A stretch of 64,000 bases of DNA, from assembly GCA_016748015.1 (NCBI GenBank), contig JAAOMT010000011.1, forward strand, positions 62,001-126,000, given 5' to 3'. This document shows positions 1-64,000 of this stretch, one piece after another. Numbering within the stretch: the stretch's first letter is position 1; every line of letters starts with the position of its first letter. Under the pieces are notes generated by a model that was not told the DNA's origin, did no database searches, and saw only the letters and a list, made by a program, of their open reading frames with translations. The position numbers and the translations under genes are program-made. Source of the DNA: Geosiphon pyriformis (lineage: Eukaryota > Glomeromycota > Glomeromycetes > Archaeosporales > Geosiphonaceae).

Positions 1-1491
1 TTGGTCTCTTTGCAATTTTCTGCAATCTTGTTTTCAGTGTCCTGGAATTCCACAATAATGACAATTTTGAGGTTGGTTGTTAGATGGTGAACCAAAATTG
101 TTTTGGTTACATCGTTGTAGTGGTTGATATCTTTGTGATTGTTGCTGTTGTTGTTGGTTTGTAAAGTAGTTTTCAACTTTCTTTGTAAGTTGGTCTATTT
201 TTTTTTCAGCTGCTGAGCTGGTTTTTTCAATAGCTAGGTTGACAAGTTTGGTGTGGTTTGCTTCTTCCATTGCCATTTCATAGTTCTTTGCATGTCTAAT
301 GGCAGTTGTCAAGTCTTTTGGAGCATGTGGACAGACTTTCTTAATGAGTTTGTCTTTTAATCTTGCTATAAACTGATCCAAAATCTGGGCATCAGAATAG
401 TAATCATTGGTTTCCAATTGTCGAATTTGTCGAAAAAGTTTGTTGAATCTTCTAAGATAGGTCATGACAGTTTCGGATATTTCTTGTTTGATATTGCAAA
501 AGTGATTGTAGAGAGTGATAGAGATGTTGTTGTTAGTGAATTGTTGTAAAAAAGCATCTTTGATTGCTTGCCAGTTTTCAAATGGTTCTCCTAAGTTTTC
601 AAATCATTCTTCTACTATTTCTTGGAGAAAGTATGGAATTGCTTTAAGCATTCTTGCTGCATTCTAATCATTTGTATCTCCTGCTTTTTGAACTTTGTCA
701 AGCCATTCTTGAGAACTGGTATCATTATCTTCACTAGTAAATTCTGGAATCTTTGCAATATAAGCAGTTGCCATTTCTTCTTTGTTTTTTGTGATTCTTT
801 CTTGTTCTGATTCAGTTTTTTTACTTTCCAAGTTTTCTGAATGATCACTTTCGTTTTTCTGTAAGTATTCAATAATATTGGTGCTTGTTGATATGGGTTC
901 TTGCTGTTGAGTAGGATTTCTAGGTGACTGAAAATCTTCTGGTCTGGAGAAACAGTTAAGTAGTAAATTTGGTGTTTGTGATTGAGCAAGTGAAATTGGA
1001 AATAATATAATAGAAAGTAGTAATTTGACACTGGTTCCTTGTTCAGATGTTTGTAAGTGTTTGGCAGTTGTTTTTGGTAGTATTGGAGTGTTTGGAGTGG
1101 TTCTTGAGTGTTGTTTTGGTTTTTGTTTGCCTTTGTTGCTTGTTTCTGTTTTTGATTCAAAGTCAAGAGAGTATTAAGACTGTACTAAGTATTTTTTTTC
1201 ACAATATTCAATAATTTTAAAATTAAGTTCTTGGAAGTAGATAGCAAGTGTTTCACTGTTCAGGTCTTCTGTTCCCAATTGTGAATAGTACACTAAATTA
1301 TTGTAGAGATTGCTTCTAACTTCTAAAATGTTGTAGTTTCCAAAAAGATAATTGTTGATACAGTTTTCAATATATTGGTATACTGATTTCTTGACAACTT
1401 CAATTCTGTCTGGAATGTTGAATTTTTGCTTGCTGTGGGTGTAAATTGATTGATAATACTCTAGAGTTGCTGTGTCTGATGTAATCACCAC
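1..1491 (-). pseudogene. Decayed LTR-retrotransposon gag, incomplete at window edge
   Basis: One minus-strand frame runs from an ATG at 1491 down to base 1 and is broken by four stops: TAA at 1174-1176, TAG at 664-666, TGA at 604-606 and TGA at 34-36. The part below about 790 reads as a Ty3/gypsy-type gag: a capsid-like stretch with the motif PYFLQEIVEE, then a Gln-rich linker and a CCHC zinc knuckle (C-H-Y-C, then H, then C after the stop). The last stop falls inside the knuckle, between its His and final Cys. There are no frameshifts; the two internal stops near 604 and 664 sit where a Trp fits the reading. The LTR and a candidate primer-binding site lie directly upstream at higher coordinates. 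Protease, reverse transcriptase and integrase would lie off the left edge. Gag family assignment is by motif only. Confidence 0.7.
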
Positions 1492-1516
1492 TTTGAATTT
1501 GTTGTTGCTGTGTTAT

Positions 1517-1534
1517 TTCTATGAGAGAGCACCA
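1517..1534 (-). other. Candidate primer-binding site of the LTR element
   Basis: On the minus strand, two bases after the LTR end, the sequence begins TGGTGCTCTCTC. A TGG start (complement of a tRNA CCA end) right after the 5' LTR is the usual place and form of a primer-binding site. I did not identify the priming tRNA. Confidence 0.45.
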
Positions 1535-1536
1535 AA

Positions 1537-2508
1537 TGTTACTGGAGGTTTTTGGTCTCTTTTCTTGAATGTTGTTAATGTTGATTTGCTGTGAATTCAC
1601 GTTTTCAAGAAGTAGTTGGACCTCTAGTAACTGAATTTATTTTCAAATTATCTCCTATAATTTGAATTGTTGGACTTATAAGTGGAATGACCAATTCCTT
1701 GCCAGTTACTTTATGTAGTTACATTGTAGTAAACATCAACTCTTTTCCAGGAATTGCTCATCTGAAAGCTCACTAAAAATGTGTAGTTACTTTGCTGTGA
1801 AAGTCAACTCTTCTACAGGAATCTTGTCTGTAAGCTACTCTAATGATTATGATAAGAAAAGAAAAGAAAAATATAAAAAATATAAAAAAAATAAAATTTT
1901 ATCAAGGGAAACGTTTTCTATCTAGGCCTGGAGTCACTAACAGATTATTGAAATTGGTAGCTAATCAATTTCAAAATGTTAGTTGTGATGAAGGAATTTC
2001 AAGTGCAATAATTTAAGGATTTGGTTTTTGAATATTTAATTTTTATTTGAATGTGTAAAAGGTAATTTGTTCTAATTAAGATATCTAAAGTAAGATACTA
2101 TGTTAAGATACTATGAGAAAATACATTTTCTTGAAGAGAAAAGCTCTTTTTTTATACAACTTGTTGTAATACTAGTCTTTAAACTTGTACTTTTCTTTTT
2201 GCTACAATTTGGGTGAACTAAAAATACATTTCGGCAAACTACAAGTTATTTCACTGAACTATTTGATTATTTCAGCCAATTTTCATTAATTTTGGCGAAT
2301 TTTGACTATGTTAAATGGTTCAAGGTATTGTGTAATTTGATCATCTTAATTTCTAGAGTACAAATCGGATTATTGATTGAGTAATGATATTTGATAATTT
2401 GATTAAATAATAAGTAATAATCGAAATAATAATAATATATGCTAATTAATAATAAGAATTATAAGAGTAATTTCATGCTAATTAATAGCTAAAATTCTAC
2501 TGGTAACA
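1537..2508 (-). repeat. Long terminal repeat (5' LTR of the gag element)
   Basis: A 972-bp block bounded by TGTTACT on the left and GGTAACA on the right, so it has the TG...CA ends and near-perfect short terminal inverted repeats of an LTR. It aligns by eye over its whole length to the block at 49998-50810 in the opposite orientation, which defines both ends independently. Since gag lies to the left on the minus strand, this is the 5' LTR and its transcription direction is minus. On its right it abuts LINE ORF1 sequence (2509 onward), so the element was inserted into that LINE. The left target-site duplication is outside the window. Confidence 0.82.
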
Positions 2509-3335
2509 CTGGCAACCAGGTATGCTGTGCTGTAATTGGTTTCAAATCTGAGGAGAATTTGGAGTTTGTTTATTGCACTGAGCTGATATTTAATGATGTT
2601 AAATTATCTTGGGCTAGATTGAACTTGGTTTGCTGTGAAAAATGTGGGCATTTTGGCCATTCTGCTTTGGAGTGTGATGCACCAACTCTGCCTGTCTCTA
2701 AGTCTTCAAGACCTGTTAAAAGAATTTCTTTAAAAGATTATCATCTCTAGCTGGCAAAATTGTATGCTAGGAAGAATGGTTCTATTTTTATACCTGCTGC
2801 TTTTGGTGGCAAATCTTGGGCACAAATAGTCTCACTTGTTTCTCTTTCTAGTGGCCTTCATTTCAACTCTGGTTTTGGGTCTGGTTCTCCTCTTTCTGGT
2901 TCTTTAAGTATTAAGAAAAGCACACCAGTTGTTTAAAATAAATCCTCAATCAATGATTGTCTAGCTTCACTAGAATGTTCCTTAGAATTACTAGCTGATT
3001 AAGTGTCAGATATTGTGCATAAATTAAATGGTGTGGAGCTGGTGCCCCTGGTGCTTATTACTCAAATTGTACTTCTAGTTGCCTCTGTTTCTATATTGGC
3101 ATCACCAAATATTGATATAGTTTTGGATGTCTCTCAGCTGTTTCTTCCTTCCTCTCTTTCAGTATTAGATGACAAAATAGTGAATTTGGGTCTGAGCAGT
3201 TTAAAAGTTCTTATCTTCAAAGTTGGCAGTTTGGAATCTAAGATGATGGCTCTCGAAGTTTTTATTGGCTTAATCTTGGGGAAGTTAGATCTGTTGTGCA
3301 TAAATTTGGGTTCTTTGATACATCTTTTGCATTAA
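2509..3335 (+). pseudogene. LINE copy 1, ORF1 (nucleic-acid-binding) remnant
   Basis: The C-terminal part of a non-LTR retrotransposon ORF1, in one frame with stops after codons ending at about 2750, 2936 and 3002. It carries a complete CCHC knuckle in the stretch CCEKCGHFGHSALEC and aligns to the region around the knuckle of ORF1 in LINE copy 2 (minus strand, near 51.35 kb). The N-terminal half is cut off by the LTR insertion at 2508. The frame ends with TAA at 3333-3335, whose last A is the first base of the ORF2 ATG (3335-3337). It is non-functional. Confidence 0.72.
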
Positions 3336-6300
3336 TGAGTGAGCTCATTTGGAGAGTGGTTACATGCAATACTAGGGATATGTCGAATTTAGCTAAACAG
3401 GAAGACATTGTTTGTTGACATAAGAATTCGGAAAATATAATTTTGATTATTACAGAGACAAAATTAAGGTCTGACATTAAGCCTTAGATCATAAATAAAT
3501 TTGATGGACTTTGGGTTTTTACTTCTGGTTTGGATGTTGGGTTTCATGATGCTAGAGTTGCCATAATTATGAACAATTCTTTGGCTCAGCATGTTTCAAA
3601 AGTGGATGAGATTTCTGGTCGTTTGATTTCTGTGCACTTTTTGTTTAAAAACAAGCTTTCAGTTATGATCTTGGATTTGTATGCTAGTGTATCTATCAAT
3701 ACATGATTTAGTCAAGCTGTTGATATTAATTCTATGGTTTCCAAAGCAGTCAATTCCAGCTCTTTTGTGGTTTTGGATGGTGACTTTAATAAAAATGAGT
3801 CTGGCAAAAGTATGAGTTTCAAGTTCTGTTTGGGTTTGGGCCTGATTAATACTTTTAATGGATACTTATTGGCCAAGGCTCCCACTTGAAACAATTCTAG
3901 AGGTGTTGAGAAAGTGATTGATTTTATTTTAGTGAGTGGAAGTTTGGTGTCTGCTGTGGCATTGTATTGTGTCAATGATGTGTTTGAGTTTTTTGATACA
4001 GATCATAAGTCAGTTTCCGTTTTAATTGGTTTAGGTGGGCTGCTGGATACACATCTTATTAGCATTTACAGACAAGCCAACTGGAACTGGTAAAAGTTCA
4101 AATTAAAGGATGCTGATAATGCTCAATGGTTAAGCTTTAAGAACTGTTCTTCTACTATGTTGTTGGCTAAATCAGACATGTTTGAAGAGGCAAGAGTCAA
4201 TGGTGACTTGAACACAATGTGGAAAATGTTGGAAGAGGCCATAGTACAGGCTGCTGACACAGTTTTCTCTAGGATCTGGTATAGTGAATACGACTGCTTG
4301 AGAAATAAACAATTTTCCAAATTCTTTAAATTAGAGCTGCTTATTGTAAAGGTTATGAAATGTTAGAACTCTGGTAATCTTCTGAATTTCAACTGTCTTA
4401 TTAAAGTCTGGTTGGCTATTGATGTAGTTAAAGCTTCCAAGATTGATGGCATGGTTTTTAATAATGTGAACTTAATGAAATTGATTAAACATTTGTTGGT
4501 GATAAAGAAGGGATATCATAAGTCCAAGTATTGTGAGTCTAAAACTGCTGAGAATACTGCTATAAGAAAGGCAATTGACTGTTATATGGAAAACTTCTGT
4601 TTTGACAAAAAAAAGATGATAAAGAGCATTCTGAAACATCCATTTTGCAAGGTAGTTTTGGATCACTTAGTAGTGGATAATGAGCTGGTGATTGAGCCTA
4701 ATGAGATAAAGCTCAAGATTAATAGAATTATGAAAAAGTGGACTAAGAAGCGATCAGTTCTTCCAAAAATATCTGACTTCTGGACTCGACAATATATGTC
4801 TTTGAATTATGTGGATGATGATGCTTTCTCTGGTACAATGAATAAAATTGGTATGAAGGAATTGTCTCTGGTTGTTGATAATCTACCAAATGATAAAGCA
4901 GCTGGGTTATTAGGGATACTTAATGAACTTTGAAAGCATTATGGTAAGAAAATTTTGGCCTGTCTTTTGAAATTGTTGAATTTGTGTTTGAGTATGGGTG
5001 TAGTTTCTAATCTGTGGAAAGAAACATGGATTTTAATGATTCCAAAACCTTATAAGTGAAATAGTGTTCTGACAAATACTAAACTTATTGTATTAGTCAA
5101 AACAGCACATAAGATACTATCTAAAATTTTATCTAATCAGATATCTTTGGCTTGTAACAAGTTTAATGTTCTTCATGATGACAATTTTTTGGTGTTGAAA
5201 GGTACTTCAATCCAGTCTCCTATTTTTGCTATTGGCTTAGTCATTAAAGATGCTTTGAAGAAAAACAGAGAGCTTTGGTTAGTGCTGCAAGATATGCACA
5301 AAGCTTATAATTCAGTAGGCTGGCATTATTTGCATGTGAACTTGCATCACATCAAAATGTGTGAATGTTTTATCCAATTTTTTGGCAACATTCATGAGGA
5401 TTGGGTCAATAGGGTGATGACTGACTTTGGGCTTTTAGATGGTTATAGGGTACATAATGGGTTAGATTAAGGGGAGGTCTTTTTTCCGCTGCTTTGGAGG
5501 ATATTTTATAATCCACTTTTGTGTGAAATAAAAAGGCATGAGCACTTATGCAGGTATGGGATTGATTTTAAGTTCATAGCAAAGTCTGGCAAGATTGAGA
5601 CAAATAGAGAAAAAACTTCTTTTTTGGCTGTAAGTGCTTTTGTTGATGATACGATTTGGGTTGAAAGTAGTCAGACATCTATGCAGTATATTTTGAACAT
5701 TGCTAGTGAATTTTTTGTAATCAATAACATCTCAATTAATAATAATAAAATGGTAGTAATTTTTATTAATTAGGAAGTTAAGAATGCTTTGCTATTAATC
5801 AATGGATTGCCAATCTCAATTGCTAAAAAAGGTGAGTCATACTGATATCTAGATATCTTCCTGTTAATCAAAAGTCTCTCTAAGCCCAGTTTGGCTCAAG
5901 CCCATAAAGATGTCAGGTTTTTTTCTAATATAGTGTTAAGAAAAGCTATTATGGACAAACAATTTTGTTATTTGGTTTTGGCAGTTTTGCAATCTATTGT
6001 TAGCTATTGTACACAGTTCAGTTTTGTTATATTAGATATGTGTCATAAGTGGAATATTATCATTAGAAAAGGTTTTAAAGCCAAAGCTGGTTTACCATGT
6101 GACTTTCCCAGTGAGGTCTTACACCACCCTTTTTTATATGGTTTGAAGCCCTTTGAGCAAGTACAGTCTGAAAAAAAGCTGGCATCACTGATTTCATTTT
6201 CTAATAGTCATGGCATTCTTGAACATTTATTTGATCATAGATTTTTGGATTTGCAAGTTTTGGAATAGTCTCCTCTGAATCCTTTGCAATTTTCTGTTAA

Positions 6301-8165
6301 GTTGCATATTAGTTCTGTAAACAATTTTTTGGCAGGGGTGGTGAAAATTTTTTTGGAGAATGAATTATCTTTAGCAAACAATTTATCTTGTGTCTTTTGT
6401 GGGTCTAATGGTTTTCTGATGTTTAACATTCTAAGTCAGCCTTTGTATTACAAATCTATTTTTTCATTGAAGTGTTTTGGTGTTGCTTTTGATGACAGAA
6501 TTCTTAACAAGAAAGGGAAGGTAATAGACTGAAAAACATTTTAGTGTTGGAAGTGATTAGACCCAAGAGGCTCTGTGCCTTACTGGTTTTCTTTGATGTC
6601 TGATTTTATGAACAATTCTATTTCTTTGGGGGTTAAAACTGCTACTGCTACTAAGGAAGATGTGCTGAGTGTTTTGGATTCTAATAAGTTCTTTGAGATT
6701 TGTGATAGTCTACTGGAGGTGTGGTTTGATTGTATTGAGATTTATACAGATAGGTCCTTGAGATGTGCTGGTTCTGTTGAGGCAGTAGGTGGAACAGCTA
6801 TGTATTTTTTGGTTATGAATACAAATATTGAAGTTAAGGTCACTGGACTTTTGTTCTCTACTTTAACTGAACTGCAAGCTATGGTGTTGGCTTTGGAGTG
6901 TGTTCCATCTTTATGCTTGGTGGTTTTGTACTCAGATAGTCAATCTGCAATTGATGCCTGCATTTCCAAGGCTTCTTTGACTACACCTAACTTCTGTAAC
7001 CAATGTTAGATTGAAAGATTGCAAATTGTCAATCTCTTTAGGAATAAAAATATTTCAATTAAGTAGGTGAAGGTTAAAAAATATTTAGATGTATTAGACA
7101 ACATAAGGACTAATGCACTGGCTAATAAGGCTACTTCCTTATCTTTTTCTTTGCCAGTTAATATTCAAGAGAGGTTTCTGGTCACTGAGAAAACTGCCAT
7201 ATCTGGCAATGTTCATTATTTTGCTCAGAACTTACACTGGTCAATATGCTGTGCCCATTGGGAAGCTGGTCTGAATTTTGATATAGTTCTGAATGTTATA
7301 ATTAAGAAAATAGATTAAGATGCTACTGTGACAATTTGACATTCTAATTCACATATGCTTTCTGGTTTCACTAGTAAAAAGTCAGCCAATTTACACATGT
7401 ATTTAATGAAGACTGTTTATAAGCAGCTGCTAGTTGTAGTTAGAAAGAGATTGTATAACAGAAGTTATCTTGGTGTTTTGTGTTTGCTGTGTAGCAAAAT
7501 AGAGTTCTCTGATCATGTTTTTGCTTGTTCTGGTAACTTTGGTCTCTGTAGTAACATTTTGGTTAAAACTGCTAAGAAATAGATGTCAATGTCTGGTTTT
7601 TCAGGTTTGTTTCTGTCTGCTATTCTGCTTTTGCTCTCATTATGTTCTTCAAATGTGAGTCTTTATATGGCAGTATGCAAGAGTTTTGTAATGAGAGATT
7701 GATATGCTGAAGCTGTTTTAGTTTTTAAGAGAAAAAAAAAGCTACTCAGACTCTTGTAGAATACATCAGATTTGTGGTAGAGTTGTAGTGCATTTGAATA
7801 TAGTCTATTAGAGCCAAGCACAGAGCAAAGATAAAAAAAGCTGGCTTGATTGGGGATAATGGTATAGTTTCTGGCTTGTCCAGCAGTATAGTTTCTATAT
7901 TGTCAGCTGGTATTGTCCATATGCTTAGTGTTATAGAATTTTTTGCTGTTAGGTTTGGTAGGCACAAATTGTGTCACTTTTTTTCTGGTTTGGGTGGTGA
8001 TGTTTTTGTTACTATAAGTATATAATATTGTCTTGTCTAACCCGAGTAGCTGGCCATATGTAGTTTGTATGTGAGCTGTATTTAGCTAATTTCACTTAGT
8101 TTGGTTCTATGTACTAGATAGTAGTTGGGCTTTACTTGTAAAACTTGTAATAAATAAAAAAATTT
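3335..8165 (+). pseudogene. LINE copy 1, ORF2 (endonuclease-RT-RNase H) remnant with 3' tail
   Basis: From the ATG at 3335 a single frame can be followed to about 7.8 kb with at least 20 stop codons and no clear frameshift. Domains in order: an endonuclease/exonuclease/phosphatase-type domain (GDFN near 3.78 kb, DTDHKSVSV near 4.0 kb), reverse transcriptase (the active-site pair in AFVDDTIW near 5.65 kb), RNase H (IYTDRS near 6.74 kb, a Glu in TLTELQAM, an Asp in YSDSQSAIDA) and a C-terminal zinc motif CLLCSKIEFSDHVFAC near 7.5 kb. It aligns along its length with copies 2 and 3. Many stops coincide with Trp in those copies (for example 3416, 3485, 3704, 3887, 4931). The end at about 8.16 kb is an A-rich tail. 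RNase H points to the I superfamily of LINEs; the clade is not proven. Confidence 0.85.
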
Positions 8166-9317
8166 ATAAATATTTTAAAATAATTTTAAATTTTTCTAAT
8201 TAATTATTTTTTTATAATATATATTTTTTTAAACAATACTTTTTTAATAAGTTGAATTTGTTTAAATATAAAATATAAAATTCTTAAACCAATTTATAAA
8301 TACTTGTTATATTTTTAATGAATTTTTAAGTAGTTTTTAAAAAAGATTACTTTATTAAAAAACTAAATATTTTATTTGTTTTTTACCTTTTTTTAAATTT
8401 AAAATTTTATATAAAAAAAATTGTGAATTTTAAAATATGTTAACAATTTTAATTTATATATTGCAGAATTAATTTGACAAATTATGTAAAATATATTAAG
8501 TTTTTTATAATTTAACTTATTATAAAATTAAATTATTTTAATATTATATTATAAAAACTAAACTTTATTATTTTATTTTAAATTTAAATGTTTTTTAATA
8601 CTATTTATTTACTTATTTTATACTTATTAATACTATTTTTAAGTTTACAAATTAGTTTTTTTAAAAATATTTAAATTTTAAAAATATATTATTTAATAAT
8701 AAAATATATTAATTTGTAATTAATAATTTTAATTAAAATTTAGAACATATTAATATATTTAATTTTGTTAATAATAATAAATTAAATCAATTATTTTGTT
8801 AATAATTTATAAAACAATATAAATATTGCTTTAAAATTTAGTTAATATATATTAATTTAATTATTAATTTAAAGATAAAATATAATATTTTAAATAATTT
8901 TATTTAAAAGATTATATAATTTTATAATTTTTGAAAAACTAATTAAGTTGATTTTTTTGGTTTTAATAAAATATAATTTAATTACATAAAATTTTAAAAA
9001 TCTTAAAATAACTATAATTTATATATTTTCTATATATAATTAATTGTTTAATTAGTTAAAGATTAAATTAAGTTAAAATTATAAAAAAAAATTATATTAA
9101 ACAAATATTTTATGTATAAAAGCAATTAAAATATAATTATTACTAATTATTTTTTTAATTATTTAACAGTATTATTGTATTATTCTTAGATTTAAAAAAT
9201 TAAAGCTTTTAAAAAACCAAAAGTTTATTAATAATCAAATTATTATAAAATTCATTATTATTATTATTTAAATTAAATTTATTAAACTACTTTTTTTTTA
9301 TTTTTAAAATTATAAGG

Positions 9318-9489
9318 TTTTTTATAATTTCTAAGTTAATTTTTATTTTTGTTATATTTGTTTTTTATAATTTCTAAGTTAATTTTTATTTTTGTTATAT
9401 TTGTTTTTTATAATTTCTAAGTTAATTTTTATTTTTGTTATATTTGTTTTTTATAATTTCTAAGTTAATTTTTATTTTTGTTATATTTG
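9318..9489. repeat. Four exact tandem copies of a 43-bp unit
   Basis: The unit starts ttttttataatttctaag and ends gttatatttg. Copies lie at 9318-9360, 9361-9403, 9404-9446 and 9447-9489, identical by eye, followed by an 11-bp partial copy. It is an AT-rich minisatellite, and the lack of divergence suggests recent expansion. Confidence 0.9.
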
Positions 9490-9546
9490 TTTTTTATAAT
9501 ATTTTTTAAAAATTTTCATAAATAATATTAGAAATATTAGAAATAT

Positions 9547-9594
9547 AATAATAATAATAATAATAATAATTTGCATAATAATAATAATAATTTG

Positions 9595-9627
<33 letters not shown>

Positions 9628-9690
9628 TTGTATAATAATAATAATAATAATAATAATTTGCATAATAATAATAATAATAATAATTTAATA
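9547..9690. repeat. Interrupted (TAA)n microsatellite
   Basis: Runs of TAA are interrupted at intervals by TTTGCATAA or TTTGTATAA, giving a compound trinucleotide repeat with its own larger period. Confidence 0.9.
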
Positions 9691-10497
9691 CAAATAATAA
9701 TATTATTTTAATGATTAATTTGGTTTTTAGTAATAATAATTTAAATTATAATTATATAAAAAATAATTTTTTAATTAAGTTTTTTTTTAAAAAAATTTAT
9801 TATTATTTGGTTTTAACTGATTTAAAATAATTAATTATATATAAAAAATATAAATAAATTGTATTTAATTTTAAACATTTATTGTTATATTATATTTATA
9901 AATAATAATTGAATTACATTTTATTAAAACAAATCTTATAAATTCCAAAATCTTTATTATGTTATTATACCAATATTTTAACATTAAATTTCTTAATTAA
10001 AATCATATAAAACTGTTTCATAAATTTTACTTTAATGATTTTATTTAAAGAGATTTATTATAATAAAAACAATTATTTTTAATTAATTAATTAATTAATT
10101 AATTATCAAATCATAAAATTTATCAAAAAAAAAAAAAATTTTTATAAAATTTATATTTTTAATTATAAAATTTTTATTTAAATACAAAAATAAATTTTAA
10201 AAAAATTAAATCTTGTTAAACTTATTTATTATTTTCAATGACTATTCAATTCATATGATGTTTAAACTATTATATATATATATGATTATAATTCCATATC
10301 ATGTAAATTCAATTAATTTCTAATTGATGGATTCATTAAAATTTTAAAATTCTGTTTAATCAATTTAATGATACTTTAAAACCTTTAGAAATTTTAGTAA
10401 ATTAACAGAAATGGTGATAATTTTCTTCAAATGAAAATATCTTTTGTGAATTGGTACCTATATATATAGATTTTATGAGACAGATTTAACGAAACCA

Positions 10498-10498
10498 A

Positions 10499-10540
<42 letters not shown>

Positions 10541-10542
10541 TC
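10498..10542. repeat. (ATT)n microsatellite
   Basis: About 14 uninterrupted ATT units inside AT-rich intergenic DNA. Confidence 0.9.
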
Positions 10543-10909
10543 AAAATTAAATATTGCATTGTGTAAAATCTGTATAACTGTTGAACCGAAGGATATTTAT
10601 CAAATTGAATTCAAAAAATTTTTGATTTACGATTTCCACTTTTTTTTGGGGGGGGGGGGAGAGGAGAGGGGAGGAGGGAGGGAGAGAGGATATTGTCCGA
10701 AAATTATCATTTCAACCTCTTCCTTAAAAAATATAATGATTAACTTCTTTCCATCACATATATACCATAAAACTTCATCGTAATTTTAAAATCAAATAAA
10801 AAATATTTTTTTATTTGATTTTTGAAAGTGTCAGTAATTCCTTTTTAATCGATAAAAAGCTGGGGAATATTTCTGGTCCCAAAAAAAATCAAATTTACGA
10901 AAGTTTATT

Positions 10910-11007
10910 ATTAATACTAATACTAATATTAATATTATTACTAATACTAATACTAATACTAATACTAATACTAGTACTAATACTAATACTAATACTAATA
11001 CTAATAC

Positions 11008-11039
<32 letters not shown>

Positions 11040-11062
11040 CTAATACTAATAATAATAATATA
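10910..11062. repeat. (ACTAAT)n-like compound microsatellite
   Basis: A mix of TAATAC, ACTAAT and TAA units over about 150 bp. It yields a spurious Ile/Leu-rich open frame. Confidence 0.85.
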
Positions 11063-11495
11063 TAAATACAATAATGAAATTATTATATATGAAAAAGAAA
11101 AATGTAATAAGGCTTGAAAGAATTAAGAAATGTAATTAACTATTTTTTTTCTCATTTTAACTTTTGAACCAAAATAAGAATAATATTTTATATTTCATAA
11201 ATTCCTTTCATAGAAAAATCTATTTAATTATAAATATTGTAAATTTCCTTTTTTCTCTTTTTTTTTTTTAAAATCACAAACATTTTCACACATCACCTAT
11301 TTTTTTTTGTCATGGGAAGAATGCCAAAAAATATTATATAATGTAAAATTATTGTTACTTTAGGGAAAAATCAGTACTTTTTTTTATTCAAGATTCCTTC
11401 TAGCACTGCTAGAACAGGTTAAATAATTGAAGATTCTATTCGACCACAATTAAGAAAATAGAATAATGTTTATCTGACTTCTGTGATACAACTTT

Positions 11496-13200
11496 TTATG
11501 TTGTTGATGGGTTTTCAGAGCTATCAATGGTGGCGGTTTCATTTCCTGACCCTTTCAATTGTGACAGGAAGGAATCAAACTGGGAACATTCACCCATAAC
11601 AGTATTCCAGTATGGGCCTAGATTTGAAGCTCCCGGATCACCTTTCCCGGAATTTACACAGTTTGGATTCTCCTTGCCATCCTTATCTTCACATTTAAGG
11701 ACACGGGTGTCTGGAGAGATCCAATATTCTTTTTCGTGATGTAAATAGGTAAGTTTGGGATCTTGAGTATCTTTGCTTTGGGAGGTGGATGGCGAACGTG
11801 GAACTCGGTCATTGGTGTTGGTAATACGGTAGACTTCGCCGTTAGGGAATATTCCGTTAACGTACTTGGCGAATGCATCATTACCAATACGTGGTTGACC
11901 ATAGGTGAATACTTTGACGGGAATATCTTTGAAGCCTGACTTAATTTCAAGTGCTGCCAATACCGCATAGACTGTTTTAAGAGAAAGAAATTCATTTAAT
12001 TTTGATCAAAGTTTTTTTGGGATCAAAAACCATAATGATAGAAAATTCAACAAACCTCCTCCAGAACTGTGACCAGTGAGTTCTATCGTGAGATTCGCAT
12101 TTTCCTTTTTCTCCAATGTACTTTTCACATCTTCTACCATTTTATCTTTAGCATTTTTCCATGCATTAAAGAATCCTTTATGAACTTTAGCATCGGGAGC
12201 AGCTTTATTTTCAAAATCAACCAACTCATCATCTTGGAAGGTTTTCATGTCTGCTTCGGTGGATGGACCTCGGATGGATATCGTAAAAATGCCTTTCTGA
12301 GGGTTAGATCCCAACAATCCTGAAAGTATCAAGGGAGTCGGAAAAATGTTTTTAGAATTCATGGTTTACTTGAATTGAAACTATTATATTACGAACTTGA
12401 AGTCTCTTACCTTTAACCGCATCTCCTTCTTTACTCCATGTGTATAACAAATCTGGTAAGCAATATGCAGAATTGGCATTCGATGCTAATTCCGCATACT
12501 TTTCAGACTTTTTAAGATCAATTTCCTTGGTATCTGGTGGTAATTGAGTTTCACTAAGTTTATCGGTGTAATCGGGACTGGTATCAGGGTGATAAACAGC
12601 ACCATCAAGTTTATCGCCGTGGGGCGATGTGTTGGTACTATGGAAATAAGTATCAGCGAATTTTGGTAACCATTCATTGAATGCGTTACGTAACGCATAT
12701 ACGAAATTAGCGTTTGTTTTTGGCAATTCCCCATCTCCGTTATAGACGGTATCATAACCTCCACTGTTCCCATAATTTTCGGATCCATGTTTGTATTCTT
12801 TGCTATTGTAATTATCACTGATATCACCGGAATAATTCCCCATCTCAGAGGTGTACCCAATTGAACTAATATTTGAGTCTACATTGGAATTTCCTGGTAC
12901 TGAGTCTACATTGGAATTTCCTGATACTGAGCTTACATTGTAATTTCCTGGTACTGAGTCTACATTGGAATTTCCTGATACTGAGCTTACATTGTAATTT
13001 CCTGGTACTGAGTCTACATTGGAATTTCCTGATACTGAGCTTACATTGGAATTTCCTGATACTGAGTCAACAGCATTGTCTCTCTCTATTGCGACCCCAA
13101 GAGTGGTCGAAGGAAGTAACGAAAGACAAACGGAAATGGTTAAAAATTTAAAGAAAATGTTTCGACGAGGGCGAGAGGATGATAAATTTTGAATCTTCAT
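11496..13200 (-). CDS. Secreted class 3 lipase-like protein with N-terminal repeats
   Basis: Three exons: 12411-13200, 12319-12056 and 11971-11496. They give 509 residues; both introns are GT-AG. The N-terminus has a signal-peptide-like hydrophobic segment (about residues 18-36), then a run of 9-residue repeats of type V(D/S)SV(S/P)GN(S/Y)N (about residues 45-108), then a fungal lipase (class 3) alpha/beta-hydrolase domain from about residue 165. The nucleophile elbow GHSSG spans 346-350 with Ser348, and an Asp sits in NTNDRVPR (Asp406). Where family members have an Asp-His pair before a Tyr-Phe near the C-terminus, this protein reads NLGPYW (468-473), so the catalytic His may be absent. Class 3 lipases hydrolyse acylglycerols outside the cell; this one may be weak, specialised or inactive. 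The fold call is firm, the activity is not. Confidence 0.85.
12875..13068. repeat. 27-bp coding tandem repeat in the lipase gene
   Basis: Seven copies of a 27-bp unit encode the 9-residue repeats. Two sub-types alternate (one with cctggtactgagtctaca, one with cctgatactgagcttaca), making a 54-bp higher-order unit. Copies of one sub-type are nearly identical, which points to recent expansion or conversion. Confidence 0.9.
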
Positions 13201-14290
13201 TTTTAGTTTTTATTGAAGAAATTATGGTAATATTGGTTTTTCTGACAATAGATTTATGATTTTTTTGTTCAATTCTCGAGGTATAAACGATGATGAGTAA
13301 ATTGTCGAATGTAATATATAAGAAATGTTTGAGAAAGAGTTTTTTCGGGTTCTCTTTTTATAATTTTTGTAGAAGGGACCAGCATCGCCAAGAAGCACCA
13401 TCATGAAGATATTTTCTCTATTTTTTTGTGTATTTTTAAATATATGTATTTACTTTGAAACGAACAAATAAATAAAAGTTATTTACACTTCTATTATTCT
13501 TCGTATCACGGATCGAGGGATAAACTGTTAGAGATTTAAAATTTTATAAATGTCAGATTAACGCGTCGGAGCAATTATGAAGAAATGAAAAAAAAAAAAA
13601 AGGGGNNNNNNNNNNNNNNNNNNNNNNNNNNNNNNNNNNNNNNNNNNNNNNNNNNNNNNNNNNNNNNNNNNNNNNNNNNNNNNNNNNNNNNNAAAAGGTT
13701 TATTTTTTTTTTAATTAGTTCAATTCAAAAATTGAATTTTTTTTGCCCACTTGTATTTTTTATTTTTTTTAAAAAAAAAAAAAAGTTACCCGTGAAAAAG
13801 ATAAGTCTCGAAACTCACCATTAATGGTAAAATTTTTCAAAACGAGAGATTTCCTCCCAATTAACTGGTTATCTCGGAAAATAGAAATTTTAACATAATC
13901 ATAAAACTCTCCTAATACTTTTTTTTTTTTTTTTAAAAAGTTTCACCGAGAAATCGCATCAAAAACCAAAATTTTTGATGATCGAGAAAATTATAGATAA
14001 ACGTGTATTGATTTTCCCTCAAATAGGATCATCCAGTTTTATCAGGACTAAATTAAGTATCTTTTTTATTTATTATTTTTTGTTAATTTTTTTAGAATTA
14101 GATTTTGTAAAATGGGACATATTTAAAAGGATATAAGTTAAAAATTAATAAAAATACTATTTATTTTTATTTTTTATTTTTTTTTTTTTGATTGGAGAAA
14201 AAGGTTTTTAATAAGGTATTTTTCAAGGCAAGTTTATTAGAAATCCCCTATAAAAAAAAAATTATTCATTTTTAAATTTTAAGTGTATTT

Positions 14291-14343
<53 letters not shown>

Positions 14344-14714
14344 ACACACACATATATACACAAACACACACACTTCCATTAAAATTTTACATATATAATG
14401 ATTTAAACCAAAAATCATGATAATCCTTATAAAATATTTAAGCTTTTCTACTCTAGAAATTCTTCTATCTAGATAAAATCAATAATACTTTTGATTTTCA
14501 AAAAATAACAATGATTCTTTGTTTAAAAAAAATAATAATAATAATTAATAACTAGCATCATTTCAAAATATTCATGATTATGTACGTCGTTCTCTTTTTG
14601 ATGGTTTTTACCAAACTCCCCTAGTGAATGCTGACCAAACTTCTTTAGTGAATGCTGATCAAACTCCCCTAATGAATGCTGACCAAACTCCTTTAGTGAT
14701 ATTGATCAAACTAT
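13201..14714. other. Intergenic: assembly gap, homopolymers, CA/TA repeat, 24-bp array
   Basis: I see no gene here. A run of N at 13606-13692 is an assembly gap flanked by poly-A and poly-G. A (CA)n(TA)n microsatellite lies at about 14291-14370. From about 14622 to 14735 there are five degenerate copies of a unit containing aatgctgaccaaactcc. Immediate upstream DNA of the lipase gene (13201-13450) should hold its promoter, but I recognise no element. Confidence 0.7.
13606..13692. other. Assembly gap
   Basis: A run of 87 N between a poly-A/poly-G stretch and AT-rich DNA. Confidence 0.99.
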
Positions 14715-14735
14715 CTAGTGATGCTGACCAAAAAA
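14622..14735. repeat. About 24-bp degenerate tandem repeat
   Basis: Successive copies of a unit with the core gctgaccaaactcc and a flanking ttagtga. The copies vary in length (one is shortened to about 21 bp). The last copy overlaps the 3' end of the minus-strand ORF at 14715-15365. Confidence 0.8.
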
Positions 14736-15365
14736 TAATCTCGAAGTTGGTTTTACACATCGATTTGCTTTTCGAGCTCGAAAAGATTTTTCACGTTTTA
14801 ATTGCAAATTATTACTCATTTTCAGATTAATTGAATCTTCTCGATTTGGAATAAATTCAAGTAAAAAATCATATTCCTTCTCATCAATCTCAATATTAAT
14901 TGATGGTGTTGGTGTTGAAATGTTGAGAAATTGAAATTTTGTGTTTGGTTCGGTGATTTCATCATCTTGTTTTGAAGGTGTATGAGATTCTTTCAAGGTG
15001 GTGTTAATATTTGATGATAATGATGATGATAATGATGATGGTGATGGTGATGGTGATGATGATGATGATGATGATGTTAATAAAGGTAATGAGGAAGGTA
15101 ATTCTGAATCTCCTTTGACTAATTCCGGTATCTTTGTTGATAAGGTACAATCTGTAATTTTAATCTCAGGTATCGTCATATTGCAATTATTCTCTTCATT
15201 TTTTCCGATGCTATTGTGATTATTATCCTTTTGTAAATTTTCATCGACATTTTTCTCGTTTGATGATTCTTGTTCAAAATCTTTACTTGGTTTTTTTACA
15301 AGAACATATTTCTTTGAAATATTTTCTGTGGGAGTTTGATAACTTTTGAAAAAAATCATTTTCAT
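14715..15365 (-). CDS. Hypothetical Ser/Asn-rich low-complexity protein
   Basis: An intron-less 216-codon frame from ATG at 15365. I do not recognise it. It is polar and low in complexity, with a Ser-Pro-Ser tract near residues 96-120 encoded by a GAT/GGT repeat (about 15015-15080), a central charged region and a basic C-terminus. Its 3' end runs into a 24-bp tandem repeat. It could be a real fast-evolving protein, one exon of a longer gene, or an accidental open frame in biased DNA. No partner gene is close. Confidence 0.35.
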   Translation of the reverse strand: MKMIFFKSYQTPTENISKKYVLVKKPSKDFEQESSNEKNVDENLQKDNNHNSIGKNEENNCNMTIPEIKITDCTLSTKIPELVKGDSELPSSLPLLTSSSSSSSPSPSPSSLSSSLSSNINTTLKESHTPSKQDDEITEPNTKFQFLNISTPTPSINIEIDEKEYDFLLEFIPNREDSINLKMSNNLQLKREKSFRARKANRCVKPTSRLFFGQHH

Positions 15366-15788
15366 CTTTTTTGTTTTTAAATTTAAAAATTCTGTTTATG
15401 ATAAGTTTTATATGTAAATATGAAAGTGGAATTGGATAATGAATCGTTATTTTTATAAGGAAAACTTGAAATTTAAAAAAATACATTTATTTTTAAACTA
15501 TAATAAAGGATAAATTTAAAATGATACATCATTATTTTTTAACCTTAACTATAGTCCTTATTCACACTTTAAATATGTGCTATGACGAATTTTTGATGTT
15601 AAAATGACGATTTGGAAATTAAACTCTCTTGGCAATTTGATGATAATCATTCAATCTTTGTCGTTTTATTACAAAAGGGAAAAATCTCATGAGTTCATGA
15701 TCATATCAATGACGATATGAAAATACAAAAATAAAAATAAAAAATGACTCCGTTCTTTTTTGTGTTTCGTTTTAATATATACGATACT

Positions 15789-15830
<42 letters not shown>

Positions 15831-15842
15831 GCTGGTAGTAAA

Positions 15843-15881
<39 letters not shown>

Positions 15882-17048
15882 TTATTTTTTTAAAAATCTC
15901 ATTCGGAATAATCTCTAAATCCGGAATTAATGATACAAAATTATTTTATTTTATAAAAAAAAATATATATATGTATATATATATATTATTTTTGTATACA
16001 TATATTATTTTTGTATATATATATTATTTTGTTATATTATTTTTGTATATATATATTATTTTTGTTATATTATTTTGTTTGTTATATTATTTTTGTATAT
16101 ATATATTATTTTTGCTATATTATTTTTGTATATATATATTATTTTTGTTTGTTATATTATTTTTGTTATAATCATTTTACTCATACATAACAAACATTTT
16201 ACCAAAAAAGAAAAAAAAATTTTTAATCCCGAATGTAACATATCAAAAAAGTTAGGTAAAATGCATATAATTTATATATATATATATATACTTATAAAAT
16301 TTTTTTTAATTTCAATATTAAAAATATATTATGATATTTGATATTTTTGAAATTTTAAATAAATAAATAAATATATATAAATATATGTATAAATATATAG
16401 ATATATAGATATATATAGATATAAGATTAATGTAATTATAACTGTATTTATTTAATGCAAAAAATTTAATTAAAATAAAACCAAAAAAAAAAAAAACTTT
16501 TTTATTTTAAATCTATATGTTTGAAAAATAATTTCTTGTTTTTTCACCAGATCAATTAATTGCTTTGTTATTAAGTGTTAAAACACATTTAATTAATCAA
16601 AATCAATCATCATATATTTTAATTTTTTTTTTCTGCCATAATAAAGGGATTCGAGACTACCAATATGTAAAAGGTTGTGATAAATTACGTTCAGCATAAT
16701 CTATAGTTAGTACATGAAACTGCATATAACTACATACAGTAAAGTACATGTGAACACATGCCTAATCAGGTTTTCATTTATCCTGATATACAAACCAGTA
16801 AATGCCAAAAATTTATCGATTCTTAATTTCTTATTATCAAAATTTTATTTAATCATCACCGATTCCGTTTATCCGATTAAAGTACTTCTTTCCGTAAAAA
16901 AGCTTCGAGTCTTTAGAAATCTATGAAAATTCTAATGGATCAATAATTTAATTTATTTTAATTTAATTTAAATAGTTGTTTAGCCCTGGCTTTCTTTCCG
17001 GCTGTAAGAATTGAGAGCCATTCATTGGACATTAAAGAATAAAAGTGA
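15366..17048. other. AT-rich intergenic DNA with microsatellites
   Basis: I see no gene. It holds a TA dinucleotide run (about 15791-15828), a (TAA)n run (15844-15880) and a 16.0-16.17 kb minisatellite built from ttatattatttttg and tatatatata blocks. Short Phe/Ile/Tyr-rich open frames in the latter are artefacts of composition. Confidence 0.7.
15971..16171. repeat. AT minisatellite with about 30-bp period
   Basis: Repeated blocks of tatatatattatttttg alternating with ttatattatttttg, imperfect in length. Confidence 0.75.
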
Positions 17049-18221
17049 TTATAGTGTTTTTTTGGGTCGACGTTCCCCAAATATTGTACTTCCAATACGA
17101 ATATTAGTCGAGCCGAGTTTTAATGCTTCTTCAAAGTCTCCGGACATTCCCATGCTTAGCTCTAAATCTATCCCTAACACTTCTTTGGCTCGGGCATAAA
17201 TCTTGACCAATTTCTGACAAAAAAAAATAAAAAAGTTTTTAGGAAAAGACGAGAAAAACGGGACAGAGGGTAAAAAACTTACAATGAAGGCTGGATTTGG
17301 ACCGTCAACAACTGAGACATGTCCGAGCACACCAATTGTCATTATACCTATCAATTCTAGCTTGTCACACTTTTCGCGAATATGTTGTAAGATCGGTATG
17401 CATTGTTCCTCTTCAACCCCACTTTTTGCTAATATATCACAAAAAGAATATGATAAAATTCGTAATAAAGAAAGAAGCAACTTGCACCCCTCCCTTCTCC
17501 CTTTACATACTTTTATCCCCGCTTGTATTTACTTGGACAAAAACTTTCAGAGAGGACTCTCGAGAAGCACATGCTTTATTTAAGGCATCAGCATTTTTGG
17601 CACTATCAATAGTTTCAACTGCCCATAAATTGGGTATAGCTAAAAAAAAGTTGTAATGAATTAGAAAAGATTTCCTGGAATCAATTTCAGAAAAAGAACT
17701 TGGGGAGAATTACCTGCTAAAATTTTACACTTATTACTTTGAAATGAACCGATGAAATGCCATTTAATATCCGAAGGAAGCTAAAGTTACATTAATAAGG
17801 ATCTGCTTTTTGTAATAAAAGTATTATGAACGCCTTCAAACCTCTTTACTTTTCTCAACCAATTCTTGTACCTAATAGCGTTAAAAATAAAAATAGCTCA
17901 GATCAAAATAGAAAAAAATTAAAAATGAGGCTTAATTACATACATAATTTTCACCAAAGTGTCTTTGACCTGCTTCATACGCATAAAAAATGTCCGAGCG
18001 GTGTTTAAATTTACTTACGGCGACGAGTCTTGCCTACGGTTAAAAAGGCCATTTGCAATTATTGAAAGCGATAAATTTTTGAATCTCGAAAGAAAAGGAC
18101 ATCTCAGATTTTTACTTGCCTCACCTTTGCCTTCCAGGGCACTGTGAATGCGTTGCTTCACCGTTCCAAGATTTTTTACTAGCTCCTGTCTTCTTAAGTC
18201 TATATCTATTCGAGTAGACAT
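17049..18221 (-). CDS. PLPBP: Pyridoxal phosphate homeostasis protein (YggS/YBL036C family)
   Basis: Seven exons: 18221-18120, 18033-17944, 17871-17842, 17780-17714, 17639-17511, 17428-17283 and 17213-17049. They give 242 residues, the usual family size. The protein is an alanine-racemase-like single-domain TIM barrel that binds PLP and buffers its supply to vitamin B6 enzymes without known catalysis. The PLP-binding Lys is in LVAVSK (Lys42). Other family signatures visible are HFGENY, WHFIGSFQSNK, ELSMGMSGDF and GSTNIRIGSTIFGER. Intron 1 works only with a GC donor (AG then GCAAGT) at 18119. Exon 3 is just 30 nt. The start faces AP-2 alpha across about 530 bp, a divergent pair. Confidence 0.93.
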
Positions 18222-18750
18222 TTTAAAAGTGTGAGAGCTAGAAAAAAATCTCGGGTGACAAGACTGTGAAAAAAAAAATCGCCAAAAACCATTGATCTGA
18301 ATTTCTATTTATAATGGTCTTACAAGAAAGTAATTTTTGAAGTTCGATCATGGTACATCTGTAGATCTAATTGGATAGTCCTTGATGTTGAGACTGTTCC
18401 CAAAAGGGGTACTTGAAAGTTTAGGCTTATCCTCGCGTGCCCACTCGATACGCCTAAACCTTTTTGACCAAAAAAAAAACTTGCGCAAGCATCGACATCT
18501 TTCATACTTACCTTATGCTGGAAAAGAAAACTTCTCTTTACACAAAGCTGAATATAGCAGAACAGGCCGTTAACGCCCGAACCCCGCTGTTTAAAATACC
18601 TGATTTCAACAACTGGTATTCTATAGAACCAAGTTTCTTCAGATAAACTTCTCGTTGAATCGGCAAGTTGCTTTCTTACAGAAGCAACAGAATTCAAGCT
18701 CGTCTTGTCTCATCTCGCTCTTTAACAGATTGAATAAAAAACCAGGCAGG
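18222..18750. promoter_or_regulatory. Shared divergent promoter region
   Basis: This 529-bp gap separates two divergent start codons (PLP protein on minus, AP-2 alpha on plus) and is richer in GC than other spacers here. It contains an imperfect inverted repeat at 18420-18458 (arms TTTAGGCTTATC and its near-complement around GCCTAAA). Open frames crossing it look accidental. The promoter role is inferred from layout only. Confidence 0.5.
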
Positions 18751-21700
18751 ATGTCAAGTTCTATGCGTGGTTTGACGGTGTTCATCGCCGATATACGAAA
18801 TTGTATCCTTTTTTTGCATTCCTACAGTCGAAATTGCAGTGAAACTACTCGAAATTTATATCTTATTATACACTTGACTTTAAACGCGTATATAGGTCGA
18901 GTAAGAGAGTTGGAAGAAAAACGAATTAATAAAGAGATGGCGAACATTAGGGCAAAATTCAAAGGTAAGTTACCGAGTTTCTATTATTTCTACAATTATT
19001 TTTTTTCTTATACATCGGCAGGCTAATCCGTGTTTGAATTGGACATTCCTGCAATATTTTTCAAGACGGAAACTTGAATGGTTATCAAAAAAAGAAATAC
19101 GTATGTAAATTACTCTACATGTACATTCTCGGGTGGGACATTGATTTCGGACACATGGAGGCTGTTCATTTGATTTCCACCCCCAAATATAGTGAAAAAC
19201 AAATTGTGAGTGGTGTCGTTTCTCGAATAGTCATGGATTTATGCCATCCCAAAGCAATCAAATTAATTTTTTTTTCATTGTATAGGGTTATCTGGCGGTT
19301 ACGCTTTTGATGCACGAAAAGAGTGATCTCGCACGTCTAGTCGTCAATTCTATTAAAAAGGATCTTGACGAAAATAATGAGATATATAATTGCCTCGCGC
19401 TTCATGCGATTGCCAACATTGGTGGAAGGGAAATGGCTGAAACATTAGCCACTGATGTTCATAGGCTGTTAATTTCACCGTCAGTAATTTCAAAGTTCAA
19501 ATATTTGATTACCCTACTATATTTGGGAATTTTGGGAATATATATATATAAAATTATTTGCTAAAACTTCAGAAACTCAAAAGGCTTTGTAAAAAAGAAG
19601 GCGGCTTTAACTCTTCTCCGGTTGCATCGAAAACATCCTGATGTTATTCCTGCAGCCGATTGGGCTGAACGGCTTATTTTGCTGATTGAAGATCTCGATT
19701 TGGTAATATAGCTTGATCTATAATAGAGTAAATTATCCCCATTTTAACAAGATCGAGAACCATTATGATTTTATTAATAATAATAATATTATTATTATGA
19801 ATTTTCTATAATAGGGTGTTACACTGTGTGTTACAAGTTTGATCATGGCCCTGGCACAGGATAATTTAGAAGCTTATCTTGGCTGCTATCAAAAGGCCGT
19901 CAATCGGCTAAAGAAGGTTTTTTAAGTTTTTATTTTGTGGGAGAATACCAAAAAGAAGGGTCTTATATCTTGGAAACCTATTTATGGTTTGCTAGATCGT
20001 GGTTGAAAAAGATTTTTCAATAGATTATCTTTATTACAAAGTTCCCATTCCCTGGCTTCAAGTGAAACTTCTCCGACTGTTACAGTATTATCCAGCCTCA
20101 GGTATTTTACGTTAATGAATTTTCTTTTTACCAATTTTGGGTACTTTGTGAAAAGTTTTAATCATGAATCGTTGCCATCATTTTCTATTTCAACAGAAGA
20201 TCAAAAAACAAGAATGGACTTACATGATGTTCTTCAGACCATTATTAATAATTCTCAAGAGACCCCGAAGAATGTTCAGCACAATAACGCACAAAATGCT
20301 GTGTTGTTTGAAGCTATAAACCTTTCCATACATCTCGATACCGAATCACAAATTGTCAGTCAGGCTGCAGTTCTGTTGGGAACGTTTATCAAGTCAAAGG
20401 AAACCAATGTCAGATATTTAGGTCTAGAGACAATGGCTCATTTGGCGGCATGTGTAGATTCATTAGAGCCAATCAAAAAGCATCAAGATACCATTTTATT
20501 ATCACTTCGTGATAAAGACATTAGCGTACGCCGTCGAGGCCTTGATCTTCTTTACAGTATGTGTGATGTGACAAATGCCAAGGTAATAGTCACTGAACTT
20601 CTCCGCTATCTTAATATCGCGGATTATGCATTGCGAGAGGAAATGGTACTCAAGATTGCCATCTTGACAGAACGATTTGCGACTGAATACCAATGGTACG
20701 TTGACATAATACTACAGCTAATAAGCACAGCTGGTGACCATGTTGGCGATGAAGTCTGGTATCGAGTTGTACAGATTGTGACTAATAATGAAGAATTGCA
20801 AGAATACGCGGCAAGAACTGTTTTAGTTCATTTGCGTTCGCCCTCTTGTCATGAGAGTCTAGTCAAAGTTGGAGGTTATATTCTCGGGGAATTCGGACAT
20901 CTCATCTCCAATCTATCAGGCGCTAGTGCTATTGATCAATTTCACGCTATTCATTCAAAGTTTGGTCTATGTACACTGCAGACAAGAGCTTTACTATTGA
21001 CCACGTATGTGAAGTTTATTAATCTTTTCCCAGAAATCAAGGGTGATATTTTGTCGGTGTTCCATCAATATCGTCATGTTTTAGATGCAGAATTACAACA
21101 ACGTGCAGCAGAATATTTGGCAATTGCTACCATGCCAAATGATGAACTACTTCAGACAGTTTGTGAGGAAATGCCACCTTTCCCAGAACGAGAATCGGCA
21201 CTTCTTTCACGGTTGCATCAACAGCATTCTGATACAGAAGATAAACGGACATGGATCATTGGAGGCAAGGATGTAAACAAGGAGCGAGAATCTCTGCGAA
21301 TGTCATCATTGATAACTCGCAGCAACTCTTTGGGTAGCAAAAGGACCAACGGAAGCACCATCATAAATGGCCATGAAAATGTAAATGGAACTGGTAGTAC
21401 TAATGGAAATGGTCATGTAGAAGTTGATCTCCTTAGATTCGGAGATTTAAACATTCACGGTGAGATCACCGATTCACCAAAAACATTAACTCCCGTCACC
21501 TCCTTCAATGTAATAATACCCTCAGGTAGCATAACCCAGGGATCCGAAAGATGGTTTGGTAAATTAGTATATACTTCAGAAGGCGTACTCTACGAAGACG
21601 CACAAATTCAGATTGGCCTGAAGTCAGAGTATCATAATCATCTAGGTCGTATTGCACTTTTCTTTAACAACAAAACCCAGGCGAATATCACTTCATTCAT

Positions 21701-22348
21701 TACTGTTGTTGAACATATTGAAAATCTCACAATAACTACACCAGGGCCTCCTCCATCTGTGATAAGCCCTGGGAATAAAATTCAACAATTATTTCATATT
21801 GAGTGTCAAAAAGTATTCACTGGCACACCAAATGTTCGTGTCTCATTTACTGCTGGGGCACCTCTACACACAGTGGCACTTCGATTACCTATTGTGATAG
21901 CAAAATTTATGGAACCTATTGAGTTCAACGGATCGGAATTTTTCGCCCGTTGGAAACAAATCGGTGGTGGGGGTCGAGAATCACAAAAGGTCTTCAAGTC
22001 AAGACATCCAATTAATGTCACTCCAAGTGGTATAAGGACGCTGGTGGGCGGGTTTCGATTTGGGGTATTAGAAGGGGTGGATCCAAATCCTAACAATGTT
22101 GTAGGAGCTAGTGTGTTACATACGATACAAAATGGTATGATAGGATGTTTGATGCGTTTAGAACCTAATATTGAAGCACAGGTAAGAGACTTCTGGTATA
22201 CTTTATTATTATATTTCGTTTCGAAATAAAAATTCTAAATTACAATCTCAATTAGATGTATCGATTGACTGTGCGCACAACTAATGAAACGGTTACCGAA
22301 GAACTATGTACGTTAATAGAGGATCGGCTGATAAATGATGAGCTGTAG
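18751..22348 (+). CDS. APL3: AP-2 complex subunit alpha (alpha-adaptin)
   Basis: Nine exons: 18751-18802, 18896-18964, 19066-19205, 19286-19479, 19573-19702, 19815-19916, 19996-20101, 20197-22181 and 22256-22348. They give 956 residues, the usual length. The N-terminal trunk begins [14 protein letters not shown] and carries the PIP2-binding lysines in [11 protein letters not shown] (near residue 50). HEAT-like alpha-solenoid repeats continue to about residue 610. A polar Asn/Gly-rich hinge (about 635-675) and a C-terminal appendage (about 700-956) follow. AP-2 alpha links plasma-membrane PIP2 and cargo to clathrin and recruits endocytic partners through the appendage. Intron 4 uses the uncommon donor GTCAGT and intron 1 GTATCC. 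No damage is seen. Confidence 0.95.
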
Positions 22349-22933
22349 AACATTTTAATATGTGAACAAGAACTTTTTGAAAGCTGTGAAGTTATTCACT
22401 TTTTTTTATTCGCAATTTTTTTATTCGTTTTATAATCTATATAGATGTGATTTAATTAAAGGGTGGGGATTACTTTGCATATAAGGTCTAAATGTATCAA
22501 CTTGCAGCGAAAGTGTGAGCCGTAAAAGAATATTATATATATATTTTCGTAACTTGCTCAGTTCTTACATGCCTATGTTTTAATACAATGCAAATTGCAA
22601 TGTGTGTTTGCTAAAATTATCACAAATCGATAAGCGACTTTAAATTAACAGCTACTGAAGTCGTTACCAAGAGCAAATCTCAAGTTTACAGGCGAAATGT
22701 CAGCATTAAAGGATTCCAAAGATGAAACTAGTATAATGATTTTTATGAATATTTCTTTGAATTTTTGTACAGAAGATTTACATAAACGTATATCTTTCTG
22801 CCAAATTATGCTATAATTGAATTATGTATTTATAAAAAGGTAACCATGCAAATATAAAATTGAAAAAAATATCCTTGGTGTAGCGATTAAAAGGACGCAT
22901 TAATTATTAGTTTTAAAGATGGGACAAATATTT
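22349..22933. other. Convergent 3' spacer
   Basis: 585 bp lie between the stop of AP-2 alpha and the stop of the desaturase on the opposite strand. This should hold both 3' untranslated regions. I see no further gene. Confidence 0.6.
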
Positions 22934-24615
22934 TTATTTCGTCTTTCGATGTTCAACTTCGCCACCACCAGCAATTACACCAACACGTAGTAATGATAAA
23001 AGATTCCGAGCAGCGTTCGAATGATCGTAAATACCACCGTTGAAAGCAGTAGTCATGTCCTTACCTATCGAGGTGGTAATAAATGCAGTGCCGCCAGGAT
23101 GTTCTTCCATAAAGTTTGTGACGTCATGAATGATTCCCTCGATCAGGATCCAATTTTTAGTCTTTGATCCTTCTTGGACTTTTGTAGTAAAAGAAATGAA
23201 TGGGTAAGTTTAAGATAATATACAGTTAAGACCAAGTGATTATGCTTACATTCTTCAAAAGTAAAAACAGGTAATTTGTCCAAGGGGGTTCCCCAATTTA
23301 AAGTACGTCTTTTAGCGTCCAACTTCTTTTGTTGCATGTACAACTGACCCTTAGTCACTTCATTATCGGGGAATCGTTTGAGCTGCGAAGCTAGACCAAA
23401 GAACGAGAAAAACCTGATCAACCATTTAGTTGGATCGTATTGATAAAATTTAATGGCGTTTCGATAGTCTTGAGGAAATTCGTGGTGGAAGTTGTGATAC
23501 CCTTCACCCAAACTTAGGAGTGCGGTGATAAAATGATCACGTGGGGTGTGCTTGTCATCATAGGTGGTATCACCAAGATAATGAGCCAATGAGTTAACAC
23601 AGAAGGTGGCATGATGAACAAATACTAGACGGGCGATAGCAGCGAAAAAGAATCCACCCTAATTTTTTACCAATATATATATATATATAAATATAAATGT
23701 TTAATGGTGAAATTGAACAATAGAATGTAGATTAATTTGATAAATACCCTCCAATCACCCCAGCCAAGACCGGCAACCATCCATGGGAAAATCATTCCAA
23801 AAAACACAGCAAAGTATGGATAATATTTATGTTGAAACCGAATAAGAGGGTCAGCATTTAAATCTGAGATATCGGAGCGACCAAGACGTTCTGGATTTTG
23901 TTTCATGTACATCCAACCCAAGTGCGAGTATAAAAGGCCACGATGAGCATTATAAGGATCACGATCGGTATCAGTGTAACGATGATGAGAACGATGATCA
24001 CGGCACCACCAACGAGCTGAACCTTCTACAGCCGCTGAAGCCCATGCAATAAGTATTAATTTTAATGGCTTTGAAGCAGTGTATGATCTATGAGCCCATA
24101 ATCTGTGATAACCTAATACATGCATGAAAGAGAAAAAGGTGAGTCTTTTTGCAGGAGATTTCCCAAAAAAGGATAGATCAACATGAAATTTATCAGTATA
24201 TAAAATTATGTATGATCATAATTTTCGCGAGCCTTTTTTTTTTTTTATTCTTTCATTGAAATACTAAAGAAAATTTACCTGCGGTGATACCAAGACCACT
24301 CATATAATAAAAAACTATAGACCAGATCAAAGTTTTTGTTTGGATTGGTGTAGAGAAGATACCGTAGAGGGCAATGAGTGGTGTCGAAGATAATAGAATT
24401 GCATGAAGCCAATTTACATGCTTATACCAATTCTTGAAGGTGATCGGTTCTTCAAGGATTTGTTGTCGTTTTACTTGTTTTTGTTGTTGGTGCTGATATT
24501 TCGTTTCGTTGCTGACTGATGATGGGTTCCTCTCTTTTGAAGCAGTTTGTGAGAGTGAAGTAGTTACTGCCATTTCTTTGAATGTTCTGGAAAGGAGATT
24601 GATGAGAATTTTCAA
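22934..24615 (-). CDS. OLE1: Acyl-CoA (Delta9-type) desaturase with C-terminal cytochrome b5
   Basis: Four exons: 24615-24279, 24112-23748, 23658-23250 and 23178-22934, giving 451 residues. The enzyme is an ER membrane di-iron desaturase that inserts a cis double bond in palmitoyl- or stearoyl-CoA. Three His boxes are present: HRLWAH (115-120), HRSHH (152-156) and HNFHH (289-293). Hydrophobic segments precede box 1 and lie between boxes 2 and 3. The C-terminus is a fused cytochrome b5 with haem ligands in HPGG (His397) and YDHS (His423), the arrangement of fungal Ole1. The Gln-rich N-terminus is poorly conserved; a second ATG lies at codon 15. Chain-length and position specificity cannot be read from sequence; AM fungi also make 16:1(n-5), so a Delta11 role cannot be excluded. 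Confidence 0.94.
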
Positions 24616-25892
24616 CGAGGGACTTAATTTAATTGGGTGAGTGTTTTACGATATGTCTATGCTCTTCTGAATGTATGTCTTTGGTAGTAGAGAATAAGTT
24701 GTAAGAGATAGAATTTAATTTCTTCTTCAAGAAGAGGGTAATATTTGAGTTTATGAATATTAAAAATGTGTGCGCACGTATGGTAGCTTTTATATTACAA
24801 TTTTTTTCCAAAAAAGGGGATTGATAGAAAACGTAAAACTTGAATCAGTTGGTTTTTGGGGGGAATATTCACTTAAGATGTTAATGGATTGTGACAAAAA
24901 TATCCTCAAATTATGGTGAGAACCACCTTTTGAAATGGATGCCTTTTTTTTTTTTTTTTGATTCAGCCCGTTTTTCTTGAAACAAAAAAATCTTAATTGG
25001 GTCACTAGAAATATGAATTTATAGAATTTTTAGAAATCGCGGTCACTTTCAAAAATTTTTGGGGAATTAAAAAAAATGTTTGTTAGCCAAGAAATTAATA
25101 ATTGAAATGAAAAGTTTATCACGGGAAAAGGCTTGTTTACATCATGGAAACCATGTCATTGATTGTTCCTCATTGTAAGTATTATTTTTTTTTTCGGTCG
25201 GGTCAAGAACAAATTATTAATCGATAGCTTAAGATTAACCTGATCTTGAACGTATTTCCCCGCGTCAACAAGAAATTGGGCTTCCCAAAATTCTTAATAA
25301 CGCATATCAAAAAGAACGCGTCAACATAGTGGTCTGAATGTTGGGGCGGTTAAATCACGTATAAAAAAATCGATACTGTATTTCTTTGGGGCTGAAAACA
25401 AATCTGTATCGAAAATCTTTAAAGAGTTTCACTCTTAAAAATTCATAACACAAGTTACGTTATTAATTCCAGGGTACGACTTAATTACCAAGTTGAATGG
25501 GGTTTGATTTAACTCTTCAATTTTTTGAAGATGAATTGAAAAAATTTGTCATTCTACCCCAACAGACTATAGAATAGATAAAGAATATGCATAAAGTAAA
25601 AATATCAAATGGAATCGCCAACAAAATAATATTTGATGCGTAAATTTCACCCCATCCTGAGCCTTATCCACTTTTGTAATTTCCCCAATTTATTTAATGA
25701 CAATTTTATACTAGCCAAAGGATAAAAAACAATTTCCCATGTGTCTGTCATCGAAAATATTTGTAAAGTGGGACTTTATTTTTGCGTCTTTCTCGGGGAA
25801 TTTTAAACATTACATTACAACTAATTACCTGCATTTAGAAAAAAATTCCCAACCTAACAATTATTACTTGTCTTGAAACTAACTAACTAACC

Positions 25893-25926
<34 letters not shown>

Positions 25927-26351
25927 TCTATCCATCCATCTATCTATCTTATCATCCTGCGCTCTCTTCAAAACCCCAAGAAAATTTTTTAACAATGAAA
26001 TGATTTTGTTGATTAAAGGTGTCTCTTACGTCACTTGAAAAATAATTCGGCTTATAGTTTTGCCTAATGAATGGGGTCAATGTTTGTAAGCCAAAATTGA
26101 GCGAGATCTGGCAAAAAGATGACTATCAATGATTCAGGGTTTTACTACTCATAAATAATATAAATATAATAATAGGCATGTTTTAACAGGAAAGAATCGA
26201 TTTTGTCCCTCAAAACCCTGTCATTTGATCGACTTCTCTATTTTCCCAGTGAACTTCTTCTTCTTGATCATCGTTAAAAATCTGATAATACAATACACCA
26301 ATTTTAAAAAGGATTATTTAAATTAGTTAAGCATTGGATTTCGAGTAAATA
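24616..26351. other. Divergent intergenic region
   Basis: About 1.7 kb lie between the divergent desaturase and TANGO2-like starts. It contains homopolymer T runs and a (CTAA)n tetranucleotide array followed by CCAT/CTAT units (about 25879-25950). I see no gene; promoters of both neighbours should be here. Confidence 0.6.
25879..25950. repeat. (AACT)n and (CCAT/CTAT)n microsatellite
   Basis: Around eleven aact units with one variant, then ccat and ctat units. Confidence 0.9.
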
Positions 26352-27442
26352 ATGTGTTTATTACTCTGGGCTCTAGATTATCATCAAAAATATAAGTTGT
26401 AGGTACATGAGTCGGAATTTTTTTTTTTAAGCTATTATTTCTCCCAATATATTCTAACTTTTCTCACGATTGAGCGCAGTATTTTCGCTGGGAATCGGGA
26501 TGAATATTTAGCAAGACCAACAGCTGTTGCATCATGGTGGCATCCGGACATATTGAGTGGCCGTGATCTGTTAAACCCTGATCATGGCACGTGGCTGGGT
26601 ATTAATCGTAATACTGGAAGATTTGCTGCGATCACAAATTATAAAGAGCATGTACAATCACCCAAAATCAATGGCACTACTCATGAAACTGCAAATCAAG
26701 GATTAATATCTCGTGGTACTCTTATTAAGAATATTCTCCTATCCAAAATACCTTTGATCCAATTTATGAATGATCAGGTCGTAAACTTTGCTCAAACATA
26801 TGGTGGTTTCAACATAATTACTGTGGATCTCAACTCGAATATCAAAGAGTTTAACGATCCGGCTCTTAACGAATCTCGTGTAGTTTATTTTGCAAATAGA
26901 AGAAAAATAAAATTACAGTCATTGGACAGTGGCAAGATCTATGGATTATCCAACTCGATTTTAGAGGATCCATGGCCTAAAGTAAAATTAGGCAAAAAAA
27001 AATTACAGTCGTTGCTTGAAAATTGGGATCAAAGGTTACTAAGCCCCAATGACCACAGTGCAGATGCCGAGAACGAGTTGATTGAACAATTATTTCAATT
27101 GCTTAGGTATTAACTTTTTTCGGTTTTTTATTGGTAGAATGATAATTTTGTATATAAAATATTTGATATAAATTTGGATTTTTAAATAGTTCCACAGAGT
27201 CCTTGAAACCAATCTCGATAGAAAGTGCTGATATGCACCCAGACTTACCATTCACCATTCGTATTCCGGAATTTCAGACAAGTAAAGGCGCTTCTTATGC
27301 TACACGTACTAGCACCGTTATGTTAGTAGATTATCAAAATCGAGCAGTATTTGCGGAAAGGACATTGTTCGATGACCAAGAAAAGGTCTTGGATAGTGAA
27401 AATACCAGAATTTTCGGATTTAAATTAGGTGAATTTGAATAG
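26352..27442 (+). CDS. TANGO2: TANGO2/NRDE family protein
   Basis: Three exons: 26352-26398, 26480-27106 and 27190-27442, giving 308 residues. The protein begins MCLLLWALD and carries the family-defining NRDE motif at 21-24 within AGNRDEYLARP, followed by the conserved DLLNPDHGTWLGIN. TANGO2 is needed for normal Golgi/ER organisation in animals and has been linked to haem trafficking and lipid handling; its exact chemistry is unsettled. The NRDE family resembles Ntn hydrolases with an N-terminal Cys, and Cys2 is present here. Exon 1 is short; it was chosen because it joins in frame and restores the Met-Cys start. Confidence 0.9.
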
Positions 27443-29737
27443 TTACTTTAAGAAAGAATTAATACAAGTAAATTATTCTTGACTCGTGTGAAAAAGAAAT
27501 TTCTTGATTTTTGAATTAAAGTGAAATTACTAAAATAATGGATATTCTCCTTTGAATTGAACTGACTTAATGAACTTTCTCTTTTTAATGATACAAAACT
27601 TTTGAACATTGAGATTCCCACGTTTAGAAATACCAAGCCATCTGACCGTTCCAATTTTACGATGGTACATGTCAGAAGGCTTAGTATAGTTTAGTTAATA
27701 AATGATTTCCAAATCCCTTCTTTATCTTGCCAAACCTTTCCAAAATAATATCGATAACAGTTTTTTAAATTTTTCAATAAAGAGTCTAGTTCGTGATAAA
27801 CATTTTCATAACATAAAAATCATAAAGACAAATTTCAAGAAAAAATTTATACAAATAAAATTTTAATTATGATTTTAAAATTTATTATATTAATTTAAAT
27901 TGAAATTATCGACAATTGACTAACAATAAATGTATATAATATTGTTAATATATAGAGTGTTGTTTTAAAGAAATTCTTTAAAAAAAATTATTAAATTATT
28001 ATTTCAAAATAATAAAATGAAATTAATTTAATAGGAAATATAAATTTTTTACTAAATTAAATAAATATTAAATAATTTTAAATTGTTTAATATTTTATTT
28101 TTATTTATTTTAAAATTATTAATAATTTTTTATTTTTTATTTTTTATTTTTTGCTTAAACAAACAAATTAAATTTTTTAGCATATTATTTAATAATAGTT
28201 TTATTAAAATTTTAATTTATTTGATTATTTGATTTTTTTTATTAATATAATTAAATGTTTTAAAAAAAATAGTTTAATAATAATTTTAAAAACATTTTTT
28301 AATCTTTCTATAATAATTAATAAAAATTTAAATTAAATATATATATTTAAAAAAAAATATAGCTTTTATAAAAAAAACACAAAAATTTATTTTGAAATTT
28401 ACTTATCAAAACTTTTAAAAAGCAAGCTTTATAAAAAATATATATAATATTTACTTTTATTAACATTTTTTTAAATATAATAATATAATAAAAACTTTCA
28501 ACAATATTTTAATAAACTAAATAATAAATACATCTTAATATATAAATAATTTTATATTGAAAAAAACACTTAAATAAAAAAAAATTACAACTCAAAATAA
28601 TAAATTTTTATTTCAAAATTATATAAATACAAATACATAAAAAAATAGCTTTATATTATCAATTTAACATATATTATTATTTTATAATTTACCAAAATAA
28701 TTTATTTTAGGTTTGAAAAATAGTTTTACTTACAAATAATAATTTAAACAACTTTACTTTAAATTTTTTATATTTAATGTAAAGTAACTATAAAAAATTA
28801 AAAATAAAATCAGCTTTAAAAATATTAAAAACACAAAGAAAAATTTTTAGTAACAATGCTATTTATGAAAAAGAAATAGCATTTTTTTTGAATCTATTTT
28901 AATTGAATTAATTAAAATTAATAAAACAATTTTATAAAATAATATTTATAATAATATTATACTAATTTTTTAATAAAATCATATGCTTTTGAGCTTTCTA
29001 ATAATATCTTTTTTATATAATTTGGTACATTAGTTAAAATGTAATAATTATTTTCTAAATCCAGTTTTTTTTGTTCTATTGTGTATTTAGTTTCATGTAA
29101 ATAGGTAACAGTTAACCAATATTTTAATCAAAAAAATAATTTTAAGCTTTATTTAACAGATTGAATACTTTTAAAAAATAAAAAATAAAAGTTTTATTCT
29201 TATTATTTAAAGATGTTTATATGTACGTATAAAATAGGGTAAAAATAACTTGTTATTTGTCATGTATTTTTTATAACAAATGCCGTATATGACCGAAAAT
29301 AGGTAACCCTCGAAAATAAGAAACTTTTATTTGTAGAAAAAATTTATAAAATAATAATAAGTATGAAAATAAGAAACCTTTAATTTTTTTTAAAAATTTA
29401 TTAATACTCAAAATAATATCTTAATATACTATTTTTCTTATTATATTCAATATTTAATTTTACTATATCTATATTTTAATTATTACTTTTTAATTCGTTA
29501 AAATGAATCTGAAATATAGAAAAGGTAAATAAGAGAATTTTTTTCCTGTATTACTATATAGGCAAAAAGATTCGAAAATAAGAAATTTTCCATTTTAGAA
29601 TCACAAAGATAGGTTTCTTATTTTTGGTCATATACGAACAGAATAAAAATTTTGCAAACTTAATATAATGCAGCACGAATTCATAAGCAATTTAAACACA
29701 CGTTTTGTAATCGTAATTGTGTTATTAGCTATAATAT
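27443..29737. other. AT-rich spacer, partly MITE-like
   Basis: From about 27.76 to 29.25 kb the sequence is extremely AT-rich with no gene that I can see. The last part holds the inverted-repeat element at 29284-29636. The 3' untranslated regions of the TANGO2-like and MBOAT genes lie at the two ends. Confidence 0.65.
29284..29636. mobile_element. Small inverted-repeat element (MITE-like)
   Basis: The left end reads cgtatatgaccgaaaata and the right end is its complement (tatttttggtcatatacg). The inner part of the repeat, aataagaaac, appears directly again at several places inside (about 29312, 29364, 29573). A 353-bp AT-rich body between matching ends with no coding potential resembles a non-autonomous DNA transposon. 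I could not find a convincing target-site duplication. Confidence 0.45.
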
Positions 29738-31871
29738 TCAATATAAGGTGGGGGTTATTCCACTTTTCAAGACGATTAAATCATCTACTTTTACATTTTT
29801 TGTTTCAGAATATTTGGTTTCGAGTTCCTCTCGAGGGAAGCCACAAATTCGCATCATCAATCTTTCAGCACCCAATATAAAAAACATGTTGATCAATATT
29901 ATAGCAATATGCACAACGAAATAGTTAAGTTTCCAAACATAAAGGGAATTTCGCAAAGATAAAAGAAGAAAGGGTACGATGAGATAGTGGACAGTGGTAT
30001 GTGTAACAAACCAACCAAACAGGTCGTAAGCACGTTTGTATGGAGCCAATTTAGGAGTGAGAAAGAAAGGGCGAATTTTGCGACGGATTGCTATTATTTT
30101 ATGAAATTTGTGAGCATACATGGCAAAAAGGTGAAGAATATAACGTCTTCTTACTTGCCTTTATGTGTACTCTGAACAAAGGCACCACTGATAAAGGTCA
30201 CTAAGAACATAAATAGCATAAATATTGATACTCAGCAGCGACATCTTTTTTAAATTACTTACGATAATACCCAGGATAGAAACCATGCCATAAAGCGCTG
30301 GTAGTAAAAGTGGCAAAGGTTGCAAAAAACGCTCCCCTCTTTCCAGGAGGTGTTATACGAAGGTAAACGTGGTTTTTTAACCATTTGTTTGTATTTATAT
30401 TCCAAGCTTCCAAAAGAGTTTTTATGTTGTCGGCAGTTTCGTACGCAAAGACATCGACATTTGTGACGCGATCCCTACACAAGACCAAGTCAAGTAAATA
30501 TTTAATTAAAATTAAATTGAAAATTGGGAAAGTTACGAACCACTTTGCATTGCCATCTTCATCATATCCATTGAAGCCCAGTCCTGATAAGATGCATGCC
30601 CCCTCAGCCAAAATCCAAACTAGATAATATTTAAATCGGGCGCAGAATGCCGCTATTTGAAGATAAAAGAACCTGGAAAAAAGAACTTAGGATAGGTAAA
30701 ATTTTCGAGGGTTGGGAATTTATTTACTCTTTTCAAATTAGAGTTTTACCATACCTATATAGGAATGGACTGTGCTTATATTCTTCACTTAACGTCCATT
30801 CGAAGGGAAAGTATTTTGCCAAAGTTGCCTCGAGTAATAACCAAAATAAACCAATAGCCAATTTCTGCATTGCAGGATAAAAACTATCGGATACAAAGTA
30901 CTGCTTTTCGTCCTCATTGGCTTTCGGGTCATCTTTGGTATGATTCACGAGATTAAAGTTATTAGAATAATCCCTTTCGAGATTATGTTTGGAAATAAGT
31001 TTAGTCCGATGAATTTTTTGATCAGTTATTTTAAATGACTCCATCGTTGTGAAATCGTTATAATCCCTGAATTCGAAAGCTGGGCCTACTAAAACTCCAC
31101 CAAAGAAAAACATGTATCCAAGAAATTCAAGTATCGGTGGAATCTTAATGATGCGTTTTCTCTTTTGATAAGGCGTTAAATCCTATATAAGTCAGTTGAT
31201 TTTTGTCACCCACCAGTTTTCAAGTTTATGAAGCATATTTCTCAAATGATGGTTACATACTTGAATGGGCCTTTTCCCATCGTAAACACTAAATGCAAAT
31301 GAGACTAGCTTTATAACGAGAACCATTTGCGGACCCGTGAGGTCATATCTGTCCGTTGAAACAAGATTTAACTGGCGATAAATGTGACTAATGCAAAAGA
31401 CAAATAAAAGGATGTGTTAATTTTGGGATCGACAAATACGCAAAACGCGTATTTCTATAAATCTGAAATGTTACACGGATCAGGTGGCATTTTTCTTGAA
31501 AAAGAGACACGATTCGTGGGTGTCTCTTAATTAAAAAGAATATCATACCTAATGCTCAAATGCCCCATTGCAATCAAAAACACTAATCTAGGTCCCCATA
31601 TGCCTTGAACATAAAATGAGACGGCATAACACACTAAAGAACTCAAAAACAGCATATAGAAATCACGCGAAAGATCGAATACTTCTAAAAAGACAAATGC
31701 TGCAAACGAAATGCTGAATAAATGTTTCACTTTTTGGTTTTGTGGAGGCAATTTTTTGAAGATAACCGCTAAAGGATAAGCTAAGAGTAATATAATCAGC
31801 AAGCGAAGGTGATCAGGAGGGACACCGGTAAGCGTTGAGAGTTGTATAAAAGAACCATTGAATATTGGCAT
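29738..31871 (-). CDS. ALE1: MBOAT lysophospholipid acyltransferase (Ale1/LPT1-like)
   Basis: Seven exons: 31871-31549, 31387-31261, 31182-30755, 30672-30541, 30474-30263, 30200-30159 and 30090-29738, giving 538 residues. This is a polytopic ER membrane O-acyltransferase that re-acylates lysophospholipids with acyl-CoA (Lands cycle). The catalytic His is in ALWHGFYPGYY (His400), with the partner region WNINTNKWL (361-369). Other signatures are GPAFEFRDY and DLTPYQKRKR. Many hydrophobic segments are evident. Intron 6 joins in frame only with a GC donor (AG then GCAAGT at 30158); the nearby GT would shift the frame. The gene lies in tandem with the cytidylyltransferase gene and near the desaturase, all phospholipid functions. 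A slightly extended C-terminal end cannot be excluded. Confidence 0.92.
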
Positions 31872-32432
31872 TTTGAAAGCCTTTTCTTATAATGTTCTTA
31901 AATATTTGGTTATCCCTGACAAGGCTCTGACAGTTCCCAAGTAATTGGAGATGATAGAATGGTAATCGACAATCCATAATCTGTGATTTATCAAAAGATG
32001 AATGCCAAAGGCAAATTGTGAAAGGATAATTGTAGATGTCATCCAAAAATTGTATCAAGCGATAAATTTCATTCATTTCATTTTATAGTTAGTATTTTTA
32101 TACTTGTGTTTAAGATCTCTAAAATTGGAGACATCGGCCAACGTGGATAAATTTTGTACAGTGAAGAGATTTTAGCCTTTCGATCATTCCTATATTACAA
32201 TCAAGAGTTTCAATAGCCTTAAATAATCCATTTTGATTTTTTCAAAGTATCCAAAAATTGGCATGAATAATACACCTCACAGTAGATTATAAAACAATAA
32301 TAAATATTTATCAACCATAAATGTATATTGTAGAATTCAAACATCCTTTTAAGAGTTTTAATCATATTCCAATCTCGGCTTTGTGCAGATCTTAAATATC
32401 TTCGGATTGTCTCTGATTAACTTATTTTTCTT
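31872..32432. other. Tandem intergenic spacer
   Basis: 560 bp between the cytidylyltransferase stop and the MBOAT start on the same strand. It should hold a terminator/polyadenylation region and the MBOAT promoter. Nothing specific is recognised. Confidence 0.55.
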
Positions 32433-34048
<1,616 letters not shown>

Positions 34049-34277
34049 TATATTGGATTCCGTTGAAAGAATAATGGATTGGAAAATGACGAATGTGAAT
34101 ATGACTTATAAGAACTTGACAGTCAGTTTTTATACTGGTAGGATAAGAAAAGTTTATTATAGATTTGTAGTACAGGAGTTAGACAAGAAAAAAAAATCGG
34201 GTGAGTGTCTAAACTTGGGGTGCGCGCATGTCAAATTATCGTAATTGTGTCGTAAATTATTGTTTTGAAACTTGTTT

Positions 34278-36255
34278 GATGGCCACCGATGAAAATAACG
34301 CCTATCAATAAAAATACTATCAGGTGCTTAGTAATGCTTATTATTTCCACCACCTCTACGCCCGTATCTTTAATGCAAAGCAAAAAGAGGACCTCGAGCG
34401 ACAAAAACAACTCCGCCCGATTTCCAACGTACGAACTTCTCAGCGATATCGGGTCAGATATCGGAAATTGTGGTTACCCACCGTGATAGACTTTGTAGAT
34501 TTGTCTTCGACCTACATTCTGAAAGATTCGTGGTTCTCTTGGACGATGCGACCTCCGACAAGCATGAACTCAGAAGGCATTCATTTTTGGCGCATGCAGG
34601 GAAGGAGAGCTGCCTGCCATTAATGAGAGCGTCAGAACAGGCGAAAAGCGCAAGGGAAAAGCGATAGCAGCTCGTTGCAAACGTCAGAAGTTGGAAGATA
34701 CTCTCAACCGTACACTATTAATCAAGATGTATCCGAACCATCCTCAAAAGTGGTTCTTGAAACTTGACGAGATTTGCTCACAATACTGTTGTCGACATTG
34801 CCGTTTCTATACCAAAAATCTCATAGCAATAAATCACAACAGGCTTGGATAAAGCCTCAATCCATCAAAGATAAACTAAGGTTTACACAAATGTCCGGGC
34901 AGGAGAAGACCCTAATGAACACGAAGACAGGAAACTCCAAAAAGCTGCAATATGGGCGAGTGCAACTTCATGTGAACTGTTGTGTGTCTCGGAATGTTAC
35001 TTCGGAATATGCACAGCAAAGCGCCCGCGAATATTGTCAATAAGGCAATTGATGGAGCATGGAATAAGTAATTGGGCACAATTTAAATCAGCAAATTTAA
35101 ACATGAATTAAGAAGGTACAAACGCGAATCGGCAAGGTCTATCACCACGCTCTATCATTTCGATCTCGAAAAGATCTGTGAAATTCACATGGAACCGACT
35201 CATCTTCATAATCCGTCAATGCTGCTATTTGCACTCCAATCATTCCAAATTAATTTTTATTTGGTTTAAAAACTTTGCAAACATAATAAATAATATCATT
35301 GATTTGTAAGTCTTTTTATTTAACAAGTTTACAAATTCAGAATTGAAGATTGTATTAATTTAAATATATTCGAAAAAAGATAAAAGTTCTTTTACAATGT
35401 TTGAAATTTTCTCTTCAAATTTTTTCAAGTTTTATTGTGAATAAGTTTTTGGGGTAATATATTCTGGTAATTATGACCAATGAAATTTAATATGAATTCT
35501 TGATATATTTTTTCAACTTTTGATGTAAAAATAACACGCTGCTATAAATCTAACACCTTTCTGTATAATGACAAGTGTGCTTTGTGGCCTCTTCGTTTCG
35601 AGAAAAAGAGGCATAATAATAGGTGGCCCGTTCCTCACAAGATAATTTTGGATGGCAAGCTCACCTACTATCACGAGACGCAAAATCCAAGCTGATGGCT
35701 TTGTTCATGCAGTTTCCATTCATCCCGACCTTTTACTCTCCCACGAAAGGATTGGCGAACTTCTATTGGACGTATAGTTCGTATTTGCAAGTACTTGGAT
35801 AATCTCATCTCCCAAAGGATAATTTAGTAGTATCCTCCTCAAAACTTAAGATTAAGATGGCCGGGTGACTCCATAAGACGATTTCTCGGATGCGGCGAAA
35901 AGTTATACATCTGGAAGGTGAAATTCACCGGAAATCAGTTAGATTCTTTACCCGCGAATTCGACGGAATTGTTAGACATGCTGAATCACAAAACAAGAAA
36001 TACTACACGAAAACTGACCGGAAAATGCTTTGTTGGGCGCATTATCGCTTCCGACAACGTCTAATCATCAAGGCCGAGGAATTAGGGGCCCGTGTTATTA
36101 TCCAGAACGAAGCTTATACACCCAAGACTTGTAGTCAATGTGACAACATCCAAAGAATTGGAGGACCCGCAGTATACAACTATTGTGGGATTGTGATAGA
36201 TAGAGGTGAATATGGCGATCCTCTGGGATTGCTTTGCCCTACAATGACCATGTAG
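34278..36255 (+). pseudogene. Degenerate Fanzor (TnpB-like) RNA-guided nuclease remnant
   Basis: No single frame spans this region, but the last 121 codons (35890-36255) strongly resemble the C-terminal half of Fanzor1/TnpB proteins: an AHYRFRQRLIIKAEELG stretch, the RuvC-II motif VIIQNEAYTPKTC with its Glu at 36109-36111, the first zinc-ribbon pair CSQC and a remnant of the RuvC-III motif (IDRGEYG where the family has DRD then NGA). Upstream in other frames are IGRIVRICKYLDNL (about 35.76-35.80 kb) and a RuvC-I-like VSIHP in which the Asp codon is replaced by His at 35721-35723. An earlier piece (34680-34860) with IKMYPN may be the N-terminal domain. The second zinc pair and two of three catalytic acids are lost. 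It is non-functional here. I found no transposon ends. Confidence 0.72.
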
Positions 36256-37228
36256 GAAATAAAAGGTGTTACATAACAATGTTAGTATTGACGTGTTACA
36301 CACGAAATGAAGTTGAATCATATGCAATTTGAATGAATCTTGCGTATTCTACAAGTTTTTTGGTTACTACCACTCATTATCTTCTTTTTTTACTGCTTCC
36401 CATTCTACCCAGTACCCATCACTTTCGTCTCCTAATACGTTGAACATGGAAAGGTTACTCGGTCATTCTATTAACCTCCCCCTCTTTTACGGGTCGTCAG
36501 TTGTCTGAAGGTATTAATCCGAATTTTACCGTACCTACGTGGCTCATACTCCTCTGGAAAACATATTTTATTTCCATTTCCTCAACGCCCACCGAGATAT
36601 TATTTAAGGCGTTCTCGCCGTTTGGGAGAATTTGGATTGCTCATAGACCCAAGTGGGAAATCACGTGATAACTGAATATTCCCCAGTGGAAGGGCAACTC
36701 TCGGCACCCAAGTAGTTCATCCAAAGTGTGATATTACTTCCATATTTTTTTTGTGATATGAAGTAACTGGAATCAGGTTTACTTCTGCTAATCAATGTTT
36801 AGGCTTTGGGAAATTTAACGGTTTGCAACTCTTACACAATATTCGTAATAGCTATTTATTAAGAAAATATTTAATAATTGGAGTTTCGACTTGCAGGAGA
36901 TTCCCAAATCCAGTTCACAATTTCAATATAGTTGTAAATTTTGGCACAAATTCATTCAAATAGTGTTACTTTCAAGACTTCCGTATTTTGACAACTCAAA
37001 TAAGAAAAAAATAATTGTCATATAATTCAAAAAAAACTGATATTTTATCTTTTAAAATCATTTAACATTAGTTGGAAAATAAAATTGTTAGATTTCATAA
37101 GGCTTTAAATAAACTTGTGATTATAGATCTTAAACAACCAATAAGCTGTTAGGATCTGATAATTTTTACTTTGCAACACGCTTTATATCAAAAGGGGTTA
37201 TCCTCCAACTTTTTATTTTTTATACAAG
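36256..37228. other. Intergenic, nothing recognised
   Basis: Nearly 1 kb between the Fanzor-like remnant and the mL45 start. I see no coding region, repeat or RNA gene in it. Confidence 0.5.
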
Positions 37229-38840
37229 ATGGCACAACCAAAAGTCACTAAACTGTTATCTTCACATCCTTTGATGTCTCTTAAGGTTCTTTCTTTGGGT
37301 TATCTTAGAAATTATGCCCATCTCACTCCACATTTACCTCGTTTAAACTTGGCATTCTTGCATTCCAAAACCCATCGAGGTTATTCTGTTATGCTTTTAA
37401 ACACAAAAAATTACCCCGGAAAAGTATCAACGGGTCAACAACAAGCCTCGAGTTCTCGTAAATATTCGAACCAACCCCTTATGAAACTAGATGATTTCGG
37501 GATAATAGGTGAGATTAAATGATAGACGAATCCAAGGATTCAAGTTTATCACAAATGCTTTACACTAGCCTGTTGGTTTATTGATAACACTAGCACTATA
37601 ATCATTCACTATTTCAATTATTGATTAATCTTTCAAAGCTTTGTAAACCCGAGGCAATATTTAATTTCCAATTCGATTCAAATATATCTCAAGATGCTTA
37701 CGCTCCGCCAACAAAAATGCCATCACCATTCACTCGGCTATTTTATTGGATTTTACATCAACGACATAAGAATTTTTGGAAGAACTGCTTCAAGTACACA
37801 AACTTCTCTTTTTTTATCCAAGTATCTAGTTATAAATAAGTATTCTCAATCTGAGTACATAAATTCTACAAGTGTCGGACTAATCAAGTGGTCAGAGAGA
37901 AAGGCGCTTAAATTTGAGAGAGGGGAACCTTGGAATGTTGGCCACTTCAAGAGCAAGGCTATCGATATGTACAAAGAGATGAATTCTTTATTTGCCGCGT
38001 AAGGGTCAACATTAGAATCGAACAAAGACAATTGAAGATTTTTTCAATTACTAATACAAATATTTGTGTTTCCTATCATAGAGGGAACCTTAAACCATTG
38101 CATAGGATTTGCCATGACCAAATGATATATGTTAGTATAATCAGTCTGTGCTGAATTTTTGGTTAAGGAGCAAAGGAATGCAATATTTTTTTCACCTGTT
38201 CTCCCGTATCTAGACAATGAAAAGCCAACTGAAGTCCCGGACCCCAGGTAAATATGCGTGGCAATTTCATGGTATGGTTGATAGACCAAAATGTGTGAAT
38301 ATAAGGGCAGTTCAGATTGCTATGTTACCCGATCACTGGTTGCAACAAATAACATTGAGAATTCATTCACGGCAGGTAAATAGAGCTTTTCAGTTTCACC
38401 ATTAATATTTCGTTACTTGATATTTATCTCATCTATGACCAATTTAGAGTCTAGCAGTGTACAACGATTCCGGAAAACTCATTGGTGGTGGACCAATGCG
38501 AATTTACAGAGTACTGGAACATGTTGTATTTCAACGTTGCCTTTGGGAAAATGAAGGATGGCTAATTTATGGTTACTATAATCCACCAATCGAATTATTT
38601 TCCAGCAAGGGAGTAGATGTTGGTCACACTGAATCTTCAACACTAACACCAAGCACCGCAACTACGGCCTACAAGAATTTCTCCAATGCCCCAAAAAAGG
38701 AGGCGACGATAGGGGCAGCGAAATCCTCAAAATTTGATGCAACGACTGCTCAGAAAAAGACTACATTTTCATCTGGTAACACCCCCCAAGAGGTTACAAC
38801 GAAAACAAAGCGGAATCTTCGCCATGTAAAGCCGAATTGA
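37229..38840 (+). CDS. Mitochondrial ribosomal protein mL45 / Mba1 family
   Basis: Six exons: 37229-37508, 37694-37793, 37873-37998, 38082-38130, 38214-38375 and 38448-38840, giving 369 residues. The N-terminus (about 70 residues) is basic, rich in Ser and Leu and lacks acids, as in a mitochondrial presequence. The core is a Tim44-like domain: YKEMNSLFAAGNLKPLHRIC, then KYAWQFHG, ITLRIHSRQSLAVYNDSGKL and VLEHVVFQRCLWENEGWLIYG, matching the mL45/Mba1 pattern. These proteins sit at the exit of the mitoribosome and help membrane insertion of newly made proteins. The last 80 residues are Thr/Lys-rich and low complexity, an extension. The exon 2 to 3 junction is the least certain, since several acceptor AGs occur there. 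Confidence 0.82.
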
Positions 38841-39510
38841 GTAGAAAAAAGAACAATTAAAAAGCACTAATAAAATTTCCGATGAGGACAAATACGCCCA
38901 ATATTTTTAATGAGTCGCGCACTCAAATCCAGGCAATTCGATTTAAGAAAATTCTGAAATACTTAGCCCCACCAGCGAAGTGGGTTAAAAGTTAATTATC
39001 TCCAGCTTGAAAATATATGTTTGGACCTTGGTGATAGGTTCATGAGAACAATAGCTGTTTTATACCTTATTTTAGGCTACTATCGATTTGGTTGGCTGTT
39101 CACCTGTTTTATTTCTTTGAGATTTGTGCAAACAAAATATAGAAAATATATTAAGCCAAATGCCCAATAACTATATTGTAGCTATAAGAAAATAAGTGCC
39201 AGTGTGTTCTCAGAAATTTCGAATTCTTTGGAAAATCGACAATTTAATCAATCCGCGTTGCCATCATAGCACAAAATCTAAAGTGGCTAATACAACTGAT
39301 GAAGCGTATTGCGCCACGATATTAACTGTCCTCTGCACCTCCGTCCTATTGAAATGGTTTTAATTTCAAGGCTGATTCAACGGGTGAAATATTTACAAAA
39401 ATGAAAATTTCCTTTTTTAGAATTTATTCTCGCTATTTTTTTGATCTAGAATAGATTAAGAATTATAACCATAAAAGGGGATTCTTGTTCATAAAGTGGT
39501 TAAATTGTCC
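38841..39510. other. Convergent 3' spacer
   Basis: 670 bp between the stops of mL45 (plus) and SEC63 (minus). It should include both 3' untranslated regions. I recognise nothing else. Confidence 0.55.
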
Positions 39511-42500
39511 TCAATCATCATCGCTGTCGCTGCTATCACTACCATTCTTTTGTTCGCCACCTCCTGCAACAGCAGCAGCCAATCCTTGTTCGCGCATCAA
39601 TTTCATTTGTCCGGCAATACTATCTTCATCAGGTTCCGATATATCATCATTTATTGGATCTTCAGGAGGAAGGGCGTCAAAGTTCTGCACCTCTAACTAT
39701 TTGAGAAATATAAACAAATTATGACTATGAATTTAATTAAATCACGATATCTGAATCAGTACCTTTATATCCTTTTTGATATCACTCCCAACATATGAAT
39801 CACTCTTGATCTGCAAGATATAACTGTAAAATCCTGGATTAGGAGGTGCTTGGAATTGTACACGTATTGTTCGTCCCTCGTTGACTCCTGATATCTTCAC
39901 AGGATTCACAATAATTCGATCGTCCTTTTCATCTGCGATAAAAACATACCAAAATGCGCGCTTATGAATTGGGAAATATGGTGCATGTATCCAGCTATTT
40001 TGTGCTTCGTGCTTTGTCTTCAAAAATATTGAATTCTCGTTGTCCATTTCACTGTCTGACGAATAATAGCCGTTAGTTGCTGCATTTTTATTTGCCTTTT
40101 TATTGCTTTTTAGTTGGTTCGTCTTTCCTTCGACTTCAGTGTCATTTTCGGATATTGAATGATCTAATCCATTTTCTTGTTTATTCAATGGAAATTCAAT
40201 TAGTCTAACTTTCAGGATAAAGGTGACAATTGATCCTGGTGTTACAATCTCATCCCCAGTAACTAATAATATTAAGAAAATCAATTTTAAATCAGATTAT
40301 ATGTTTTCAAACACCTCTCTTTAAAAATTACATACCTTTAAAATAGGCGCGCACAATTTCTAAGATTGGATAGGATTCAGCAATTCGTTTCACATCTTCA
40401 TACTGCGAGTCTGTTAAAGTGCGCAACAAAATTCTTGAACGTTGAAAACATTAATTAGTTAAAATATCCATCGGAATTCTAGAACAATTTAAAGAGTACC
40501 GGCTTACTTTCTATCCCCCTCATTCATTTCTCTCAGTTGAGCCACACTTCGGATATTTCGTTTTTTACTCTTCATCGCTCTAAGGACATCATGATTAATA
40601 TGTGGTAATTGTACCAGGGGATTTTCACCTGGCCACACTGCCTGCACCAAAAGTTGGCGAAGTTCCATGCAATGAATGGTTGGGGCTAACCATTGATGTG
40701 CAAGGGCTACATCAAGAATACCGTTAAGGAGATTCGCTGCTTTTTCAACTATGAATATTTGGTCTATATGTAGAAGAAAATTTAGTAAGCGATCAGTGAA
40801 ATGATTTTATGCTTAAAATGGAACAAACCTCTTAACAATACTTCTTCAGTGACATTAATTCGCAGTAAATGAGCGTGAAGAAGCGCGTTTGCTTTCTGAC
40901 AATAAGGAGCATTATACTAATAAATTGTTAATTAACTGAAATCAGTCTGTGCCAGCAGATTGGTTGTTAAGGGTATAAAGAAAAAGAAAAAAAAATTGTA
41001 AAATTTTTAATCAAAAACTTACCTACCTTTTTACTTTTGTCGAACCTCTCTCCAAATCTTCTATCTAATTCATCCTTTATAGAGGATACAATTGGTGGTA
41101 AGACTAAAGCATCTGAAGGACGTTGTTCGACTAATTCAAGAAATTCCATAGAAGCTGACAGAAGCTCCAGTATATGTTTAGTACTAGATTTATCCCTCAA
41201 CTCTTTGAAAAATAATGCCATCGTGTGGGTTCGAATTTTATCCTTCGTGTAACCATTTGAACTATACCACCAGCGTCCCTAATGTATTTAAAATCAGAAA
41301 TCTGATTGGATTCAAAAGATTTTAAAATTTAGCAATATCCCATACCACAAAGAAAGGCAGCAATATTCCAAATACAATTCCATAGACCCCTAAAACAAAA
41401 ATGTTATTCTTGGATTCGACCAGCCATGTTGGAAGAGCAATACCCAAAGAATATGCTTGAAGGAATAGTATAAGTTGGATGAGAAAAAATCTTGATGAAA
41501 GAAATAGTAATTTTACTTGAGAGTTCATACCTTGTTTCCCATCAGGATGGCCCCATTCTTCGTAATTCTTTCGTATATCATCATCGGTAAGTCTATGATA
41601 TGTAAAATTTAGGATCTTCAACAATTATTTCATACCATAACTAACATCAAAAATCAGGCAAACTATCTCTGATACCAACACTTTGTAGGCTTTTGTGATA
41701 TCAATGAATTTAACTTCATGTTCAGTTTTTTGATCTTCAGGTGCTTTATCCGGATGCCTTTGATAAATCAAGAAATGACGATTAATCCAAGTTGATTGAA
41801 CATTAAAAATTGGCGTACATTTTAAGTTACCATAGTAAGCTAAGCTTTTTATAAACTTTCTTGATATCTTCAATAGTAGTACCCTTGAAAGATGAAAGCC
41901 GGGAATTTTACAGAGAAAAGAACAGTAGTAATCGATGTTTTTCAAAATTATCGAAAAATATTTTTTAACATCCCACACAATCATGAGTAGAAGGAAAAAT
42001 AACCTCTGAAATTCCCAATATCTGATAAGGATCCCAAATCTCCACATCAATCTGCACAGTAGAAACTCGATAAGTCAAATAAGCGAATAGGATCCAGCCG
42101 AGAGCCACCCCCACAGCTCTAGAAATTATAATAAGTCGATGGAATGTAAGCAGGGACGCATAGAGAGCCATTTGCATAAACAATTTAACGAATTACAAAC
42201 GTTTTGTTGATACGTGAAGTGGATGATGGGGCTTTGAGTGAGGCAATACGAGTTTCTTTACGATTGCAAGCTTCACAATAGCAATTCGATTTTCGACCCT
42301 CTTCTTCTGTTAAATATATTTGGGGTAAAAATTATGACATCGTTAAACAATTTTTTCCATTGAAGTAATAAGCTGAAGGATATATATTTTATCCCTTTAT
42401 TGGACCCCAAATTAGTAATTTACGCGATCTAAAAAATTAGAAATGATTGAATCTAGATTTTTCTTTTCCCTTGTATATTGTATCAAACACACCCACACTC

Positions 42501-42713
42501 ATTCATAAAAGTTTTGTCAACTAAGCACAAATCATTTAGGTTGTTTATTTTAAATGACCCTTTCACCTAGGTTTTTCCGCTAAAAACATCAAACTGACCG
42601 TTTTTCCTTGATTTCAAGGGTAATAAAAAGGTCGTAGGTAACAGAAAGATAGCTAAAAAGGTCAAAAGGAAATAATTAAAAGTGACACCCTGTTCATCGT
42701 AAATGTATTGCAT
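39511..42713 (-). CDS. SEC63: ER translocon subunit SEC63
   Basis: Thirteen exons: 42713-42599, 42306-42201, 42118-42004, 41883-41831, 41757-41680, 41592-41531, 41455-41346, 41278-41027, 40916-40829, 40763-40508, 40433-40336, 40262-39763 and 39696-39511, giving 672 residues. SEC63 is the J-domain partner of BiP in post-translational import. The N-terminus (MQYIYDEQGVTFNYFLL) and two further hydrophobic segments (about 75-95 and 190-210) fit three membrane passes. A J domain lies between them with HPD at 131-133 and KNYEEWGHPDGKQ. The cytosolic Sec63/Brl domain follows, and the acidic C-terminus (SDSSDSDDD) fits the Sec62-binding tail phosphorylated by CK2. The exon 5 donor (GTTGGT) is weak but alone keeps frame. 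The loop before the second segment has a Cys cluster (CYCEAC). Confidence 0.93.
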
Positions 42714-42868
42714 ATTTTATTTGTGATATATGGCAAAAAAGAATGCACAGAAGAAAATAAACGAAAGGAGATATAAAAATTATTCTGAAACTCGAAGTTT
42801 GTTTGATTTTGATCAATTTTCATAGTGGCATAAAGCTGACTGACCTAACGTGGTTTAAATTAATTGGC

Positions 42869-42944
<76 letters not shown>

Positions 42945-43181
42945 GTTTGGTTTTTTCCAAACTTGCAATATTTCGAAACTTTCCTGTTCTCAAACTTTTG
43001 AAATATCGAATACCTGTCTATATTTTCTAAAGCAGAGAGGAACCGATATTCCAATAGATTAATTTTATCAACTTAAACATTAGATTATATATGTATATAA
43101 TTAGTCCATTTCCTTGGAAAAGTAATATGTTTTCGATTTCTTTTTGGTAGAAAAACATTTAGAAAAATTTAGTTTAGTTTT
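42714..43181. other. Intergenic with (TAA)n microsatellite
   Basis: About 470 bp containing a perfect (TAA)n run of about 24 units near 42868-42941. It lies upstream of SEC63 and downstream of the Eaf7-like gene. No gene is seen. Confidence 0.7.
42868..42941. repeat. (TAA)n microsatellite
   Basis: Uninterrupted TAA units over about 74 bp. Confidence 0.95.
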
Positions 43182-44178
43182 TTATTTCGTAGATTTCTTA
43201 GGACGAGATCCAGGTGTGCGTCGACCACTGCTGGGAGTAGAGGTTTTTGAAGGATCTGCTGGTCTTCCACGACCTCTTTTGACGGGAGTTTTGATATTAG
43301 GTGTATCGATTGTATCTGATTTTTTGAGTTGTTTTGAAGTCCTCCTTGATTTTTTGGGAGTTTCTTATTGAAAATTGATTTCAATGGATAAATAAATGTA
43401 TAAAAGAAAGTGAAGAAAAATATCTTGATAAAATTTACGCAGACCTTCAAGCTCGGGCGATGATGCGGTTGAACGTGTACTTGTCGGTGATTCAACCACA
43501 TCCTTTCGCCCACCTTTTTGGCTTTTGACAATTGGTGTCGGTGAGTCACCATACGATGAGCTGGATTTACGATGCTCAGCCATCAGCTGATCATAGCCCT
43601 CCATAGGCAAACTAAACTCTTTTATTGGCCGGTCATCATTTTCTTCTTCAACATAGTCAAATTCCTTAAAATAGGCAAGATATTTGAAGCCCCTTTATCA
43701 AAAAGGGAAATGATTTTGCAGTTTTGCTCACCATTTCATCGAGGGCTTCCAGGTCGAAAAAATAACTTAACCGTTCCCATAACTGCTGTATAGTACATTT
43801 TACTGGGCTATTCGCGTTATAATCTCTGGCAATATGTATCATATGGAAATGCTTATGCACTCCTAAAAATCAAAGGGATCATTGAGAACAGTGCTTTACA
43901 GATCGTCTCAAAAGATTCAATGTAGCAAATGGTTTACCAACAGGTCTACTTTTCATAACCGCATTAAATAGAGCGATATCCATTTTTGTGTCCCACTCTA
44001 TGTGCCATTCTTGCGAATTTGGGGTGTCGGTTATGGGAATTGGTGGACTAGTCTTAGTGGGAACTAATTCACCACCGCCAGGCGAATTTCCGTGATCATG
44101 GCTGGGCACTTGGGACCGTCCCGGCTTTTCACTAGCTATCTCTGAAACTTGACTAAGACTAAACTTTGAATCTGCCAT
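43182..44178 (-). CDS. EAF7: NuA4 complex subunit Eaf7/MRGBP (CT20 family)
   Basis: Four exons: 44178-43938, 43862-43732, 43664-43445 and 43363-43182, giving 257 residues. The CT20 domain (about residues 55-125) shows WDTKMDIALFNAVMKSRPVG, the HFHMIHIARD stretch and QLWERLSYFFDLEALDE. Eaf7/MRGBP is a nuclear subunit of the NuA4/TIP60 histone acetyltransferase, in the Eaf3-Eaf5-Eaf7 module in yeast. The C-terminus is basic and Ser/Pro/Thr-rich with an AT-hook core RGRGRP near residue 234, so it may bind AT-rich DNA directly. The first 50 residues are disordered-like. Confidence 0.9.
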
Positions 44179-45130
44179 TTTATGAATTGAATGTTTTCTT
44201 GTATGAAAAGGTAGAATTCTATTGAATTCGGAAGGCTTCTGTCATCAATTATTTATCGATAACAGATAATTTCATATGTCATTTCATATGACACATGTAA
44301 TACTTTAATATTACATAATTACTAAGTATGGATAGATTCACCATGTTTAGATAATAATTGCAAAAATTAATTGCATAATAGTCAATCTTCATATAATGAT
44401 TTTTCAAAAATCAAAAATTCAAAGTTAAAAACTTGGCTGTTATTGTAAAAATAATAATAAAAATGTTTTTATAAAACAATATTAACAAAATAAATTGTTA
44501 AAACATATAACTTTTAAAAAGTTATATTAATACAAATTTATTATTATTGTTGTTGTTGTTGTTGTTGTTTTTATTGTTATTGCTATTATTATTATTATTG
44601 TTGTTATTATTTAATATATTATAAAATATAAAAATATAATTAAATTAACTTAACTAATTATTTAATTAAATTTACAACTTAAAAATAATTATATATTATA
44701 TATTATATATGTATAATATTTTGTAAAAATTTAATAAATTATTAATGTTATTTTTTTATAATAATACTAATTAATATATCACAATTTAAAAAAAATGAAT
44801 ATATTATATTATTACAAATTAAAATAATAAAATAAATTAACTAAAAACAATAAATTAACTTAAAAATTTAACAATATAAATTTTATAAATTTTATATTTA
44901 TATTTAATAAACAAATTTTATTTTTATATTGTTTTTAATAATATAACTTATTAAAAATTTAATTATAAAACACTTAAATAGTATTTTATTTAAATAATAA
45001 TCAAATAAAACATAAAACATATTAAACTTTTTTTTTCTCTTATTTTTATAACCACAATTAGAACAAATAATAAAAAAGTTTCAAATATTATTTTTTCTAT
45101 AGTAACTAATAAAATTTTTTTTTTTTTTTT
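44179..45130. other. AT-rich spacer next to LINE copy 2
   Basis: It includes a (TTG)n/(TTA)n microsatellite near 44540-44610 and otherwise nearly pure A/T. I see no gene. Confidence 0.7.
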
Positions 45131-45435
45131 TTATATTTTAACGAGTGAGATCCAAACGCAACCTAGTGCTATACATTATACAAATGATCTAAACTAGGTG
45201 TGAATCATGCGCTTTCTACACGTGACCAGCCACTCGGACCAGTCAGGACTACACTATACACTTATATGCACAGAAACCGAATCTCCAATACCTGAAAAAA
45301 ATGGACAAAATTTACAAAACCCAAAACCACCCCCAGCAATCTGACCACACCAGCTGAAAGCACCTTAAGCAAACCAGAAACCGAAGCAAGAATAGAGCCA
45401 TCACTTGGAATCAAACCATGCTTCTCCATAAACAC
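45119..45435 (-). repeat. 3' untranslated region and poly-A tail of LINE copy 2
   Basis: On the minus strand the element ends ...ctcactcgttaaaatat followed by about 15 A (plus-strand T run at 45119-45133). The preceding 250 bp match the 3' end of copy 3 (55440-55560) and more loosely that of copy 1 (near 7.97-8.16 kb). A poly-A end fits target-primed reverse transcription. Confidence 0.8.
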
Positions 45436-48400
45436 TCAGTGTTTGGCCCGGACCAACCAAACATCATCCCAAAATGCTAAACAAAACTCACACACAAAGC
45501 TCACAATCCTTTTAGCACCCTCCTTAGAATCTTTAAAGACTGAGATAGACTTACAAAACCATTCATCGAAAACAAAACCCTTACACAGAGCAACACTAAC
45601 TCCAACCTCAGAAACACAAGAAGCTAAGGCCTGTAAGACACATGAAGAAAAGCGAGAAAGGCCAGAAAGAGCCTCCCAAGTTGAAGCATGTGCGCCCAAC
45701 AAACGAGCACGGCCAACGGCATCCTGAGGACACGAAAAGACATGATCCGAGGTCTCAACATTACCACAAAACAGACAGACCACACTGGGGTAACTCCTGT
45801 CATATAAACGCTTGTACACAGCAACAGGAAGCCGATGATGGAGAGCCTTCATAAAGTAAGTACGACATCCCGCCATGCACATGCTAGTAAAACCGGATGC
45901 CAAGTGAGAATTGGGGTGCCACACCATAGAAGACATAGACCAATTGACATCAGCACGCAAACTATCATCCATAACACGAGAACCCACTCCAATCTCCCAA
46001 CAAGCTTGGTAAAATGACTGGAAAACATCACAAACAAAGTGTCTAGAGTTACCAGAAACCACCGTGCCACCAGCACATAGAAAACGTTCACTGACTAAAT
46101 GAGGTAGGCGCCAAGCAGAGCGAGCAGCACCCTTGGCAAGTGCATCAGCATGCTCGTTGCCTGAGACACCTAAATGACCTTTCACCTTAACCCAATTCAC
46201 ATCCAAATTCTTATGATGAATGACGGTGGCAATGTAATGACGCTCGATCCAACAGCGGTTCCTGAAATCCGGACGAACCAGTAAAGACTCCGACCTACAT
46301 GCATCTAAAGCAGCCTGGCTATCCGAGAACAAGTCAATCAAATGAGAAAAAGGAATACACTCAAGGGCCAAAGCTATGGCCTGCAGTTCCGTCAGAGTAG
46401 AAGAAACCAAACCAGACACCTCAACACCCAAACCCAAGTTAATGTCTTCAAAAAAAGCGGCAGCACCTGCTTTCATGTCAGCAGTGCTCAGACCAGAAAG
46501 AGACCCATCCATATACACAGAAAGGTGGGCAGCATCAATAGTTGGCAAAGTGTCACGAATCACACCAAAATTATGAGAAAAACAAATATCAGACACAGCT
46601 TAACCATCTACTAAAGAAGAACTTGAGGAGAGAGGAACAACACCACCAAGAAAGCGAACGGAAAGATCAAACCAGAAAGGAACTGGGCCACGAGGGTTTA
46701 GCCTCTTCCAGCGTTTGAAGGTACCCCAACTGAAAACATCACCATTATGGTCACGAAGCTGTTCCACAAAAGCAATTCCATAACACCTGAATGAAGGGAT
46801 GCACTTGAAAAAACAGGATTCACCAAGAACCAAAGACATAGGAGTACCACACCGACGACGAAAAGCACAATCCAGAGGGCCTCCCAAAGACAAATTACAC
46901 CCAGAAAAAATGCGAACCACACCCGCCAAAAAATTATCCGAGAGACTGATACCAACACGAACTGGAAACAGCAAAAGATGACAAGGACGCCAGCTGAGAA
47001 CTTGGAGGTCATGAGACCTATGAGAAAACAAGCGACCCAAGACACCAGTAGAATTCACAAAAGCAACAACGGAGGCCGATTTACTCTCAGCCTGTATCTG
47101 TTTGAAAGTTTTTAAATTGTACAAAGAGGGGTGATAAAGTGCGTCACTGAGGAAATCACGTGGCAATCCAGACTTGGACTTTAAGACCTTGCGAACCAGA
47201 GCATCCCATTTACTACAAACACCAACAGAAACAAAACTGAACTGAGTCCTGTAGCTAATGATAGGGAAAAAAACTGCAGACACCAAATATGTACACTGTT
47301 TGTCCGAAATTGCCTTTCTTAAAACAAGATTCGCAAAGAACCGTACATCAGCCTGGGCCTTAGCCAAGCTGGGCTTCGAAAGACCCTCAGAAGACAAAAA
47401 AATACCCAAATAGCGATGAGATTCCCCTCTCTTGGCAATAGAAATAGGTGCACCACTAATAGTCAAATGAGGATTCAGCACCTGGCAATTGATGAGAATA
47501 GTCACCGTTTTGTTATTGTTGATAGAAATATTATTAAACCTAAAAAACTCGCTAGCAACATCAAGGATGCGTTGTGTAGCAGCCTGGCTGCTACCAACCC
47601 AGATAGTATCATCGACAAAAGCGCCAGCAGTAAGAAACGAAGACAGCCCAGCTCGAGAATCCACCCGGCCAGTCCTTGATATGAAATGAGAATTCAACCT
47701 ATAGCCATACACACTATCCTGTCTCTTGACCTCACACAAAAGCGAATCATAAAAAATACGCCAGAGAAGAGGCGAAAAAACTTCCCCTTGATCCAGCCCA
47801 TTGTGGACACAATACCCATCAGTCAAGCCAAAGTCGGTCATTACTTTGTTGACGTGACCATTGTGAATACTGCCAAAAAATCTAATAAACCTGTCACACA
47901 TTTTGATTCTGACCAGACTCCTCCTAAGATGTTCTCAACCAACCGAGTCATAAGCCTTGCGCATGTCCTGTAAAACCAGCCAAAGTTCATGGTTCTTTTC
48001 CAAGGCATCTTCAACCACAGAACCAATAGCAAAAATGGGAGATTGAGTCGTCGTACCCTTCAAAACCAAAAAATTGTTCTTATGAAGAACATCAAAAGTG
48101 CTGCAAGCCAGAGAGATCCTATCCGAAAAGATCTTGGAGAGAATCTTGCAGGCCATTTCAATTAAAGCTATAGGGCGGGTGTTCATGAGAACTCCCTCCC
48201 ATTCATATGGTTTAGGAATCATCAAAACCCAAGCTTCTCTCCAAGGCCCAGGGACCGACTCACCAACCAAACAGAAATTCAAAAGCACCAAAAGCATATC
48301 CAAAACAGATTTGTCACAATGTTTCCATAATTCATTGGAGATACCAGAAAAACCAGCCGCTTTTCCATCAGGAAGATCCTTAACAACAGCTAACAACTTA

Positions 48401-49923
48401 TCAAAACTAATTAAACACATGACATCAGAGAAAGCACGATCGAATACGTAATCCAAAGGCCGATATTGACAGGCCCAATCCTCAGATAAGTTAGACACCA
48501 CCTCACATTTTCTGGTCCATCCCTCCATAATTTCGTCCACCTTAGACTTAACCAAATCAGGCTCTAAAATCAACTCATCTTCTACAACCAAATAATCCAG
48601 GACCACCTTGCGAAGAGGACGCTCCAAAACACTCCTAATGGTGTGACCCTTGTTCAGCTCAAAACTCTCTATTCTTTTACCAATAGCTTGCTTGATCGAG
48701 GATTCCTCAGCACACTTGGATTCCGCTAACTTGAAGGAGCGGTATGATTTTCTAGCTTTGGCCAGTGCAGAGCGAATAAGATCAAAATTAAAACCTGAAA
48801 GAAACAGAGACTTAACCACTAATGCACCAGGGGAGTCGAGTCTGTGCCATACCTCTAACAAAGAAGCAAAACCATTACTAGAAGCCAAACGTGAAGCCTT
48901 GACCAACTTAGAAATCAGCAGCTCTAGCTTGTGAAACCTAGAAGAAGTCTTGGTGAACACATCATCAAAACCTTTGAACCATTTTTTCTTAAATGTACCA
49001 CCTGCCGAAAGAACCATAATCTTGTGAACAATGTTCCACATAGCATCCACATCTGAAAATTTTACTGCCACACCGAAAGCATCCGAGAACATAGAGACAT
49101 TAGCAGCTGAGACATCTCTGAACTCCAACCACTTAGCTTCATTGGCACTTTTGACATCAAACTTCCAACGATCTTTATTCACTTGCTTGCGAAGAGAATT
49201 CAAACGCGTATCCAAGAGTCCACCCAGACCCAAATCCACTGAAACAGCTTGATGGTCTGTGTCAAAATGCTCACTGACATTCAAAATCTCACGATGCACT
49301 ATCGCATTGACAAGACTTGAGAAGACAAACACATAATCAATTGTTTTCTTAACACCTCTAGAATTTTCCCATGTGGGCATTTTTGCAGCCGGACTGCCAA
49401 CTAAAGAATTGACCAGACCCTGATCAAAGCATCTTTTGAAACTTGCATTTTTATGAGAGCTGTTTTCATTAAAATTGCCACCAAGAATGATGAAAGAAGA
49501 TTCGTTGACAGTCTTTGCAATGAAAGAATTGATTTCACCAGCTTGAGAAAACCAAACCACCAAAGAAGCACCAGCATAAAGCCCCAAAATTGACACAGAA
49601 AGTTTATTCTTAAAAAGTAATTTAATGGAAAGGAGCTGACCAGGCACCTCAGAAACCTTGCACACATGACGAGCCAAAGAAATGTCCATGATAACAGCAA
49701 CATCCGCACCCAAGTGACCAGAGTCCAAACCAGAAGTGAACACTCAGACACTGTCGAACTTGTCAGCAATCCACGAACAAACCCTACTCTTTAATTTTGT
49801 TTCAGTAACGATAGAGACTAAATTGTTCATTTCCTTATGCCACCTAATAATGTCTTCTTGCTTAGCAGGATTGTTCATGCCCCTGACATTGCACGTAGCA
49901 ACTTTCCAGACTAAACTGCTCAT
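45436..49923 (-). pseudogene. LINE copy 2, ORF2 (endonuclease-RT-RNase H)
   Basis: One frame of about 1,495 codons from ATG at 49923 to the stop at 45436, broken by only three stops and no frameshift: TGA 49744-49746 (Trp in copy 1), TGA 47935-47937 (Trp in copies 1 and 3) and TAA 46600-46602. Domains in order: endonuclease (ATCNVRGMNN at the N-terminus, GGNFNE, FDTDHQAVSV), reverse transcriptase (LVLQDMRKAYDS, the active-site AFVDDTIW, then SINNNKTV), RNase H (SVYMDGSLSG, TLTELQAIAL, LFSDSQAALD) and a C-terminal zinc motif CLFCGNVETSDHVFSC. It is the best preserved copy in the window and may have been active until recently. It lies on the strand opposite to its inserted solo LTR. Confidence 0.88.
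49920..49923 (-). other. ATGA overlap: ORF1 stop and ORF2 start of LINE copy 2
   Basis: The minus strand reads CAATGAGC. TGA (49920-49922) closes ORF1 and ATG (49921-49923) opens ORF2 in another frame. Copy 1 has the equivalent TAATGA at 3333-3338. This is the layout of termination-reinitiation coupling, so ORF2 could be translated by ribosomes finishing ORF1. Confidence 0.75.
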
Positions 49924-49997
49924 TGAGTAAGAGGTAGAGATACCGAAAGCGCACCTAAACTGTCCACTTTGGCTGAAAGGCCCAGAACTGTTTCCAT

Positions 49998-50810
49998 TGT
50001 TACCAGTAGAATTTTAGCTATTAATTAGCATGAAATTTCCTTTATAATTCCTATCATTAATTAGCATATATTATTATCGTTTCGAATTTTACTTATTATT
50101 TAATCAAATTAGCAATTATCATCATTTAATCAATAACCCGATTTGGACCATAGAAATTGAGATGATCAATTTACACAATACCCTGAACCATATAACATAG
50201 CCAAAATTCGCCGAAATTAATGAAAATTGGCCGAAATAATTCATAGTTCAGCGAAATNNNNNNNNNNNNNNNNNNNNAAATCACTTTTTACATATCTCAA
50301 ATAAAAATTAAATATTCGAAAACCAAATCCTTTGATTATTACACTTGAAATTCTCTCAACACAACTAACATTTTGAAATTGATTAGCTACCAATTTCAGT
50401 AATCTGTTAGTGACTCCAGGCCTGGATAGAAAACGTTTCCTTGACAAAATTCTATTTCTTTACGTTTCTTTTATTTTTCTCTTTCTTTTCTTATCATAAT
50501 CATTTGGGTAGCCTACAGACGAGATTCCTGTAGAAGAGTTGACTTTCACAGCAAAGTAACTACACATTTTTTAGTGAGCTTCCAGACAAGCAATTCCTGG
50601 GAAAGAGTTGACGTTTACTACAACGTAACTACATAAAGTAACTGGCACGGAATTGGCCATTCCACTTATAAGCCCAGCGGTTCAAATTATAGGAGATAAT
50701 TTGAAGATAAATTCAGTTACTGGAGGTTCAACCACATCCAGAAAACGTGAATTCACAGCAAACAAGCATCAACAACATTTAAGAAAAGAGACCAAAAACC
50801 TCCGGTAACA
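49998..50810 (+). repeat. Solo LTR inserted in LINE copy 2 ORF1
   Basis: The block starts TGTTACC and ends GGTAACA, and is flanked on both sides by CCAT (49994-49997 and 50811-50814), a 4-bp target-site duplication. It aligns along its length to the LTR at 1537-2508 in opposite orientation; it is shorter mainly because of an assembly gap (N at 50258-50277). There is no internal region or second LTR, so it is a solo LTR, the product of LTR-LTR recombination. From the orientation of the gag-bearing copy, its transcription direction is plus. Confidence 0.9.
50258..50277. other. Assembly gap inside the solo LTR
   Basis: A run of 20 N. Comparison with the LTR at 1537-2508 suggests more than 20 bp (roughly 170 bp) are missing here. 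Confidence 0.95.
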
Positions 50811-52600
50811 CCATTAGACACTTTATGCTGTCTTCCAGCTTAGACACTGAAGACATATCAAAAGACACCGCTCCCACGACATTCTCACCACTAGTGGACA
50901 CACTCAAACCCTCACTTATCACTACATCTGCCTCTTGATCCTGTGATGAAGGGGTCACCAATGGCTGACATCCAGGGCTAGGCTGGGAAACCATTGGCCC
51001 GAGTGTATCCAACCTCTTAGCCAGCTTACCAACTTGCTCCGCGAGGCTGGCAAGACTGCGCTCAAGAGCGGCGAACCTATCGTTGACTTCCATCGTAACC
51101 GGTTGGGACAGCTTCATTTCTGAAGAGGAGCCATTTGTTACCACAACATTCTGACTAGAGAGAGGGAGCGAAAAAGACCTGCGAGCAACCTTTGCCCAAG
51201 AGAGACCACCAAAAGAGACTGGATAGGCAACTGGAGCCGAGCGTTTGACATAGATGGTTGCCAGTCTGCTTTTATCCATATCCGAGAAAACCCTACACAG
51301 TGAACTACTAGAAGACAATTTTCCACCAACTGCACAACCCAATGACGTGTGACCCAATTTCTCATACTTGGCGCATTTTGCAGAAATGAGGCAAGACCAG
51401 TGGAGATTGGTGTTCCTGAGTACTGGCGTGGTCCCCACAGCAGCATCCAATAATTCAGCAGAGTCGAAACAAACAACAGCACACCTGGCCTGAGCATACA
51501 TAACAGAATAACGATCAATGATGCACGTTTTCCCACCCACAGATCTAACAAAGTCCCAGATATCATGAGCATTGGTTCCCATCAGTAACGTATAGAGCAG
51601 CGCCCTATGTTGGTCCCTAATATCCCACACTTTCTTGTCTGAATCAGCCCTAGCCACACGCACAGCATTTTTCCTGATTAAGATGGACCACTTAGCTGCA
51701 GCCAAATCAGCCTGATCCGATCGTTCAAATTTCACCACCGCCTTCTGCCACAGCCCGATTAACTGTATCTTGATTGTCCTAATAACTTCAAACTTGGATA
51801 GCGCAGCACGCACAGCCTCAGACGATGTTCCAACTGGAATTTCTTTCATGACCACAGCCCGATCTGATTGCCCAGATGCTTTTTTGAGATCGGCGTTTAC
51901 TAAAATCTTCGCATTCACAGCTTTATCAGTAGCTTTCACTAGACTCGATTCGGAAGTGAACGTCACCCTGATGATCCCTGAGAATTTTGAGGGGGTAGAT
52001 GCCCCCCCAAAACCATTGATTCCAGAAAACAACTTCCTCACCACCACAAGTTTTTCCTGAGAAGATTTGCCAGCCACTTTATCCAAGCCAATATCCAATG
52101 CAAATGATTTCCTGACTGAAACATTGACCAAATTTTTCACAGAAGAAGGGAGCTCAAGAGAAGCATCCAAGAGAACACCATCATCACTACCATTTTTTGA
52201 GAAGTCAATTTTCCCCAATGGCTTGCCCAACGCCTTTTTGGTTTTAACCTTTGAACTTGTGGGCGTCTGATCATAATCTCCACCAGCCAGAGCTCCACCT
52301 TCACCATAATCAAAGCTGGTTTTCTCCACCAGACACTCCTCTTCCATATCAACACTTTCAGACTCAGTAGTGTCTCCAGTCTCCAAACCCCATGAACAAA
52401 CACCAGGAACTTCAGCAACAACCCTTCCGTTATCAACACCCTCTGCCAACACACCTCCCTTCCTCTTTTTCCTTGATGCAACTGCTTTAAAACCACTCTC
52501 AGAACCAGAAACTTTAGCAGTCTTTTTTATAACAGCAATAACAGAGCCAACAGTGGCCTTGTAATCAAAAAACAGTTTTGATTTATCGTACTGAATGGTA

Positions 52601-55430
52601 AAAAAACTTCTTTCAAAAAAACTTTTGACTCTTTTTTGGGAATTTTGGACGAAGGAGAAAAAGAAGTTTTTCTAATAAAATTTCAATGAAAAAAATTTTT
52701 CTATTATTAAAACAGCTAAACAAAATATTTTGACACTGTTTTTTTTAAATATTAATAATAAAAAACTGTTTTTAGCAGTTTTTAAAGCATTTTTTATCTT
52801 TAACTGATGATTTTTTTTAATCAAAATTTTTTCTAAAAAACATACTCAAATTAATTTTATTTTTATTTTTATTTTTTTTAAGAGTTTTAAAGTATTTAAA
52901 AACAGATCAATTAACAAACTAGTATTTTTTACTATTATTATTAATATTATTATTATCTTTTTGCAAATAGCCAAAAAGATCAAAGAATTAAAAAAATAAT
53001 TATTATTATTTATATTTGCTATTTTTATACTGAATTATTTTGTGGTTTTAAATAAGATCTTAAATAAAAATTTTTAGCAGCAATCAGTTTTTTTTTAATA
53101 TGAACAACAATAATAATAACACATTTTTTATAATAAATTAAGATTAACTATTGGCTGTATTATTAAATATGGTTTTTTAGCAGATTATTATTGGTTTTAA
53201 ATATAAAACAACTTATTAAATTTTCTAATCTTAAGAATTGAATTGATCAAATAAAAATTGAATTAATTTTTGTTCTTTTGTTTTTTGGTATTGTCTTTAG
53301 TAATATTTCGAAAACAATTTTTAGTTATTAAAAATTTTTTGGGTAAATGGCTTCTACTTTAATATTTGATGTTATTTTCAAACTCAAATTAATCTTAATA
53401 AATACTTTATTTTATTTTTTGTCTGGTTTTATTGAACTTAAGTTAATTTTTAAAAACAATATTATGTTGTTTTATGTAAATTTTGCTTTTAAGATTTCTT
53501 TGGTTATTATTATTAAAATTTTTATTGATAGTTTTTTTTTGACTATACTTAAGATTGTAAAATCTTCTATAATAACTTTTGGTTCTCTTTTTTCTATTTT
53601 TATCACACTTTATAATGTTTTTATTAGTATATTTTTTAATAACATAAAAAATACTTTTGGTATTTTTGGTGTTATTATTTTGTTAAATTAAAGTCTACTG
53701 GTTTGTGACAATATATTATTGTCAATTTTAAGAGATTTTTTTAAGACCAAATTAATCGATTTTTCTTGGTTGTACTAACTTTAAAATTAATAATATGATT
53801 TCTTAAGTTAGTGGCTATACTTGATTTATTCTTTGTTTTTTGGATTTTTATTATTATTAATGCTTTGTTATTATTACTTTTAAATTTAAAAAAATACTTA
53901 AGCTTGCTATAATAAAAACTAATATTCTGTATAAATATTATATTTGATAGAAAACTCTTAAATATTACTATTACTATAAGTATTAAAGTCTGAATTACTT
54001 GTTTGCTAACTGTATAATATTGTTACAAATTAGAGTAACAAGCTAATAGATAATAAAGAAGAACAAAATTATAGAATAATAGAAATAATTAAAAAAAATT
54101 CAACTTTAAGAAACAAATTAAATAAGTATAGATTCAATATATGAAATTAGTTTTATAAAATATTTTAGTTGTTAATCTTTTTAAAAGATAATTAAAGAAT
54201 CTGAAAGTAGAAAAATAATTCATATTGTTAATAAATAATAACATACTAATATAATTCTATGCTTTATATTGACACTTTTAAAATTTAATATTAGATATTA
54301 AATATATTCTTTAATTATGTTTTATTTAATAATTTTTAAATGTTACAATTAAACAGATCAAAAAAAAGTAAGTAAATACCAACAAGTAATTTTTATTCTA
54401 AAATATTCAAATACTTGAAAGTAAAGAATGGAAAAAAAAAACAAGTAATAAGAAAAAAATTGAATTAATAGATATTGTTTTATTTTTTTGATTTTTTATA
54501 TATATTTTTTTATCTAAAAGACTCATTGTTTATATAGTTATTGAAAATAGTTAATAACCAGATTATTAATTAGATTAATAATTAGATTAATAATTAGATT
54601 AATAATTAAGTTAACAGTCAAATTAATGATCCAGTTATTGATCAGATTAATAATTACTATTTAAAAATAAGATGGCAAATTATATAACATTAGTGGCTAA
54701 TATATATAATAACTAATAAAAATTATGAGTTTCAACTATAATAATATTATTTTTATATTTGTAATTGGCTTTAAGTTTTTTATGTTATTTTTTGTTGATA
54801 AAAAAACTTTTGTTAAGACTTTTGTTTTTTTGGCTCTTCTTTTTGCTGTTTTTTCAGTTTTATTTTTTGTTGATTTTTTAATTAAGTTTAAATTAAATTT
54901 TTTGAAATTTGAAATTTTTAGTTTGATTATTTTAATAAGATTTATTGTTGAGTTTATTAATTATTTTGGTTATTTGTTTTTTAAATAAGCATATTAACAA
55001 AATTTTTTGAATGAAAAAAAATTTGTTTGCTGTAAGTTTTATTGTTAATAAGTTTTTTAAGTTTCTAATTGGTATTTTCAAAGACTTTGTATATTTTAAA
55101 ACTAAAGTTAATTTTAATAAGATAAACTATAATAAAATACCAGTTGTAAAGTTTTTTTTGTTAAGTAAAAATACTATTAAGTATATTATTGCTTTATAAT
55201 ACATATTAAATAATAAGATTAGTAATAGTATTAAAACAACTAAGTTGTTTTTTAATATTTTTAATTTTAATTTTAGAAATTTGAATAGTATTATTAAAAA
55301 AATTGTGAATTAGATTTATTTTTAGCTCTTTTTGTTTTAATATAATATTGTCTTAACTGGTTTGAGTAATTGATTACATATAAAAAGTGCATAATTTATA
55401 TTTAGTTAAGATTATTTAGTTTAATATATA
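52601..55430 (+). repeat. AT-rich degraded repeat, family member A, plus spacer
   Basis: About 52.63-53.75 kb aligns by eye with 59.03-59.96 kb and in part with 58.43-58.96 kb, same orientation. An open frame at 53347-53691 resembles a retroelement ORF1 in tempo (VELK..., ...FGIFGV) and shortly after it, one base out of frame, a stretch reads KSTGL-stop-QY, echoing the GLWQ motif of LINE copy 2 ORF1. Two other Phe/Ile/Lys-rich frames lie at 54725-54988 and 55011-55199. I take this as LINE sequence pushed to high A/T, but the identity is not proven. A short array of taattagatta units is at about 54553-54608. Confidence 0.5.
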
Positions 55431-55431
55431 T

Positions 55432-58317
55432 ATTTTTTTTTATTATGTTTTATGAGTGAGGTCCAAACACTACCTAAAGCTATATACCAAAGAAATGATA
55501 TAAACTAAGTGTAAATCATGCTTTTCCTACACGTAACCAGCCACTCAGACCAATCAGGACAACACTACACAGTTATATGTACCAAAACAGAATCACCAAC
55601 ACCAGAAAAGAAAGAACAATGTTTACGAAAGCCAAAACAAATACCAAGTAGCCTAACAATGCCAGCCGAAAACCTAGAAGCCGAGCCAGGGACCGAGATA
55701 GAAACTGAACCATCAAGTGGGATGAGATTATTTTTTTTCATAAAAGCACAATGCTTAATCCTAACCAACCAAATATCATTCCTAAAAGCAAAACTAAGGG
55801 AATGCACAAACTCAACAATTTTCGAACTAGCAGCCTTGTGACATTTGAAAACAGAGATAGCTTCACGAAGCCACTCAATAAAAACAAACCCTTTAGAGAG
55901 AGCCGTAAACACAGAAACATCAGAGACACTAGAAGACAGCAATCGCAGCACACAGGAAGAAGAGAAAGACAGGCCAGAAAGCACCATCCAAGATTTTGAA
56001 CATGTATCCAGTATCTGAAGATGTGCAAAGACATCAGCCTTGTAAAAGAAAACATTATCTGATGTCTCCACCTCACCACAATATAAGCACAATACACTGG
56101 AGTATTTTCTGTCATACAAGTGTTTATGAACAGCAGCAGGCAGCCAATGGTGCAATGCCTTCATGAAAAAACTGTGCACATCTGCTGTGGGCTTGCTAGT
56201 GTGGCCAGTGGCCATGTGTGAATCAGGATGCCATACCAGTAAAGAGCAGGACCAATCTACGTCTGCGAACAAACTGGCAGGCAGAAATTTAGAACCAGAA
56301 CCAATCTCCCAGTGCGCATGACTAACAGAATGAAAAATATCGTAAACAAAATGCCTGGAATTGCCAGAAACAGCCCCACCGTCTGCCAACAAGAAGCGCA
56401 CATGCGATTGGAAAGGAAGGAACCAGCCCGAGTGAGAAGAAGCATCAGCTATAGCATCAGCACGTTTATTTCCAACCATACCAGAGTGGCCTTTTACTTT
56501 GTGCCATTCAACCAATAAGTTTCTGCCATGAATAATGTTTATAATATGCAGGCGTTCGACCCAACAACAGTTGTGAAAATCCAGATGCACCAGACCCAAT
56601 TCCGACTTGTAGGCATCCAGAGCAGCTTGACTGTCAAAAAACAAATGAACACAACTAGAATGGGGGACACACTCCAGTGCCAGTGCAATAGCCTGCATTT
56701 CCGCCAACGTAAAAGACAGCAGACCCAAAACTCCAATGCCCAAACCCAGATCAATGTCACTGAAAAAAACACCAGCCCCAGCCATGCAATTCTTGGTACC
56801 TAGGTTTGTCAGAAACCCATCCGTATAAACAGAAATGCTACTAGGAAGTACTTGGGAAAGCTGATCATGAACCAACACAAAGCCAGGAGAGGTGAAAATA
56901 CTCTGAAGACCCATACCAGCCAAAGCAGGAGAAGGGGCATGAGGAGAAGACGTATCAGACAGGAACTTGACAGAAAGCATGAACCACTCAAGAGTTGGGC
57001 CACGGGAGTTCAACCTCTTCTACTGCTTGAATTTGTACCAGTCAAACACGGCTCCATGATGATCACAAAGCTGGTCAACAAAGGCGATGCCATATCGTCG
57101 GAGTGAAGGAAGAAGCTTGACAAATTTAAACTCACCGAGAACGGCAGACATGGGTACCTCACCACAAAGCCAAAATGGACTACCAAAAGACCCACTCAAA
57201 GATAAGTTGCAATCGAGGAGAACACAAATGGCACCCGCTAAGAAGTTATTCAAAGGGCTGACTCGTACACAAACAGGAACACTCAAAGAATGAATAGGGC
57301 ACCAGCTCGAAACCTGTAAGTCATGAGACCTGTGGAAAAACAGGCAACTCAGGATTCCCACTGAGTTTGTAAAACAAATAAGGAAAGCAACCTTACTTTC
57401 CGATTGAATCTGGATAAAAGATTTCAACCCATAGAATGAAGGATGATGGATTGTGTCACTAAGAAAATCAAGAGGCAATCCAGACTTGGATTTCAAGCCT
57501 CTACGAATCAAAGCATCCCACTTATTACACACACTGACAGGAACAAAACTAAACTGAGTTCTATAACCGATGATGGGGTGGAGAACAGCTGACACTAAAT
57601 AAAGAAATTGTTTGTCCAATATGGCCTTTCTTAGAACCAAGTTAATAAAAAAACAAATATCTGAATGGGCTTTTGCCAGGCTGGGCTTTGACAGTTCCTT
57701 AGAAGACACGAAGATACCCAGATAATGATGAGATTTGCCTGGCTTAGCTATAGAAATAGGGGATTCACTGATGAAAAGAGAAGGTGCACTAGCACGGCTA
57801 TTAATTGGAATGGCCACTGTCTTATCATTATTAATTGAAATATCATTGATGCGAAAAAACTCACTAGCCATATCAAGAATGTGTTAAATGGCAGACTGAC
57901 TGCTATCCATCCAGATCGTATTGTCCACAAAAGTGCCTGCAGTGAAGAAAGACGACAAACCAGCCTGAGACTCCACACGGCCTGTCTTAGCAACAAAATA
58001 AGAATTTAACCTGTAACCACACACACTCTCCTGCCTTTTAACTTCGCACAAGAGAGGATCATAAAATATATGCCAAAGAAGAGGCGAAAACACCTTCCCT
58101 TGGTCCAAGCCATCATGTACATGATACCTATCCGTCAATCCAAAATCAGTCATAATTCGGTTTGTACGACCACCATAAATATTACCAAAAAACCTAATAA
58201 ACTGGCAGCACATTTTTATCCTAATCAAACTTTTCTTAAGATGATTCCAACCGACCGAGTCATACGCTTTCCGCATGTCTTGTAAAACCAGCCAGAGCTC
58301 CCGGTTTTTTTCAAGAG
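55432..58317 (-). pseudogene. LINE copy 3, 5'-truncated ORF2
   Basis: About 920 codons of ORF2 lie in one frame from 58317 to the stop at 55565, with only two internal stops: TAA at about 57881-57883 (Gln in copy 2) and a TAG near 57017-57019 (Trp in copy 2). It begins inside the reverse transcriptase (ALEKNRELWLVLQDMRKAYDS) and keeps the active-site FVDNTIW (the second Asp of the usual DD pair is Asn here), RNase H (SVYTDGFL) and a zinc motif with the last Cys changed to Tyr. The 3' end has an A-rich tail (about 55432-55445). 5' truncation is typical of LINE insertion. It is dead on arrival. Confidence 0.85.
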
Positions 58318-61300
58318 CGTCCTTTAATATATTATATTAAATTATAGTTAAGTCTTATTTATTAAATTATAAAAAAATAAAAGAATAAAACAGTTTATAA
58401 TTGTAAAAAAAACAGTATTTTTGTTTTTAATTAAAATAAAATTTTGGTTTTTTTTAATGTTTTTTTTATTTTAATAAATAATAAATTTTTTGACTTAAAT
58501 AATAACAGTAGTAATATATTTGCCAAAATTTAACTTAATATAACAAATTTTAAAAACAAAAAAAATTGTGTCTTAATATAATTTTATTTAATTATATTAT
58601 TATATTATTTATTACGAAAATTAAATTAATAAAATAAAACTAAAATATTTTTTTAAAAAAATTGTTAATTTTAATAATATTATTAATAATTAAAAATTTT
58701 TTGAATAAGTAATTTGCTTTAATACTTAATATTATTATAAAAATTAAATTAACTTATATTAAAACTGTGTTTTAGTTTTTATATAGTCTTATTAATATAA
58801 AAATTAATTATAAAAAATAATATTAAATTAATTAAATTTTTATTTTTTATTACTTTTAAAATTGTAAAATTTTGTTTTATTTTTATTATTATTTTGCTAT
58901 TATTTTTTTTACAATATTTTTTTAATTATTTTTACTAATAATATTAAAAATTATTTTTAATAAAATTTTTAATATTAAATTAAAATATATTAATTTATAA
59001 CAATATATTATTATACAAACAAAAAATAAAAAAGTTTTAACAAGAAAAATTTTTTCTGTTGTAAAAATAATTAAACAAATTAATTTTTTAAATATTAATA
59101 ATAAAAAGCTGTTTTCAATAACTTTTAAAGCATTTTTTTATCTTTAGCTAATAATTTTTTTTCAGTCAAAGTTTTTTTTAAAAAATATATTAAAATTAAT
59201 TTTAATATTATTTTTACTTTTTTTAAAAGTTTTAAAGTTTTTAATAATAATTTAATTAATAAATTAATTTTTTTTGTTCTTATTATTATTATTATTATTA
59301 TTACTATTTTTTTGCAAATATCCAAAAAACCAAAAACTTCAAAAAATATCAACAATTACTTGTATTTATTATTATTATATTAAATTGTTTTGTGATTTTA
59401 AATAAAATTTTAGATAAAATTTCTGTAATAATATTTAGTTTTTTCTTAATATAAATAATAATAATAACAGTATATTTTTTAAAATTTAAATATGTATTTA
59501 AATAATTAATTTATTGAGTTATTTGATTTTAAAAATTGAACCAACTAAATAAAAACATAATTAACAATTTATTTATTTTTAGTATTGTTTCTAATAATGC
59601 TTAAAAAATAATAATTAATTAGCAAAAATCTTTTGAATAAGTAATTTTTATTTTAATGTTTAATATTACTTTTAAAATTAAATTAGTCTTAGTAAATTTT
59701 TTGTTTTATTTACTGTTTAATTTTGTTAAGTTTAAGTTAATTTCAAAAGACAATATTAAGTTATTTTATATAAATTTTGTTTCTAAAACTTTTTTAATTA
59801 TTATTATTGTTAAAGTTTTTATTAATAGTTTTTTTGTTTTGATAATACTTAAGATTATTAAGTTTTTAATAATAATTTTTATTTTTTTTTATTTTGTAAT
59901 ATTTTTTTATATCTGTTAATAATATTAAAAATGTTTTTGGTGTTATTATTCAATAAAAATTAACAAAAATTAAAAATAATATTATTATAATATATTAATT
60001 AATTATTAAATAATAGTATAAATAGCACAAAACAATAATAAAATTAGAAAATATAATATACATAATAGTATATAAAATATACACAAATATATCCAATTTA
60101 ATATAATCATAAACAAGTAAGCCAAAAGGCATTTACAATCAAATAAAAAGCCCAATAGCTTAATAATTACTTACTAATTAATTAAAATAAACACAATTAT
60201 ATATAACTTAAAATATATATATATAGAATAGTTTTCTAATTAAAAAACAAAAAAAAACAAGAAGTTAATTGGACAAAAAAAAAGAAAAAAAAAGAATTAA
60301 ATTATAATTCCAAGAAAAACTAAAAAGTATGTTTTTTTAACTTTGTATTATAATACTTACTAATACTAAAATCAGTAAAATTAAAAATTTTTCTTTTTTA
60401 TAATTTAAGCTTTTAATAAGAATTCTAAAAAAAAGATTGTTTAATCTTTATTGCTATTTTTTATTAATGAAAACAATAAAATACCTAACACAATAATAAA
60501 ATATAAATGAAATCCAAGCTTAACAAAATTAAGAACATGTTAAAAAAATATTAACTATATGTAATTACATAGAATTTATTTGTAATAATATTTTGGCCAA
60601 AATTAACAGTTAATTTAAATATTTAGAATAATCTCTTTATGTCTTGGAAAAATAATTTTTGATCAAGAATATTCTTAAATACCAACTTTATTGACATTCT
60701 ACTTTAATTTTTTCTAAATTTATTAAAAATAAAATACCACTTTATTATAAATAAAAAAATACAAATATTTGGTATTAATACAAAATAAAAAAATATTTCT
60801 GTGAAAGTTTTAAGAAAAAACACAATTAAAAATATAGAAATATGACAAAAATTTTTAAAAAACAAACATAACAAGAGTTATTAACAGCAATTTTAACAAA
60901 AATATTATATAATATATTAAATTAAATAAAAATACATTTATTAAAAAAAATTATTTAATATTTACTAAGAATTAGGAAAAACTCATTAAGCTAATCTTTA
61001 AAATTTTAAATAACTAAATAATAATAATTTATTAAATTAGAACACAGTATTAATTAAACAATACTTATTAAGACTAATATATTTATTAATATATAATTAT
61101 AATATAATTATAATATTATTTAATTTAGAATATTCAAAAAAAATTAACCTAATTCTATTACCAAGTTTGTTTCTATTATAATAACAAAAAAATAACCTAT
61201 AATACTAGTTTTTTTTACTATTATATTTTTTAAATTCTTAATATTAAATATTTTATTAATGCTGTTTTTCTTATTTTTAACTTTGCTGTTTTAGAAATAA

Positions 61301-62416
61301 TATATAATTATATTATTATCTTTTAGTACATCTATGACCAAAAAATTTATTAATAAGTTCATAACTTTAGACTTAACAATAAGCTTTTTAGATCTTTTAT
61401 TTGAGTTTTTTAAAGTATAAATATGTATATTTTAATTTTTTTTAATATTAAAATAATTTTTTACTTTAATTTTATTAGTATTTACAATTTTAACTAAAAT
61501 ATTAGCCAGTCTTATAATTATAAATAGATTTGTGTCAAAAGAAATAGTTAAGTATAAAAACAGATAAAAAGTCTTTTTAATTTTATTATAAATAAGAAAT
61601 TAATAAGACAAAAATTTTTTTTTAATATTATTATCATCAATAATTTTTTGAATAATTGTATTTATAAAATAAACACAAAATTTATTTTTAATATCTGATT
61701 TAAAAAAATTTAATTGTTTTAAGCTAATTATATATTATTTATAATATAATTTATATTTAATATATATTTTAAATTACATTTGTAATAATATAAAACAATT
61801 TTTTAAATTAATTAATATTAGATATTATAAAATTAATTAATTAATTATATATTTAACAATTTATTTAATATTTTTAAAATTAATATTTTTTTTAAAAAAT
61901 TTAACAATAGTAATTTAAAATTAATTACATTAATTAAATTTAATCTATATTTAATATGTTTTTTTGTTACAATTTTTTAAAGTTGAATTTATATTGTTTT
62001 TAATTTTTGTCGTTAACATAAATTTATAAATATTAATTTCTATAAAACAAATTTGGTATAACCTGTATTTATTAATTTAAGATTGATTGAATAATAAATA
62101 TTTGAAAATAAATAATTGTTAATTAAAATCTTAAATACAAGGATTTTTATAAATTAAACAAAATTTTTATTGATTATAGTTAATCATTTTATTCATTAAA
62201 GTTAGTTAAAAAACAATTAAAATACATTATCATATGATAATAATGATATAAACGATCATAACGGTAAAACATACATTCTTAATATTTAGGAGTTTAGTTC
62301 TCTAAAGAAATGAAAGTCAAAAAACAACCAATCGTCCAAAATAATAATAAGGAAACCCTTTGCAATTAATAACTCTCTCGCTTAGAGGAATAAAAATAAC
62401 CATTTTTTAAATCATC
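58318..62416. other. AT-rich desert with two members of the degraded repeat
   Basis: Nearly pure A/T. 58.43-58.96 and 59.03-59.96 kb are related to 52.63-53.75 kb. From 60 kb on I recognise no repeat and no gene. Short Phe/Ile/Leu-rich open frames (such as 59656-59919) have the composition expected of mutated DNA. Confidence 0.65.
59030..59960 (+). repeat. AT-rich degraded repeat, family member B
   Basis: Shares ordered landmarks with member A: ttaaatattaataataaaaa, ttttaaagcattttt, the (ATT)n tract, ttttgcaaat and ccaaaaa, then a frame with similar residues (KLVLVNFLFYL versus KLILINTLFYF). Differences in the aligned parts are largely A-for-G and T-for-C in member B. Confidence 0.65.
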
Positions 62417-64000
62417 TTAACTAAAATAATGATTGCAAAGAGCCGATTCTTCATCTGTTTCAAACCATTTTATAGTTAAATATCAATAAAAACAATTAAA
62501 ATCATTATTAAAACAAATTTAAAGTGCTTACTGATTTCGTTAATTTTATTAGAACTTAGATAACTTGAGCTATTGGAATATTCCGAATCTGAAAGAAAGC
62601 GTTTAAATTAAAAAAGCTTTTTACCTGTTAAAACAATACTAAATAAAAGACTTACCATATATATTTGAGTTTGATTGACTTCTGTAACTTATCATATCAC
62701 AGGTAACTCTTTTTTTAGGGATAGGTTCCTCTAAGTTACAGTTATCGCGAGCAGCAATAATTCTTTGTTGAAGTTCTTCTGCAGTATCACGACAATAAGG
62801 ATCCTGATGCCAATTTTTTTCAATTATTTCTTGAATCCATTGAGGTGTATGATTTTCGATTGTGGGGCGCTTTCCACAAATTACATCGTACGTAGGATTT
62901 TTAGTATCATTCCAAGGTCTTTCTCCCGAAATTATTTCCCAAGAAATGATGGCAAAAGCGTAAATGTCGCTATATTTGGTATGAGACCATAAGTTAAAAA
63001 TTTCGGGCGCTAGGTATTGGACAAGACCATAAACGTTGCCAGATTGTGGAGAGTCATTGACAGAACGACATAATCCTAGGTCAGCAATGGCCACTTTTAA
63101 GGGGTTTGTTTTTAGAACAAGGATATTTCCAGGATGTAAGTCCCCATGCACCAGTTCTGATTCATGTATAAACCTTAGGCCACTAGCGATTTGAAAAAGA
63201 ATACGAAGAAACATGCCCCAAGTAAGAGTGTTTTTGTTATTCTTGAGAAAAGCTTTAAGGTCCCCGTGCTCCGCAAATGGCAAAACCATAATAAATTCAT
63301 CGGTTATGATATCTTTGGTTATTCCATAGCATTCAAGGATATATTTGCAAGAAGCACTTTTAAGATGCGCAATAAACTATTGAAATCCGTTTTCTAGTGT
63401 TAGAAAGAAAAACCAGATTGACAAAATCACACAGATTTCTTAAAAGGAAATACCTCATCTGAATTAATAAAATCTATTCTTTGGCTATCTTTAAGATATT
63501 TCAAAGCAACTTTTGTAGCGCCACTCCGTTCATGTTTTTGATTTTTCTCGTCCCAAAATAGAATTTTGCCTCTCGCCCAACTACCTTTTTTAACAACACC
63601 AAATCCTCCCTCTCCCACCTTATCTAAAAATTCAATCTCGTTGGGAGAAATCCATTCCAGGCAGCTTCTGGAACTTTCAGACCATGCCTGTGTATAATAT
63701 ATATACTGATCAATATTATTATTTCCACTACTCCATGTTCCCGAACTCTTTGAAAATCTTGAAGATTCACAAGAGTTACACCAAAGTGGATCTTTTATTC
63801 TATCATAGCATTCTGAACATTTCGGCAACCCGGCTTTAAAGTTATCATTACTCTTATCAGTATCACAAAATGGACATATAGGAGATCCAATAATGATTAT
63901 CAAGTTGCCACATCTAAGACACTTGAATTCATCTGAAAGCTGGTCAAAGAAAGCTTCAAAGTCTAAAAATTCTCCTCTAGAATTATTTGGGTTTTTTAAA
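62417..64000 (-). CDS. TKL-type protein kinase with N-terminal zinc fingers (partial)
   Basis: The gene runs off the right edge; its frame is open at 64000. Visible exons: 64000-63454, 63376-62656, about 62600-62538 and about 62453-62417; the last two are tentative. The N-terminal part has Cys pairs (CLRC, CPFC, CSEC, WCNSC) suggesting zinc binding. The kinase domain follows: Gly loop GEGGFGVVKKGSW, VAIK-type Lys in VALKYL, gatekeeper region MVLPFAEHGDL, catalytic loop HGDLHPGN, metal motif DLG in place of DFG, APE in LAPEIF and SDIYAFAIISWEI. HGD instead of HRD makes it a non-RD kinase. Architecture matches the large zinc-finger TKL families of Rhizophagus; substrate unknown. Confidence 0.85.

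Follow-up and report, generated by a model that had tools for sequence, protein, structure and literature searches.

Does the reading frame of a retroelement near the beginning of this window (the whole stretch of 64,000 nucleotides analysed here, AT-rich), which keeps its register while accumulating stop codons, record ordinary decay or C-to-T mutation directed at repeats? An earlier note had read it as repeat-induced point mutation (RIP) or deamination of methylated cytosine. The features concerned are collected in Table 1; LINE1 and LINE2 denote the families of copies 1 and 2.

Table 1. Positions of the repeats and of the control locus within the window.
Feature	Position	Strand	Remarks
Element E	1537..2508	+	separate ~1 kb AT-rich repeat adjoining copy 1; recurs elsewhere
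LINE copy 1 (LINE1)	2509..8165	+	5.66 kb in common with other genomic copies
ORF2-type frame of copy 1 (frame 2)	3335..7800	+	register kept; 23 stops
Part of copy 1 matching the RT-bearing stretch of copy 2	4790..6114	+	self-BLAST to 48468-47144, 66% DNA identity
LINE copy 2 (LINE2)	45436..49743	-	Pfam RNase_H, RVT_1; GC about 0.41-0.44
LINE copy 3	55422..58312	-	68% identity to copy 2 (self-BLAST); RNase_H in 55565-57013
Protein-kinase exon (control)	62639..63289	-	Pfam; 7 paralogues

The elements are LINEs (non-LTR retrotransposons) with RNase H. Open reading frames in the stretch of copy 2 to which copy 1 aligns matched PF00078 (RVT_1) twice, once above and once below the cut-off, and the neighbouring frame matched PF00075 (RNase_H); the piece of copy 1 scanned for these domains (4412-4933) gave no match. 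Copy 2 is less decayed than copy 1. Of 20 fetched LINE1 loci, 17 match from 2509-2525 and three begin later, and most matches stop at 7796-8583, with two ending earlier (5439 and 6663). First-look genomic candidates numbered 1902 with the LINE1 query and 1849 with the LINE2 query; among the former, 39 other scored copies are 79-86% identical to copy 1 over 4400-5400. Element E was also found inside other LINE copies, at varied places and with a sharp end at 1537.

Translation of the ORF2-type frame raised the at least 20 stops of the earlier note to 23. Comparison with copies 2 and 3 alone, the yardsticks used there, was rejected because at only about 66% identity to copy 1 they are unfit for site-by-site inference and closer copies (79-86%) occur elsewhere in the genome. 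Judged against 18-20 other aligned copies per site, using the five commonest codons at each, the likely source codons were TGG for 17 stops, CAA/CAG for two (5468 and 5771) and CGN arginine for four (3704, 5843, 6542 and 6554, where the aligned copies carry both TGN and CAN). All 23 fit C>T or G>A, and none requires a transversion. Single-transition routes to a stop exist only from Trp, Gln and Arg codons, however, so stop positions were rejected as proof of a C-to-T bias and genomic copies were aligned for the whole spectrum; it is the absence of transversion-born stops, together with that spectrum, which is informative. Relative to the majority sequence, copy 1 carries one 1-base deletion and no insertion over 5.66 kb, as expected from the claim of hardly any frameshifts.

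Both-strand C:G to T:A transitions dominate in the two LINE families. Against a majority call of at least 70% agreement, copy 1 shows C>T or G>A in 269 of 348 changes, A>G or T>C in 63 and transversions in 16. Across 21 LINE1 copies, C>T occurred at 1876 of 12713 sites and G>A at 3099 of 20874 (0.148 per site each, p=0.82), while no transversion type exceeded 0.0077 per site. These two transitions made up 4975 of the 6900 changes, and A>G plus T>C 1405, some of which in our view are misassigned C>T where most copies had already changed; the counts stand uncorrected. The middle part of 30 LINE1 copies gave a similar spectrum (4785 of 6426 C>T/G>A, 1215 other transitions and 426 transversions). 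In the younger LINE2 family, aligned as nine copies of 1 kb (46600-47600 of the window plus eight genomic copies), 274 of 292 changes were C>T/G>A and seven were transversions, and the six lowest pairs among those listed had 58-64 transitional differences per kb and no transversion. The median transition/transversion ratios (ti/tv) of the two families were 12.3 and 59. The IQ-TREE 12.12 fit for LINE1, covering 18 of the 21 rows with three short ones left out, agrees with the counts (C>T 2.21, G>A 2.22, A>G 0.81, T>C 0.38, transversions at most 0.07); the LINE2 fit was set aside, as it placed rates on changes almost absent from the data. Since C>T and G>A are equally frequent in LINE1, deamination confined to one strand was rejected as the whole story; in LINE2 the two strands differ slightly (0.080 for C>T vs 0.058 for G>A, p=0.007).

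The duplicated genes compared lack this excess. Eight kinase paralogues, compared over about 600 bp of coding sequence under selection, had 97 C>T/G>A among 289 changes and ti/tv of 1.12-2.32 across 28 pairs (identity 82-91.5% among the 13 of 28 pairs listed), with C>T about twice T>C. The methyltransferase gene pair L051/L055, about 90% identical, gave ti/tv of 2.0 and 2.4, and a non-coding AT-rich repeat pair 3.0. No C>T excess was thus found in kinase paralogues up to 91.5% identical or in the L051/L055 pair, a sparing which could also reflect a rarely crossing fungus. Two LINE families are therefore mutated and the copies of both gene types spared; single-copy DNA was compared by composition. 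The LINE spectrum is far from balanced.

CpG is the most mutable context on both strands, as methylation-coupled transposon decay requires. C>T in LINE2 reached 20.6% at CpG, 5.8% at CpC, 4.4% at CpA and 4.3% at CpT, and no preference for CpA was detected in this family (56 of 1265 vs 109 of 2180 at CpT and CpC; odds 0.88, p=0.51), so that of the two contexts singled out earlier, CpG stood out in both families and CpA did not. Because the 70% rule discards almost every ancestral CpG site in LINE1, CpG in this family was counted by columns. The CpG:CpH rate ratio was 5.6 in LINE1 and 5.9 in LINE2 despite an about 3.7-fold higher level of decay in LINE1, which suggests one process at two ages. 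A pyrimidine before the cytosine was favoured about 2-fold (YCH 0.182 vs RCH 0.106 in LINE1; 0.063 vs 0.030 in LINE2), and the CpG products of the two strands were near-equal (TG 977 and CA 1011 in LINE1; 77 and 82 in LINE2). In terms of composition alone, CpG observed/expected was 0.10 in LINE1, 0.47 in LINE2 and 0.96 in the gene-rich part of the window (18001-45000); the AT-rich non-LINE stretch at 58401-62000 is likewise CpG-poor (0.09). Copy 1 had a composite RIP index of -0.60, and the gene-rich DNA of the window one of -0.46; the index is negative where the RIP-like outcome is plain in aligned copies, and therefore cannot show it.

The damage occurs copy by copy. Across 210 LINE1 pairs, transitions per kb equalled 132 + 1.35 x transversions, and ti/tv was 3.0-3.7 for differences fixed between LINE subfamilies compared with 9 and 20 for singletons; the master lineages thus mutate near-normally, and the tips do not. 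The C>T load varied among copies beyond binomial expectation (chi2/df 3.5) and showed no correlation with transversion count (Spearman -0.02). Same-strand runs of neighbouring changes were in slight excess, above expectation in 18 of 21 LINE1 and five of nine LINE2 copies with z>2 in four of 30, which hints at an enzyme working strand-wise.

The genome contains candidate DIM-2-like and DNMT1-like methyltransferase genes, as judged from domains and motifs. PF00145 gave 10 matches at seven loci. Motif VI read ENV at all six readable loci, the RID-type EQT/EET being absent from them, in a search that could overlook a very divergent RID; the seventh, L055, is without that stretch. L052 has BAH domains and a 64-residue piece whose best match is 9baq, which we take to be the DIM-2 structure; L073 appears similar by motif only, L054 appears DNMT1-like, and no BAH domain was seen in the methylase pieces of L051 that were scanned. 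The Masc1/RID motif VI is given as EQT or EET in PMC6709928. An RID-type gene is said to be retained in the AMF clade in part of PMC8298701, in conflict with a table in the review PMC13297926, which places RID in Ascomycota only. The former also gives methylated cytosines as 32.5-49.5%, and an excerpt of PMC8647823 describes dense mCG on R. irregularis transposable elements.

Taken together, these results are best explained, with a probability that we put at nearly 0.6, by methylation-coupled C-to-T mutation directed at LINEs, RIP-like in its working and distinct from the RIP of Ascomycota. After insertion of a LINE copy, the cytosines of both strands would change to T far faster than other mutations arise, until the reading frame is filled with stops. 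Most likely the DIM-2-like and DNMT1-like enzymes encoded here would methylate LINE chromatin, CpG most strongly and the remaining cytosines more weakly, with pyrimidine-C at about double the level of purine-C, and unrepaired deamination of methylated cytosine, passive or enzyme-driven, would then fix T. The identity of the enzyme is our inference, and so is methylation as the cause, which we draw from the context observed here and from other species.

True RIP, a premeiotic, homology-triggered and RID-dependent process mutating any duplicated sequence, would also produce C>T on both strands of repeats with few indels and stops throughout, and the slight same-strand excess, the missing BAH domain in the scanned pieces of L051 and the RID-type gene claimed for the AMF clade (in part of PMC8298701) would be consistent with it. 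It is nevertheless unlikely, given the negative composite index, the ENV motif and the restriction of RID to Ascomycota in PMC13297926; without CpA preference, with gene duplicates spared and EQT/EET absent, the result is RIP-like yet fails three tests of RIP. The C-to-T change in LINEs and not in similarly diverged gene paralogues holds, and strict RIP is unsupported; of the two processes originally proposed, methylated-cytosine deamination fits better. Ordinary neutral decay under a genome-wide C>T spectrum, or an assembly artefact, is scarcely credible: the AT-rich window and the C>T tendency of the kinases would agree with it, but ti/tv in the gene copies and the non-coding pair is far below that of the LINEs, CpG persists in gene-rich DNA, and 30 copies at different places each carry their own changes, unlike base-calling error.

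An APOBEC-like cytidine deaminase acting on cDNA or single-stranded LINE DNA during transposition would account for the pyrimidine-C preference of both families, the same-strand excess and, in LINE2, the slight surplus of C>T compared with G>A; yet deamination of cDNA should favour one strand, whereas LINE1 shows equality, and CpG is the strongest context, which makes this explanation very improbable. A search of the genome for PF08210 gave no match, and control genomes gave none with the same search. Long-term deamination of 5-methylcytosine that is passive throughout, involving neither an active mutator nor a defence role, would be consistent with CpG as the leading context, with the constant CpG:CpH ratio in families of different age, and with LINE1 exceeding LINE2 in both C>T and transversions. 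Non-CpG C>T in LINE2 (165 of 3445, 4.8%), however, exceeds transversions (seven over 8758 sites) some 60-fold per site, compared with about 2.5-fold in the kinase control (97 of 1570 vs 106 of 4281). Such an excess seems larger than passive deamination would produce, and we regard this explanation as unlikely.

Several observations fit the methylation-coupled reading less comfortably. The pyrimidine-C preference and same-strand excess are more deaminase-like, a preference of the former kind being found more often with cytidine deaminases acting on single strands than with methylation. The variation in load independent of transversions is not needed under steady decay. Element E, which lies within LINEs or next to them, has a C>T excess but is far richer in transversions (111 of 417 changes). 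The LINE2 strand imbalance, the CpG-poor non-LINE stretch and the selection on the kinase control belong here too.

Methylated transposons of vertebrates and plants lose CpG before other contexts, with TpG and CpA arising in roughly equal numbers, as in LINE1, although here non-CpG cytosines are also mutated far above the transversion background. The RIP of Neurospora and other Pezizomycotina likewise changes C:G to T:A on both strands of repeats, with stops and few indels; here CpG and pyrimidine-C lead instead of CpA, the composite index is negative, the gene duplicates checked are spared, the loci read hold no EQT/EET RID, and the host probably lies outside Ascomycota. In Zymoseptoria tritici, PMC8016269 describes a DIM-2-dependent mitotic mutator with over 95% C>T in methylated repeats, resembling the present case, in which DIM-2-like loci also occur; it acts at CpA, which is not preferred here, and this counts against our preferred explanation. 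RIP-like hypermutation in Basidiomycota, such as Rhizoctonia solani AG8, shares C>T, CpG bias and lack of CpA bias, but genes and repeats are equally mutated there (according to part of PMC4014442), whereas the gene paralogues checked here are spared. The TpCpG bias of Pucciniomycotina was not seen in LINE2 (TCG 28 of 147 vs ACG 28 of 93). A 2025 kingdom-wide screen, k-mer based rather than using the composite index, restricted RIP-like signatures to ascomycetes (PMC12543289), and RIP is cited as undetected in Gigaspora in an excerpt of PMC8647823.

These comparisons raise the possibility, which we hold tentatively and consider doubtful, of a separate transposon-directed hypermutation in a Glomeromycotan fungus, with LINEs recognised by chromatin or small RNA rather than by mere duplication, and with copy after copy mutated on either strand at CpG and pyrimidine-C without canonical RID. 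If so, genomes of this kind would be read as RIP-free by screens relying on the customary RIP indices, for which CpA is the basis. The host is probably Glomeromycotan, a likely relative of arbuscular mycorrhizal fungi; Neocallimastigomycota, considered in view of the extreme AT stretches, were set aside, although the search for CBM_10, which found no match, carries little weight since control genomes gave none either. As a genome defence, a RIP-like process has so far been accepted mainly in a fungal branch other than the probable one of this host; if the host does belong to Glomeromycota, which have long been considered asexual, the mutational killing of transposons would become a testable question, and C-to-T mutation may be part of the reason why such genomes are AT-rich.

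Translation of the ORF2-type frame of LINE copy 1 (frame 2, 3335-7800) gave 23 stops, in line with the earlier note's count of at least 20. The source codon of each was judged from the codons of 18-20 other aligned copies, with the sorting done by the author: 17 of the 23 lie at sites that are mostly TGG or TGG products in other copies of this family (LINE1), two at CAA/CAG sites, and four where other copies are split between TGN and CAN, as decay of a CGN arginine codon would leave them, so that CGN is the probable source. None requires a transversion. The other 20 LINE1 copies carry 8-27 stops each within the frame portion covered. TGG, CAA, CAG and CGA are the only codons that a single transition turns into a stop, so any transition-rich process would interrupt the frame at Trp, Gln and Arg, and these positions lose the diagnostic value first given to them; the informative evidence is the absence of transversion-born stops and the all-site spectrum.

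Among 1902 first-look candidates in the source assembly (124.7 Mb in 406 contigs), 39 other LINE1 copies were scored, with identities of 79-86%; copy 1 and the best 20, fetched at ~7 kb, were aligned and proved nearly star-like (mutual identity 80-88%). Changes were called per copy against a majority of at least 70% of the remaining copies. C>T (1876/12713 sites) and G>A (3099/20874) each reached 0.148 per site, with A>G at 0.032, T>C at 0.016 and every type of transversion at or below 0.008. Copy 1 alone accounted for 348 changes, comprising 269 C>T/G>A, 63 other transitions and 16 transversions. When nine copies were added, the middle 4 kb of 30 copies contained 4785 C>T/G>A among 6426 changes, along with 1215 other transitions and 426 transversions. 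Indel runs numbered 0-6 per copy (copies spanning 2.9-6 kb), consistent with the few frameshifts first noticed. The younger family of LINE copy 2 (LINE2) was queried with 1 kb of that copy (46600-47600, minus strand), and 39 other copies of 1849 candidates were scored (identity 89-94%). In the query and the best eight, a choice biased toward copies of like age, 274 of 292 changes were C>T/G>A, 11 were A>G/T>C and 7 were transversions; the six lowest pairs listed differed by 58-64 transitions and 0 transversions per kb. C-to-T change on either strand, as originally proposed, therefore holds in both families.

The dinucleotide context pointed to CpG rather than CpA, both of which had been suggested for checking. 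LINE2 changes by context were CpG 79/384, CpA 56/1265, CpT 48/1122 and CpC 61/1058; CpG exceeded CpH (p = 1e-23), and CpA preference was absent from LINE2 (CpA vs CpT + CpC, p = 0.51). The CpG:CpH rate ratios of LINE1 and LINE2 were 5.6 and 5.9; the CpG sites used were those with CG left in at least one copy (134 and 39, respectively), a criterion that understates LINE1 loss. Outside CpG, pyrimidine-C changed about twice as often as purine-C (LINE1, 0.182 vs 0.106; LINE2, 0.063 vs 0.030, p = 7e-6). Ancestral LINE1 CpG gave TG (977) and CA (1011) about equally; C>T slightly exceeded G>A in LINE2 (p = 0.007), with no such imbalance in LINE1. Adjacent changes fell on one strand more than expected in 18/21 LINE1 and 5/9 LINE2 copies (z from -1.9 to 2.65, above 2 in 4 of 30 LINE copies), a slight excess that would suit an enzyme moving along a strand.

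Across 210 LINE1 pairs, transitions per kb equaled 132 + 1.35 x transversions (r = 0.73). A slope of this size is a normal transition/transversion ratio (ti/tv), and the intercept is the transition load of every LINE1 pair regardless of age. Fixed differences between LINE1 groups, picked by the author from the identity table, had ti:tv of 33:9, 95:32 and 200:64; for singletons the main group had 735:80 and group A had 1142:56. The low fixed and high singleton ratios imply near-normal transposing lineages, with each copy mutated separately. The C/G-site load per copy ranged from 10.5 to 19.5%, was over-dispersed relative to a binomial (chi2/df 3.5; 30 copies, middle 4 kb), and showed no correlation with transversion count in these 30 copies (Spearman -0.02, p = 0.93).

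The AT-rich repeat next to copy 1, element E, had C>T at 0.110 and G>A at 0.151 per site with 111 transversions among 417 changes, a transversion-rich spectrum indicating that it is older or less affected than the LINEs. Element E, possibly a small mobile element, interrupts LINE copies at differing places (L034 near 6498, L045 near 1932 and 603, L048 near 2462, L042 near 4046 and 1136) and also lies beside LINE copy 2 (49998-50810). Sixteen of the 20 other LINE1 loci (L031-L041, L043-L047) have common sequence of up to 1.1 kb upstream of the copy 1 start (0.7 kb in L040), and in copy 1 element E takes its place, so copy 1 either is 5'-truncated or had its 5' part substituted.

A 5.8S rRNA search, with 39 of 5551 candidates scored, returned a single full-score match, at 153.5 bits and close to the end of its contig; two further matches were weak (49.9 and 45.2 bits) and may be decayed rDNA. 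The full-score gene seems AT-shifted relative to fungal 5.8S, and its end resembles Glomeromycotan sequence; the AM primer site AML2 lies beside it with one mismatch, and the FLR3 site, also with one mismatch, on another contig only.

Coordinates and identification of the repeats, rRNA matches and DNA methyltransferase loci
Feature	Position	Strand	Description
Element E	1537-2508		~970 bp AT-rich repeat; sharp end at 1537; adjoins copy 1 at 2508/2509
LINE copy 1	2509-8165	+	comparison with genomic copies
5.8S matches	C320:1044151, C317:1122026, C202:54219		
L051			methylase domain present; no upstream BAH-like stretch seen by eye (domain scan on methylase pieces)
L052			BAH domain upstream of methylase; 64-residue piece, best match 9baq
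L054			DNMT1 match
L071, L072			PPCQPYTR stretch
L073			SPCQGFS and ENV stretches as in L052 (motif reading alone)

Outside the LINEs, eight kinase sequences (that of the window plus seven paralogues out of 39 others scored) showed C>T/G>A in 97 of 289 changes and 106 transversions. Pairwise ti/tv was 1.12-2.32 across all 28 pairs, and the 13 pairs listed were 82-91.5% identical. The duplicated DNA-methyltransferase gene L051/L055 gave ti/tv of 2.0 and 2.4 in two matching stretches. The AT-rich repeat pair 52673-53667 / 59027-59947 (ti/tv 3.0, 26 gap openings) matches what ordinary non-coding decay would give. Observed/expected CpG was 0.10 in LINE1, 0.47 in LINE2 and 0.43 in element E; the kinases had 0.77, the adaptin ORF 0.79 and the gene-rich part of the window (18001-45000) 0.96. 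The very AT-rich stretch 58401-62000, which includes one member of that repeat pair, had a value of 0.09, on few C and G, and this depletion speaks against a clean split between LINEs and the rest. The composite RIP index there was 0.24, the sole clearly positive value among ten sets measured. GC content was 9-14% at 8001-10000 and 58001-62000 and 31% in the whole window; the relevant passage of PMC11134847 gives a Glomeromycota mean of 27%. This GC level, the large kinase family and the 5.8S end point to Glomeromycota as the likely host group, in which an Archaeosporales-like fungus would fit; the mismatched AML2 and FLR3 sites and the lone full-score 5.8S match may count against it.

A genome profile search with PF00145 (12/12 candidates scored) gave 10 matches at seven loci. 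The best match of L052, 9baq, is a DNA (cytosine-5-)-methyltransferase of 1244 residues that we take to be Neurospora DIM-2, and the PPCQPYTR stretch is, we assume, a DNMT2 mark. L051 and L055 form a duplicate ~32 kb apart on contig C318 (~90% identity); L055 aligns with L051 at 1456-1689 and 1877-2786 and nothing in between, and the absent part codes for the PCQ and ENV motifs of L051, so L055 is seemingly catalytically dead. Motif VI read ENV in all six readable loci (L051, L052, L054, L071, L072, L073), and that of Masc1/RID is described as EQT or EET in the pertinent section of PMC6709928. Sources disagree over RID outside Ascomycota: a passage of PMC8298701 credits the AMF clade with it, whereas a review table in PMC13297926 places it in Ascomycota only. 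L051 may be the gene behind the former attribution, although the diagnostic EQT/EET triad is missing from it.

As read from these sequences, the process is strand-symmetric C-to-T hypermutation directed at LINEs, RIP-like in outcome. To that extent the initial RIP reading stands, but RIP proper, as in Ascomycota, differs in three respects: the tested LINE changes lacked its CpA preference; it acts on any duplication, whereas the kinase and L051/L055 gene copies were spared; and an EQT/EET RID is missing at 6/6 loci with readable motif VI. The best fit would be cytosine methylation on LINEs coupled to C-to-T mutation, with the DIM-2-like and DNMT1-like loci as candidates. Such methylation-coupled mutation is favored because CpG leads in fixed proportion at two ages, because the checked gene copies are spared, and because these loci are present. 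Per site, non-CpG C>T in LINE2 outnumbers transversions ~60-fold, compared with ~2.5-fold for kinase C>T of every context, and this margin leans toward something beyond passive deamination. No earlier report of such a signature in Glomeromycotina or AM fungi was found in the portions of openly licensed literature consulted; RIP-like signatures are called unique to ascomycetes in a passage of PMC12543289. C>T decay of transposons is already known, and what is new here is its context, its probable lineage and the sparing of gene duplicates.
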